NCBI GenBank assembly: GCA_003194525.1
Contig: NBIV01000090.1
Location: forward strand, 186,001 to 250,000
Length of the DNA stretch: 64,000 bases
Reading direction: 5' to 3'
Origin: Gracilariopsis chorda
Taxonomy: Eukaryota > Rhodophyta > Florideophyceae > Gracilariales > Gracilariaceae
Shown: positions 1 through 64,000 of the stretch, piece after piece
Numbering within the stretch: the stretch's first letter is position 1
Layout of the letters: each line of letters begins with the position of its first letter
Translations under genes and position numbers: made by a program
Notes under the pieces: model-generated
Told to the model about the DNA's origin: nothing
The model's input: only the letters and a program-made list of their open reading frames with translations
The model's database searches: none

Positions 1-48
1 GGAAGTTATAAAAGGGAAGACACGCCTCTATGCGTCCCTCTGGTCCTT

Positions 49-2010
49 TTACTGCGGCGTGGGCACCGCAAGATCGCCCTGTCCGTCCAGGTATTCGACG
101 CTATCCCTTGGGTTTTCAACCATGCTGACCCCAGGCTGTTTCGCCGGTGTGGTCAGGGGAGTCGTATAATTTGAGCTCCCTGGCACTCCAGTGGTCCTCG
201 GAGGGAAGGTCCTACAGAAGTAACCCTCGGCTCGACGCACCTGATAGTTCTCCTCCCTTCGCGCCATAATTCCCTTGCGGATGTCCTCAAGCATATACTT
301 TATGCAGTCACACGGCCGGGCCGTGGAAATACAATTTTAACAGGCCTGATTGGACTTCGTAATGACGTCGTTTCTGGGGGCAATCGGAGAATAACGGGGT
401 GTCACCGGGGTCGATGGGGTGGTCGTTCCTGATGAAAAGGCCGATGGTGCTCCTGACGGAGCTGACGAGAAGCTCACCACAAGGGCATCTGCGGTGTCTG
501 AATGTCCAAAGGCCGAGTCCGAAACCGACGGGGACTCTACCATGTGCGCTCTCACTCCTCTGGTCAGGGGTCTTGCGCAATCCCCAGTATCCACGCCACA
601 TGTTTGACGGGAAGTCGTATAGGTCTTGCCGTATCCTTCGGAATACGTCACCAGTTGACGCAGCGTCAAGTCCGGATGGGCGGTGTGGTGGTTTCGGACA
701 TGAGTCCGTATCGCAGGGAGCAATCCCGCGATAAAATGTCGCTTCAGCCGACCCTCGGAGAACACATTCCCACACCTGCGAGCTCTAGTCCAAAGTTGGT
801 CAGCGTAATCCGTTTCGGACATGCTGGAACTCTGGTGGTATCCAATTACGTCCTGATATGCATCCATTATATGGTCATCAGTCGCATACGTTTCCAACAG
901 GTAGTGAACAACCTCTGGATAGGTCCTTAGGAGCTCCCGATCTCGGGCATCAATGGGGTTGGCCGAACAGAAGATCTTGGCAACCACTTAGTTTTTCGCT
1001 TGTCCACTTAGAAAAACTGGAAGCAATAAAGCCCGCTCCTTCATGGACACCATTCTGGTCACAGGACACTTGGAACGAGCTCAAGAACCTAAGGACTGTA
1101 ATGGGATCCTTCCCAGAAAACTTGTACGGGACGGTCAGTTGCATTCTCTTCGCCCACCTGGCAATCTTCTTGGCGGCCGAACAGGTGTACCGCGTGAACC
1201 GATCTATCAAACGGGATTTGTTCACGCCTAAGACCTTCTGGAAAAGCTCATTAGTGGTGACCAATGGTTTGAGGCGCCGAACACCCGCCTCATCCGTATC
1301 GGTATCGGAGGATTCCGACGAGTCCGAATGGTCATCGCTCGAGTCTGAGTGGTGCCTCTTCCGATGGTTCGTACTCGAATTACGCCTTCGGCTGCGTCTC
1401 TTCGTCCTATGGGTCTCGGTATCTACGAGGTCCTTTTGGGCGAGCTCTTCATCGTCCTCGAGGGACTCGTCGGCGTACTGAACGCCGTGTTGTCCATTGG
1501 TCTTATCTCCTGCACGGCTTCTTTGCCTCTGGAGTCTCTCTTCTCCAGGCGGTATATAACCCAATGGGCCTTTCTGTGCTGTACCCAGGCGAGGGGCTTT
1601 GCTGTACCCAGGCGAGGGGCTACTTCGATAGCTGCTCCCTGAGGTCCGGTGTGTGTTGACCGATGGAAATCCAATGGTAAACTTTGAGAAACAGCCCGAG
1701 GGCTGTGAAATGTGCCTGCCTGGCCGGTGATTTCCCCTTGGATGGTCGTGGCAATAGACTCTACGAGGACATCTGATTGCACAACCTGAGGAACCAGTTG
1801 GTCTGCCAGAGAGGAGAGGCGCTCCCGTAATACTCTATCCAGTTGTTCCCTAAGAAACTGCTCGACTTGGTTTTCGCACCAAGAGCGGAGTTGCAGCCAT
1901 AGAACAGCTGCGACATCATCCACCATACGGGGGGTGGTTACGGTATCAGCTAAGTACTGAGGCTGTTCTGCATCATTCCTTGGGCCTTGCGGAAGGTTGA
2001 GCTGATTCAT
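49..2010 (-). pseudogene. gag of Ty3/Gypsy element E1, frameshifted
   Basis: Structural capsid-type gag protein of the retrotransposon, split over three frames. I chose the ATG at 2010; a longer open frame reaches 2034. The first segment (2010-1577) is joined to the second (about 1564-987) across a 23-bp tandem duplication that causes the frame change. A second frame change lies near 960-990. The middle part has an Arg/Ser/Asp-rich stretch like that in E2 gag, followed by the conserved capsid-like region with KRMQL. Around 300-345 a zinc-knuckle-like cysteine cluster is interrupted by an in-frame TAA, and its expected histidine is replaced by Arg. Decayed and non-functional. Homology to E2 gag is seen directly; function is inferred from the family. 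Confidence 0.8.
1577..1621. repeat. 23-bp tandem duplication inside E1 gag
   Basis: Two direct copies with period 23 (starting at 1577 and 1600), 22 of 23 bases matching. Because 23 is not a multiple of 3, the duplication shifts the gag frame. Removing one copy restores the frame between the two flanking gag segments, so this is the event that broke the gene. Confidence 0.9.
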
Positions 2011-2337
2011 CCTCTCGCGGACGCGAGCGACCAATGCTAATCTCTGGTTATCCTTTCAGGATTGTCCACAGGGTCTATAATACGTCAACTGGAGCAGTTG
2101 CGGGTACTCCCACGGTCACTATTATTGTCCGCTTGGGGGGCCAATGGGGTTACGGTGACTGCGGGAGGTGCGGTTGCACCCGGGGCTCCTAGTTGGCCTT
2201 CGTTCGTTGGGTTGGGTTGTTGGTTATCCATACGGTCGGTGTTGCTTTCGAGCCAGTTGCGTCGACTAATAGTCCGGTGGTAGAAGTTCTATGCGTAGGC
2301 TTCTTTACTTAAGGTCCAAACGGCTGTTCCTGTAGGC

Positions 2338-2355
2338 TTCTAGGTCGGGAGACCA
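2338..2355 (-). promoter_or_regulatory. E1 primer-binding site
   Basis: The 18 bases TTCTAGGTCGGGAGACCA on the plus strand end in CCA and would be complementary to minus-strand retrotransposon RNA, as expected for pairing with the 3' end of a tRNA primer. The same 18-mer occurs next to the E2 5' LTR at 11723-11740. It is separated from the LTR by 2 nt. Confidence 0.8.
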
Positions 2356-2357
2356 GT

Positions 2358-2872
2358 TGTAGTAGAATACTACGTCTTTCGGTCAACTGGGGTAGTAGTC
2401 TACTAGAGGGTAGTAGCGGGAGAGAGCCAACCACTGGGGTGACAATCCACTGGGTCTATTAGTGACGCAGGCACAAACTGGCAGCGAGGCGCAATGGGTG
2501 GGCGCTACCCCAAGTCACTACAGGTCGCGAGAACGGTAGCGATGGCATGGAGGCCTTTGCAGTCCTACTGGCTGCATATGGCGGCAAGAAGACGGTGAGG
2601 GTGCTTGTCTTTACACTTCAGAGATCGGCGGCACTCGAGCCAACCTATATGGCTGGTGAGGCGCTCTGACCTCCGAACCCTATCCTAACAAATTTCATAA
2701 AATTAGCTACATAATAAAACCTATGGCCACAGTGCCATGGCACTCGCGCTGTCCCCTCGTATCTCCTGCATAGGCACCAAGCTTGGCCACGTGAAATATT
2801 CCGGCCAGCAATTTTTTGACCTCTGCTAGCCCATCCCCTGGGTTACTTCACCACTGCACCTGCCCAATGGTC
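2358..2872 (-). repeat. 5' LTR of element E1
   Basis: About 516 bp, starting TGTAGTAGAATA on the plus strand. Its last base is displaced to 12623 by the E2 insertion; pieced together, the LTR ends ..GGTCA, giving TG..CA termini. A solo copy at 34904-35419 aligns over its whole length with scattered substitutions, which fixes both ends. Confidence 0.88.
2868..2872. repeat. Target-site duplication TGGTC (left copy)
   Basis: The 5-bp TGGTC immediately left of the E2 3' LTR is repeated at 12618-12622 immediately right of the E2 5' LTR. A 5-bp duplication is typical of Ty3/Gypsy integrase. It proves that the two 874-bp repeats are the LTRs of one insertion. Confidence 0.9.
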
Positions 2873-3746
2873 TGTAGTGCAATACCCGCAAGCGGGACAA
2901 CACACGAAGACGTTCGGATCTTCCCCTCTGGAGGGTTACGAAGCGAACGGAGCCTCTCCGGATGAGCACGAAGAAGCCGGGTTGTAAAGCCAAGGCTCAC
3001 CCTCACGCCAAGCGGGGAGAGTTGAAACGGTAGGATTAGGATCACCACGAATGGGAAAGCAGCCCTTCCAAGGAGTACGAGTCCACGTAAGTGGGGGAAG
3101 ACGTCACGGGATACCGGCACGAGAGACACGCGTCAGCGGTGACGAGCAACCATAAAAAGGGGTAGAAACCACGAGAGTGGGGTAAGGGAAATACGGGGGA
3201 TGCCCGATTGGGGGCGACGGGGGTGTGGGCCAACGGGACCACGGAAAAGGGTACAAAGGAACCCTATAAAGGGGCGAGACACGACGGTGGTGAATTAAGT
3301 GACAAGTTCCCAAGGCAGTGATACTCCTAGTGACGCAGGGTGGATAGGTCTACCGTTATTAACGCGGCTCTACCTCCGAGGAGCGTAGAAGACTCGCGAA
3401 AGCGGAAAAGACTTAGAGCCAAGAACGTCCTGGTTCGGGAAGTTTACTCAGTGTCAGGGCGAGGTCGCCGAGCCACTATATAGTGTATCCCTACTGTAGC
3501 GTAGATAAATTATAAATATCCACACTGTGGTGCCAACCTCCTCCTGACGATCCGTGTCACACGTGGTCCACTCACGCCTTGGGCGGCACACGGCGCATGC
3601 ACAGGTGTGCACCTGGCGCACAGTGCGGATCCGCTGAGGGCTGAGACACGCGCTAATAGCGGTACTAATCATAAACACGCGAAAGCGACAAAAACACCAA
3701 GTCCACAGGGCATCGCTGAGTCTTCCTCCTTGAGGATTGCACTTCA
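2873..3746 (-). repeat. 3' LTR of element E2
   Basis: 874 bp with TGTAGTGCAAT..CTTCA termini, aligned without net indels to 11744-12617. It contains TATA-like stretches (TATAAAG near 3265 on plus, a palindromic CTATATAG near 3475) that may serve transcription or polyadenylation. The cluster of substitutions near 3640-3670 distinguishes it from the other copy. Confidence 0.93.
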
Positions 3747-3758
3747 TATCCCCCTCCT
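3747..3758 (-). promoter_or_regulatory. E2 polypurine tract
   Basis: On the minus strand the sequence just inside the 3' LTR is AGGAGGGGGATA, directly abutting the LTR start TGAAGTG. This is the position and composition expected of the primer for plus-strand cDNA synthesis. Confidence 0.8.
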
Positions 3759-4219
3759 GAGGTGCGAATACGACATCCACGATGGCAACGGAAGCACCGG
3801 GCAAGGTCTTTAATGTAAGTCCGGCTCGCCGGTTCTCCATCCCACCCTGGATAGCGAGCACGTAGCTGGGAACAGCGAATCTGAGACCAACTCTTACGAG
3901 GTTCTTCCAACAACACACACGCTTTTGCGGCCTTCTTCTCCGATTACTCGGCTTCCTTCATCTACGATGAACAACAACAACAACGGCAACGCCGGCAGCA
4001 TTACACCGTTACAGTACTTCTCCGGAATTCATTCCGTGGCTCTACCGCAGAGCGGTCTCTCGACTCCGTCGCAACAAACAGGCGCAAATGCGAGTGCGGC
4101 TCCCACGGGAGGGTATCTAATGGCAGCGTTGTCGTTGTACGACATGCTGGTCGGGCTGCAGCCTTTGCAACATGCCATGACTCTCCGGCTGGCACCGTAG
4201 TTCCACCCGACTGCGGTGT
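3759..4219. other. E2 internal 3' region, no clear gene
   Basis: Lies between the polypurine tract and the last long minus-strand frame of E2. Short open frames exist on both strands (for example plus 3925-4200, with an Asn run), but none shows a recognisable motif. It may be 3' untranslated RNA or the eroded end of the C-terminal tail. Confidence 0.4.
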
Positions 4220-5699
4220 TCAATGATGCGCTTCTGGCGATGTATACCAATGGAAACGGGATGCTCCCGGGTGACGTTCCGGCAATCGTGACCACTTCGT
4301 GGCATTGTCGCAATCGCGTAGCGATACCCGTGCACAGGGTAATCCGACGGGGTCGGGAATCAACAGCTTCCGCGCACGCGGCGTTGGTCTTACTTGCTCA
4401 TCAACGGCTTCGCCGGGCTCCCTTCGAGTATCCCATCCCCGATGGTATGGGCTCTGACATCGGATTGTATCGCACCCAAGGTGAAATGGGGTACCTCGAC
4501 CGTCTCGCGGGTTTAGAACCACAGAGTTGTGTGTAGATATCCGTCTTGACGAGGGTGCTCCAGACGACGAAGTCGGTTGCACCACGGTGCGTCGTACAGT
4601 ACGCGTCGGCTCGCCTCGGGCGGTGATTGGTGCCTTTGCCGTCCGTACGGTGTCGGGGTCACGTGCCGTTTGCAACGGATGGTCGAGGGTTGTCCGCGCC
4701 GTGTCGCGTTCGGCCTCCTCACGTGAGGGCGGTTGCAACGGCGCTGTCGGTGTGTTGTCTCGCTTCGGCGACGAAGTATTTCCGTCTTTGACGTGCTTTC
4801 CTTCCGGAGCGACCGGTGTGACTTCGGCGACACTGTCGGGATCAACCGAGACACTCGGAGTGAGTTCGCGACTGCACGATGGTCCGAAACCAGAATCCAG
4901 CTTGCTGGTCGTTTTCCTTCCGTCCTGTACGGTGTGCTTGCCCGGCCTGGCCGGTGTGTTCTGCCGTGCAGTAGGCGTTACCACGTCCGGTGTAGTCAGC
5001 TCAGAGGATCCCGCGAGGGCCTGCTCTGCATTATCCAGTAGCGGTTGTTGACGAACTGTGACCCACGGAATGCGGATCAACGCTCGACGGCACAGCCGGT
5101 TCAGTATCGCGAAGGCGATTAGTTTCCTGTGACGATTTCACTTTGGCGAGAGACTCCCCACCGCGTGGTGCATTTCGACGACTAGAATCCCGGTGGGTAG
5201 TGCGATCTGGCGCAGATGCGGTAGAACTTCCTCGAGAGGGTTCAGCGGTAGCTGTAGCGCTCAAATGCGAAGATGGCACGTCAGTAGACGGAATTCTCGG
5301 TCCACTATTATCCTTTTCGATGTTTCCGGAGGTCCATGCACCACGGTTGTCATGATGCGACGAAGCGGTTTCAGTCTCTCGACGAGAGTTAGGGTTCTCC
5401 TCCCCCTCCTTAGATGGAGCGGAATGGGGAGTGGTAGAAGCGCCCAAACTGCGGGGATAGACACCGTGCAGTGGCGTTAGAGAAAAAAGGCCATTCGGGC
5501 CTGCGTCTGATAAGGACGGTATATCTGAGAGTTCCCTTGAAGGGTGTGGCAACACCGAAGGCCTGTTAACCACAGATGTGGGTTGTTCCACTGGGGTGTG
5601 TTGGTTTCCATCTTGGTAAGCAACCTCTACGGAGGGTGGCGGTGCCATAACAACGCGATCGCGGGAAATCCGCTCATGAGCGTCGTTCATTTCCACCAC
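4220..5699 (-). pseudogene. Low-complexity tail downstream of E2 integrase
   Basis: About 490 codons follow the integrase C-terminal domain, in the same frame down to 5031 and then in another frame (5080-4220) after a frameshift near 5040-5080. The sequence is rich in Ser, Thr, Pro, Arg and Glu, with no predicted fold visible by eye. No chromodomain, envelope signal or membrane segment is seen. It could be a disordered extension of pol or a separate accessory ORF of this lineage. Both long frames are free of stops over more than 200 codons, which favours past coding function. Confidence 0.55.
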
Positions 5700-6737
5700 T
5701 AAGGTGTCTTTATCCACTGATATGACCTTGTAGGGACCGTCCGCGACGGGTGAGAGCTTATGCCGTTTCTCCTTATCAGAGTTCCAGTGCTCCTTACGGA
5801 CGATGACGTAGTCACCCTCCTTAATTGGCGGTGCTGTACCTCGTACACGGGAGTCAAAGTCACGCTTGTACGCGGCCTATGCTCGTGCCATGGAGCTCCG
5901 GGCGACCGGGATTAACTTCATAAGCCACGCTTTCCATCGTTGGCGATAATCTTTCACGGAAGGGAAGTTTGCCAGCGTAGGCTGGGGTTCCAACGCTACG
6001 GCGGGCGGATGACGCGAAAGTACCAATTCAAATGGAGTCAAACCCGTTGTACGGTGTACCTGTGTGTTATACGCAAACGTCAAGGCGTCAGTGTACAGGT
6101 CCCATGTTTTGGGGTGATCAGCAACGTAAGAACGGAGAGAGGCTAACAGCGTTCGGTTAAACCGCTCGACTTGCCCATTACACTGGGGGTGGTAGGTCGT
6201 TGTGAACAGATTCTTGATATCGAGAATCCGACACACGTCCTTTAAGAATCGCGATGCGAATTGCTTTCCGTTATCGGATAGAATGTTAACCGGTGGTCCG
6301 TAGACAAATACCCAATGGGTGAAGAAGGCTTGCGCCACCGCGAAAGCGGATATCTTCCGTAAAAGTACGGTGCGAACCAACTTGGAGAAACGATCCGTGA
6401 TAACGAGTAAAAACTTATGTCCACGCTTTGTGGTGAACAGCGGTCCCAAGAGGTCAATTGCGACAAACTCGAGAGGGGCCCGTGCTGGGAATAACTTCAA
6501 CTTCGTTGAGTGCTTCCGGAGTTTGACCTGGTTTTTAACACACTCCGTGCATGACCGCACAGTCGCGTAGCAGTCCACAACCATGGCTGGCCAATAGTAA
6601 CTCCGTCGCAACGTGAGGTAAAGTTTCCGTCCACCGGCGGGTCCACCAAGTTTCGCATAGTGCGACAAGTGCAACACTCTAGATTGTAGAGTATGCGGTA
6701 CCACTACCTGTGTCGTTGTTTGAACCGTCCTGATGAG
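5700..6737 (-). pseudogene. Integrase of Ty3/Gypsy element E2
   Basis: DDE integrase that inserts retroelement cDNA. From N to C terminus: an HHCC zinc-binding segment (HLSH, later CTEC), then the catalytic core with D in AIDLLGP, D in LSDNGKQF and E in NGQVERFNRTL, then a C-terminal domain with DGPYKV, the GPY/F-type motif. The frame is continuous from 6737 but carries an in-frame TAG at 5877-5879, between the core and the GPY region. A second TAG at 6738-6740 separates it from the RNase H linker. All three catalytic residues are present, so only the stops disable it. Confidence 0.9.
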
Positions 6738-8699
6738 CTATCTAACATCATTCTCTTCGAAAGGGAGTTGCGCACCGCCATTAAGTTGGGCGCGAATCTG
6801 AGTACAGAAGGGATCACCTTGTTGTTCTCTGACCATCTCCTCCGGGGGTATTGGCACGAAATTACCCGGTGGGGGTTTCTGAGCATCGTCCGAGACGAGT
6901 AGTGCGTCCAGTTTATCATCCGATTCCGGTTCTTCATCCGAGTTATCGGGTTCACGGTCCGGGGCCTCCGGTTCTCGACCGTCGACGATGAAGCAAGGAA
7001 TGTCCTCGTCCCTAGCGGGTAGAGTTTCACCATCCGTGGGTAAACGCGACAGCGCACGTCCGCCTGAGCGTTCTTTGTGCCCTTCTTGTAGATCACCTCG
7101 AAGTCGAATTCCGCAAGGCGGAGCCTCCAACGCATTAACCGGCCTGACGGTTCAGAGACTGTCATGAGCCATCGTAATGACGAGTGATCCATGTAAACGG
7201 TGAAGTTCACACCCATAAGATAGGGGCGGAGAGTGGAGATTGCCCACACAACTGCAAGACACTCTTTCTCCGAGACGGAGTAATTCCGCTCGTGAACATT
7301 CAATGAGCGTGACCAGTACCCAATAGGGGTTCGTTCTCCTTCGGGAGTTGTCTGAAAGAGAGCGCAACCTACTTGGTAGTCACTAGCATCCTTGTCTACG
7401 GTAAACGGTAGTCCGGGTTTCGGTAACGATAAGATCGGTGCTGATGTTACAGCCTGCTTGAGGGAGTTAAACGCTTCCGTGTCGACGGACGTAAAGGGTT
7501 CCAATTTCGGTGGTTGGCCTTTCCGCAAGAGCGCGTTCAAGGGTGCTGAGATATTCGCACAATTCGGGATAAACCGTCGATAGACGTTGACTAATCCCAT
7601 AAAGGAGCGTAGTTCCGTTTGAGTGGCGGGTTCCTTCGCTTGACGGAGCGACTTAACTCGAGTTTCCTCGATCATCACACGCCCAGGGCGGATTATGTGG
7701 CCCAGATACTTCACTGTATCTGTAAAGAACTCACATTTCCTCAACTTGAGAGTAACTCCAGCCTCACGTAGCGTGGTCATGATATCTCTCACGTGTGTGA
7801 GGTGGTCATCCAGATTATCTGAGAATACTATGATATCGTCCAGGTGAACGAGGCATGTACGCCATTTGAAGCGAGCCAGTAGTATGTCGATAGCACGCTG
7901 GAAAGTAGCGGGAGCATTGGTCAAACCAAAAGGCATCTGTTTGAAACGGTAGAGTCCGGAGTGACAGACAAAAGCAGTCTTGTCGCGGTCCTGTTCCCTG
8001 ACGGGCACCTGCCAGTATCCCCAATTGGCGTCTAGAGCCATGAAAACGGTAGCATTTCCGAGTGAATCGATGTACTCATCCATTCGTGGGATCGGGTACA
8101 CATCCTTGATGGTTACGGCGTTCAGTCGATGGTAGTCGATGCAAAAGCGCCAGGATCCATCCGGTCTCGGAGCCAGTACCACTGGGGATGCCCATGGCGA
8201 CTGAGCCGGTTCTATTACTCCAGCTCGGAGCATCTTTTCCACTTGGAATTCTTCCTCTTCTCGAGCTTTAGGGCCTGCCCTATAGGGGTGCTGAGCGATC
8301 GGCCTGGTATCAGGTAGCAAGTCAATCCGGTGCTCCGTTGTAGTAATCTCCCCTAGGGAGCCATCCCACATCGTGGTGAAATTCCATAGCATCTCACGGA
8401 GACGTTCACGGTGCGATTCCGGCACATGACCGAGGTCAAGTTCCTCGAGTTCTTTCACGGGATCAATCCGGTCGTAACTCGTTGGAACCGGCTTAGCATC
8501 CGAGCATTTCGGCATTTGGACGGCAGTGTCCTCCCCCTCCTTAGAGTGAACGAGACCGAGGACATCGGCGGCGGTCATTCTCGTGGGAACCATCGCGGTG
8601 GGGTGGGGCATTACCGAACCAATGACTTGGTTTTTCACCAGTGACTGGGGCGTAGAGCCTAGATTGGCGACCAGCACGTTGAACGGTTTATCGGGCTCA
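6738..8699 (-). pseudogene. Reverse transcriptase and RNase H of E2
   Basis: RNA-dependent DNA polymerase fused to RNase H. Landmarks in order: LNAVTIKDVYPIPRMDE, ALDANWGYWQVP, the polymerase box HLDDIIVFSDN (the YxDD equivalent), then RNase H with TVDKDASDYQVG, SVSEKECLAV and MDHSSLRWL. The frame starts near 8700 after a one-base insertion in an A-run separating it from protease. A 2-nt insertion near 7055-7059 breaks the ADALSR end of RNase H, and the linker continues in another frame to a TAG at 6738-6740. The acidic linker (about 7059-6740) has no motif. Polymerase residues look intact. Confidence 0.93.
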
Positions 8700-9581
8700 A
8701 TTTTGAGCTACTCCATTCGCCACGGCGAGTTGATACCTATCATATAAGGATGAAAGGGGTTGAATTACTCGTAAAACGTGTTGACGGGAAGTGACTCGTA
8801 CCCAAACTTGGGATTCCGGTGGAAGTTGGACAGACGCGGCAACGCGGAGCTTTGTAGAGTCCCGGGAAGCCGGTGGGGGTGCCTGCGCAGCAGGTAATGG
8901 AACGTGCTTCTTCGAGACACGTCGTAGAGGACGACGTACGATCGGAACGGAGGAGCCGTCTTCAATTTCCACACGTCTTAGACGGGGCCTGATGGCATCG
9001 ACGAATCTGTCACAGAAGTCGCATCCCAAGATCAAAGGGGCGGCAAGTTTCCGACAAACAATAAAGTCAAGTTTCACAAGAAAGGAGCCAAGGCGCACGA
9101 CCAGGTCGATTGTCCCAACCGTTAATAACGGGTTATCATTCGCATCCGCGACATCCGGTATGACGCCATGGCGGATCTGAAACTGCAATGACGGTGGCAG
9201 GATTGACTCAACGATGAAGTTCGGGCCTGCAACTGTGTCCAAAACAGTGAGAACTCGCATCATAAACTGGGTGGAAAGGCCAAGGTCAGCATATACCTTG
9301 TAGTTTCTCTTGGCCATTACCAAAACTCTGTCCGGGAACCAGTTGTTTCGAACACGTTTCCACGGTCGACGCAGAACACCAAAGTTTTCAGAGTTCACGT
9401 CTGAGACGGCCTGTTTCCTAGTAAGGATTTTGACCGGGGAGCGAGGCAGTGACGCCTCGGGCGCCTTCAACCTCAACTCTGAGGGCGCCTCTCCCGTAGG
9501 GGAGACTCCCGAAATCAGTTTTTCTGAGCCTGTTCCGCCTGAGACGGGGTCCCAGAATCCGGAACCACTAGCAGTGGAGCG
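8697..9581 (-). pseudogene. Retropepsin protease of E2, catalytic triad altered
   Basis: Aspartic protease that would cut the gag-pol polyprotein. The active-site loop reads LDTVAGPNFI where the family has D-T-G: the Gly codon is Val (codon at 9231-9233). The flap-side motif LILGCDF is present. The frame opens at 9581, in the +1 frame relative to gag, and the two overlap by a few codons before gag ends at 9568. A frameshift signal or an indel could explain that. The frame ends at a TGA near 8697, where one extra A breaks continuity with reverse transcriptase. Confidence 0.87.
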
Positions 9582-11628
9582 CTAGCGGGGCTGCCTTGTC
9601 GAACAAGACGGGGTTAGTGACCTGCTCAGCAGGGGAAAGCAACGCGTGTCGTGGGTTCGTATCCGGGATATTCCGGGGGAAGTCCGTCTTCGCTCGTAAG
9701 TACGATGCAATCGGAACGGTCTGCTTCTCCGCTAGAGTAAGGGCTTCATAGTTACTGATCACTCGGGTTACTTCTCTCAAAGTGAGGATGCAGTCCGGTG
9801 AAATGTGACCGTGTTCGTAACATATGTGGCATATGACACCAGAGCGTGGGGGCGGCTGACCGGAACGAGCATCCGTGTGTCTCACCGCTGGGCTGGTATC
9901 CTTCCATCCGGGACGACTCTGCCGGAGGGCACCATTGGCATAGGGAATGCGAGGTCCGTGAACACGGGGTCCGTCAACATACAGCAGGGAATTCTCCTGA
10001 GCTGTGTCGTAGGACGCATCCGACGTGGACGGCAGTTCCGTGGTCGGAATAGGCTGGCCACCGGCCTGAGCGAGGTACACGTTATCGTAGTCCCTTGAAT
10101 GGCGTCCACTCGGTGCTAGCGATAAAGATGGTGAACTGGCTTCCATCATCAACGCCTTGGCGTAACGAGACTTCGATGCAGGGATACAAGCTCGAAGTAC
10201 ATCACCTTCCGCTTGCGCGTGTTGAATCAACTCCAGGTAGGTGGTGTTACGACGATCCTCCCGATATCGGGCCACCAGCGTACGGATTGCCGGATCCAAT
10301 CCATCGACGTACATGGTGCAGCGCTCTCCAGAGGGGTAAACATTGCCACACCTGTGGAAAGCCTTATTAAGGCGTACCGAGAATTCGGTTTCCGTCTCTC
10401 AAGATTTCTGGCGGGTATCGCGTAAAGCGAGAATAGCCGCTTGAATAGCGTTGTTCGTCGCGTAGGATCGCAAGAGGTACTGAACCGCTTCCGGCCAGTA
10501 CGTTACACCTCCTTCGGAGGCTCGGGAAGAACCTCTTACAGAGTTGTATTGATCCTCGGCGAGGCCACGTAGAAAATACGGTAGGGCAATAAACGCCTGT
10601 CCTTCGTTCATACCAAGCATGTCCGCTTCGGAAACGAACCTTCCGAGGAAGTCTGACACCAATATGGGATGTTCTCCAGAAAAGGACTGGTTACGAAGGG
10701 AAAGCTGCATACGCTTTATGCAGTCCTTCACCTTACGTGTACCACGGGGTGTACGATCCAATGAGGAGTCCTCAAGCCGATAATACCGGTACGATACCAA
10801 CCTCTTGTAGAGGGGATTAGTACATTTGAGTTCCCTCAATCCTAAGTGTTTCCTCCCCTTCCTCCGGGGGCGAATCACACCTTGGGTGGAAGAAGACCGT
10901 TTAGAATGGGACGGGCGTCGGCGACGATCATCGTCCGACGAAGAATCCGACGACACCGAACCATCAGAATGGTGAGAATCCTGTGAAGACAGGGAGGAAT
11001 CCGACGAGTCGGGATCGTGCTTGGGCTGCTTCTTACGAGTGCGGCGGGTAGAATCTTTCTTCTCGCGCTTCGCTTTCTGCGAGACAGCAGCGGCCTCACC
11101 CGGGACGTCGTCATCCATCAAGATAGTTTGCTCCAACGTCCTCAGACGGGCACTCACATGATGAAATCGGGTTTCCACATTCTCAACATAGTTGGCAGGA
11201 CCACCAAAACATTCCAGCACAGTGTTGACATCCGCCCTTAAAAGGCGAATGTCCTCAGCCAAATCCTTCAGAAAAGAGGTATCAAACCTGGCACGCAGGA
11301 CTTCAAACTCCTCCACGAGGGTATTATGTGCTTCACGCACCTCATCAAGCTGCGCTTGGACACTAGGGGGGGCGTCGGTATCGGGTTCTCCCCTCCGGGG
11401 TGCAGCTACATCGGCAGAAGCCGGGTCGACACAAGATTTGGGAGCGTCCTTCAACGCCTTAGGCGGGGGTTTCTGGGCTCTCGACGAGTCTTGGCCCTTC
11501 GACTTGCCTTTCAGAGTGGCACGTCGAGGGAGGCCAGCGGGGACCTTCGAGATCTCTGCTGGTTCCATGTCACTGACGGAACGACTCCGCGTGACAGCGG
11601 GTTCGGCGGGGGATGGTCGCCGAGACAT
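9568..11628 (-). pseudogene. gag of Ty3/Gypsy element E2, frameshifted
   Basis: Gag polyprotein forming the virus-like particle. I start at the ATG at 11628 (MSRRPSP); upstream in-frame sequence to 11667 lacks another ATG. The N-terminal third is Ser/Pro-rich, followed by a heptad-like helix, then an Asp/Ser/Arg cluster like an RS domain, then the capsid-like region. A frameshift near 10400 interrupts it, and the downstream frame contains a canonical CCHC zinc knuckle, CHICYEHGHISPDC. The same region in E1 aligns across the break, which shows where the frame should continue. Confidence 0.88.
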
Positions 11629-11722
11629 GTGTAGACCAAAAACTCCCACGAAGTGGTAAGAAACCAAAAGTTTGGACAGTGAATCTCCGAAGAGAGGTAA
11701 TACAAAACCTATCCGTTTCCGA

Positions 11723-11740
11723 TTCTAGGTCGGGAGACCA
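11723..11740 (-). promoter_or_regulatory. E2 primer-binding site
   Basis: TTCTAGGTCGGGAGACCA on the plus strand, identical to the E1 site and 3 nt from the 5' LTR. The terminal ACCA fits a tRNA 3' end. The matching tRNA gene is not in this window. Confidence 0.82.
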
Positions 11741-11743
11741 CTT

Positions 11744-12617
11744 TGTTGTGCAATACCCGCAAGCGGGACAACACACGAAGACGTTCGGATCTTCCCCTCT
11801 GGAGGGTAACACAGCGAACGGAGCCTCTCCGGATGAGCACGACGAAGTCGGGTTGTAAAGCCGAGGCTCACCCTCACGCCAAGCGGGGAGAGTTGAAACG
11901 GTAGGATTAGGATCACCACGAATAGGAAAACAGCCCTTCCAAGGAGTACGAGTCCACGTAAGTGGGGGAAGATGTCACGGGATACCGGCACGAGAGACAC
12001 GCGTCAGCGGTGACGAGCAACCACACAAAGGGGTAGAAACCACGAGAGTGGGGTAAGGGAAATACGGGGGATGCCCGATTGGGGGCGACGGGGGTGTGGG
12101 CCAACGGGACCACGGAAAAGGGTACAAAGGAACCCTATAAAGGGGCGAGACACGACGGTGGTGAATTAAGTGACAAGTTCCCAAGGCAGTGATACTCCTA
12201 GTGACGCAGGGTGGATAGGTCTACCGTTATTAACGCGGCTCTACCTCCGAGGAGCGTAGAAGACTCGCGAAAGCGGAAAAGACTTAGAGCCAAGAACGTC
12301 CTGGTTCGGGAAGTTTACTCAGTGTCAGGGCGAGGTCGCCGAGCCACTATATAGTGTATCCCTACTGTAGCGTAGATAAATTATAAATATCCACACTGTG
12401 GTGCCAACCTCCTCCTGACGATCCGTGTCACACGTGGTCCACTCACGCCTTGGGCGGCACACGGCGCATGCACAGGTGTGCACCTGGCGCACAGTGCGGA
12501 TCCGCTGAGGGCTGAGACACCTGGTAATAGTCTTATTAATCATAAACACGCGAAAGCGACAAAAACACCAAGTCCACAGGGCATCGCTGAGTCTTCCTCC
12601 TTGAGGATTGCACTTCA
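11744..12617 (-). repeat. 5' LTR of element E2
   Basis: 874-bp partner of 2873-3746. It drives the minus-strand transcript. It starts TGTTGTGCAAT and ends CACTTCA on the plus strand, followed directly by the right copy of the target duplication. Confidence 0.93.
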
Positions 12618-12622
12618 TGGTC
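12618..12622. repeat. Target-site duplication TGGTC (right copy)
   Basis: Right copy of the 5-bp duplication flanking E2. The next base (12623) is the final base of the interrupted E1 LTR, as judged against the solo copy at 35419. Confidence 0.9.
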
Positions 12623-12623
12623 A

Positions 12624-13953
12624 TTCTCGTAAAATGACCATGTTCCGCGAGCCCTTACGCAGAAACAGCTGCGCTGCGAAATCACACCCGATAGTTCTTT
12701 TTCCAGGGTTAATACGACCTGCTTGAGTTTGAAATTTTTTGTAGCATCGATGTCGCAGTCTTTGATAATCTTCCGGAGCGTGACAAAATGATTTGTTTAT
12801 GGTTCGCCATTGACTGCTTTGTAGCGCATCTTTTGCGAAAGAGTGCCGTAGAAAGACAATTTTTGCTTATAGCGTTTGCAAAATGCTCAAAATAATAATA
12901 CGAGACATTTTTGTGGTTTAAGGATTATTCAGTTAAGCGCTTGTGGAAAAAGCTTTGGCCAAGTGTTCCTTTTGATATGTGTAGGTGATGGTTGGTGAAA
13001 AGTGGTTTTTGTATAGCAAACCACAGAAAGAACCACAAAATTGTCTCCAATTTGTGATTTGTGAGGCCTAAGCGCCACAAAGGTTACAATGTTTGAAATT
13101 GTTTTAATCCGTAGTGCTATAAGCGGCGCAACAGGCGAAACGTTCTAGAAACTGTTTGAAAAAGTCTTCCATCTGCACTAGCAGCAATGATGCTTTTCAT
13201 AAATGTCTCATAAGACTTTTTGACTGGTTTGGCCATTGTCTTGAGACACGTTTTTAACAAAGTTAGTGATTAGAATTCCGTTGGGAATATTGGTCGATGG
13301 TAAAAATTTTCATACAGTTGCATAGTTTTTTATTTGAATCTCGCATAATACGCGCTAAAACTGTTTTGAGTGATGTTGAATCGAATGGTGAGATTATTTT
13401 TTATTTTTATCGCCAGGATTTTGAGTTCTTGACTATCTACTGCTCATCTGCATTTCAGCTTCTTAAAATAGCGAAAAGCTAAATTTTGGATGAAATGTCA
13501 ACGTCCAAGTATTATCGTCGCGTCCAAACATTGCTGCAAGCCCTCTTTAGCTTTGCCGAGTGGCTTTGTGAGGAGGCAATATTGCCACTTGTCCATGGTT
13601 GGCAGCTGTCAGACTGTTACATGGCTGCCTATCTGTAAGCATTGAAGGCACGTAATCTACAACTTGTATGCGTTACTGTCAGCACTGGTGCTGTGAGTGC
13701 TGTACCCACAGTACCCGACCGTGACGTGTTATTCTTCGACGAACTGTCTCACATTTGGCCGGAGACAGGCAAATGGTAACCCTTTATCTATTGCAACACG
13801 CCAGCGATAACAGCACATCTATCTCACTAACAGGGCACACGAAAGCGGGCAACAATAGATTTACGAAGTTTAGCTGAAGCTTCTAGTATCGGATTGCTAT
13901 TCACTGAGGGAAGACAAACGGGTGCTAGTGTCCTAGGTAAGGCAACACAGCTT
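12624..13953. other. AT-rich intergenic region, no gene seen
   Basis: Sequence flanking E1 on its 5' side. The GC content drops compared with the retrotransposons. No open frame with recognisable sequence and no clear repeat were found. A 9-bp inverted repeat straddles the E1 boundary (12618-12643) and is probably chance. Confidence 0.5.
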
Positions 13954-14715
13954 TCAAGTAAGGATGGAGCATTGCTCAACATTGTATCCAAATCCACTCG
14001 GCGCATCGGGAAGCAGAAAATAAGCAAAATCACCGCCCTTCCTCCATACACAATTGATCGATCCTTCCAGCATGCACAGCTCACCACAGTGCGTAGCACA
14101 AATCGCTTCATCGCCGCTGACTGCTATCAGCGGGCAGGTGGACGAGAAATCACAACACACATGACCCAAACCGGCACAGTGCTGCGACATGACCGAATCG
14201 CAAAACTGATTGGAACGACATACTCCACCGATACAGGCCACATGGGTAGGGCAATCTTCGCTGATAGAACATGACTCTCCCAACGCACGAAGTGCAGGAC
14301 TCGCGCTTGGAGACGGAGAAGATGTGATAGATGGAGTGGGAGAAGTGGATACAGAAGGCAACGGAGCGATCGGAGCACCGGTGAAAGACACGCATGTGAC
14401 TTGACTTGTGCGGGTACAAGCGACCTCCCCGCTGCTGAGAACGGGGGACGCTACGGGCGAGGGGGCGGTCGCAGAAGTTGTGGTGGTGTACGAAGAGCAG
14501 GTTCGGCGCGAACAGGTATGAGTTGGATTCTGACAGTCACATCTCCAACCAGGATTGCAGGGGGAAGTGGTGCACACGTTAGGTTTGGTCGGATGCGGGC
14601 GGAGACAGGTTCCGGTAGAAGTGTCGACATAACGGCAAGAACAGGAGGTCGGGGTAAGCGTGCATTGAGCGGCGATGAGCGGGAGCAGAGCCAGAAAAAA
14701 TAGCAGGCTGGTCAT
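13954..14715 (-). CDS. Secreted cysteine-rich protein with Ser/Thr/Pro linker
   Basis: 253 residues starting at an ATG at 14715. The first 17 residues are a clear signal peptide (MTSLLFFLALLPLIAAQ), so the product is probably exported. Mature protein: an N-terminal cysteine-rich module (about 18-75) with closely spaced CSC and CDC pairs, a Ser/Thr/Pro-rich linker (about 76-145) suited to O-glycosylation, and a C-terminal module (about 146-253) with some 15 cysteines, including a CC pair. This resembles disulfide-stabilised extracellular binding proteins, but I recognise no named domain. The uninterrupted frame and coherent architecture support a real host gene. Function unknown. Confidence 0.75.
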   Translation of the reverse strand: MTSLLFFLALLPLIAAQCTLTPTSCSCRYVDTSTGTCLRPHPTKPNVCTTSPCNPGWRCDCQNPTHTCSRRTCSSYTTTTSATAPSPVASPVLSSGEVACTRTSQVTCVSFTGAPIAPLPSVSTSPTPSITSSPSPSASPALRALGESCSISEDCPTHVACIGGVCRSNQFCDSVMSQHCAGLGHVCCDFSSTCPLIAVSGDEAICATHCGELCMLEGSINCVWRKGGDFAYFLLPDAPSGFGYNVEQCSILT

Positions 14716-15427
14716 TGCGATGTGATAAGGAGAGCGGAAAGGGTGGGCCGGGTGATGTGGATGTGGGGGCGGACGTGGCGTTTGTGGTGTCGCGCGCTGC
14801 TCTTTGTGGGCTGGTTTTGGGAGGAGCGCCCGTTTGAACTAGAAAGGTGCTGCTCGCGTGGTGTCGATTCGAATTGCACTCCATTTGAGTTCCGTGAGCG
14901 TGACCATCAAATTGGACACTGTGGCAGGAGCAATTTGAAGCGGACAAGGGACGTCGTTCTTCTTACAGAAATAGTGACTTGTGTGTCACGCAAGTGTGAC
15001 AACGCTGCTACAGTTGCACAACTATTCTCCAACATACTGCTGTGGAGTTGCCTTGACTGGGTGCATGCAGAAGTTACCAGTTGGCCTTATGGTCAAATAT
15101 GAGCCAATAAATATAGGCCAAGTCGCTCAAATTTGGCCGGCTGTATTTCAGATTTGGCGATGAGAATGGACCCTCCGAGGGTCCATTCTGATCGCCAAAC
15201 CGTCCGCCAAGCCTCCTCCGAACGAAACTCAACCGAGAATGCACTCAAGATCTCAGAGAGCGGCAGTAGCGGCTTGTGTCGCTTTGTACTCAACTACCCT
15301 GGCGTGCTCACACCTTTTATTCAAACGCCACAACCACAAAAACAGCTGGCACAACTCTGCTCACCACACCCCCCATGGTCTTCTACATCCTAACTTAAGC
15401 CACCAACCGACACCGTGGCAGCGCATT
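14716..15427. other. Intergenic region with a long hairpin
   Basis: Upstream region of the secreted-protein gene. No convincing coding frame. The notable feature is the hairpin at 15153-15199, listed separately. Confidence 0.45.
15153..15199. repeat. Near-perfect 22-bp-arm hairpin
   Basis: Arms starting TTTGGCGAT and ending ATCGCCAAA, with GGACCCT/AGGGTCC at the tip, a 3-nt loop and about one mismatch. Such a short-looped stem could be a small-RNA precursor, a transcript-end structure or a tiny inverted-repeat transposon remnant. No flanking duplication is obvious. Confidence 0.75.
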
Positions 15428-15841
15428 CTAGCTCATGGCACAGATAATGTCTAGCAGAGCAGTGGCGTCCATTTTGCTGTAGTTCGGAGCACCAGAGCGA
15501 CCTTTAGTAGCCTTTTTTGGAGACTTCTTAGATGTTGCAGCATCGGCAACTGCCGTTGGGGTTGGTGGCTGAGATAGAGAACAAAGTGGTAAAGGTGACG
15601 GAGTACTAGCTTGTGCGATGGTTGCGAGACGGGATGAGGAGGATGGAAGGCTCACTCGAGAGATACAAGCTCCTACAAGCTGCGTTTCCCATTCCACACA
15701 GCGGTGGAAGTGAAGGGGTTTCGGTTGCTGCTTTGGCGCCAATAATTGGCGATGTGGTTTGACGGGCAATTTCGGAAGACTACTAGATGCGCCCCAAAAT
15801 TCTGGTGAGCTGGCGTTCTCTTTATTTCTGCATGCACCCAC
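15428..15841 (-). CDS. Ser/Pro-rich protein with truncated Myb/SANT-like start
   Basis: 137 codons from an ATG at 15841. Most of the protein is low complexity (Ser, Pro, Ala), with a Lys-rich patch (KKSPKKATKGR) before the C terminus. The last residues (GAPNYSKMDATALLDI) resemble the opening of a Myb/SANT-like DNA-binding domain of a kind often found with transposon accessory proteins. The frame stops just as that domain begins, so this is probably a 5' fragment of a longer gene, or a first exon. The family hint comes from memory of such sequences and is weak. Confidence 0.45.
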   Translation of the reverse strand: MGACRNKENASSPEFWGASSSLPKLPVKPHRQLLAPKQQPKPLHFHRCVEWETQLVGACISRVSLPSSSSRLATIAQASTPSPLPLCSLSQPPTPTAVADAATSKKSPKKATKGRSGAPNYSKMDATALLDIICAMS

Positions 15842-16126
15842 TTAAGTTAATTCCAAGACTAATATAAAAATATGCTCTCAATAACTTCCACGCTCTTTCC
15901 ATCGCTTCGGTACAGCTATCTATGAAGCACCCGAGAAAAGAGTATTTGCATGATCTATTCTTGAGTGCTTCGTAACTCCCATAGCCGTATTCATTCTGTG
16001 CGTCATGAACACTGCTAAAAATATAAGTGACCCCATGAACGAATGCTATTGTTTTCAATAGTTTGCGTCTCATGTGTACGTAATGTCTTGCAGACATGGT
16101 TATGTCTTGCGCAAAAACTCTAAGTG
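15842..16126. other. Short intergenic region, nothing recognised
   Basis: AT-rich interval separating the minus-strand ORF from the TATA box of the next gene. No repeat or coding signal seen. Confidence 0.4.
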
Positions 16127-16134
16127 TATATAAA
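16127..16134 (+). promoter_or_regulatory. TATA box
   Basis: TATATAAA in a clean context, about 356 bp before the main ATG of the gene at 16483. A transcript starting 25-30 bp downstream would have a 5' leader of roughly 330 nt. Confidence 0.55.
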
Positions 16135-16291
16135 CAAGTGCGCTGCTCTTTAACTCTTACAGTACCCAAAATATCCGCAGCGCCTAAAACACGCAAACTG
16201 TTCTTTCTGATCAACCAACCGCAGCAGCAAGAACAGCCACACTATAAACCAGCTACGCTATCACCTATCAATACACTATTCTAACAACACT

Positions 16292-16414
16292 ATGTCTGTC
16301 ATTGACCAACTCGATGCGGCGCATCAACAGCGCTGTTTCACACAAATACGACGTTACCCGGCATCAAAGACCAGCATTTATCCATTTATCCCACTTACAA
16401 GCGCAGAGATGTAG
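16292..16414 (+). CDS. Possible upstream small ORF (40 codons)
   Basis: First ATG after the TATA box, giving 40 codons (MSVIDQLDAA..) ending in TAG at 16412-16414. It could be a uORF regulating the gene at 16483 or a first coding exon. I tested splicing from the GT at 16411 to the AG at 16467-16468 and it does not keep the frame, so I leave it as a possible uORF. Confidence 0.3.
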   Translation: MSVIDQLDAAHQQRCFTQIRRYPASKTSIYPFIPLTSAEM

Positions 16415-16482
16415 TTGCCACAAAGCTAAAGCACAAGACTTGTGCAACTGACATATGCTCCTTACAGAACACATCTTATTCT

Positions 16483-17220
16483 ATGAAATCTGACAGTTCA
16501 GGAAACTCTTTATCATCTGCTCCTGAGGATGAACACCAGTTGAACGGCTACACCTTGCCTCTGTGGCCGAAGTTCGATGTGCCGCTGGACGAGGAACAAG
16601 CTATCAAAGCTCTTGAACGGCACATGCAGAATGGAAAAAGGTCAAGTTTTTGCAGATCTCCAGACTGCAAACTCGCGGCATGCAAGATCCTAAAAGCAGC
16701 TGAAAACAAGCTTCAAATAACCAAAGCTGATGAAGCATCGCAGAAGAGGGCAAGCTCATCGTTCCGAAAGACGAAAGCGATCACAGATAAATTAAAGCCA
16801 AAGCTCTCTACCAAGACCGCATCAAGCACGGGATCAAACTTAGGTTTCCCGGAGTTGGAGCAAAACGCTTTGGAGACTGGTGTCACCACGAACAATAATG
16901 AGTCCGCTCTGTGGCCGAAGTTCGATGTGCCGCTGAACAGTGCTGAAGCAGCGGCCGCTCAGAAAAAGTTGTCGCAGGGAACGAGGCCAGTATTTTGCCA
17001 TTCGCAGTACTGCAAACTGCCACAGTGCAAGGCGAGTACAGAAGCTGCTACGAGTACCGCGCAAAGCGGCGGTGTTCTTCAATGCGATTTGTGCGAATAT
17101 TCCACAATGGACAAGATTGAACTTGAGAAGCATTGCAGCGATATCGCATCTTGTGCAGACTATGAATCACTGCCTCCGCCGACGTATATATCGAAGAGCG
17201 TCGGTTGTGGCAAGGACTAA
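16483..17220 (+). CDS. Zinc-finger-like protein with internal duplication
   Basis: 245 residues. The segment LWPKFDVPL followed by a helix and C..CKL..CK occurs twice, at about residues 27-72 and 143-187, with the pattern FCRSPDCKLAACK versus FCHSQYCKLPQCK. Near the C terminus (about 205-232) CDLC..H..C resembles a C2H2/C2HC zinc finger. The linker is Lys/Ser-rich. The repeated cysteines suggest two small metal- or partner-binding modules. I do not recognise the family. Signals fit an expressed gene: a TATA box upstream and AATAAA downstream. Single exon as read. Confidence 0.65.
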   Translation: MKSDSSGNSLSSAPEDEHQLNGYTLPLWPKFDVPLDEEQAIKALERHMQNGKRSSFCRSPDCKLAACKILKAAENKLQITKADEASQKRASSSFRKTKAITDKLKPKLSTKTASSTGSNLGFPELEQNALETGVTTNNNESALWPKFDVPLNSAEAAAAQKKLSQGTRPVFCHSQYCKLPQCKASTEAATSTAQSGGVLQCDLCEYSTMDKIELEKHCSDIASCADYESLPPPTYISKSVGCGKD

Positions 17221-17323
17221 ATGGAGACTATTCGCAACGAGTTGTTAATATTATTAAATATTAATATTGTTAGTATATTTGGGTGCTTTCTGTCGGTAGC
17301 TAGTAGCTAGCTATCCTACGACA

Positions 17324-17329
17324 AATAAA
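17324..17329 (+). terminator. Polyadenylation signal AATAAA
   Basis: AATAAA about 100 nt after the stop codon of the 245-residue gene, in an AT-rich context. Confidence 0.5.
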
Positions 17330-17567
17330 TGAAATACATTATAGGGCTGCAACACAGCCCCACACTTGGGCTGCGAGCCACGCGTCAAACTTTTGGCACC
17401 GCTGCGCGCTCGGTAGAGATAGATAGATACGAGTGAAACGGTCACTTATCGTACAGGGGGCTCGCGCGTGGAGACGCATTTCTCGCTATTCGAACCTCGA
17501 TCTCCACCGCTCTTCAGCGCTTTGCGACGCGCACCGTCGCTTCGATGGCAAGCGTACCGCCACCACC

Positions 17568-18660
17568 ATGTCGCCGTGCAAGTCGCTCTACGCACTGCTC
17601 GCGCTGCTGTCGCTGCCGTGCCTTCCACACGTCGCAGCCTCCTCCTCTCGCTCGCAATGCTCCGCAAACGCGTATGTTCACCATTTCAACCTCAACAACA
17701 TCTCCGGCATCATAACCTCAGACGGTCCCATACGCCAATCACAGAACTTCTTCTCAGTGCCGGATGCCGCCGTAACCCTGTCCTACTCCTTCCTCTTTCG
17801 CAGCACCTCCCCCATCGTCTGGCAGCAAAATATTCTGCTCATAGATCTTCCCAACATCGGTCGCGTGCTCGTTGATACCGGCCTTAACGCCAGAGTTCCA
17901 AACCCTCTATTTGCTGGCACAGGTTTGCTGATGCGCAACCTCCGAGCAATCCACGTGAGTCCTGATTCTATCGACGTCGTTCTCCTCACTCACGGCCATC
18001 CAGACCATGTTGCAGGACTTGTTGACGACGATGGAAACCGCGTTTTCCGCCATGCCACCGTGTACGTCGGAGAAATTGAGCATGATTTCTGGACCGCCGA
18101 TCCGTTCATCAATCCTAGTTCGCGAGTGCCTAACGCCACCTTAGGTACGCCATCACCCTCCCTTCATCATCCTCTCTCCACCACCTTATAGCCTAACCAC
18201 GCCGCCACTGTCTTCCGTAATGCACACCGAAACAGAAAACATCAGTGGCATTTACAGACGCTCGTTATCTGCCTACGAACCAGACGTAGTGCTCGTCGCC
18301 AACGCTACATCCCCTCTTCCAGGCGTCACCTTTTTGTTGTACCCGGGCCACACGCCGGGTCATTCCGTCATCCAGATCGACGTAGGCGGTGACAGAAAGC
18401 TTATGTGTGTTGGAGATGCCTGGTTCTCTCAACCAGACCAAGTCCGCAATCCAGAGTGGGTACGTCCAGTAGAAACAGACGGCTTGCAGGGTTTTCAAAG
18501 TCGCGTCGCTCTCATGCGTAACCTCTCCAATTCGGCGGACTTGGTTCTTGCCTACCACGAGGAGTTCCCGGGTCTGGGACACATCGTGCGCTCCACTTCC
18601 GGTTTTGACTGGGTTGCCGCCGTTGACCGTAATCACGACGTCGTACGTTCTCAGTGCTGA
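17568..18660 (+). CDS. Secreted metallo-beta-lactamase-fold hydrolase
   Basis: 333 residues from join(17568-18144, 18236-18660). The start ATG sits in a good CCACC context and begins a signal peptide (about 24 residues, MSPCKSLYALLALLSL..), so the enzyme is probably secreted. The metal site is complete: HGHPDH (the HxHxDH motif), H in HTPGHS, D in CVGDAWF and a late H in LGHI. These place it in the metallo-beta-lactamase superfamily, close in layout to lactonase-type members. The substrate cannot be told from sequence. Exon joining is supported by frame phase 1 on both sides. An upstream in-frame extension to 17433 lacks ATG. Confidence 0.85.
18145..18235 (+). other. 91-nt spliceosomal intron in the hydrolase gene
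   Basis: GTACGC donor, CAG acceptor and a CTAAC branch-site match at about 18192-18198. The flanking exons are both in phase 1, and joining them yields a continuous hydrolase domain between the HGHPDH and GHTPGHS motifs. Confidence 0.82.
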
Positions 18661-20294
18661 TCTCGTCGCCTTAAGATGAACAGCTCTTGAGCTCAATGTT
18701 GCCGCACACAGTCTCACGTGCTGCTCCGCCAAAACGTGAGGTGAGAAACAACTGGTCGTGACGTACTTCGGTCAAAGCACGACCCGTCACATGGGTGGTG
18801 CCATAGTCGCGGTGTGGTAGGATTGATGAAAAGTTTGGAAAGGAAACGGTATAGTCGGTTTTAGGCAGCGAACTTGCTTTCGGATCGATGACAAAGCCAG
18901 AATCGCGACTGTCTCTAGAGGGAGGAAAAGTGCTGCGTTCTTATCCTGATACGGAAGGCGGCGTCCGACCTGCCAAGACATCTGCTGCACTGAGATCTAC
19001 CACCCAGCAACCTACAGTGCAACAATAAATCCTCTTCTGCTGTCCTAGAAATACCATTACATACTTTAAAGCCGATAGCTCGTGTGTAATGGTTAACAGA
19101 GAAGAGTTTGTCCAGCTCAGTGCTGAGAATGATATATTTTCGAGGAGGAAATAAAGTGCTCTACTGGCAATCTATGTTACGTTGAAAAGGATAACGAACA
19201 TCTGTGCTGGATGGAATCGATACATCCCAGTCGTATCGTACAGGTGTTTCACGTCTTTACTCATCAACACTCGGGGGTACCGTTGTATCTGTCAAGTTTG
19301 GTGCCAGAATTCTATGCGAAACGTTCCTCTTAGAATGTAAACGGTAGCTTTGGTAGCCTTGTTCTTGATCTCTCCCCTGCACTAAGCCCCAAACTACGTC
19401 TTGGGTCCGCGTTGGGCGTGTATCCGGGTTAGAGGAGCAACTTACGGCAGAGGATAAGGATTAGAAGACGAGCCCGGTATCCATTCCTCATAGATGTTCT
19501 TCTGATGTTCAGTAATTTATCGAACTACTGTATATAGTCTGCCATTCCATTATTCATGAAGACGATCGTCACAATCCAATCCGGACTGGTGTCTCGCTCT
19601 GCGAAGCGCACCGGCACATCAAGGTCGTTTTATATGGGATCTTCGAAGTAGTCGCCGGTCAAAAATTGGCTCAAAAATTATCCACTTCTGCAAGTAGGGA
19701 AGGACTCAGGATGTCGTGAAACTCGTCCAGGTTCAAGAGCTGAAGTTGAAACTGTCGTAGCTCATCTATCTATAGCACGCCGAGGCGGGATAACTGGCGG
19801 GAAGCGCCAGCACCCCTACTTTGCAAGCTACACGTTAACACTTTCCTATTGTAGGTTTAACAAGAATTTCGGGTAGATATGTTGGGAAATGTCCGAGACG
19901 TGTTGATGAGTGTATCGATCCTCCTGCTGATGCGAATCAGCTGGACGCATATTGGATACGCAACTGACTCTGCTCAAAAGCTTGGCTTTCATGGCAAAGA
20001 CAAGGTTCTGAGGGAGTTAGTACATCGAAGTTTTGAATCAGGCTTCGTCTGCTAGCAAGAAACAATAACATACATTCTGGCAGTCTTCTTCCGTTTCAAA
20101 TGGGGGCAACCATTTCGATAAATGTCCTCACTCGTTTTCGAACCACCGCCACATGTCGCTTTGTGCTACAAAGGGTACAAAAGGGATATCGAATATTCCT
20201 CTTCTATTCTTTTGTTTGCGCAATGATCCAGTCCTCTTTCCCGCACTCAATCGCGTCATGATTATTCCGGAAGGAAGTGGAAGCCTAAGATAAT
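18661..20294. other. 1.6-kb intergenic region, no gene seen
   Basis: Both strands are broken by frequent stops. The short frames show no motif. No repeat shared with other parts of the window was recognised. Confidence 0.5.
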
Positions 20295-21509
20295 TCAGAC
20301 GTCCCCGTCATAGTCGTTTCTCAGAAGATCCACAAATGCTTCGGAGACGTTTTCGTGTTCCTCTTTTGCTCTCATGAATGGGATCCAATACAAGAAGCAC
20401 TCAAGCAGCACCAATGAGAATAATGATCTGATATCGATGTAGAAATGAGAGCTTTTCTCGCCAACAGGTACTTCTCGTTTGGTATCGTAGCAGTCAGCAA
20501 GGCTGAGTTCCAAGTCAATGCTCAGAATTATCTTCAGAATCTGATCGAGACTTTTTCCTTCGTTGAAAGCACGATATCCTTCCCCCAACGCAGCCCTCCC
20601 CGGTCTACGCAGTAAAATAAAAATACCAAGGCGACGGGCTTTTGGGCTCGAGAGCATCATCCAAGTGGTGCCGTTCTCACTTGTCTTCACAGAAGTAATT
20701 TGAGAACAATCGTAACCAACTTCTGCACAATTCGACCAAAGGCTCTGAATGTCATGGACATACCCGTCGCCTTTGTACGTGCTATTATCAATGGTGATGC
20801 GCCCGTACGAGATCATTCTAGACGGCGAAAGGCATGAATACTTCTGGTACTCCTGTGAGTATACTGCAGGAACATACTGAACAGCAGTCCAGCCGTGTCT
20901 CGCCTTCCATGTACGACTGCAGAATTCGGCCTCGGCGAGTACGAAGTCACGCTTTTCTCGAGAGGTTCCGTTGAAGCAAAGATGAGGGGCAAGAGGTTGG
21001 GCTACCCGATAAAGTACAGGTGTCGCAAAGGGCGGATACCGAAGTTGCTTTCCAAGACCATGATTCCAGAAAGCAAATCGTACTACAATGGCTACAACGG
21101 CGATGTACATGTCGCGATCTCCAAGAATAGCCCTCACTGTGGAGGGCAGCTGCCTGAGTCTTCTTCCGCTGATCGTTTGAAGCAGTTTTACCTCGATGCG
21201 CGACGGCTTATAGAGACGTCTCATGACGAGGATCATAATGATGGTAAGTAGCAGCTTTATGAGCTCAGGGAAAGCGAATTGGAGAAACAGGAAAGGAGCG
21301 CTGCCTCGCATTTCAAAATAGAAGACATGGTGAGGCACTTCGTTCACCATTGTGTGAACTTGGGAACGAGAGCTGAACGAAGGTGAAGAGGTATAGGTTT
21401 GAAGGAGCTGATTTTGTGCGGAAAGGGTTCCGAGTGAAGATTGAAAGATATCGCTTGTAGTCTCATGAAGTAGGCTTGTACGCCATTCGTTTATTGCGGT
21501 GCAGAGCAT
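20295..21509 (-). CDS. Predicted multi-pass membrane protein, unknown family
   Basis: 404 residues from an ATG at 21509. Hydrophobic segments: about 75-95 (FAFPELIKLLLTIIMILVM), about 135-150 (IAVVAIVVRFAF) and about 350-375 (SLFSLVLLECFLYWIPF). The middle region (about 170-330) has cysteines and two N-glycosylation-type sites, as in an extracytoplasmic domain, and the C-terminal tail is acidic. Upstream, the same frame continues as another hydrophobic stretch (IAHIAAALVALML) with no ATG before a stop, so an upstream exon ending near 21560 may add the true N terminus. No recognisable family. Confidence 0.65.
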   Translation of the reverse strand: MLCTAINEWRTSLLHETTSDIFQSSLGTLSAQNQLLQTYTSSPSFSSRSQVHTMVNEVPHHVFYFEMRGSAPFLFLQFAFPELIKLLLTIIMILVMRRLYKPSRIEVKLLQTISGRRLRQLPSTVRAILGDRDMYIAVVAIVVRFAFWNHGLGKQLRYPPFATPVLYRVAQPLAPHLCFNGTSREKRDFVLAEAEFCSRTWKARHGWTAVQYVPAVYSQEYQKYSCLSPSRMISYGRITIDNSTYKGDGYVHDIQSLWSNCAEVGYDCSQITSVKTSENGTTWMMLSSPKARRLGIFILLRRPGRAALGEGYRAFNEGKSLDQILKIILSIDLELSLADCYDTKREVPVGEKSSHFYIDIRSLFSLVLLECFLYWIPFMRAKEEHENVSEAFVDLLRNDYDGDV

Positions 21510-21914
21510 GAGCGCTACTAGCGCGGCAGCAATGTGAGCGATGTACCGTTGTAACTCTATGCCGGTATGATGAAGTCATTGCTGAGTGGGTAGTTGTGAC
21601 GCGAGGAGAATACAGTGTGAAGGTAGGCCCAGTGGGAGATTGCAAAGAGTATGGTTTGTGTGGGCGCCATCACAAAACGGTGACGCAGGGGGGCCAAACA
21701 TAGCAATAAAGTAGCCTAGAAAAAGTGTCCTCGTAGCCGAAAGCCCCGTAGAGATGAAAATGATACAGAGAAAGCACGACCAAATGGAAGTGCAGAGACC
21801 GAAATGACAACCTGCTAAGTAAATATGAAAACAAGAGAGCAAGAGTCTCAATCCCAAAAAAAACTTCAAAAAGTTTTGAAACGACGCGTGACCAAAGATT
21901 TATGTCAATGGTTA
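21510..21914. other. Intergenic region left of the piggyBac element
   Basis: Possible upstream exon of the membrane-protein gene (minus-strand frames near 21590-21870), but nothing decisive. Confidence 0.35.
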
Positions 21915-21938
21915 CTAGTGTCTATCGGACCGGTGCGC

Positions 21939-21977
21939 TGACCTCATATGAGGTCATTTTGACCTCATATGAGGTCA
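21939..21977. repeat. Doubled 18-bp palindrome, left end of piggyBac
   Basis: Two perfect copies of the palindrome TGACCTCATATGAGGTCA (21939-21956 and 21960-21977) separated by TTT. The same pair recurs at the right end. Likely transposase-binding sites. Confidence 0.9.
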
Positions 21978-22119
21978 GCGCAACGGCACGCAAAATTAAA
22001 AAGAAAATTGAAATCTGATCCGCATGGCCCCACATTTCAAATTTTGAACTTGAAACATGGCCTACCGGGTGGTCTTTCAACTATAAGTACTTGTAGAAGA
22101 CGACCATTGAGCCATAACA

Positions 22120-22175
22120 GCAGCTCAGTGGTCGTCAGGTCACATGCGAGCAGCAAAACATGAGTTCGAACCTCG
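22120..22175 (+). other. tRNA-like A-box/B-box pair
   Basis: AGCTCAGTGG (A-box-like) and GAGTTCGAACCTC (B-box-like) lie about 40 bp apart, the spacing seen in tRNA genes. No acceptor stem or anticodon arm can be built, so this is at most a tRNA-derived relic or an internal Pol III promoter inside the piggyBac element. Confidence 0.25.
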
Positions 22176-22459
22176 CTGAGTTTCATAAAACTCCAAAACT
22201 CCTTCGGGAGCTCGACTAATTCTAAATATCTTTAAACTCTCAGAACGTTTATAACACTCACTTGAACAGCAGAAAGAATACGGTGACATCTGTTAAAGGG
22301 GCAGTTTCGTAACAGAGTTTAAATAATCTAGCAAGTCTAAATAACGCGGATTGAATTAGTAGGGGGCTAAAGGTAAAATGAACTTATTGTAAACTTTTGC
22401 ATTCAAACATAGATTTTTAATATAAAAAACGAAGGTTGACAAGGTTGTGGACATCTTCG

Positions 22460-24562
22460 TCAGCTTCTGAACTTCATTATACCGTGACACTCTTCAATGT
22501 GTTTCATAAAACAATCTCTATTAGTACCAGTGTGACATAAAAACACTTCTTTTTCCTTTCTGATATAGCAGCCAGAACATAAAAACTTGGACTTTGTATT
22601 ACCTTTGCAGAAACTGCATCGTCCTTGATATAAAGCTTTTGTAATCTTGCCATCCTTGTTTTTTCTCCTTCTATTCGTCTGCATTAAATGCAAGCCAGTG
22701 CCTGCAAACATTGGCTTCTCATGATCATTTTCACATTCTTCCTCATCTCTGCTCATTAGACCTGTGGTATCCCATGTATTCTCAATTAGTTCATCAGCCA
22801 ATTGGCAATAGAAGTGGTGCGGACTTTTCACGTTTCGGGTTCCATTTGCGGCTTTGTACAACTTCCAGGCGTCCACAATACAAATCGATAAAAGAGAGCA
22901 GTTCACTCGAAATGACCACTCTTTCACTTCAATTTTCTTCTCCAGATTCAGATCATCTTGTCTGCATCTGTTATGGCGATGGACCATTGAACAGTTTTTG
23001 TAATACTCTTCACACACTTCGGGAATTGCGACCTCCATTTCCACTTTCTTAGAAATATTTCCCTCCAGTCTCCACCTTTCTCGAATAATAGGACAGCCAG
23101 GACTAACCGTGCCAGAGGTTGATACGAAATACCTTCTTTCTCTGTCCATCCACATTACAGCCATTATATCATTATTGATAATGCTTCCTTTCGATAGCAT
23201 AGATACAAAATCTCCCCTGTCTGATAAAGTAGTTTCGGAGAGATGTGTCATCGGATATTCACGAGTAGCATTTTTGACAACTCCAGTAAACCTTAAACCT
23301 TTTTCCAGTAATGCTTTCGCTGTACTGACAGACGCAAAAAAGGAATCCGCACATACCAACCGTCCTGATCCAAACCATGGTTGCACTAAGCGAAGTAAGA
23401 CTGCCGTTCCATGGGCGTTATCAGAATCAAAAACTTGTTCCGGAATATTTGCACCCATATTGAGCTCAATGTTCAGCATTATGCCACTTCGTGCACAACA
23501 TACGGCCTTCATTTCAAGACCATTTTCCGGCTTTCTGTCTAATGCCGTATAGTGCGGAAGCCCGACATCAATCCAATTACCGCCTAATCCGTACCATCGT
23601 GACATTCCCTCGTCAACACATAAGGCATGTGATGGCGTGACAAAAGACCGACGATGGTCATTGATTGCCTTCACAAAATCTGTTACGAAAGACCAACGCG
23701 CGATTCCCTGCTCTTCAGTCACACCATTTCCGCTGAAGCATATTGAACTTCTAAGCATTTCAAATCTGTTCCGTGACATCGCAAGACCAATATTTGGCTG
23801 AGGAATAAACTTAGAAAAAGGCTCGAGGCTCCAAAGATCCCGTCTGTTAGAGAACTCAATGCGAGTCATGAGGATAAGAATTCCAAAGAATTTGAGCAAT
23901 TCTCCCCCTGAAGTCCTCCGAACGTCTTTGCTTTCTAACCGAACATTTGTTCTGTTCACTATGAACTGCAAATGCTGCATAGGGAACATCCAAAGAAAGA
24001 AATCTAATGAACTCATGTTTGGAGGAACGTGACGCGGTGAGATAAAATCTCCAGCTGGGCCAACCACTTTCCACTGATGCATTTGCATACAACCATTCAG
24101 AGGACTCAACGTAGTACAGGTTTCCCACACACGACCGTGAATCACAGTTGATTGGACAGGTGCTTTTTCGCTTAATGAACTTGTTTGCGGCTGCAAAACT
24201 TGCATCTGAGATGGTGTGACAAGAGCATCTTCCTCGATATTTTGCGTATTAATGGGTTCAACCTCGGTAATAGGCTCTTCTGCAGTATTCACGGCTTCGT
24301 CAACACCGGTACCTAGCTTGACACTAGATAGAGGTAGAGTTACTTCTTTTTCTCGGTTCGGTAGACGAAACTTCACAGTCGGAAAAGTGAGATTTCGATT
24401 GTTGATCTTACGTATGTCAACATTGAGGACAGAACCGTGTACCGTTGTTGACTTCCATAGAGATCCGTAATAACGTTTGCATTCAGCGTCATTTGTAACC
24501 AGACGAGCACGACTGTTGACAGTTGTTCCAACAGTTCTGCGAAGATCTGTGGACGGGGCCAT
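22460..24562 (-). CDS. piggyBac transposase
   Basis: 700 codons from an ATG at 24562, no interruptions. It cuts and pastes the element by a DDE/DDD mechanism. Catalytic-region motifs: LCVDEGMSRW (first Asp), LVCADSFFAS (second Asp) and MWMDRERRYFVS (third Asp region), then IVDAWKLYK, a conserved acidic position of the family. The C terminus has a cysteine-rich zinc-binding domain (CSFCKG.., CSGCY, CFMKHIEECH), as used by piggyBac proteins to bind their ends. The N-terminal ~170 residues are variable and probably disordered. Length is slightly above the usual ~600, owing to the long N terminus. Confidence 0.93.
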   Translation of the reverse strand: MAPSTDLRRTVGTTVNSRARLVTNDAECKRYYGSLWKSTTVHGSVLNVDIRKINNRNLTFPTVKFRLPNREKEVTLPLSSVKLGTGVDEAVNTAEEPITEVEPINTQNIEEDALVTPSQMQVLQPQTSSLSEKAPVQSTVIHGRVWETCTTLSPLNGCMQMHQWKVVGPAGDFISPRHVPPNMSSLDFFLWMFPMQHLQFIVNRTNVRLESKDVRRTSGGELLKFFGILILMTRIEFSNRRDLWSLEPFSKFIPQPNIGLAMSRNRFEMLRSSICFSGNGVTEEQGIARWSFVTDFVKAINDHRRSFVTPSHALCVDEGMSRWYGLGGNWIDVGLPHYTALDRKPENGLEMKAVCCARSGIMLNIELNMGANIPEQVFDSDNAHGTAVLLRLVQPWFGSGRLVCADSFFASVSTAKALLEKGLRFTGVVKNATREYPMTHLSETTLSDRGDFVSMLSKGSIINNDIMAVMWMDRERRYFVSTSGTVSPGCPIIRERWRLEGNISKKVEMEVAIPEVCEEYYKNCSMVHRHNRCRQDDLNLEKKIEVKEWSFRVNCSLLSICIVDAWKLYKAANGTRNVKSPHHFYCQLADELIENTWDTTGLMSRDEEECENDHEKPMFAGTGLHLMQTNRRRKNKDGKITKALYQGRCSFCKGNTKSKFLCSGCYIRKEKEVFLCHTGTNRDCFMKHIEECHGIMKFRS

Positions 24563-24733
24563 TGTGTACTAATGTTGTTGACGATAGTGCTTGATGTGAC
24601 AGCTACGACTGTTGGTGATGTGTTGTGCACATGGTTCAGCGCTGCCGGCGTAGAAGACATGATGAGAAGATCAAAGCGAAATAGTTTTTGGAAAAGTTTT
24701 AAGGTTTTGATAAAGTTCTAGAGTAATTAAGAT

Positions 24734-24771
24734 TGACCTCATATGAGGTCATTTGACCTCATATGAGGTCG
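24734..24771. repeat. Doubled 18-bp palindrome, right end of piggyBac
   Basis: TGACCTCATATGAGGTCA at 24734-24751 and a second copy at 24754-24771 with its last base changed, separated by TT. Mirrors the left end. Confidence 0.9.
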
Positions 24772-24819
24772 CTGGTCAGATAGACACTAGGAGTCACTAT
24801 GAGTCACAAGGGTAAGAAG

Positions 24820-25012
24820 GGCCTTCGGCCCTAGCACTCTTTCCTGCAGTGGTGACGTCTGCATCTTGCCTGCAGGAAAGAGTGGTAGGGCCGCCCTACC
24901 ACACTTTCTGCAGTTGTGATGTCTGCATCTTGCCTGCAGGAAAGAGTGATAGGGCCGGAGCTTGAGAGATCACAAACCTGAGAATCAAACGTTTTGGTTG
25001 TCCAAAACGTTT
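24820..25012. repeat. Cluster of hairpins with a 64-bp tandem duplication
   Basis: Inverted repeats in series: CACTCTTTCCTGCAG..CTGCAGGAAAGAGTG (24835-24884, 15-bp arms), GGTAGGG..CCCTACC (24884-24900), a second copy of the first unit with period 64 (24900-24950) and AAACGTTTTGG..CCAAAACGTTT (24987-25012, 11-bp arms). Lies between piggyBac and the Helitron-like array, with no coding content. Confidence 0.75.
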
Positions 25013-25068
25013 AATTATCATTGGCGCAAAAAGTTGGCGAACCAAAAGACTCAAAAAATGAACGTGAA

Positions 25069-25117
25069 GCACGATTTTCGGTTTTGGCGCAGTTTGCGCC
25101 AAAAAACGAAATCGTGC
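25069..25117. repeat. 23-nt-arm hairpin at the array 3' end
   Basis: Arms GCACGATTTTCGG.. and ..CGAAATCGTGC around TTGGCGCA/TGCGCCAA, with a 3-nt loop and few mismatches. It sits just beyond the shared tail of the Helitron-like array. Confidence 0.7.
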
Positions 25118-25182
25118 ATTTTACTAATTTTTTAAGGGGTGCGAAGGTCGTTGTCGCACAAATCCTTAGTAAAGTTAGACAA

Positions 25183-25733
25183 ACAAGTAGAAGCGGCCTT
25201 CGGCCGCAGGCAGCGCTGCGCGCCGCTCCATAATGCTGACTTTGGGGGATCTGCAGGCCGCTTATGCTCGCTAACGATCGCAAACGACCTGCAGACCCAT
25301 GAGGGCCGCGGCGCCGAGAGTGAATATAGAATAGAGTAGCAATTGCGCGCGTGCGGGAATGTGATTGGCGGGCACTGCAGTTGCACAAGGGCTGTACAGT
25401 GAAATATAATTGGCCAGCACTGAAAAAATTACTGCAGTGCTAACCAATATACAGTGGGATCAGTAGCAGTGTTGTAATGCCCTCCTCTGAGCAGCAGCGG
25501 CAGTCAACAAACAGCAGCAGCCAATAAAGTTTTAGCTCTGCTGCTGCTGCTATTGGTGATGCTTCTGCTGCTGCTGCTGGTGCTGGTGGTTTGTTTTAAT
25601 GACAGGGAGGCGTTGCGCCAAAAGAGTTTTATGCATGCGCTGAAGAGGGCGTGCAGTCGTGTTTATTAATACAACGCCTCCGTTTAATCAACATGTGCAC
25701 TCTCATACGCTTGTAAATCTATAGAATGGAAAG
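25183..25733 (-). repeat. Short Helitron-like unit A1
   Basis: Non-coding unit, type A. Markers: GGCCTTCGGCC palindrome and GGCAGCGCTGCGCGCCGC near one end, GGGGGATCTGCAGGCCGC, a CTG/CAG-rich microsatellite, and the end block GGGAGGCGTTGCGCCA. Related to 25734-26262 and 30040-30556. Confidence 0.75.
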
Positions 25734-26262
25734 ACAAGTAAAAACGGCCTTCAGCCGTGGGCGGCGCTGCGCGCCGCTGAGTAACGGTGAATTTGGGGGA
25801 TCTGCAGGCCGCCTATGCTCGCAAACGCTCGCAAACGACCTGCAGACCCATGAGGGCCGCAGCGCCGAGAGTGAATATAGAATAAAGTAGCAATTGAGGG
25901 CCTGCGCTATTGTGATTGGCGGGCACTGCAATTTTTGATGGAGAGTACAGTGGATTGTAATTGGCCGGCAATGCCAAAATGACTGCAGTGCCAACCACTG
26001 TGCAGTGGGATGGTTAGCAATGTTGTAGTGCCAGCCACTGAAGAGCAGTGGCAGTCAACATGCAGCAGCAGCCAATAAGCTTTGAGCTTTGCTGCTGCTG
26101 CTGCTGCTACTGCTGCTGAATTATTTGATTGGAAGGGAGGCGTTGCACTAAACGCCTTTTTGTGCTGCACTGAAGGGCGCTTGCAAGGAGATTGTTTTTG
26201 GAAACGCCTCCCATCAATCAACAACAGGCTCAATAAGACGTGTAAATCATTATAGTGGAGAG
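25734..26262 (-). repeat. Short Helitron-like unit A2
   Basis: Second type A unit, head to tail with A1. Same order of landmarks, diverged from A1 by many substitutions and small indels. Confidence 0.75.
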
Positions 26263-26410
26263 AGAAGAGGAAGCGGCCCTCGGCCACGGGCGGTGCTGCG
26301 CGCCGCGGTGGAGGAGTGATAAACAGCGGTGAGGAAAAAAGAGGGTGGAGAAAGCAAAATCAGAAAACCAAGTAGTTTAATTCAATAAATGAAGAACGCA
26401 AGAAATATGA

Positions 26411-28060
26411 TTATGGTTGTGGAGGGATACAGAACTGAATGGCTTCAGGCAGCACTGAAATGGCGATGGCCACAGGCATTGGATGAATTGTGTGCGCATT
26501 CGCTGATGAAAGCTGCGGGTCATGCAGGAGCAGCACATGGTCGTTCCTTCGAATGCGCGACAATGCGACATACAGCTGACCGGCGCAGAAGAAGTTGGAT
26601 CGCACATCCACAACCAAGCCATCCAACGTCTTTCCCTGTCCTTTTTGAACGGTAGCTGCAAACGCGAGACGAATGGGGAACTGCCTTTGAATCATGCGAA
26701 TGTCTGCAGAAGAAAACTCGAAGTCGATACGATGCAGGAGCTGTCATTCCAGCACCTGTCCGTTTTCGTCGAATCGAGCCACCTGCATCGTAAACTGTTC
26801 GACAGACACGACTACGAACAGTTTTCCGTTGACCAAAGCGGGATGCAGCACGTTCCGAATGACCATACTTGGCACACCAATCTTCAAATCCAAGTTATGA
26901 GGTGGTACTCCAGTAGGTGCATACTGATATGCAAAGTCGGGAAGAATGGTACTGATGACATCGGGCTCTGAGTTCTGTACACAGTCATGTTGTACCTTCG
27001 TAGCTGACGGAAGAGTGAAGCGTTCACCAGGAAACAGATCCAGCGCTGCCGCATTTTGTTCATCGACCAACTGATTTGTGGAGGCAATGAGCATTTTGCT
27101 GAGATCCACATCCTCCTTGCGTCGTGTGGTGAGCCACTTCCACAGGAATTGGTTGGCGGTTTGCATGCCACCGGTAGATGTGAGTGGTAGTGGAGCGTTG
27201 TTGGATATTGTGTTTCGTGCAATGGAACGTAACAGCGACGCAAATGCCGGATCATCGGCTTGGCGTACTTGTTCGGTGAGGTACAGCACTTAAACCGAGC
27301 ACAATGTCCACAGATCACTCTTCCACGGCAATTCGTTGAGAATGTTTGTGTACACTAGTCTCACATTTCCACTTGGCTCGGCCTCCATGTACACCTGCGG
27401 CACAACTGGAAGCAGCTGGGAGTAGTCGCCGGATAGAACGATGGTCAAGCCCCCAAACGGAGGCGGGTTTTCCATTCCACTGCAGCGAAGATCTTTGAGC
27501 AACGCATCCATGAGTTCGAAAAGCTTTCGTGAGAGCATGGAAGCCTCATCCAAGACGAGCAGTTGTATTTCGCGTAGCAGTTCTGCACGTTGAGATCGGG
27601 GACCGTACTTTGACAAAGTGGCTGTAGTGCTGCTTGTGCTGTCCCAATCAGCTACACCGAGTCCGAGCAGGCTATGTAAAGTGCGGCCACCTTCGTAAAA
27701 CGAAGCTGCAATGCCTGTTGTAGCAGTCATTTCAGCGAGCATTCCTTCCGACTCAACGATATCACGAAGGAGGTTGAGCACGTATGTCTTTCCAGTTCCT
27801 GCGGATCCTTGCACAAAGAACACGTTTCCAGGAGTGCTTGTTCGCTCCTGCAGCGCCTGTCGTTGTTGCAATGCAGCAATGACGGTTTCAATGACTTGTC
27901 TTTGGCGAGGTTTTAAGGTGGCGTACCTTGACTGCAAGGTTGACGAATTTCGCACCACCCGCGCGTCTCGAGTTGTTGTAGCTCGATTCGCCTCAGTCAA
28001 TGCTGCATGATCCTGCTGTAGGTGTTGGGAGAAGAAGTTGATCACGAAGCAGTCGTCCTA
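26411..28060 (-). pseudogene. Pif1-family DNA helicase, two in-frame stops
   Basis: Superfamily 1B 5'-3' DNA helicase of the Pif1 type. Motifs in order: Walker A GSAGTGKT, TATTGIAAS, Walker B LLVLDEASML, SGDYSQLLPVV, RQADDPAF, and the C-terminal VQKGQGKTLDGL and YVALSR. One reading frame carries all of them, broken only by TAA at 27290-27292 and TGA at 26744-26746. The start is unclear: the frame opens after a TAG near 28075, and the upstream ORF (28931-28089) is probably its N-terminal part in another frame. In Helitrons this helicase unwinds DNA during rolling-circle transposition. Here no Rep domain is attached. Confidence 0.85.
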
Positions 28061-28088
28061 CGTGCCGGTCTGAGATCTCCACCACACG

Positions 28089-28931
28089 TCAATACATTTC
28101 TTGCTTTCGTTGCTGCTCATCTCCTATATGTATGTCGCTACATAGTGCCTCCCAGTTTTCGACGGCCATTTTCTCTGGGTCTGCGCCTTGTTGGTATAGT
28201 ATGACAACCAGACGTCGTAGCTCGGAGGGCGTGTTGTAGATCTGCACTGCTTCTTGAAATGTAATATCAAACTCGGATCCATCCGCAAGCAGCCCGCTTA
28301 CAATTGCAGTTTCACGATATGTTCCATACTGCTCTCCGTTGAAAGTCCTTACGTCCTCATAAGAGCTCGAGCAGTGATTCATGAGCAGCAAGCGCAGAGC
28401 AAAGATCTCAATGTCCGGCGCAGGAATTGGTGGGAGAGATGGAGGCATAGGAGATGAAGTCGGTCGTGATTTGGGCCTGGAACGACTTGCCCCACCGACG
28501 CACGTGGGTGCAGGAGTAATTTCGTCCTCTTCCACGGCCGGAACAATGGGTCCTTGCACATGCACTCCGCTCTCATTTACTGGCATCTCATCTGGAGCGG
28601 GAGGAACTGGCAATCGTAGAGGTCGTCCAGCTCCTGGCCTTGCTCCGCGTGAGTTTGCCCTGGCCCCTCCCGAATTTGCTCTGGCGCCGCCAGAATTCAC
28701 TCTGGCCCCTCCCGAGTTGGCTCTGGCGCCTCCAGAATTTGCCATGGCACCTCCCGACTTTGCCCGAGCACCTCCGGAATTCGCTCTGGCACCTCCGGGA
28801 TTTGCTCTGGCACCTCCCGAATTTGCTCTGGCTCCTCCAGAACTTGCTCTGGCTCCTCCAGAGTTCGGTCTGGCTCCTCCAGAGTTCGGTCTGGCCCCAC
28901 CAGAGTTTGGACGTAGACCCCCTCGCGTCAT
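28089..28931 (-). pseudogene. N-terminal part of the Pif1 protein with GGAR heptad repeats
   Basis: 280 codons. The first ~100 residues are about 14 copies of a seven-residue repeat (A-R-x-N-S-G-G), ending in RPGAGRP, an AT-hook-like motif. A Pro-rich linker follows, then a region (about 170-280) with RRLVVILYQQGADPEKM, resembling the segment before the helicase in Pif1 proteins of transposons. It ends at a TGA, and the helicase continues in another frame. Basic Gly/Arg repeats could bind nucleic acid. Probably one gene with 26411-28060 before decay. Confidence 0.6.
28640..28925 (-). repeat. 21-bp coding tandem repeat (GGAR)
   Basis: About 13-14 imperfect 21-bp units, each coding seven residues with consensus A-R-A-N-S-G-G. 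All units keep the frame, so the array expanded while coding. Confidence 0.85.
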
Positions 28932-28939
28932 TTCAATTT

Positions 28940-29938
28940 ACCAAAAAAAAACAATTCTACTTTTTTAAACCGGTAAAATATATGCCAGAGTTCCGGAATA
29001 GTTTCCAATTTAAAAAAACTTTGAAAGTGAAAAATAGTTGCAGTTTGTTGCGTTGCACCCACCGGGCCTAGTTGCATGAGCAATTAACAAAATTGGTGCA
29101 AGGCTTATATTTACCCGATGCAGTAGTCCGCAGCACAGGGACTCTCGACACAATCCTGTTGCATTATGACGGGCGGAGTGTGCCCAGCCGGTTTTCAAGC
29201 CATTTGATGTTTAACCCGCGTCCGGTTGTAAGGATTGGTCTGCCTTTACTCAAACACCGAACTGTGCTTTCCGGCCCAAGAGGTACGACACGGCGGCTGC
29301 TCCGGACCCTGCACAGCAAGCAGGTATTAGGTCCGGGAAACCCTCAGACTTCCTGATCGCCGTCAAACGACCAGTATACCACAGAGATGCACCTGACCTC
29401 TCCCAGATCCGTGGTACTTAGTGGGTTACTCTTGTGGCGACCTGCACACGAGCTTGGCCTTGCCTAGGTCCCAGGCCAGCAACCAGTGCCCAAAGTAGCA
29501 AAAGGTTACGACACTGCGCTATTGGCCAGCCTGAAATGGGATGCAAAATAGTGGTTAGGGTCAGCAAGCGAGATGCTTTTTGCAGTGGGCCTGTGCAGTA
29601 TATGTGCTCTGTGCATTGTGTTGCACTGGTGCAGTGCAAAAAGGCAGCCACGTGTCGTGCAAGCCAACTACTGCTGAGTGGCTGGCACTACAGTCATTTA
29701 CTGTAGTGCCAGTCACTGAGCAGCAGAGGCAGTCAACATGCAGCAGCATGCAGCAGCAACCAATAAGCTGTACGCTTTGCTGCTGCTGCCACCGAACTTT
29801 TTGATTGGCGGGGAGGCGTGAAAATTGCATCCACTGAAGGGGGCGTGCAAGGGGATTATTTGGCGCAACGCCTCCCGTCAATCAACAACACCCCCCTCAT
29901 ACATGTGTAAATCATTATAGTACGGGGTGGTGTTGAGA
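28940..29938 (-). other. 5' non-coding part of the Pif1-carrying unit
   Basis: Upstream of the helicase ORF on the minus strand. From about 29690 to 29938 it matches the end block of the short units (CAGCAG-rich stretch, GGGAGGCGT hairpin block, CACCCCCCTCATACATGTG). 28940-29690 has no clear coding frame on either strand and may hold the promoter. Confidence 0.55.
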
Positions 29939-30004
29939 TTCCCGGCTTCTGTTCAAACACTCTGGATGTGAAGCAATTTCTGCAGGCTACAAACTGCTGC
30001 ACTA
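29939..30004. other. Spacer between arrays H1 and H2
   Basis: Short sequence not matching the repeat units, marking H2 as a separate insertion. Confidence 0.4.
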
Positions 30005-31014
30005 ATCAGAGGCAGGGGCGAATAATCCTTACAGGGGTTAAAAAGTAGAAGCGGTCTTCGGCCGCGGCCGGCGCTGTGCGCCGCTGAATAGGGGTAGCTT
30101 TGGGGGATCTGCAGGCCGCTTATGCTCGCTAATGCTCGCAAATGGCCTGCAGATCAATGTGGGCCGCGGCGCCGAGAGTGAATATAGAATAGAGTAGCAA
30201 TTGAGCGCCTGCGCGATTGTGATTGGCGGGCACTGCAGTTGTGCGTAGACAGTACAGTAGATTGTAATTGGCCGGCACTGCCAAAATGACTGCAGTGCCA
30301 GCCACTGTGCAGCGGTGTGGCTGGCACTGCTGCACTGCCAGCCACCTAGCAGCTGCGGCAGTCAACATGCAGCAGCAGCCACTGAACTCTGAGCTTTGCT
30401 GCTGCTGCCGCTGAATTTTTTCATTGGCGGGGAGGCGTGAAAATTGCATGCGCTGAAGGGGGCGTTCAAGGGGATTTTTTGGCGCAACGGCTCCCGTCAA
30501 TCAACAACACCCCCCTCGTACATGTGTAAACCATTATAGCACGGGGTGGTGTTGAGACAAGTGGAAACAGCCTTCGGCCGTGAGCGGCACTGCGCGCCGC
30601 GTTGTTTTTGTAGCGTTGTGGATTTAGTAGCTTTCGGAGGCTCTCCGAGCACTTTGCTCGCTAGCGCTCGCAATAGCGCTCGTAGAACCACGGGGCGCCG
30701 CGGCCCGTAGAGTATGTGGAGCCTCAGGGGTTTTGTTTAGGTGCCTAAATTGACTGCAGTGCCAGCCAATGATGAGAAAGCGCGACAAGTAGCTTTGTGT
30801 AACTGGGTGGCACTGCATTCATTATGGGAGTGCCAGCCAGTAGGCAGGAAGCTTTGCTGCTGCTGCTGAATATTTTAAATGGTAGGGAGGCGTTGCGCCA
30901 AATGGGCGTTTTGCATGCGCGTAGAGGGGCATACAGGGCGGTTTATTGGCGCAACGCCTCCATTCAATCAAGAACCCCCCCCTCATAGAGGAACAAATCA
31001 TTATAATGGAGAGA
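30005..31014 (-). mobile_element. Helitron-like tandem array H2 (two short units)
   Basis: A type A unit (30040-30556) joined to a type B unit (30557-31014), same orientation as H1. The minus-strand 5' end reads A|TCTCTCCATTATAATG, close to canonical Helitron 5' ends (TC after host A). The tail near 30005-30040 retains the AATCCTTA motif shared with H1 and H3. No coding sequence. Confidence 0.65.
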
Positions 31015-32936
31015 TAAAGACGAGCTACTAATAGCACAATATGCTTTCAATCTGTACCGAATCTGGCCCTTTTCAGGAAAGTTTGCACGGCATGTCGCCT
31101 GCAAACAGCTTCTCTTTCAGCATTTCCGACCAGCAATAATCAGGTCTTTCAACTGACATCGTTATGCGATAAACGCTGTGGCGAGGCTCAAATACGAAAC
31201 AAGCAGTTTTAGTACACATTTTTCGTCCCCATCCCAGGCTTTAACCGCGTCGATCGGTCTTAACGACGGCAGTTGCCAATCTTGAGTATGCAACTAGCGT
31301 CAAACGTCTAGCTAGATGCAAATAATGGTTGAATGGTTTACATAATGAATAAAAAAGGGTTGAAAAGTGAAGGTTTTGTGTCTGTATGTTAGTGGGTTGA
31401 GTCCAGACCGAAATCCAAGCGTCAAAGTGCCCTCTTGTAGCATCTGAAAGCACTCAGAACAACGAAGCAACGCATAACTACTTTTCACTTACTCATTTTT
31501 GCGTCTAGGTTACTCTATTGGCTTCTAACAGCATCTGGAGATGCATACTAACCAATAAAACTCCTTCTTATGATGCCAGCGTCACTTAAATACAGTAGCA
31601 CTGCTAAGCCAGCGAAGCGAATAATGCTCTAGAAGCTGTCGGAACACTCTAAACGTGTGTTCCAGCAGTGCCGGAACATTCTACACGTTTCGCGACCAAC
31701 AGTTTGCGATCGAGAAGCTACAGTTGGTACACTACCCAAACCATGTCGAACGTGGAAGCTCATTACTCCACGTATCGCTGGATACGCCCGAATCAGTGTC
31801 TTAGCGTACAGTTATGTAGCCCTGTGGTCTCATATTCCGCATCAGCTTTACATACCACACATTCTAATTGTGAATGGCTGTGCCAGCAATTCAGTGAAAC
31901 GTGCACGTTTCACTAAACCTGACAGTCATATTATCAATAAAGCACCACTGGCGGCTTTGGCTAACAACATGTGTCAGTCAAGCCACCAGATATTACTCCC
32001 CGTTTTCCATGGTACATCACACCCTGGGTTTTCACCACGCTTCTCCCTCCGCTCTCTTCACCACCACGAACATAACTTTTTGTACACTCTGCGCTTGTCA
32101 TCCCGGTCCCCGAATACTTGCGCTTTACATTGCCTCTGCATGCGCATCTTTCATCTTCACACATGTCCTGCGACAATGTATTTTTGTCTGCGTTGCGTTT
32201 GCACTACCTCATGAACCCGTGCTACATTGCTTACATTCCGCACAGTCTGCTGCTACATGCGGCATTACAACCTCGTGCAAATATTTGGCGTTGTGTTTCC
32301 TTGTTGTAGTTATCTTTTGTTTGAGCTCTTCTTTGCGCAGTACGGCGTTTCTATACCGTTTATTTGGAGTGGCAAACCCGAATCATAACTCAGTTGCAAA
32401 ATTGGGAGAAAACTTCCCCCATTTTTGCAGGCCCCAAGTAGCCTCAAAATGAACCTAAAGTAGCCTCAGCGTGATAAAATTGGTAACCCTTCCGGAAACG
32501 CTGCGACGGACCCCAACCCGTCTCACTGGCAGTCAATATCTCGACTTCCATGTTTGAGGGAAACTTTCTCCCATTTCTGCAACCTAGAACTCCCTCTGAT
32601 TTCAGGAAATGGGTGAAAATTAATCAAAAAAGGAGCTACTCGTGGAAATATTCTGACAAACCGTTTTTCCTCATACGCGTTCTTTCTTTCTTTTCTCTCT
32701 ACCTCCTTTCTTCTTTTTGGCGCTCGCACACCACTGAAGGTGCAACCGAGGCCCTTTCTCTCGATCCCCGACACTAGTTACCCGCTCTTGCGCAACGTCT
32801 ATTCCGCTCTGGCTGCGCCCAATCTCGCACATTACCGCCTTGGTTGTTGCCGCCACCTACAGCGTCGCACTATCAACACTGCTAGAATTCCTCAAACTTC
32901 CTCGGAAAGTGAATCGAGTGGGTACTTGAACTAATC
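31015..32936. other. 1.9-kb region, possible Copia LTR, no gene
   Basis: No recognisable protein. A 185-codon plus-strand frame (31657-32214) starts at GTG and looks non-coding. Because the Copia leader begins near 32910, part of this interval (perhaps 32500-32910) could be its 5' LTR, but I find no second copy in the window to prove it. Confidence 0.4.
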
Positions 32937-33366
32937 CGAAGGGTATTAATAACACCGTATAACCGGTTCAGCTGGGTTGAGCTTAGCAGATTCTCGGAGA
33001 GCGGGTGTCTCATCGTTCAGCCCGGACTACGTCGTGGTTAGTGATAGCAGAGAAACTCTTGCCGAGCAAGCATCCGCAAGGAACTAGAGGAGGTTTACTG
33101 GTGAAAACACATCATCCACTGTTAGTAACCTCTCCTGGACGTTCCGTAAAAACGTGCGCACCTCGGTCTGGTTTGTGCAGAACTTTTCAAGTTGCAGCAA
33201 ATCACAACTCACCAGGAGAGTCTAACCCGGAGTCAGAAGTCTGACCTATAGGGCCCTCGGAGATATCATGGTCTGCCAGTGTCCCTGCCAAGAAGAGTCC
33301 CTCGCCAGATAGGGGACCGGTGAAGATAATAAATCACTACTCTCCCCTCTCACAGCCAGTGTCCTA

Positions 33367-34120
33367 GTGATGTATGGGGATCGAGTTACAGATACAAGGC
33401 GCAGCATCCTCTTGCAAGGGAATGCCGACTACTTTAATTGGCGGATATACGTTCACGACTTGATGCAAGCCTCGCAAGTGCTCTTCGTGCTTATTCAAGA
33501 GCGACCCCTAGAGGGACAAAGTACCGCCCGAGCTGCTCGAAAGCGCTGGGACGATGCCGATAGGAAAGCACGTTCTATTATCGTGCAAACCTTAGGCACC
33601 GGACGCATCGTCGTTGTCTCCTACCTACTAGAACGAGAACATTGCACCTGACTAGAGGTATGGAAGAAGTTGTAATCGACATATAAGAAGGACAACATCC
33701 AGTCGAAGATGAACCTTCGTCTACTTCAAAAAGGTATGATATTCCATGATGGTGACGACATACCGAAGCACCTACACGACATGGAAACCATCTTCTTAGA
33801 GATTGCATGCTTATTAAATCGACTACTTGATCTTAAACGCACCGCTTGCCTACTGAGAACGCTCCCCGACTCTCTAATGGCGATTGATCTCCTAACTAAC
33901 GCCAATAACACAAGGAACAAGATCAGGTCGTTTCCCTCGTACTTTCTGAAATGGACAGACGAAAGCATCGCAAGTCCGCAACTACCTCTGGGGCACAAGA
34001 GGTAACCTCGGACACATTCGCGCCGAATGCAGAGTTAAAAGACCGATTTACTGTGCAAAAAAACCGACATCCGAAACGCAGAAGAAATCGCTTCCCCAGG
34101 AGAAACAAGAACAGAAAGCA
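33367..34120 (+). pseudogene. Copia gag, copy 1
   Basis: Gag of a Copia element. Shared with copy 2: ADYFNWRIYV (ADYYKWRIYV there), DADRKARS, LQDM/LHDM before the ETIFLE region, and LLRTLPDSLMAI. In-frame TGA (33649-33651) and TAA follow the first block. A later frame change leads to a zinc-knuckle remnant near 34000 (GHIRAECR) that has lost its first cysteines. Non-functional. Confidence 0.75.
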
Positions 34121-34309
34121 ATGAAGAGCACGCCCCTGCAGAGAGTTGTCTGGGGATTCTAATATATTTCCCGGTTGCACCGGCGATTCATGTATGTTCA
34201 TACATAGCTTTTTCCTAGACAGGTGGCGCCATTTGTGAGTTCCGGTTGGCCCAGCACGTCGGAAGTACATGTGTAGCATGAAATGATTGTGGCACTTTTG
34301 AGCAAGGAT

Positions 34310-34903
34310 AGATAGGCGACGGATGGTAATGATACATCCATTTATTTATCCATTTGTTTAGTCAATACAGTAGGGAAGCTACACCACTTAGCGCGCCGGC
34401 CTCGCGACCGTCGCGTCAGTAGGCCTTCCTAAACAAGGCTTCCTCCTCTAAGGATCTTGGCTCGGACCTCTTGCGCCTTCAGCAGTACTCAAGTCCTCCT
34501 CGGAGGGATACCCCGTTTCCTGCAGACTGCTCAACCCCCTTGCTTTCCAAGTAACTTATCTTAGAGATATTACCCATTGTTTATGGTTTCGTTCGTGTAT
34601 ACGGTCTATTATTCGGCACTGCCCAACTCTCCGGACCAACTTCCGTGACTTCTTGTCGTTCCCCTATCTCAGCTTTTTTCCTTTGTTCCTCTTCACTTCC
34701 CCATTTATTTCGTGTAGCTCCCGCTATCCGCGGCTCATACCGATACTTTTCGTGTGTCTGCCACCATGTGAACATATTTTCCCTCGTTGGATTGGTACAA
34801 TACAGTAGCTGGGTTCATCACCCTCCTTCCTGCGCTTGTCGCGACGGATGACCTCTGCTTACCACTGACTCCGTTGTGTCATCCCTGGAAGGGTTCTTCA
34901 ACT
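34310..34903. other. Unassigned interval between Copia fragment and solo LTR
   Basis: No homology to the rest of Copia copy 2 was seen by eye, and no coding frame of note. It may be a small insertion or a degraded part of the Copia element. Confidence 0.35.
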
Positions 34904-35419
34904 TGTAGTAGAATATTACGTTCTTTGGTCAACTGGGGTAGTAGTCTAGTAGGGGGTAGTAGCGGCAGAGAGCCAACCACTGGGGTGACAATCCACTGGG
35001 TCTACTAGTGACGCGGGCACCAACTGGCAGCGAGGCGCGATGGGCGGGCGCTATCTCAAGTACCTACAGGTCGGGAGAATGGTAGCGATGGCTTGGAGGC
35101 CTTTGGAGTTCTACTGGCTGCATATGGCTGCAAGAAGACGGTGAGAATGCTTTTCTTTACACTTCAGAGATCGGCGGCACTCGAGCCAGCCTATATGGCT
35201 GGCGAGGCGCTCTGACCTCTGGACACTATCCTAACAAATTAAATAAAATTAGCTACATAATAAAACCTATGGCCACAGTGCCTTGGCACTCGCAATGTCC
35301 CCTCGTATCTCCTGCATAGGCACCCAGCTTAGACACGTGGAATATGATGGCCAGTATTGTTCTGACCTCTGCCAACCCAGCCCCATGGTTACCTCACCAC
35401 TGCATCTGCCCAATGGTCA
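34904..35419 (-). repeat. Solo LTR of the E1 Gypsy family
   Basis: 516 bp with TGTAGTAGAATA start and ..GGTCA end, matching 2358-2872 plus 12623. No internal Gypsy sequence on either side. Copia-type sequence resumes to the right, so it probably inserted in Copia copy 1 and was reduced by LTR-LTR recombination. No 5-bp target duplication is visible (CAACT left, TTCTC right). Confidence 0.88.
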
Positions 35420-35720
35420 TTCTCCTACAGAACTAAGTTGACGTCGTGAGAGGAAGATCCCGAATATCTTCGTGGTGTTTCCGTTGGCAGGCAGTACACT
35501 ATAAGCAAGGACAATGGAACTCAAGCAGTCCTGAACGAATGCCAAACCGAAACAATAGCCAATGACATAACATTATCCAAGGTCCGAGAGGTTTTGCGGC
35601 AGTTGCTAAGACTTTGTCCTGCTTCTTTGATAGCAAAGTCAACATATGGCTCGAATTGGGTGCGACACATATCTTTGTCAACGTCAGTGTTCTCGGAATG
35701 CTAGATAGAGGTGCTAGATC
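35420..35720 (+). pseudogene. Copia protease-region fragment, copy 1
   Basis: One frame near 35635-35700 reads IWLELGATHIFVN, matching TWLECDASHVFVN in copy 2. This is the Copia protease active-site neighbourhood, with the expected D-S-G replaced. Many stops elsewhere. Confidence 0.5.
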
Positions 35721-36157
35721 GCAAGTTTCTTAGGCAAAAGCTCAAAATACTACGAAAATGATAGATTCTGCTAGTTTCCGGCGCTTGCCAAGTAAAAAAA
35801 AACCTTTTTTGGAATTCACACTTCCATATCTTACAGAGACCTGCCTCACCTGCACTGCGCATCGCTAGTTTCAAGTTTGGGGCAAGTCCATTCTCCACTA
35901 AAAGCTAGATACAGATCTCGAAATGGCGCTGGCCGCGCAGCAGCCAGCGCCATTTCGAGCCCCCAACCAAAACTACCATTTTTATTTCCATCTTTTGAAT
36001 TTAAAACTTCATACTGCCCTAGTTTGACTTCCAACTCATCCTCAGGAACTCATCGGGGGAGCTCTCTCGGTTCTCATACACCCGACGCACCGCCCATCAG
36101 GTTCCAATACCGCCCATTCCGTCGTCCTAACAGCCTCAACGACACTCCTAAACATCA
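35720..36157. other. Intergenic boundary region with a strong hairpin
   Basis: No gene. Contains the perfect 15-bp-arm hairpin at 35919-35957 that lies at the left edge of the ParB/methyltransferase/SET region. Confidence 0.45.
35919..35957. repeat. Perfect 15-bp-arm hairpin
   Basis: CGAAATGGCGCTGGC and its exact reverse complement GCCAGCGCCATTTCG, separated by 9 nt. GC-rich and very stable. Confidence 0.9.
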
Positions 36158-36844
36158 CTAGCCTTCTTCTCCCTCTTCCCCCTTTCCATGCCTCCTCTTC
36201 AACAGACTCTTAACCTCCAATCCTTCTTCGTCCTTCTCCTCCAACCTCATTTTCACGCCCCCTCTACCTCCAGGAGTAACCGGAGACCCACTCCCGACAG
36301 CACCTCTCACCCCACCTTCCCCTCCACCTCCATACATCTTGTTCCGCATATCCTCGACTAGATGCACAGCCCTGTTTACCAGTAAAAGCCGCTTCTCCAA
36401 CTCCAAAATCCATCCTCGCAACTCCTCATTCTCCTTCCACACCCTCCCCAGCTCCTCTCTCACACACACCACAACCCCATCGACGTGCTGCTCTGCCCAC
36501 ACCCCAGCCTCCCTCACCCTCCGGCGCAACTCAGCCACAACACCCATTGGCACTCCTTCCTCCGACGCACTCAGAACCATCCATCCCAACTCCACGACAA
36601 TCTCCTCAATACACTCATCCAAACGCTCCTTAAGCCCTCCCTCAGCGCTCCTCAATAGTTCCTTCACATCGCAGCAGAACCCATCCATTCGTCTCCTTCC
36701 ACCTCCCCCTACCCCTCCTCCTCGACCACCCTCGCCCGCACCTCCCTCCCCACCATCCCCTCCCATCATCGTCCCAACCCTAAGCTCACTGACCGAAAAT
36801 TGCAAATAGTATTCATGGTGCTTGTGGATGTTCTCAAATGACAT
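36158..36844 (-). CDS. Gly-rich coiled-coil protein of the modification cassette
   Basis: 228 residues from an ATG at 36844. A Gly/Glu-rich segment (about 26-50) precedes a long helix with heptad-like spacing (about 60-160, ELLRSAEGGLKERLDECIEE.., ENEELRGWILELEKRLL). The C-terminal tail is charged (RLEEKDEEGLE..KRRHGKGEEGEEG). It is the outermost gene of the leftward pair with the ParB-like gene. Uninterrupted, unlike its neighbours, but composition bias makes coding status less certain. The coiled coil suggests self-association. Function unknown. Confidence 0.5.
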   Translation of the reverse strand: MSFENIHKHHEYYLQFSVSELRVGTMMGGDGGEGGAGEGGRGGGVGGGGRRRMDGFCCDVKELLRSAEGGLKERLDECIEEIVVELGWMVLSASEEGVPMGVVAELRRRVREAGVWAEQHVDGVVVCVREELGRVWKENEELRGWILELEKRLLLVNRAVHLVEDMRNKMYGGGGEGGVRGAVGSGSPVTPGGRGGVKMRLEEKDEEGLEVKSLLKRRHGKGEEGEEG

Positions 36845-36845
36845 G

Positions 36846-36905
36846 AATCTTCAAGAGTCGTGAATGAATGTTCAAGAGTCGTGAATGAATTTTCAAAAGT
36901 CGATA
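36846..36905. repeat. Imperfect 21-bp tandem repeat
   Basis: Three copies of a unit like TTCAAGAGTCGTGAATGAAT immediately upstream of the coiled-coil gene, so possibly promoter-proximal. Confidence 0.7.
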
Positions 36906-37510
36906 ATGAATTTCCCACCTCTTCACTTGAACCAACTTCGTCACTGCTTAAATGCACAGCTTATCATCTTCTCATTTGCTCACCCCTTGTCCTTCCCAAC
37001 ACAAAAAACAATATTTTGAACCTCTACACGATAATGCCTTCACCCTCTTCACTCTTCTTCATACATCAAGCACGCCACAATGCATTCATGTATGAAAAGA
37101 ACCAGTACTTTCTATATCAACAGAATGGACAATCGCGGTATTTGGCTATAACAACGGGATCCTTCACACCTGTACAATCACCTTCAATTCTCATACATAA
37201 TCCCATACTCAATTTTACATCCATTCGTGTTTCATATCAGCTGCCCCTTCATTCTCCCCTCCAATACACCCATCCCAAGTTTCTTCTCATACTTGTAGAC
37301 CTTTTATTATGGAATATAACAAAGCGAAATCTTTGTAGACATCATCCCTTCATTATTACGCATCATTCGAATGAAGCCGCATAAAAAGTAATCCCCATCG
37401 TAGTAAACCTCTCCCACTCACTATAAACGTTCACTATAAACATTCATTATAAAGATCAAAAAGCAATCACCAGATTTAACAAACATATATCACTAGTTTA
37501 CTTATCATTA
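36906..37510. other. Intergenic, no confident gene
   Basis: A 174-codon plus-strand frame (36860-37384) looks non-coding. CACTATAAAC-type short repeats occur near 37425-37475. Confidence 0.4.
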
Positions 37511-40500
37511 TCAATCGCTTTCATCTTCCTCACCTATCAGACCCTCTGCTCCTTTAGGAACCATTTCACCCTCATCGTCATCCTCCTGTTCATAATCTCC
37601 ATCATTGTTCATTTCCGCTGGTTTCAGTATATTCTCATCGTCCTCCTCATCCGACGGGTTCTCACCTTCGGCTTCTTGCATAACTACATCTCTATCGTCA
37701 GCTTCATCTCCCCCCTCCTCTTCCCCTCCTCCCACCTCACATAAATCGCCACGGTCCTCTTCATCATTAAAAAAGGGAGGGCGAAAACCACTTTACCTAT
37801 GCACCGCATCCGGAAGATTGTATCCCTCAGGTACAAAGTACATATGGTATCGCATACAATAGCCTTTCGCTAATCCATCATTGTACCCAGCCCCAGCATG
37901 AAATACATCCCCTCTTCCAATGAACAGAGAAAACGGTGGAACTCTGAACTTCCGAACCATCATAAAAGCCGAAAGCTCTTTCAAGTTACCCCGTGTCATT
38001 GTTAGAGTATGTGACCGTTCACAAACCCAAATCATGAACTCATCCGATCCCGATGCCATTGCAATATACCCCGGGTTCACATTTCTCATCCTGTCATTCT
38101 CCGTCAAACCCCTGAAATCCGTGTGTAGCACCTGCCTCCGACAATCCTCTCCAGTACAAAGAATACGGCCACCCATGTGAGGGGCATACATCGTTCCACC
38201 TTCACAAAACCCGAGAGCCGCTGCAATCTGACCGAGCCTTGCATCCAACATGGCTCTCTTTCGAGCAAGAACAGCACCATTTTCAAGCTCCTCAATTCTG
38301 TCCGCAATCCCTCGTTTGGTTGTGATGAAACGCCCCACCGCCTTGATACCATTCTTAACATCCTTTACCCCTCCTTCATTGATGATCATATTCCAGAAAA
38401 CACGATTCGCTTCGTTCGTGAGATCCGGTTGCGAAACAAAGTCGCGTTCGAAGAAGTCCATCAGTTCTCCTATCACATCTTCGTCCATTCGCAGTCTCCT
38501 CTTCGAAGCCTCACTCGCCATGCCTTCATCTGTCCCGAAATTCTCCAGCACACAAAACCCTCTCTCCGACAGCCCCACTCTCTTCTTCGCGAAGTAAACA
38601 CAAGCCAAGTCCTCTCTCTCTAAAGCGGCCATCCATAACGCTTCCTCTTCATTCGATGCCGTTCCTGATGACGGCATCTTCACGCCCAGCACTGCAAGTG
38701 TCGTAGTACCCATCTCTTTGTGCATGTTGCGCGATGCACGCCAGTACAGAGCATGATGAACCATTCGGAAGTCATCAGGTGATAGGCACTCTGCCCGATG
38801 GTGCTTCCTCAGATTTATCCTCTGCATCCATGTATGAGAATGCTTCACTGCATTTCCGCTTGCAGGCCACTCACTCGGCAACGAGTATACCAGGTCCACT
38901 CAAGACATGTCCGCTCCCATAGCCAGCTCTCCTGGCGTACGTAAGCCAGCTGGACGCTTGTCAGGATTCTTCTCGCCAAAGCTGCCTGAAGTTTGCTGCT
39001 TCTCTGCCTCGTCTTCCTCATCATCCACAAAGTTCTCCTGAGCTTCATCCTCGCTTGACTCGAGCACAATGATCTCCTGTGATGTCAACCACCTCTTCAA
39101 ATCTCTCCCTTCCATACTACGCAGCACCTCCACCACCTTCTTTGAGGTACCAAAGCCAGGTCGCTTCACACCAGGTGCAGTCGGCTTACGATTCGATCGT
39201 CTCTGCCTCTTCACCGGTGGCTCAAAATCAACTGACTCTTCATCTTCATCTTCGTCCAGGATCTCCACTTTACGCTTCTTTGGTATTCGCTTACTTCTTC
39301 GAGCCTCCTGGTCAGCGTTTGGAGGCTCCTGAGCAGCTTCCTCATTCAAACCAAGCAACGCAATCACGTCTACATCGGCCGCAGAGGGAGCAGCAGCAGT
39401 AGCATCCTGTCCCTGCATGCCCTGCAAAGCGCTGGACAACGTCCTACGAACCTCTTTCACCTTATTACTCACTCTGAACTCCAGTGAACTGCGTTTCCCT
39501 TTCGAATACCACTTCCCCAGACGAGGTATGATATACTTTGACACAGTGTGGTCAGAATAGCCGATGGTAACCGTGGTATTCATCACTTCCTGTACATTCT
39601 TTTTCTCCTTCATGGACCTCCCCAGCTCACTGCAAATGTCATACGTTCTAGAAGCGCAGTCGAAGAAGTACTTTCGGAAATCCTCAAACGGTCCCATCTT
39701 CACAGTGGCCGCCGACCTCACTCCAACATGTGCCTGTACACATTGGATAGTAAAACAAAACTTATCCCCTGACATTCCAAGCAGAACACCACTAGAAACA
39801 TGAGTGATTCTAATTTGAGGCGTCTCCTGCCACACCACATCAAAGAACTCTAACAGACCGGGATTACGCGCAAACTTCAGAGCAAGAGCAGAATGGCAAT
39901 TGAAATGACGTATCTTGCCTTCTTTCCCCTTCGTCTCACTGCTCCACAACACCCCCGTGATTTGGCTTGGTTTAAGCTTCGACAATTCATACCCATCCTG
40001 CTCTACGCCATTACGAATAAACGAAACAGCAGTGTGAATCTTATCTGCGAAGGACATCACCAGAACATTGGAGCTCAAACCATTCAACGTCTTCCCCAGC
40101 CACAACACCTCATTCAATGTCATTCTCCGGCCGTCGTTCCGTTCCAAAGCGTGACGTTCAAACCAGCATTAATCCGTGCCCATCTCGCACCATCCTGCTC
40201 GAGGCCCAGTAGAACAATCAGTCGATGGAAGCCGTCCACCAAAACCACAGGAACAATCAAACGCCCACTCGCATCAATAGCGTCACGAACCGGCACATCC
40301 TCCAACCGGGCCACCGCAATCGACCCAAGAGAAGGGAGCCATCCAAATTTCCTCAGTTTGTTCGAAGTATCTCGAAGATGTTTGTCATTCTTCGAACGAA
40401 CCATATTCTTCGGAAATCGAATGTTGTGGATATCGATTAGGCAATTGTGCTAGTCATAATCCTCTCGATTGATGTCTAGGACCCCCAAACTGTCATCTAC

Positions 40501-41386
40501 CTCTTCTGAAGGAACAGCATCACCGTCATCATATAAAACCCTCTCCTTCGGATCAAGATCGTTCTTGGAGAGTACAGGCACCTCTATGACGTCATCATCG
40601 GAGCTTGCTCCGACTTCAGGGCCTCCTCGGTTTCCAGAGCCGCCCGCGAGAGCACCTGATGTTCCTCCACCGCTCTGACGGGTTTTCACCGGAGCCTCTC
40701 CACCGCTCTCAAGGCTCTTCACCGGCGCTTTGGTCACCAAAATGCTTGATGGTGTACCAGCAACAGCGGGAAGGCGCTTGACTTGTCTTGCAGTGGTCCT
40801 GGAAGCTGTACGTCTGTGGACATTCTTCAAATTTGCTCCTGACTGCGGTGGAACCGACTCATTCCCCTCTCCGCCTTCATTTTTGACACTCATCATTGCA
40901 GTGTCCCATGCATATAAACCCGCTGAAACTATCTCCTTCAAAGTTGCGGGCGGTTCCTCGGGACCCCCAAAAACATAAAGGTACTTCTCATTTTGGTATG
41001 ACGAAATATTTGTCTTAAAGATAACTCCCCAGTCCTCTCCAGGTCTCTGCGTAGAGGACAGGGGATGGTTATGTAGAGAACGACAGAGTCTCGTCCCCGG
41101 CCCCACCAGCAACCCCCACACCGCGCAATTTCGCCTCTCCTACATTCACCTTTGCATCATTACTTCCAACTCGTACGAACAGATTGACCTCCGCATCGCC
41201 CTTAAGCACCTGACCCGTATTGCCCCCAATTGATGGCTCAGGGTGGCTGGCAGTTCGGGTGGCGCCCCGGTTCTTCGCTTTGCCTCGCCTGGTCGGCATG
41301 TCGATAACACGTCTCTTCGGCGAAACAGGCTTCCACGGAGTCCGTTTCCGTGATGGCGCGTTTATCTTATTCCCAGTGCAATCCAT
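37511..41386 (-). pseudogene. Large ParB-like protein, multiply interrupted
   Basis: About 1290 codons from an ATG at 41386, read through two frameshifts (near 41100 and near 40140) and in-frame TAG (40450-40452), TGA (38900-38902) and TAA (37793-37795). N terminus: basic, disordered. At about 40440-40130 a ParB/sulfiredoxin-like domain is seen, with LIDIHNIRFP at its start and the signature VDGFHRL (about 40219-40239). A central acidic/basic patch (KRIPKKRKVEI) looks like a nuclear localisation signal. The C-terminal third has mixed alpha/beta character and ends in a very acidic tail. ParB folds bind DNA and nucleotides and often accompany DNA methyltransferases in mobile DNA. Here the methyltransferase gene is its divergent neighbour. 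Confidence 0.65.
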
Positions 41387-41448
41387 GGCTGAGTACTTCA
41401 AAGGTCGCGCTTGCGTTTTCTTGGCACCCGCTGACGTCGAATGCTCCC

Positions 41449-41770
41449 TTGATCACGTATGCTTGGTTCCAAAGAGATGGACGTAAGAACTATATATCGT
41501 TTTCAAGACGTTTCATGACATCCATTGTCGTCAACGTAGCATCTCAGCAATTCCCCTCCCAATTAGTTGCATTGCAAAAAGAATTTGATAATTTTTTGGT
41601 CGAGGACCATGATCCGAGGTGTCGTGGTCCTCCATCGCGAACATGATGGAGTGCCAGGACGCGAAATTTTAATTAAGATTCATGCCTGGCGCTCCATCGT
41701 GTTCGCGATGGAGCACCATGCCACCTCGGACCACGGTCCTCGACCCAAAATGAAGAGAATCATAATCCGT
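41449..41770. repeat. ~320-bp direct repeat, copy 1, with giant hairpin
   Basis: Starts near TGATCACG..TGCTTGGTTCCAAAG and ends near TCGACCCAAAATGAAGAG. It contains an inverted repeat with ~61-bp arms (41598-41658 and 41685-41745) around a 26-nt AT-rich loop. Copy 2 is at 41937-42255. It sits between the divergent ParB-like and methyltransferase genes. Confidence 0.88.
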
Positions 41771-41936
41771 GGCAACCAAGTCAAAAGCGACTTGCGCATT
41801 CTTCGCAACCGCATTCGTTGCGTCGGTTTGGGCGATTGAACACTTCTCTTGAACCCGAAGAACAACTTTTTCTTGTTAAACAAAGCACCGGAGTGGTCGT
41901 CTCCAACAGTGTTACCCCTTTCCTTTGAAGCCCCCG

Positions 41937-42255
41937 TGATCACGCCTGCTTGGTTCCAAAGAGATGGACGTAAGCACTATATATCGTTTTCAAGACGTTT
42001 CGTGACATCCATCCGTCGTCATCGTAGCATCCCTGCAATTCCCCTCCCAATTACTTGCATTGCAAAAAAACTTTGATAATTTTTTGGTCGAGGACCATGG
42101 TCCGAGGTGTCGCGGTGCTCCATCGCGAACACGATGGAGCGCCAGGCATGAATTTTAATTAAACGTTCGCGTCCTGGGGCCCCATCGTGTTCGCGATGGA
42201 GCACCATGACACCTCGGACCACGGTCCTCGACCCAAAACGAAGAGATACATAATC
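41937..42255. repeat. ~320-bp direct repeat, copy 2, with giant hairpin
   Basis: Same layout as copy 1: ACTATATATCGTTTTC motif (TATA-like), a poly-T stretch, then ~61-bp arms (42086-42146 and 42173-42233) around a 26-nt loop containing TTTTAATTAA. It ends about 25 bp before the methyltransferase ATG, so it may be its promoter. Confidence 0.88.
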
Positions 42256-42278
42256 CGAAGGAAACAGGTTCATTCAAG

Positions 42279-44541
42279 ATGAACGGAACCGGAGAAGAGC
42301 TTATTGATGCTTATCTTGCAGTTCGTGATAACTACGCAGCGACGAGGCAAAATGTGGATGAGCCGAGAAGTTTAAGCACACCGACTTTGTGGAGTTCGCG
42401 GTACAAAGTTGCAACGTTCATGACTCTGCCAAGAAAATGTTTCTCACTCTCATCGGACCGGATTAAATCTCGTATTCGGACTCCGAGCTCCATAACATGT
42501 CTTTCAGAGGCCCTCCACGTCAACTCTATCTTATGGCAAGAGTGGTGCACGTAAAGGACCGTGAAGAAGACAGGCGTGTAAGGGACTTTTGGGAGGTTTA
42601 TTGTAAAAGGGAAGGGCTTAAAGGAATTCCCCGTAACGTGTTGCTATCCCTCTTTTGCAAGTCCCGTGTTCTGGGAGCAACCAAGAAATCTTCCGCTTTC
42701 CACACGGATCCTTGCACCGACTTTGAAATGGTCACTGGGTTGTCTATGGTGCAACAGATTGCCGTGGATAAGAAAGGAAGTGGTAGGAAGAGGAAAAGGG
42801 CATGGCAGCTAAGAAGTTCTCTAAAGTGAGTTTGTCGGACATGACACAGAGTCAGAGAGTCGGGTATGGTGTGCAGCTGGTGACCAGGGCTTGGGATTGT
42901 TTCGCCCAATTTCTCGGGTTTCCCAACGTTGAGGTTATGATCTTGCCTTACATTCGACTCGACTATATCAGTGTAGTCTTCACCGATATCGCACAACGCT
43001 CCATAGGCTTCCAACACAAAGATTGTTCCAAACAGTTTGTGGAGGAGAAGAACGTCACCACCGTAGAAGAAAACGTTACCAAATGGGCATGGAATCTGCC
43101 GGACCCAGTGGATACAGCGCTTAGCCTTTGTGCCAAAGAATACCTTGGTGACCTTTCTAATGTGGTGGTACAAGAGAAACTGTTCGACATCTCTGCTCCC
43201 AGCAAATGCGATGCCCTCAAGAGGTTCATCATCACGAGAACGAGACTTTTCCCTCTGCGGTTTGAGAGCTTTAGTGAATCTCTTGTCACTACGGTTCAAG
43301 AGGCCATTAAGCCTCTGAAGCTCATTGCATTGCATGGAAGCAATGTCAAAGTTCATCAAGCTGTGAAACCAGAGCCCGCAGAAGACGTTGAGATCATTAT
43401 AGAGCCGGTAGAAACTGGTACGGCTGGTGGTGGTAACGAACGTGCTGAGCGTGTGGAAGGTGGTGATCAGGGTGAGTTGGAAGAAGTGGAAGATATAGAG
43501 ATGGTAGAGGATGCGGAACGTGGTACTGCGGAACGTGGTACTACACCAAAGGCCACTGAAGGACTGCAGACAACAGCTTTGTCGCAGAACTTATCGTATG
43601 ATGTCGAAGGCACGGGGATTCGTGCACCACCGTACCCTACGACTTTGGATGATGCGATAGCTTACACGTATTGTGAGAAGGAGATGTCCCGCAACTTCCG
43701 TTTCCACAACTGCAAGTTCGAAAATCTCATCGAAGTTGACGACAACAAGTCTGGCGAAAGCGAGGTATCTATTGAAGGAAGGGTACAGTTCCTGCTTTCC
43801 GATCCACCATATGGGACTCGTTCTGAGCGTCGTTTGGAGAACAGCGAACACGATATTATGACAGAGTAGGGCATGAGCAGGTCAGCGAGGAGGTCGTCAA
43901 AGCTTCTACGTCCTGGTGGACATATTATACAGTTGTGCTCATGGGATCAGGTACCGTTGTGGCGGGATGTGCTACGGAAAGTTACCTACATGGATGACTC
44001 TGATACGATGCGTTACTCCTTTTTCGTCGACGAGCAGCCCCTCCATTTCGTACGGTCTTTAGGTAATACGACGGGTAACGTTGGGAGAAGAAGTTGTCGG
44101 TTGCACCAGACGACAGAATACGCTGTACATGATGTTCGTTCTGGAGTTCCTTATGCACAACAGCACCGGGTGGTCAACTATGAGAACTTCAATTATGTTG
44201 CTTCACGATACCCAGCGTATCATGCAATCATGGATCAGGTGCCGCCGATGTCAAATAGTGAGATGCTCATGTGGTCTGTGAAAAACCCGGATGGGAAGTA
44301 TACGAGGAAGAGGGTGCGACCGGAACAGAAGTGTAGGGCACGGTTGAAAGAGCTGATTTGCAGGTTAAGTCAGCCAGGAGACCTCGTGGTCGACATTTTT
44401 GCCGGAACGTTCTCGACAGCGATGGCGTACATGGAACTGCCCAAGCATCGGAAGTTTGTGGGGTGTGAACTGGACAAAGCTTGCTTTGAACACGCCAGGC
44501 ATGCCACTATTGTTCGCTTCGCTTCCATAATACGGGAATGA
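42279..44541 (+). pseudogene. DPPY-type (beta-class) DNA methyltransferase, interrupted
   Basis: Amino-methyltransferase of the N6-adenine/N4-cytosine kind. About 750 codons from an ATG at 42279, with frame changes near 42500 and 42800 and an in-frame TAG at 43867-43869. The N-terminal ~340 codons of the main frame have no known motif, then an acidic linker. The catalytic motif SDPPYGTRSE is at 43798-43827, followed by LLRPGGHIIQL. The AdoMet motif VDIFAGTFSTAMA (44389-44427) and FVGCELDKACFEHA close the domain. DPPY before the FxGxG motif is the beta-class order. In FAGTF the last Gly of FxGxG is Phe. Target specificity cannot be told. Confidence 0.82.
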
Positions 44542-44577
44542 CACACGGATATTGAGAAGAGCCAGAAGCTTCGAAAG

Positions 44578-45380
44578 ATGGCCCATTGTGTTTCCTCTGC
44601 ATTCCCAATGGGAAGAAGCAGGCACACCGTGTTATGGAGGGCTGTCGACGGATTTCCACCGTACCAAATTCTTCCCCCACACCTTGTCGACTTTCTCTCC
44701 ACTTTGTGGCAAAATGAAATTCTAGGGAAGTTGGGAAGGAAGAAAGCTATAGATGGATGGCCGAAGGAGCTGCAGGGAAGAATGAATCTGGAGAACATGA
44801 AGTCTCTATTGGCAATGGAGGCTGTGCAATATGGGTTGCGAGTGGGCAAGTTTACTATTCGTCACGAAAAGGCTGGTGTTGGAGTGTTTGCAACTCGTCG
44901 AATTGCTGCAGGTGAGGTAGTGTGCTATTTCTAGGGACATTTGTTTATCATGATCTTTCGAATTGGAAAGAAGTGTACAAGATCTACGGGGAGGGAGTCA
45001 TGGGTGTGACGAAGGATCGCTTCCGGAAGTATGCAGTGGAGATAGAAGTCTACGGTCAACAGTTCCAATCACTTCCGCATCGAAAACAGCTGACGAATTG
45101 GCATGGAAAACAACCAAACCCCATTTTATGGGTGGTTCCTGGCCCTTTTTGTATTGCGGGGTATATCAACGATCCAAAGTACGTGGAACGGGATAAAAAA
45201 TTAGATGCCATGGTGGATGGCCTCTTGAAATAAAGGGAGGCTAATGTGCGAATGAAACGGACACCGGGAGTGGGACGAACACCAGGGGGAATAACGGACT
45301 ACAAACTTATTCAGATGGTGGCTACAGCCCACATAAAGCAAGGAGAGGAACTCTTCGCCAGATAGGGTGATGTTTCTGAC
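44578..45380 (+). pseudogene. SET-domain protein (lysine methyltransferase-like), broken
   Basis: Starts at an ATG 36 bp after the methyltransferase stop. The N-terminal ~95 residues are helical with no motif. The SET domain begins GVGVFATRRIAAGEVV (about 44875-44925), and a one-base slip near 44930 shifts the frame into YGTFVYHD. CIAGYINDP follows near the usual AdoMet-binding Asn position, and after an in-frame TAA (45231-45233) come ANVRM.. and IKQGEELFAR, where the final Tyr of the ARYG motif is a TAG. SET proteins methylate histone or other lysines. The order and motifs are convincing; activity is lost in this copy. Confidence 0.75.
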
Positions 45381-45593
45381 TAACAAACCCATTTGAATGT
45401 GGAGGATGGAATGATAGTCATTGATTAGTTCTTTGTTATAAACCTTTCTCCACAGCTTGGCTAAAGGATGTCGTTTATTATGTGAACGGATGTATAGTAC
45501 TAACTTAGGACAATATTACTTTTCAGTAGGGATAGGAGATACAAAGCGATATAGATGTGACACAGAAACGTCCATTTTCGGTACCACTGAGGA
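45381..45593. other. Short gap, nothing recognised
   Basis: Between the SET remnant and the next long frame. Stops in all frames. Confidence 0.35.
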
Positions 45594-47926
45594 TTGTATT
45601 TTCAAGATTTCACAAAAAGCAAAGATTTTTGTGCGCATCGGGTGGCAAGATTTTCCCAGAAAACACACGACGTGCGCCAACCCAGAGCGTCACCAGCCAC
45701 TTGCGCAAGAGTTTTGACTCCAAGAATCGCGCCGAAGGGAAAGAAGCAAGGCCCAGGAAGGGGTAGTGCGGCGAGTGCGGCTAAGACGCGGCGAAAGGCT
45801 ATTGAGGAGCGAACCACGAGTGGAACGAAAGCGAAATCATGTGTTCCCAGGAGTGGAATATCGGGGAGGTGGTGAGGAGAAGGTGCTTCGAAGAGAGGGG
45901 GAAGAGGTGGGGCAAAGAAGGTCGGATCCCAGCGCACGACGAGTGAGAATTTGAAGGCTGATGCCCATGCAAATATAGCAGGCGGGAGAGATTCGGTTCG
46001 GGGACAGCGATCTATGCCTGGGTCGGGTGGTAGAGTGGAGGGTAAAAAAGGGTTGGTTGTTCGGAGAACGGAAGAGGTAACAGATCAGGGAGGGTTGAAA
46101 GGAAATGCGCCGGTCGAAGACCGAACTAAGGATGAAGATATGCCCGGAAGGAAACAAATAGAAGAGGCAGGTGGGCTGAAGAGAGGTGGGGCCCCAAGTG
46201 GAAACCGAGATGTAGGAGAGGTAAATGTCTCTTTGGTACTCAGTGATGGGGACGAAGAGGATCACATTGTGAAGGAGAGATGGACGAGAGATATGATAAA
46301 CGAAGGAGTGGGACGCCGCTCTAATTTAAAGGAAACGCGAGAAGTGGAAGAAGTGGTCAGAGCGACGGATGGAATACAGGAAGCATCGAAAAGCGGAGAC
46401 CGTACAAGCACACTCGTGCAGACGCAAAAGGTCCAAATGGCTGAAAACTTGGAAAGTGATAGAGGAAGCAGAACGCCACAGACTCTGGAAGGCATGCGAG
46501 AGAGAAAATGAATTGTTCATCGGTCGCCAAGTGAACCTGCTGACGAGCGAAGCCTGCCTGTCAATGTTTTTGGAGATGCAGGAATTGACGACATCGGTAT
46601 GATTTCTTGGTCTTCGTTAGTTGAGAGGGTCAATATATTGAGGGCAGAACTCGGACAGATCAAAGGGGACCACTGCAGCCTAAAGATGTCGCTGAAGCTG
46701 ACCCAAGAGGAACTGAAGTGTATGAGAGAAGAGATGAGCGAGAAGAATATATTGATAGATAGCTTACGGGAATGGATGAAGGTGGGAAAAGGGGAGAGAA
46801 AGGGATCTGGAGGTGAAAATGGCTTGAGAGAGCGTAGGAAGTACGTAGTTGATGTGCAAGAGAGTTTTTATGGGTTTGCCAGGGTAATATATGATAGGTT
46901 GTTGTACTATGCGAAGGTGGAGGTATCGGAGTTTTGTTTTACTTCGGAGGGTGTGGAAAGAAACTGGAAGAATCGATGCAAAGTATTGGGGAAGGGAAGA
47001 GAGTGGAGTGTGTTTGTCGTCGGTGGAAAGGAAATTATGCCTCGATGTCCGTTTGAGATCGCGTCTCAGATGAAGTCGTACACGCCTTCGTCGCAAGGAG
47101 GAAGTAATGACCAATTGAAGTACTTGGTTGGCGTTGAGATTGAGGGGGAGAGATGGCAGTCGATTAGTGATGCGGGTAGGAAGGATCAATGCGTGCGGGA
47201 GGTTGTTGCGGACAGGTGTTTGAGGCCACATATGAAGCAGAATTTGAGTGATGTGATTGGAATTCGGAAGCGTGCGGCACCGGACAAAATGCTTTCGTTG
47301 CTTAGATATGACTTGATCGCCAGACGTGTGAGACCACGAGAGGGGATGGGGCTAGACATTGAGTTGAAAAAGCAGTTAGAAGAAGCAAATACGTAGTTCA
47401 AGGGGGATGGGGAGGCAAAGAGCGGTAGTTTATGTTCTTGGAGGATGAGAACAATCGAGGATCTTACGTATTCTGGATTTCAGGTTGCTGGCCGGCTGAG
47501 GGAGTTTAGTGAAGAGGACATGTACTTCAAGAATGGGGCTGCGGTGGAAGTGTTGGAAGAACTCATGGGATATGAGGTGGGGACGGAAAGGGAGGGAAAG
47601 ATGGAGTACGTTGATGGGACAGTGATGCATTTGGCTCGTTTGGATGCGTGGATTGGATTTGTTTTGACAGCAATAGACACAGACATGGGGCTTGGAGGAA
47701 AACGGCAGTTGTTACTTTCTAGTTGTACGGGAAGTATCTTCGGTTTGCTGCGGAGAAAATACTTGGGGTGGCGTGGGAGAGGGTGAGAGAACTACATCAT
47801 GAAGAATTGGAGAATGAAAGTTGCGATGACGGTGACCCGCGTTTTATAGCTAGGAATGAGAGTAGAGAAGCGAAGGTAGCGCTGTGGATACCTCCGAAAC
47901 GGAAGATTGCGGAGATGGCGCGCTGA
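45594..47926 (+). pseudogene. Large basic/coiled-coil protein of the cassette, interrupted
   Basis: One frame runs from 45594 to about 47720, broken only by TGA (45873-45875), TGA (46509-46511) and TAG (47394-47396). After a frameshift near 47720 the next frame reaches 47926. N terminus basic (KGKKQGPGRG, AKTRRKAIEE), middle acidic, then a clear coiled coil (about 46599-46770, LVERVNILRAELGQIKG.., EELKCMREEMSEKNILIDSL) and a globular region rich in Tyr, Trp and Phe. The end has ARLDAWIGFVLTAI and WERVRELHHEEL. The start is uncertain because no good ATG opens the frame. No known family. Same direction as the two methyltransferase-type genes, so probably one cassette. Confidence 0.55.
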
Positions 47927-49044
47927 ATGAGGGCAATTCTTGTTTCGCGTGGGATTTTGGAGGACGAATGTGGGATGGAGCATCCGTCGTCGGGGGAGGA
48001 AGAGGGGGAGAAGATAGTTGGGAGGTATCCAAGTAGGGTGAGGTTTTGGGAGACACACTTTCGGTGGAATGCGTCGGAGATGTTGAGAAGGGTGATGTGA
48101 AGGGGGTAGGAGGTGATGGAGGAGCCTTTGAGTGAGGTTACAGACGTATCGGAGTATAACTGGACGAGACCGACGAATGATTCCATACCGGTTGTTTCGG
48201 GGGTGTGCCAGACGATATCATTGATGTGGCACTGCGTGATGGCCTGTTTAAAGACAGGAACGACTTTGTTTCAGAAGGCTGCGGCCATAGGATGGGCGAA
48301 GGCGGGGGTTGAAGAAGAGTAAGGTGAAGATTGGGAAACGCGTTGTAAGAAGATGTTGTTGAAGTGTGCGAGAGCGATGTGTTGCTTCAGGACGTCTATG
48401 GTGCCTTTTTGGAAGAGAGTTGCGGAGAAGGAGTTGTGCTCGTCGGAGATTGTGAGAGGGAGAAAACTGGTGGAGTTGATACGCCCCTTGACGAGGTGTT
48501 CTTGGAGTGCGAGGCACTGCTTTGCGGAGGAGATGGATTTCTGGAAGGATGACCTGGAGACGTCTGGGTGGTTGAGAAGGGAGATGAGTTCGTCGGCTTT
48601 GTGTGTGCTGGAAGAGGAAGCGATGGAGGAGATGCAGAGGACGATTTGCTCGAAATGGGGGTTGTTGAGGAGAGGGCAGGGGGATTGGGACGAGGTATGG
48701 GGAGGTGGGTTTGAGGAGGAGACTGAACAGAGGGCGTGACTTGCCATGTGGTGTGCGTCTTGTGTTTTGAGGGAAAGGGAGGCCTGTTGCATGTGATAGG
48801 GTTCATCTTCGGCGAGGGGGACGTGGTCGGAGGGGCGGTGTGAGGGAGTGGGAGGAGGAATGATGGAGAGGTTTGGAACGGATTTTCGTCGCTTGGTCCT
48901 TGGAGGGAACTGGACGGGAGCGTTGGCGGAGGAGGAAGAGCGTTTGTCGGGGGTGAGTCGATGAGGGCACTTGCGTTGGTGACTCTGGAGAGAGAACGCG
49001 GTGCGGCCATAGAAGGTACAACGGGGATGGCAACAGGGTATCAT
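47797..49044 (-). pseudogene. Plavaka/CACTA-like transposase, N-terminal remnant
   Basis: Starts at an ATG at 49044 with a C2H2-like zinc finger (CCHPRC..H..C) in the first 25 residues, as in Plavaka-type transposases. A Ser/Pro-rich linker and helical region follow, with an in-frame TGA near 48269-48271, then QLYSDTSVTSLKGSS, which resembles the conserved segment around the first catalytic Asp, and LLGYLPTI, a hallmark phrase of that family. The frame ends at 47797, well short of the usual >900 residues, and overlaps the 3' end of the convergent coiled-coil gene. Assignment is by recalled family motifs, moderate confidence. Confidence 0.55.
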
Positions 49045-49244
49045 GGCGTGGAAAGGAGAACGGAGAACGGGATGCTTGGAAACAGAAAAGGGAGGGTGGT
49101 GGCGGAGTGGGATATCGGGGAGCGTAATATTATGGCGCACGTAGATGAGGTGGTGCACGTGATGCAGAGCGTCTTTTCGCAGGGCGTGGGGTAGAGCATG
49201 CGATGCAGGGAGCAGGTCGGGCAACGGGGGATAGAAAGCCAAAG

Positions 49245-49659
49245 CTATTTGGTTATGTAGACGCTATGTATCTATTCTATCTATTCTATTTTGCTATTTG
49301 AAAGGGCACTCGCTCAGGAACAGTAAGATTTGGATTCCATGTGCACCTGAGAGGGTAGGTATTAGCGGAGTCTGGCGCTAGTTTTACTTCCAAAGAAACT
49401 GGGAAATGTGTAGTATACTGCTAGTCTTTTTTCCCAAGCAAACTAGCTCTGTGCTATGTATGGAATTATTTTTAGAAATTTGATTCATTCAAAATTGGGT
49501 TTGAAGAGTCGTTATTCGTTCATTTTAATTCTTTGCCTTTTGAATGCCAAACTAGTATAACGAGAACACCGACGATGTCATGTAGTCCACGTCCATGTAC
49601 TGGGAGGGTCGTTTGAAATATCTTTCCAGCAGGGAAGACGTCAGACATCTACGCAGTCT
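49245..49659. other. Intergenic region, no gene
   Basis: AT-rich, with short CTATCTATTCTAT-type direct repeats near 49265-49295. A clear transposon terminus matching 35.7-36.1 kb was not found. Confidence 0.4.
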
Positions 49660-51298
49660 TACCTTTCGAATCAAAACCTGTCACTCTCCACGGAGATGTA
49701 TGTGAAGTGCTTGTACAGTTGGATTGATGCGAACATGCCTGAACTCAAAGAGTTTCTATGCAGCTTCAACCGCGCCCACCACTCTCGCTCTCATATACGC
49801 CCTGATCTCATGTTGAAGCATGTCGCTCTGTGCACCTGATTGGATTTCCTTTCGACTTGATACAACGAAATCTTGTTCTTTGGCACTCTTGAAAGCCCCA
49901 TTCATCAGGTATGTTACAGTGCTGCCACCTTGGGTTCTTTCAACACAGATGTGAGCCCTGTACTTCATTTTGAGATCTGGATTGTACGGAACCACTTTCA
50001 AACCTTCTGTCCTTCTTCATCTGGTAGGTCACTCGGTTTGTGTACTCATTTATCGTTTTTTCAGCCATAATTTCTTGTCGATCATACCAAAAGTGGCAAC
50101 TTCCGTCAGAGATCCGACCACGGCAATATGGAGAGTGTCTTTGCATATTCAATTTCTTGACCAATTTTTGGAGTTCATGCTCTTCAGGCGAGTCACCCCG
50201 AGGCAGTTCGGCTTTGATCAAAGTGTCAATGATCTCAGGATCTTCAATTACACCCCCCTCCCACCAAAGAGGAATGTGATCATGTAGAGTATTTCTCTCC
50301 TGGAACTCAACTTTAGCGGCACTCCCAATGCAGTTCAAGCCAAAGAGCTGTTCTGAATTATTCTGTAGATTATTCATGATTGAATTTCCATGCTGGTTGT
50401 ACACTCTTTCAATAAGATCTGGCCTATCAAAGGACGGCTTCTGTCTCACGGAAAAAAATGCTCCAGTTTTGTCATTGTCCATACTAAGCCCTTTCATCTC
50501 TTCCCGCCATAATTTCATTGTGAATGTGACGAAAAGCGTCGGGGAGCCCAGTCGAACGACCATTGCTTGCACATCCAGTCGTTTTTTTCTCCAGTACGCC
50601 AGAGAGTTTTTGTGATTACCTGGAAGGAAGAGTTTACCGGGAGGGCCAATCTCATCTGTTCCGGTATGGGTTCCAGCCCGCAGCTCACTTTCTTCAACCA
50701 TTCTCATCTGTTCTGTTTCCAGGTAGCGAAGTCTCAAGTCTGCAATGTTTGCGCTAGAACGAAGCAACCATTGCTGAAGAAGAGTTCCAGGGTTCAGCAG
50801 CACATTATAGGTGTACAGTCTTCGCTTATAGTGTTTTGCCCATATTAGGCTCCTGTCGTCTCGGTTTTTTGCATCCCTTGATGAAATACATGTTTCTGTA
50901 TCATACGGGGCATGAATCTCACCGTAAGCGTAGAGCAGTAGTAAAGCCCCTTTCTCAGCCTTCATTGAATCAAGCTTTAAACGCTGGTATTTGACAACTC
51001 GACATCGAAGATTTCCGTTTGACATGTGATGGGATTCTTTTCCCCCTACCAGCTGGGAAACTGGGGCTTCCGACCCGAAAAGTCTACTTGGCTCTACGAC
51101 GAAAGCTCTCATTGCAAGAGGTCTGCCTCGGCTGTCTTCTGGTACGGATGCTGCACCGGAGCTCACCTCGATTCGGCCTTCATGGGTACCTTGATAATTC
51201 CGGACAACTATTCCTTCATGGACAGCGTCTGCAGACCTGTCCAGAGTAGACTCGCCCACGTTTGATCTCCTCCGAACAACTTTGTCTGGTTTGAACAA
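49660..51298 (-). pseudogene. Helitron Rep (HUH endonuclease) remnant
   Basis: Rolling-circle replication initiator of Helitrons. Motifs in order: LLQQWLLRSSANIADLRLRY, PTLFVTFTMKLW, the HUH motif in FQERNTLHDHIPLWW, then after a frameshift near 49950-50000 VVPYNPDLKMKY and TVTYLMNGAFK, where the second catalytic-Tyr position appears lost. A later TAG replaces a conserved Trp near 49755. No helicase follows. The N-terminal frame to 51298 starts without an ATG. Truncated and inactive. It is separate from the Pif1 gene at 26-28 kb. Confidence 0.85.
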
Positions 51299-52560
51299 AA
51301 CATTCTATATCTCTGTAGGACAATATCTGGTCTTGGTTGCAAGAGATCGTATAATTTTGGAACCAAGTATCGAATATTCGGTTTAGACACCATTCTTCTC
51401 GTGAAAGAAGAAGAATAATCACGTGAGTTAAGACTGGGAGGACCTTCCGATCACAAATATTTGTAGCGCATGTCCTGGCCTGGAGCAGAAAGAGACAAAT
51501 TGCCTTGAAATCGAAGAAATGACGGACCTCCACTCTGAACGTGCTTCATACACATGAATGTGATAACGATTGCAAATAACACATTTAAGTGTGTTGATAG
51601 CGTTTGAAAAGAACGTAAGCGATATATGTCTTCAAGTTGAGAATTGATATGCACTCGTCTGAAAGAAACTCCAAGCGATCTGGAGCTTTTATATCCATAG
51701 CATGTTCCTTCAGTCTCTGCAGTAAGCATAACTGCACCATAATACTTGCACATAAGAATACGAAGCATGCACCCCAAATCTTTGAGAAGACATCAAGTTG
51801 CTCGATGGCTCTTTGCACCGCACGTCCCACAACACACTGGAAGTGTGCCAGTGATTAATTGGTAATCCGGATATGAAGAGCTCGGACGTGCGAGACCTTG
51901 AAGAATGTTTTCTGCCGTTGCATCCAAGAGATATTTTGCTCCATAGTGAATGCCTTAATGAGGTCTCCCAGCGAACTGCATAACCATCCTATCTCGTTCC
52001 TTTTGAATGCCGGAAGAATGAGAGGAGTTCAAGTAAATCTTTCAGGGTTATGAAGTTCCATAAAATTTTGGAGAAGCTCAGTTCTAGTTCCTAAGAACGC
52101 CTGCGCAAGTTCATCGGTTATGTCTCTATGATGCACGGGCTATATATTTTCTCTTGAACGACGGCCTGCTCCTGACCGGCGTCCACCACGTCGTGATGGC
52201 GGTCGATGCGAAGAAGAACTCATGTCGGACTGTGGGAACCGGAGAGAGATTGAAAGATTTGGTGATCACCTTTCGATGGAACATGTACCTTCTCCGCCCT
52301 TTAAGTAGAGAACTGGTGTTGGACATTAGTTTCCCGCATGAAATATTATACTTATTTTCTTCATTGTCTCATGATGTTCCTGACACCAGCAGTACATTGA
52401 TAATTTACATTCGTATTACTTTACTAAGTACATATGCATTGCATTCTTATTCAGTATTGGTTTCAGGCGTTAATAAATATCGAGTACGAATTTACCTACC
52501 TATGAAACGTATAGTTGATTCCTATTCTTGTTTTAGGGTTCGGCGTTTGTATAACTGTTG
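51299..52560. other. Intergenic region, small frames only
   Basis: Minus-strand frames at 51451-51830 include a hydrophobic stretch but no family signal. A plus-strand 142-codon frame (52154-52582) looks non-coding. No repeat shared with other regions was noticed. Confidence 0.4.
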
Positions 52561-52566
52561 GGGCAA

Positions 52567-52765
52567 CGTATGCACTAAATAGATTAAAACTATTTTTTTT
52601 TAGAAGGGCATACGTTTGCAGTACTGCGCAGCCTACGTATGCACTAAATAGATTACAACTATTTTTTTAGAAGGGTATGCGTTTGCCGTACTGTGCAGCC
52701 TACGTATGCACTACGTAAACTATAACTATTTTGGTTAGAAGGGTATACGTAGGTTGTACTGCACG
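52567..52765. repeat. Three-copy tandem repeat, period about 68 bp
   Basis: Units begin CGTATGCACTA at 52567, 52636 and 52703. Each includes a short palindromic relation between GCATACGT and ACGTATGC and a poly-T run. Copies 1 and 2 are most alike. Confidence 0.85.
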
Positions 52766-52938
52766 TTATTTATTTTGTTGTTTGAATAGGATAAGTTTCT
52801 ATTTTGCCTATTGTCTAATTTGCTGACGATTGTGTACTTAAGCTAGAATGTACTCTAAACTTGCAGAAAACTTTTCTCCAAGCAACCACCTAGGACTTAT
52901 TTCACTCTACTTCTTCGTTTCAATTATCGTCTAAAGCC

Positions 52939-53327
52939 ATGGCCGATATGTCTCAAACAGAGGTTCGCTACCTACAACTATGACGTTTGCGCGACCATAT
53001 GGAAGCTATTCTACCGCACTTGTGCACATTATTGGAAAAATTGTGCATAATACAGGCTGCATTGAAGCATATTGATGTGCACCGTGGCAATTTGAATTGG
53101 TTTTTTTGCAAGACATTTTGAGCTCCGTTGGCCCGAAGATCGACACCGAGTATAGGGAATTGGGAGACTACCGCCTGATTAGACGCAGCAAGGATTTGCC
53201 TGTTCGTTGGCCTTCAGAGATACACATGTGTGAGACGAGTTCGACGGGGCTGATAGAAGTTGAAGCTGTCGAGAGTGACAGATCTTACACGTGCTTGACC
53301 GATTCGCACCAGTGGCAAATCGTTTGA
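52939..53327 (+). pseudogene. Small broken ORF of unknown kind
   Basis: From ATG 52939, MADMSQTEVRYLQL is followed by an in-frame TGA, then RLRDHMEAILPHL..LEKL, and after a one-base slip near 53100 a second frame (FLQDILSSVGPKID.. to 53327). The sequence has amphipathic-helix character, but I recognise no family. Coding status is uncertain. Confidence 0.3.
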
Positions 53328-53374
53328 CTACCATTGGCTAGTCGTTTGCAGGGAAATAAATGTGTGTTTATTGA

Positions 53375-55306
53375 TGAATTGTAAGGGGTCAACTTGCTCG
53401 TTGTCAGAACAATCCTTAGGTAGGTTAGACAAGTGAAAACGGCCTTCGGCCGTGGGCGGCGCTGCGCGCCGCGTGGTTTTTGTAGCTTTGTGTATTTCGT
53501 ATTGTTTGGAGGCTCTCCGAGCACTTTCCTCGCTTGCGCTCGCGAAAGCGCTCGTAGAACCACGGGGCGCCGCGGCGCCTAGAGTATGTGGAGCCATTAG
53601 GGTTTGTGTTTAGGTATCTAAGTTGACTGCAGTGCCAGCCAATGATGAGAAAGCACGACACGTTGCTTTGTGTAACTGGGTGGCACTGCAGTCATTATGG
53701 GAGTGCCAGCCAGTAAGCAGGAAGCTTTGCTGCTGCTGCTGCTGCTGCTGAATTTTTTAAATGGTAGAGAGGCGTTGCGCCAAATGGGCGATTTGCATGC
53801 GCAAATGGGGGCGTGCAAAGCGAATTTGTGGCGCAACGCCTCCCGTCAGTCAACAACACCCCCCTCATACATGTGTAAATCATTAAGAGTGGGGTGTTGA
53901 GACAAGTAGAAACGGCCTTCGGCCGTGGGCGGCGCTGCGTGCCGCGTTGTTTTTGTAGCTTTGTGTATTCAGTAGCGTTCGGAGGCTCTCCGAGCACGTT
54001 GCTCGCTTGCGCTCGCAAGAGCGCCCGTAGAACCACGGGGCGCCGCGGCGCCTAGAGTATGTGGAGCCGTTACGGTTTTTGTTTAGGTGGCTAAATTGAC
54101 TGCAGTGCCAGCCAATGATGAGAAAGCGCCACACGTTGCTTTGTGTAACTGGATGGCACTGCAGTCATTACGGGAGTGCGAGCCAGTAAGCAGGAAGCTT
54201 TGCTGCTGCTGCTGCTGCTGAAGTTTTTAAATGGTAGGGAGGCGTTGCGCCAAATGGGCGATTTGCATGCGCAAATGGGGGCGTGCAAAGCGAATTTGTG
54301 GCGCAACGCCTCCCGTCAGTCAACAACACCCCCCTCATACATGTGTAAATCATTAAGAGTGGGGTGTTGAGACAAGTAGAAACGGCCTTCGGCCGTGGGC
54401 GGCGCTGCGTGCCGCGTTGTTTTTGTAGCTTTGTGTATTCAGTAGCGTTCGGAGGCTCTCCGAGCACGTTGCTCGCTTGCACTCGCAAGAGCGCCCGTAG
54501 AACCACGGGGCGCCGCGGCGCCTAGAGTATGTGGAGCCGTTACGGTTTTTGTTTAGGTGGCTAAATTGACTGCAGTGCCAGCCAATGATGAGAAAGCGCC
54601 ACACGTTGCTTTGTGTAACTGGATGGCACTGCAGTCATTACGGGAGTGCGAGCCAGTAAGCAGGAAGCTTTGCTGCTGCTGCTGCTGCTGAAGTTTTTAA
54701 ATGGTAGGGAGGCGTTGCGCCAAATGGGCGATTTGCATCGGCAAACGGGGGCGTGCAAGACGAATTTGTGGCGCAACGCCTCCATTCAATCAAAAACACC
54801 CCCCTCATAGAGGAACAAATACTTATAATGGAGAGACAAGTGGAAACGGCCTTCGGCCGTGGGCGGCGCTGCGCGCCGCGTTGGTTTTGTAGCTTTGTGT
54901 ATTTAGTAGCGTTCGGAGGCTCTCCGAGCACTTTGCTCGCTTGCGCTCGCAATAGCGCTCATAGAACCACGGAGCACCGCGGGGCTGAGAGTATGTGGAG
55001 CCGTAGGTGTTTGTGTTTAGGTGCTAAAATTGACTGCAGTGCCAGCCAATGATGAGAAAGCGCGACACGTTGCTTTTTGTAACTGGGTGGCACTGCAGTC
55101 ATTATGGGAGTGCCAACCAGTAAGCAGGAAGCTTTGCTGCTGCTGCTGCTGCTGAATTTTTTAAGTGGTAGGGAGTCGTTGCGCCAAATGGCAGTTTTGC
55201 AAGCGCGTATAGGGGCATACAGGGCGGTTTATTGGCGCACCGCCTCCCGTCAATCAAAAACACCCCCCTCATACATGTGTAAATCATTAAGAGTGGGGTG
55301 TTGAGA
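53375..55306 (-). mobile_element. Helitron-like tandem array H3 (four type B units)
   Basis: Four head-to-tail units: 53429-53901, 53902-54371, 54372-54835 and 54836-55306 (about 470 bp each). Units 2 and 3 are almost identical. Each has three hairpins: GGCCTTCGGCC with GGCGGCGCTGCGCGCCGC; GACTGCAGTGCCA..TGGCACTGCAGTC; and GGGAGGCGTTGCGCCA..TGGCGCAACGCCTCCC. It also carries a (CTG)n run. The minus-strand 5' end follows an A (A|TCTCAACACC). The tail left of unit 1 (about 53375-53428) matches that of H1. No coding sequence. Confidence 0.75.
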
Positions 55307-55590
55307 TTGAAAAGCTATGGTGTCGTCTAACCATATTCGTTGCGTGCTTTTCTTGGAAGAAGGATTTCTAAAAACGATACTGACTTTACTTGCCGGGAAA
55401 TGGTTAGAAATTACATGTTTGTAGAATGCTGACAAAATAGCTACAATTAAGTAAAATACTTCTTATTTGTCTTTTAGAATACTGTGCACTTCTTTATGAT
55501 GCTTTATCTACTACACATTGTTGCCACTGTTTTATTGTGTATGTCAATAAAAGTGTCTCTAAGTACGCATTTAAAAACGAAAAGAATGGT
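55307..55590. other. Short intergenic region
   Basis: AT-rich gap between array H3 and the transposase remnant. AATAAA-like motifs on the plus strand. Nothing else seen. Confidence 0.35.
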
Positions 55591-56479
55591 TTAATCTCGA
55601 AATACCGACTCCCCGTAAAACATCGAAAGAAAAACAATATCCAAAACCGCAAAAGAGCAATAATTGGGCCTTAAAATGTTGTGGCGATACCTATGGCTCA
55701 ACACAATAAACATTTTCATTCTCGAGTTCAAGCATTCGTGTTTAGCCCGTTGCCGAGTGAAAACATGCCTAGATTGTGGCGCAATATCACCTTTGTTCAA
55801 ACAAACATCATCTTGATACCTTTGAGCACAAAAAACTCTTTTATTTTCAATTAATCTCTGCTTAAGGTCTTGTCTGAAAATCCAAAGGTCTGTATGACAA
55901 CCGCAGGGAAAAGGTCCAGTAGCGATCGAAATATCAATTTCGTTCCGAATTTCAGCTGATTTAAATTTCTGTGAGTACCACTTCTTTCTAAAATACTGTG
56001 GTTCATTAATCGCAAAATCCACTCCGTCAATAGAAATGTAGACCCAAGGCATTTCCGATTCGAATAAAATGCAATTGCTCAATTCCCTCTTGGAAAAAAA
56101 TGGTTAGTACACACAAATGTATAAGAAAAAGTAGAAAGGTCTCAATGCTTACTATACGTAAATTGGATATTGCTTCTATAATCTTTCATGCCCATTTTTG
56201 AAAGGGTTTTCATCTGCTCCTACAATCTTTGCGTGTACATGCTCACAAGAGTATTGCTTCAAAAAACGGAAGGCCCCAAAGAAGATGTTTTAGCTTTACT
56301 GTCCCATCTACAACTGGCACAATATCTTTCCAAATCTTGCTGCAAATTAACGGTGAAGCCCCAAGAAAAGATCGATAGGTGCGCTGTAATACACAAGAGC
56401 TTTTAGTAGAAAAGTTTGGAATGATGGCTTCTGCTTCAAGAACGAAGTCAAAGCCTGAAAAGAAGGTTATATTCGACAT
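55591..56479 (-). pseudogene. PIF/Harbinger-type (DDE_Tnp_4-like) transposase remnant
   Basis: N-terminal part (56479-56243): TYRSFLGASPLICSKIW and LKHLLWGLPFFEA. Then a decayed segment with FQKWA.KIIEAISNL in shifted frames, a plausible 69-nt intron (56157-56089: GTATAG donor, CTAAC, TTTTTTTCCAAG end), then the catalytic domain (56082-55591): YISIDGVDFAI (first Asp), GPFPCGCHTDLWIFRQDLK (second Asp), HECLNSRMKMF with the expected Glu, and RHNIL. This layout matches IS5/PIF-Harbinger-like DDE proteins with the GPFPCG signature. About seven residues appear deleted before GPFPCG. Inactive. Confidence 0.75.
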
Positions 56480-56582
56480 AGTACAGAGAACAAGAAGATT
56501 TGCAACTGTTTCTTCTCAAAAGGAAGGCAATACTTTGAGACTATTGCTTTTTATTTTTTTTGTCAAAGATCTACAATTTTAG

Positions 56583-57659
56583 ATCTACTCCCTGATGATT
56601 GTACAATGCGTTAAAAATCTTACTTACAGCGAAGATAATCATTTCTCTGTGTAATTTATATATGTTTCCCAAACAAAATTTGAATTGAAAGTCATTTGCC
56701 TTACTAAATCGAATCTGTTACCATATACGTGGCCTTATACACAGCTTACTGTTTACCTTGGTACAAATGCGAACAATTCAAAATATCAGGAAAGTATGGA
56801 CATAACAGCCCGACTATGTATTTATTCACTGTCAAGAATAGTGTGACATAATTCGATATCACAAGTTCAAAACTTACAAACCCCTACATTAGAAAATTTG
56901 ATAATAGTCGTAGTTGACTTCGCCCTGTAGCACCTTAACGCTGTTCGAGGTGTTCTACAACACACTTTGCCCACCTAGTTTCCCAAAGTGGTGGTCATAA
57001 CACTACCAGACGCGTACGGCTTTCAGAAACGGGCCGACATGGTTGCCGCAGTAATCCCTACAACATAGCAGATTAACTTTGGAAAATGAGTTCTACAATT
57101 TCTTATTCTGCACTGCAAAAGAGCAGCAATATTTCTATAAAACAGAAATATTTCTTGTCTTTTTCTTTGTTACGAAGTAAACTGGTGCCAAATAATATGA
57201 TTCAAACTGCGTCTTCTTAAAAAGTATATAGAACTAAACTGCTTTGGTGAAGATGAGGAGAGTTGAATGATATTGTCCATAGATAGAGCAAGGATAATTT
57301 CTATACAAACAGAAATGTTGCAAAAAAGAGTCGCAATGTTCACGAGTAAATAGTAAACTTGGTGTGAACTTGTACTAAACAGATTTAAAATACGTATCAC
57401 ACTTTCCTCTACTGACGACAGCGTTACTGTGCCCGGTAAGTCAGTAACTTGTGACGTCAAATACATGAATGTGAATTGCATGAGTCATAAACTTACGTAT
57501 GTCATCGAGGCAACAATGAATTGTAGTCAACTGAGATATCCGTACTATTGATGTGCTAAGCTGTAAAAAAAATTATTTCTTAGTGTAGATAGCTTCTGTA
57601 ACTCTGGCGAATGTCGGAGAACGACATGGTGTATAAATTACAAGCTTCTCAAGTGTTTT
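56583..57659. other. AT-rich intergenic region between divergent ORFs
   Basis: Separates the transposase remnant (minus) from the accessory ORF (plus), so it may hold their promoters. No motif or repeat is obvious. Short frames only. Confidence 0.4.
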
Positions 57660-58612
57660 ATGCTATTTGATTGGCAAACTCGTATCGCCTATCATGGTTC
57701 TTTGTGCAATCACGAAGATGCAGACCCCCGCTTAGCAAAGCATTCAAGAGCCGTTAAATTACTAACCGCAATGTTTAAGAACAACGAACTCACCGAAACA
57801 GAGATTCCAGCAGTCGTATGGAATTCCCATGAAGCATTTCGCGCCCACCGTTTGCCTGCCGTTTGGGAAGTAGTTTAGGCAGGTTAAATGCAAGTTTCTG
57901 GAAACACAGTAAGGTATAATTTTATTTCAGCCACTGCTTCTGAACATTTACAAGATGCTGACACACTTTGTACGCCTAAGACCACCTTAACTTAAACGCG
58001 GTCTACAGTAGATCCAGTAGCATTCACGGAGATGCGCACGATGATTCCAATTCTATCGATGATAACGAGCTTGAAGCTGTTGGGAAAGATCTAACGTCAG
58101 ATGAAGAACAAGATCAAGATAAAAGCGGATGTTTTGATATATCTTTTCATCCGTTTTATCTCATTTCTGAGTGGCAGGAACCTCACACTACGAATAAGCG
58201 GTGTATTGCTCGGTTCATTTGCCATCTGGCGTACGAAAAGAAGATTTTGCTTCACAAGTAATTGATTCTGGTCAATATTTAGAACTTGTTACTAATTGGC
58301 CAACAGCTTTGAAAAACGTGCATCATCCTCACTTGAAGTATTTGCGGACTGGAAATCATAGTTTCTATAGTTCTTTTCATCCTGAGTACATGGGATTTGA
58401 GTCTACGTTGAAGCGACGTCGTTCAAATCAAACCAGTGAGGTAACCTCTACTTTTCGGATAAAATTGCCGACAGTAGTGGAGACAGCTTTACAGTAATAC
58501 AATTTATCTTGGGCTGACGAAACAAGGATAGTTTACATTCGTCTCAAAGCTCATGCTGAGCAATATTCTAACCTTGGTAAGCATCTTCAAGACTTTGAAC
58601 TGTTAGAAGAGT
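57660..58612 (+). pseudogene. Transposon accessory protein next to the Harbinger-type transposase
   Basis: Three pieces: 57660-57878 (HEDADPRLAKHSRAVKLL.. VVWNSHEAFRAHRLP), an acidic stretch (58030-58200, DNELEAVGKDLTSDEEQDQD, WQEPHTTNK) and, after a frameshift near 58200, VHLPSGVRKEDF..GQYLELVTNWP and a TAA inside 58498-58500 before ADETRIVYIRLKAH. Sequence conservation across the breaks shows it is one gene. I recall similar proteins near DDE transposases in algae, but cannot name a family. Possibly the second ORF that PIF/Harbinger elements typically need. Confidence 0.5.
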
Positions 58613-59465
58613 AAAATCTGTAATTCATTCGCTGAAAAACTATTGAATCAGAAATAACCGCGAAATGTTTTAAAACATATCTAGTTTTTGTTTATATTGC
58701 GCTATGTCCTTTGATTTATGTTTGTGTGAGTACACCATGGGTCTTCCTTTTTTTGTGGTATAGTACTTGTAGGCAATTCTTATATTGCGTATTGGCGAAC
58801 TGTTAAATATTTGAGCAAAGGAACCCTTTCAGAAGATATCTACCATTTCTTTTTTAAAATATATTGATACCAGTTTGAACTACTTTTTAATTGTTGATGA
58901 GAGCAATAGAGAATCGAACGTAATCAATATTAGGTCGAAGACTATTATTATCAACAATATCTTTGCAAACACGACAAGAATGCAAATTCCCACATCTCCT
59001 GGGGAAAGACAAAGGGGCGAGGAATAAATGGGAGGGGCAACAAGTGGGCGGCGGAGCGAACACGTGGAGGAGGTAACAAGCGAAAACGGGTGTGTGCACT
59101 CAGTGCAGTGGACTCTGTGCAGTCGTTGCATGAGTATAACTGTGCTGTACAATTGTCCGTTAGCAGATCATACATCCAATTTTATCTGCGGCTATATTGA
59201 CGCTGGACGCATTTTATTCGTGCGGCAGTGAGGGCAACGTGTCCAACTGGCATGATTGCCCCTTTCAATGCTTGAAAATCGAAACGCAGAGTATCATAGG
59301 GCCCTCATTGTTCAAAATCTGTGCCCCCTAAAAATATCTAAGAAACCCAACCTCTAAACCACCTGCACCAGGTGGGTACATATGGGGTTCAGAAAACTTA
59401 CCCCTAAATACACCTAGGAAACTGAAAGATTCACGACCCACAAAAGAGGGTACAGGACGCCAAAA
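58613..59465. other. Intergenic region, no gene
   Basis: No convincing coding frame. Stops are frequent on both strands. The right part may belong to the Copia copy 2 LTR. Confidence 0.35.
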
Positions 59466-59468
59466 AAT

Positions 59469-59586
59469 ATACCGGTTTTGAGAGGTAGAATTAGAGAGAG
59501 TTGCATTGCAATTCTCTCAATTGCAATATACCGGTTTTGAGAGGTAGAATGAGAGAGAGTTGCATTGCAATTCTCTCAATTGCAAT
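59469..59586. repeat. 59-bp tandem duplication with internal inverted repeats
   Basis: Two copies (starting 59469 and 59528) of a block running from ACCGGTTTTGAGAGG through AGAGTTGCATTGCAATTCTC to CAATTGCAAT. The ATTGCAAT palindromes let each copy fold. It lies just upstream of a TATA box, as enhancer repeats do in LTR U3 regions. Confidence 0.8.
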
Positions 59587-59657
59587 GCAACTCTGAATTG
59601 AGATTGCATTGGGTACTTTTCTTCAACTAAGCTTACAAATAATTAAAAGAGAGAGTC

Positions 59658-59663
59658 TATAAA
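59658..59663 (+). promoter_or_regulatory. TATA box, probably of the Copia copy 2 LTR
   Basis: CTATAAAGGGGCGG context about 70 bp after the tandem duplication and 1.1 kb upstream of Copia gag. I infer it is the LTR promoter. A second LTR copy to confirm this is not in the window. Confidence 0.4.
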
Positions 59664-60318
59664 GGGGCGGCTGGCGGTGCAGTCTGTGCCTTCTGCCAGA
59701 CACACACTTCGTCTCATGGTCGCATCGCTCAACCATCCCTCGACCGCAACGCCGAAACCGATCCCTGTCTCGAATCCCCCCCCTCTTTCTTACCCCCCTG
59801 ACTGCCACTCCGAAGCTTTCTCTCCCTACATCAACCACGTACCCCTCCCCTGATCGTAGCCCCGCAAAGCACCCCTCATTTACTTCAACTGCTCCAGAGA
59901 CTGCGGAATTCATTCCGGCACCTCAGGTCTACAGGGTATACTTGGTCGTTACTACAACTTTAAAGGAAATCTGGTTTATTCGCTTTCTCTTCTTTGGACA
60001 AACGCATGCACTGTGGACGATACTATCCGTTATTTCGTTCCAGCAACTCACTGTTGGCTGTTTCTTTACATTGACAAACGACACGTCGTGAACCAATATT
60101 GGAGTCACACACTGCACTACAGCGACGGAAAACAGGGTAACGAGTCAACAACTACTCAGCTTTCACCCCCTACTGCAAGAAAGTTTATCTTTTCCAAAGA
60201 CGTTTGTGTCTGCAACCCCCGCCATTACAAAATCTTCATTTACTTGGAAATTCAACCTCCATTTTCGTGTTATCAACCTAAGGCCGAACAGCTCGCAAGC
60301 TGAGTACCAAGACGAGAA
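59664..60318. other. Putative LTR R/U5 of Copia copy 2
   Basis: C-rich sequence with no confident gene between the TATA box and the conserved leader. Its boundary with the leader (GAATGGATTGGGCACTTGAA near 60315) matches copy 1 near 32908. Confidence 0.35.
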
Positions 60319-60805
60319 TGGATTGGGCACTTGAATTAATCGTCAGGATTTGATATCACACCGGATAACCGGCTGAGCTGGGGTGTGCTCTGTCTGCCTT
60401 TGGTGACAAGGTATGTCGTCGTTCGGCCCGAACTGCTCAATAAGCCTCTTTCCTTACTAACCAACAAAGCGGTGCTCCAGTATTGCAAAGAACTAGAAGG
60501 GGTCAACTGGTGAAAACTTATCTTCAGTTAGCAACCTGCCTTGGACGTTCCATAGAGACTAAACACATCTCGCTCTTTTTTAAGCAGAGCTTGGCAGGCT
60601 GCAGAATGTCGTGACTCACCGGGAGAGAGTAACCCGGGTCCAGAGGCCAATCCTCTAGGGTAACGGAGGTAGTTTCTCCTGTCAGTGCGACCGAACAAAA
60701 GAAAACTCCAAAAAGGAACCTCGCTAGCTAGAAGTCGAGCTGTCTATCAAAAGAAACCTCGCTAAACAGAGGTCATCACTCTCCTTTCACTCTTAACCCA
60801 AAAAC

Positions 60806-61500
60806 ATGAGTGGAAGTAGAGAACAAGGCAAGAGAACAATCCCACGCCTTAAGGGGTCCGCGGACTATTACAAATGGAGAATATATGTTCGAGACATAAG
60901 GAATGCTGACCAAATTCTCTTTGTATTAACGGATGCCTGCCCATTGGAAAGTTAGAGCTCTGCCCAAGCTCGCCGCTGATTTGACAACGCGGATAGAAAA
61001 TCAAGATCACATATTATGCAGAACCTTGGTATTCAGCCAATTGTTGCCGTGGAAGAACTTCTTGAAAGACCACAATGTTCCACATTAAACGTTTGGACCA
61101 AGCTTGAGACTACTTACAAAAAGGACAAAATTCAAACGAAAAAGAATCTTCGACAACGTCTCAACATTCTTGTGTTCAAGGATGACGGGAACATTCTCGA
61201 ACATCTCCAAGATATGTAAACAATATTCCTTGAGCTTGCTCGTCTCGGAGATCCAATAAACGACAAGGATCCAACAGCGTTCTTATTGCGAACCTTACCA
61301 GACTCATTAATGGCAATCACATTACTGGCAGATGCCATTTTCATGGAGCATGGCCAGGTGGTCTCGTTGATAAGATCTCAAATGTATCGCCGCAAACACC
61401 ATGATTCCACTAGTACCATCATACCGGTGGTATACAAAGTGGTTCCCAATACCCCCATATGGTCGCGTGGAAGTCCAAAACTGCAATCCTAAAGCCGCGT
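60806..61500 (+). pseudogene. Copia gag, copy 2
   Basis: Starts ATG 60806. One frame with three stops (TAG near 60954, TGA near 60978, TAA at 61217-61219). Conserved blocks: ADYYKWRIYVRD, LLERPQCSTLNVWTKLE, KNLRQRLNILVFKDD, LLRTLPDSLMAITLL. After about 61350 the frame is lost and the zinc knuckle is not clear. It would form the retrotransposon particle. Confidence 0.75.
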
Positions 61501-61699
61501 CGGAGATCCACAACGGTTTGCTGCTGGGATTGCGGATAACCATTCCCTATCAGATCTGACTGTCGTTGGAGAAAACAATCCAAACCAAACGAGGATTACC
61601 GGAAACGATCTTCAAATTGAATGCGTAATAGCAACTTATGATCGAAGGAATGAGACTCCAACGGAAAAAAATTCCAGCAAGCCCAACCCCGATAGACAG

Positions 61700-63201
61700 A
61701 ATACCGAACCTCTTGGGTTGGCTGCTATAACACATCCACAACTATCTGCTCACGAACATGAGGCAGTTACATGGCTGGAATGCGACGCCAGTCATGTTTT
61801 TGTTAACGATAGAGCCCTCTTCTGGGATTATAAAGCCGTGGAGAATCAATCAGTGGGTACATACGACAGAGACTCTGAGATAAGGGGGACAGGAACTATC
61901 ATGCTTCTTTTGGGAGATTGAATCTCTTTACCTGCAAAACACACTCCATCATTTGATTGCGATCTCGTCTCTCTATCATTACTTCCAGATTATGCTACTG
62001 TCACATTCAGTTGGGATAATACCTTTACCGTGTTTATCATAAAGGGTTCTCGAAACCAAGCACTGCTCCACCAATGCACAGCGAAGAACGGACTTTATCC
62101 ACTACCAAACCTAATCCCTCCGCTTCACGCTCAGGCCAGTTTTATAGCATTTAAAGATACAGCCAAAGACTGGCACGAAAAACTAGATATCTTGGAAAAG
62201 ACCGAATACTCTCCACCGTCCACCAGTTTAACGGTGTACCCGATCTCTCGCAATCCGATGTTCAAAGCATCCATTGCACACCAACCCTAGAAGCAGGACC
62301 GAGACGAGCTCCACTAGAACGATTGTCATCCTTAGCAACTTCCCCACTGGAGCTCACGCATACAGACCTAACTGGTCCCATCACCCCACCGTCATTACAA
62401 GGATCAAAGTACATGCAGGTACTCTTTGATGACGCCCCAAGAGCATCGTCGATTTAATTCCTATCGACTAAATCACAGTTCTTCGTCTCCATAAAGTGGT
62501 ACAAGGCTCTCGCTGAAAAGGAACAGCCAAGGAACCGTCTTTATTGCGTTCGCCTTGACGGAGCGGGTGAGAATAAAGCGAAGGAATTCGTCACTTATGC
62601 ATTGAAAAACGGAATAATCTTTGAATAAACACCACCTTAAGCCCAAGACTCGAACGACGCAGCTGAAGAAATCATCCAACATTTGTGGAAGACGGCTCGA
62701 ACATTTCTCTACACATCCAAACTACCTCTACAGATTTGGGAAGAAGCCATAACGCATGCAAATTAGATACAGAACCGCCTACCAAAGTCCAGAATCGGCA
62801 TGAAGGTCCCTTACACGGAATGGTTTGGTAATAAGCCCAAGTTCTCCACTCTACTAAAGCTTGGACAAGAAATTCATGCGTATATCTATCGATCTGATAC
62901 TGCACCGAACAAGGACTTACTACCTCGATCTGTGAAGGGACACTTCGCTGGAATGCAAAGCACTCAGACGACATACAGAGTTTACATCCCATCCATCGAG
63001 AAGGTGATCATGGTCAGGCAAGAAGATTTCACGGTATCAAAGGACTCTCCACCATCCATCAACACGCTACTTGACTTCTCGTCCTTGAGCCGGACAGAAG
63101 CTGAGAATTGGCTCGATGAAAAAGTAGAAGAGTACCATGACGCCGCTTTTTTGCACTGCGTAGTTGCACTGCTTAGTTGCACACTCTCGCTCGAAAGATG
63201 A
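61700..63201 (+). pseudogene. Copia protease region and integrase, copy 2
   Basis: A protease-like TWLECDASHVFVN (about 61770), then a pre-integrase segment (LLHQCTAKNGLYPLPN near 62070), then the integrase core: HTDLTGPI (first Asp), RLDGAGENKAKEF (second Asp) and NDAAEEIIQHLWKTARTFL (catalytic Glu region). Downstream, FAGMQSTQTTYRVYIP is the typical post-core segment. Stops at several places, including 62456 and near 62627 and 62764. Confidence 0.78.
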
Positions 63202-63408
63202 AAACGACTCCTTTAAGGTACCGAATAGCTTAGAGGAAGCAAGAAATATTACAGAATGGGCAGAAGCAATCAACATCGAATACGATGCTCTCGTTGAAAA
63301 AAAGAACTTGGAGACTCATTGACAGGAACGTAGGAATGAAACCCCTTCTATTCCTGTGGACGTGTAACGGGAAATATATAAATAATTCCTCCGGAAATTC
63401 GTCCCTAC

Positions 63409-64000
63409 ATGCAAAAACCATACTTGGAATACGATGCTGACAATCTGTACGCACCTGTGGCTCGGCTGGAAACATTCCGACTAGCTTTGGCCAAGGCAGC
63501 GGCACAGAAACTGCTTTTGGAGACAATGGATATAAGCAACGCTTACCTTTACGGTGACCTAGAAGAACCGTTGATAATAGAGCAACCCCAGAATGCCTAC
63601 GGCTCTTTTTATTTTCCTGGTAAAGTTTGCTTACTGTTTAAATTAATTTAAGGTGCAAAGCAAGTGGGAAAATTTGGGGATATCTCTTGCACACAGAGGT
63701 AGTTCGACGGGGATTTAAGCAGTCGAAGACGGACAGTAGACTGTACATTTACAGGTCAGGAAATGGCACAATAATTATTGTCGACTTTGTATATGACATT
63801 CTGACTCTGTCCGATTCAAAGTCTCTCCTGGAAGACTTTAAGGCTGAAATTAGGAAACTGTTTCAAGTAAAACTTCTTGGTGAGGCCAAGTCTTTCATTG
63901 TTCTGGAACTAAAAAGAGATAATAACGGCATTTGTGCAAGCCAAGAGAGGTATGTGGAAAATCTACTTCTAGAATACAATCTCTGCAATGCGAACCCAGA
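63409..64000 (+). pseudogene. Copia reverse transcriptase, copy 2, cut by window end
   Basis: Motifs YAPVARLETFRLALA, MDISNAYLYGDLEEP, and after a TAA near 63651 KQVGKIWGYLL and FKQSKTDSRLYI. The polymerase active site, normally YVDD, reads FVYD (about 63785-63796), so a catalytic Asp is Tyr. The protein continues past the window. Confidence 0.85.

Follow-up and report, generated by a model that had tools for sequence, protein, structure and literature searches.

A decayed Plavaka-type transposon of Gracilariopsis chorda with predicted methyltransferase-SET and ParB-like/dioxygenase-like cargo genes

Analysis of a window of 64,000 nucleotides from the rhodophyte Gracilariopsis chorda (contig NBIV01000090.1, positions 186,001 to 250,000) revealed a decayed member of a high-copy family of Plavaka-type DNA transposons. 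Besides the transposase, the family carries a protein with predicted beta-class DNA amino-methyltransferase and SET lysine methyltransferase domains and, divergent from it, a ParB-like/dioxygenase-like protein; the element may plausibly write a chromatin state of its own.

Results

Limits and copies of the element

Inverted repeats common to the ends of two other copies, c37 and c187, delimit the element (Table 1). A preliminary description of this DNA, made from the letters alone, had rightly recognized one mobile element and one decayed insertion but had drawn the limits too narrowly, at 36158-49044. The 2-bp target duplication of the window copy is imperfect, since its flanks read aa on the left and at on the right, whereas all 12 paired copies besides the window's showed perfect 2-bp duplications, ten of these being facing pairs picked from 100 listed terminus places. 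Genome-wide, the terminus pattern matched at 239 places (115 forward and 124 reverse), compared with 1 forward and 0 reverse for the backwards control. The termini, CGTCR..YGACG, are nearest to PlavakaB and match neither CATCA..TGATG (PlavakaB) nor TGT..ACA (PlavakaA) as given in PMC12730594; we therefore file the element as Plavaka-type by its transposase and target duplications and claim neither terminal class. For subfamily C, no termini were found in the stretch fetched.

Between two copies, identity is 99.6-99.8%, which points to recent movement. Together with four near-identical uninterrupted methyltransferase-SET frames of 1048 aa elsewhere in the genome, they give the family no look of extinction. 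Decay is true of the window copy, in which each gene tested by tblastn (those within 37619-49128) is interrupted by one or more internal stops, with frame changes in the two fused genes as well, but other copies keep long uninterrupted frames. Copies c37 and c187 have only part of the methyltransferase gene and are without the ParB-like/dioxygenase-like one, yet they transposed, indicating that those cargo genes are not needed in cis. Some copies are without cargo genes through internal deletion, and stops are present in many of the listed matches to the methyltransferase, dioxygenase-like and ParB-like parts.

Table 1. Features of the transposon copy in the window (window positions).
Feature	Position	Strand	Basis or remark
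Whole transposon copy, 13.9 kb	35682..49574		Terminal inverted repeats
Left terminal inverted repeat, 23 bp	35682..35704	+	1 mismatch to the searched pattern
Leftward 230-aa ORF at left end	36158..36850	-	No Pfam match; DNA partly conserved (81%) in c37 and c187
Decayed fused ParB-like/dioxygenase-like gene	37619..41103	-	tblastn with uninterrupted 1266-aa frame of locus L089; one frame change, stops
Dioxygenase-like part, HxD...H...R signature	37796..38899	-	Alignment
ParB-like part, VDGFHR motif, limits approximate	39529..40458	-	Motif and alignment
VDGFHRL	40219-40239	-	Motif
Array between the fused genes, a complete 488-bp unit and a partial one	41439..42257		Long imperfect palindrome in each unit
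First palindrome, arms	41593-41658/41685-41750		
Second palindrome, arms	42081-42146/42173-42238		Fold z = -16.0
Decayed fused methyltransferase-SET gene	42264..45425	+	tblastn at 65-71% identity with the frame of locus L010 (1048 aa)
N6_N4_Mtase domain, SDPPYG and FAGTF	43783..44496	+	PF01555 match C90:229783-230496, E=1.7e-11
SDPPYGTRSE	43798-43827		Motif
ORF matching PF01555	43870-44541		E=9e-11
FAGTF	44398-44412		Motif
SET domain, broken by a change of frame	44875..45425	+	Start E=0.058, under cut-off; rest by tblastn with L010
GVFATRRIAAGE	44881-44916		Motif
QGEELFAR	45339-45362		Motif
Decayed gene, protein of about 740 aa	45681..47791	+	tblastn with L042 frames
Remnant of the Plavaka transposase (of 911 residues, about 47-456 and 827-911 are left)	47563..49128	-	24.7 bits, under cut-off; tblastn
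Right terminal inverted repeat, diverged	49552..49574	-	

Genome-wide order of the genes

The genes of the window recur throughout the genome in fixed order and orientation, indicating that the motifs seen in the window are not there by chance. In searches whose genome match counts are all to be read as "at least", we obtained 150 listed matches to PF01555 out of 175 candidates, 109 to the ParB-like part, 115 to the dioxygenase-like part and 114 to the Plavaka transposase domain PF18759. Dioxygenase-like and methyltransferase matches paired within 13 kb lay on opposite strands in all 54 cases, at a median distance of 5.8 kb, and 72 of the 75 Plavaka/methyltransferase pairs within 13 kb were likewise on opposite strands, at a median of 5.8 kb on the other side. 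A methyltransferase on the same strand preceded most listed SET matches (59 of 85), at a distance of 0.3-1.7 kb. For 26 of the 150 listed methyltransferase loci, a dioxygenase-like/ParB-type gene diverging from the methyltransferase and a Plavaka transposase converging on it both stood at the expected places; thus, one condition that would have refuted the preliminary description, the lack of any other locus combining these genes, does not hold. A listed methyltransferase was at the expected place for 54/91 dioxygenase-like and 70/113 Plavaka matches, and 52 of the 150 listed methyltransferase matches had neither neighbor. These counts are of pairs and took in the 150 methyltransferase and 85 SET matches listed, 91 of the 115 dioxygenase-like matches and 113 of the 114 Plavaka matches, the remainder being presumed further pieces of a listed copy.

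Methyltransferase-SET gene

The methyltransferase and SET parts share one reading frame in copies that are less decayed, and a single 647-aa frame contains PF01555 and PF00856 both above cut-off, bearing out the proposal that DNA- and lysine-methyltransferase domains occur together. The uninterrupted fused frames rule out separate methyltransferase and SET genes. Profile searches gave PF01555 a score of 68 bits in a less decayed copy (cut-off 26.7), and the match of the window ORF agrees with the expected N6_N4_Mtase assignment; for SET, the start of the domain in the window fell under the cut-off and the L042 copy exceeded it (23.8 versus 22.4 bits). All five motifs named in the preliminary description are present in the window sequence.

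Among the 30 best-scoring methyltransferase loci, which we fetched, SDPPYG occurs in 28 and D.FAGTF in all 30; a subfamily C copy (C172) reads DAPT at the catalytic motif of the methyltransferase. SET lysine methyltransferases usually have an NHS motif and a terminal Y motif; the SET part here has GYINDP at the place of the former, and GDEIFSEYG is present. Phage relatives of the methyltransferase part were found at 24-28% identity (15 listed of 343 records), and searches of viral contigs returned no match to the methyltransferase-SET protein. SET genes of the host have long uninterrupted frames of up to 2408 aa.

ParB-like/dioxygenase-like gene

The two parts of the divergent gene share one frame in three subfamilies, and these uninterrupted frames rule out separate ParB-like and dioxygenase-like genes. 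Instead of the separate genes first described, the element therefore encodes two fused proteins, one of which includes a dioxygenase-like region that had been overlooked. VDGxHR is a conserved motif of the ParB/sulfiredoxin superfamily, and it is present in eight of nine aligned ParB-like sequences, the ninth reading VDGFHG. The motif reported as ParB-like thus stands, although Pfam, PHROGs and NCBIfam yielded no significant match to a ParB family. HxD...H...R is the signature of 2OG-Fe(II) dioxygenases; four of five aligned sequences have all four residues, and in L056 the first H is replaced by Q. The HxD and H of this signature are also given in PMC12730594. The HxE hallmark of PE-type TET/JBP proteins is absent, four of the five aligned sequences having HxD and the fifth QxD. 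No dioxygenase profile in Pfam, PHROGs or NCBIfam matched this part, and PF12851 had 0 matches in the genome in a search that detected none of its controls either.

Both structure predictions were too weak for use, the dioxygenase-like model having a pLDDT of 31.8; fold searches, which covered the other model, gave nothing significant. Searches for relatives of the ParB-like part found none in phages and one weak plasmid match (E 0.9), which we took as noise; those for the dioxygenase-like part gave phage matches at E=4 only and no match in plasmids, viral contigs or prokaryote contigs. The putative ParB and dioxygenase assignments are accordingly made from motifs.

Transposase and remaining genes

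The Plavaka transposase domain PF18759 was identified in a 910-aa frame of copy c187 (E=4e-21, 76 bits). The transposase remnant previously placed at one edge of the window locus is real, but it belongs to the element itself, lies inside its right end and lacks its middle. The neighboring decayed gene, previously described as encoding a coiled-coil protein, had no significant Pfam family match when its protein was examined in copy c187.

Palindromes between the divergent genes

In all three subfamilies read, the two fused genes diverge from a palindrome-rich region. The palindromes occupy the same place in each subfamily, with fold z values of -12.5 to -16.3, and the B and C copies read have different palindromes at the same position. 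Of 42 palindrome units examined, 40 adjoin a ParB-like match, a methyltransferase match or both; this count took 42 of 125 palindrome matches, those dropped being mostly shorter, reverse or further-unit ones, and 64 of 109 ParB-like matches. The position of different palindromes at one place in B and C and their adjacency to element genes disfavor an unrelated inserted MITE as their source.

At one exceptional unit (C112:207077), a SET and a Plavaka match lie within about 6.5 kb. At another (C6:13089), neither a ParB-like nor a methyltransferase match adjoins the palindrome.

Selection on the cargo genes

The tested parts are under purifying selection between subfamilies A and B. Pairwise Nei-Gojobori estimates of dN/dS, at a dS of about 1.0-1.4, were 0.11-0.12 for the dioxygenase-like part, 0.12 for the ParB-like part and 0.15-0.17 for the methyltransferase (205 codons). 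Within subfamily A the ratio was 0.6-2.1, and B versus C was saturated, so that no ratio was obtained.

Discussion

We propose, in what we regard as an evenly balanced judgment, that this Plavaka element targets its own copies with DNA and histone marks. The ParB-like protein would bind the palindromes in a parS-like manner and could bring the dioxygenase-like part to the element, where methyl marks on bases or proteins might be removed or altered. The methyltransferase-SET protein would put amino-methyl marks on DNA and lysine marks on histones at the same place; the DPPY motif makes N6-adenine likelier than other amino-methyl targets. As a net effect, promoters and termini might stay fit for expression and transposition, or the element might mark itself. 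This self-marking reading is supported by the Plavaka domain, the termini and duplications, the near-identical copies, the linked cargo, the fusions, the selection, the palindromes and the precedent of TET-carrying Plavaka elements. Its fullest form would be a complete self-addressing system comprising a palindromic address, a dioxygenase eraser joined to a ParB-type loader, and a bifunctional DNA/histone writer, operating in a host possibly without C5-DNA methyltransferases; we offer it tentatively and consider it rather doubtful.

Several other readings account for part of these data. Methylation of termini or palindromes could gate transposase binding, with the histone and dioxygenase parts serving the same timing, so that the cargo would be transposition machinery rather than an anti-silencing device. 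Purifying selection on the tested cargo parts and their fixed spacing from the transposase would fit, but c37 and c187 transposed although their methyltransferase gene is incomplete and the ParB-like/dioxygenase-like one is absent, and the window palindromes are kilobases away from the termini; we consider this reading unlikely. Alternatively, the marks might act in trans on rivals or host genes, for example to limit the element's own copy number. In bdelloid rotifers, whose genomes have no C5-methyltransferases, a captured amino-methyltransferase with a chromodomain deposits 4mC at transposons, according to PMC8885841, and the genome studied here is likewise without a C5-methyltransferase match (0 for PF00145, with 10 of 14 controls detected and intron-split genes able to escape). 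PF05063, PF00172 and PF00964 also had 0 genome matches, in searches in which their controls were undetected and intron-split genes could escape. Silencing borne by an element would oppose its own spread unless it served copy-number control, and we regard marking in trans as improbable.

Addiction or exclusion resembling restriction-modification, in which a ParB-like nuclease would attack unmodified palindromes or rivals while the methyltransferase protected resident copies, seems to us improbable as well. It draws on prokaryotic ParB-like DNases and a nicking fusion of ParB with an adenine methylase (described in PMC5512222) and on the palindrome-bearing intergenic region shared by the divergent genes. 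No nuclease motif is shown, however, the ParB membership is putative, and the SET and dioxygenase-like parts would be left unexplained. That the cargo consists of captured passengers of no benefit to the element might be suggested by the internal deletions that removed it from some copies and by the stops in many listed matches, but A-B dN/dS values of 0.11-0.17, the repeated gene order and strands, and the presence of palindromes between the genes of every subfamily argue for maintained function; this reading is disfavored and very improbable.

A DNA writer and a histone-type writer combined in one transposon protein, accompanied by a protein with ParB-like and dioxygenase-like parts and by a palindrome array inside the element, would allow transposon control of chromatin to be tested directly on young copies that are nearly identical within a single genome. 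The system also bears on the contested origin and role of amino-methyl marks in eukaryotic DNA.

Transposons that carry a TET eraser or a SET gene are already known, but the present gene set was unreported in the open-licence literature searched, a scope outside which most subscription papers fall. Like the ParB-methylase and polyvalent proteins of prokaryotic phages and conjugative elements, as PMC5512222 describes them, the element combines a ParB-like region with a methylase, an adenine methylase in those systems; here, in a eukaryotic transposon, the two belong to different, divergently encoded proteins, and each has a further enzyme-like domain fused to it. The rotifer N4CMT is similarly a prokaryote-type N6_N4 methyltransferase fused to a chromatin domain in a eukaryote, in a genome without C5-methyltransferases (none were found here), but PMC8885841 presents a histone-reading chromodomain on an enzyme captured by the rotifer, in contrast to a SET fusion on a multi-copy transposon. 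HarbingerS and MuDR transposons of Phytophthora share a transposon-borne SET domain; they belong to other transposase superfamilies, and the accessible part of PMC12730594 mentions no fused DNA methyltransferase in them. The giant repeats of the protist Amoebidium are also large, Plavaka-associated and loaded with cargo genes, although the cargo described in the accessible text of PMC11244446 consists of intron-poor gene clusters with many tyrosine recombinases, no methyltransferase-SET or ParB cargo being described there.

Finally, Plavaka elements of Agaricomycetes carry TET genes (Kojima 2025, PMC12730594). They resemble the present family in having a Plavaka-type transposase, 2-bp target duplications, a dioxygenase or dioxygenase-like cargo and a proposed escape from silencing. 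In the family described here, by contrast, the dioxygenase-like part is joined to the rear of a ParB-like region, has HxD rather than the PE-type HxE and gives no Tet_JBP profile match, the termini read CGTCR instead of CATCA or TGT, and there are in addition palindromic arrays and a methyltransferase-SET protein.

Structure and recurrence of the element

The five motifs that the preliminary description had reported from the sequence alone are all present in the window, which spans C90:186001-250000, and the parts of the window cassette are not unique within the genome. Profile searches of 91.3 Mb (1081 contigs) gave at least 150 matches to the methyltransferase (PF01555) and at least 85 to the SET domain (PF00856), and the two parts of the leftward fused protein, ParB-like and dioxygenase-like, gave at least 109 and at least 115 match rows, respectively, across the genome.

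Linkage was counted for pairs no more than 13 kb apart among the matches listed. Dioxygenase-like and methyltransferase genes lay on opposite strands in 54 of 54 pairs, spaced 3.9-8.5 kb apart (median 5.8 kb), and Plavaka transposase and methyltransferase genes did so in 72 of 75; 70 opposite-strand transposase matches were found 2.0-6.5 kb (median 5.8 kb) from the methyltransferase on the side away from the dioxygenase-like gene, where about 0.006 per locus is expected by chance for this place and strand. Among 150 listed methyltransferase loci, both neighbours were found at 26, the transposase alone at 44, the dioxygenase-like gene alone at 28 and no neighbour at 52; the incomplete sets reflect decay, deletion and contig ends, as well as the limited length of the match lists. 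SET lay directly behind the methyltransferase in 59 of the 85 SET matches listed.

Two subfamily B copies, c37 and c187, were 99.6-99.8% identical across two common blocks of 4.6 and 3.4 kb, with an internal deletion of ~2 kb in c37, and their common stretch was bounded by a 23-bp inverted terminal repeat whose termini also end the window copy (see table). Allowing up to two mismatches, these termini matched 115 forward and 124 reverse sites genome-wide; the backwards control matched 1 forward site and no reverse site. An identical dinucleotide flanked all 12 copies sampled, namely ten facing end pairs chosen from the listed places plus c37 and c187; the flanks of the window copy differ (aa and at). 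The 910-aa transposase frame of c187 matched Plavaka PF18759 (E=4e-21), which, together with the inverted termini and identical flanking dinucleotides, identifies the element as Plavaka-type.

Both c37 and c187 lack the ParB-like gene. The stretch that separates their left end from the methyltransferase gene contains a leftward ORF of 287 aa (L042:319-1182, minus strand; also L040) that looks hydrophobic by eye and gave no significant Pfam match. A subfamily C copy (L087-L088, C172:9500-28500) has DAPT rather than DPPY as methyltransferase motif IV. Two ORFs follow downstream, one with an OrsD-type zinc finger (E=1e-6) and one whose weak DEAD-helicase match stayed below the cut-off. No A/B-type terminal repeats were found in C172:9500-28500, so another element may carry the same cassette in subfamily C.

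Features located in the window
Feature	Position	Remark	E
Ends of the element	35682 and 49574	Same termini as c37/c187	
Retrotransposon pol-type ORFs	5031-8707	Reverse transcriptase, RNase H, integrase	
Metallo-beta-lactamase-fold hydrolase ORF	17427-18191	Nearest solved relatives: organophosphorus hydrolases and a lactonase	~1e-13
Uninterrupted 702-aa frame	22460-24568	DDE_Tnp_1_7 transposase domain	4e-49
PIF1 helicase ORF	27290-28057		9e-38
Helitron_like_N ORF	49940-51304	Directly past the element's right end	4e-18
Tandem ~470-bp units	30280-31017 and 53411-55306	Two clusters ~23 kb apart, units ~84-92% alike over best stretches, short inverted repeats inside	

Selection on the cargo and age of the copies

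When subfamily A was compared with subfamily B, the dioxygenase-like part had a dN/dS of 0.11-0.12, the ParB-like part 0.12 and 205 codons of the methyltransferase 0.15-0.17, whereas values inside subfamily A were 0.6-2.1; the comparison covers these three parts, and B versus C was saturated. Thus, the three parts were under selection along the subfamily-founding lineages, and decay came after insertion. In seven other stretches of subfamily A, the largest piece matching the window copy was 93-95% identical to it, well below the c37/c187 identity, indicating that the window insertion is older than that pair.

Intergenic palindromes

The interval between the divergent genes in the window contains one full and one partial copy of a 488-bp unit with long inverted repeats. 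At the same place, c187 and c37 have a perfect 86-bp palindrome and the subfamily C copy has three units spaced 232-236 bp, two of which have 40-bp arms of 88-93% complementarity. Fold z-scores for four palindromes ranged from −12.5 to −16.3, with no equally good shuffle. Both ParB-like and methyltransferase matches were at the expected distance from 18 of the 42 subfamily A units examined, one of the two from 22 and neither from 2. The palindromes are consistent with a candidate protein-binding or structural address site, for which the ParB-like protein, by inference, is the obvious candidate binder.

Proposed mechanism

The most likely reading, predicted from sequence, is self-directed marking, in which a loader and eraser-like enzyme encoded on one side and a writer for DNA and histone-type marks encoded on the other would both act on the element's own copies. 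The DPPY motif and the nearest solved methyltransferase relatives, DpnA and CcrM, suggest adenine as the predicted methylation target; the nearest SET chains were KMT2 enzymes, a weak match (E 0.05). Since CcTET is reported as active on 6mA (PMC12730594), the putative writer and eraser could conceivably form a pair acting on adenine marks. Counting against self-marking are the replacement of DPPY in one subfamily C copy and the transposition of c37 and c187 without the leftward gene. A role against 5mC silencing is made less likely by the genome search for C5-DNA methyltransferases: no profile match was found in the genome, in a search with 10 of 14 controls positive and from which intron-split genes can escape. 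Tet_JBP, MT-A70, Zn_clus and elicitin profiles, searched without a positive control, gave no genome match.

Comparison with known systems

Published work describes TET/JBP genes on Plavaka elements and SET genes on other transposons (PMC12730594), in bdelloid rotifers an amino-methyltransferase of prokaryote type that is joined to a chromatin domain (PMC8885841), and ParB-methylase combinations in prokaryotes (PMC5512222). The termini of the present element read CGTCR, in contrast to the CATCA or TGT termini given for PlavakaB and PlavakaA (PMC12730594). Its gene combination was not found in searches of open-licence literature. What appears new is the cargo of this Plavaka-type element, a set of genes not found described that includes putative ParB and dioxygenase parts.
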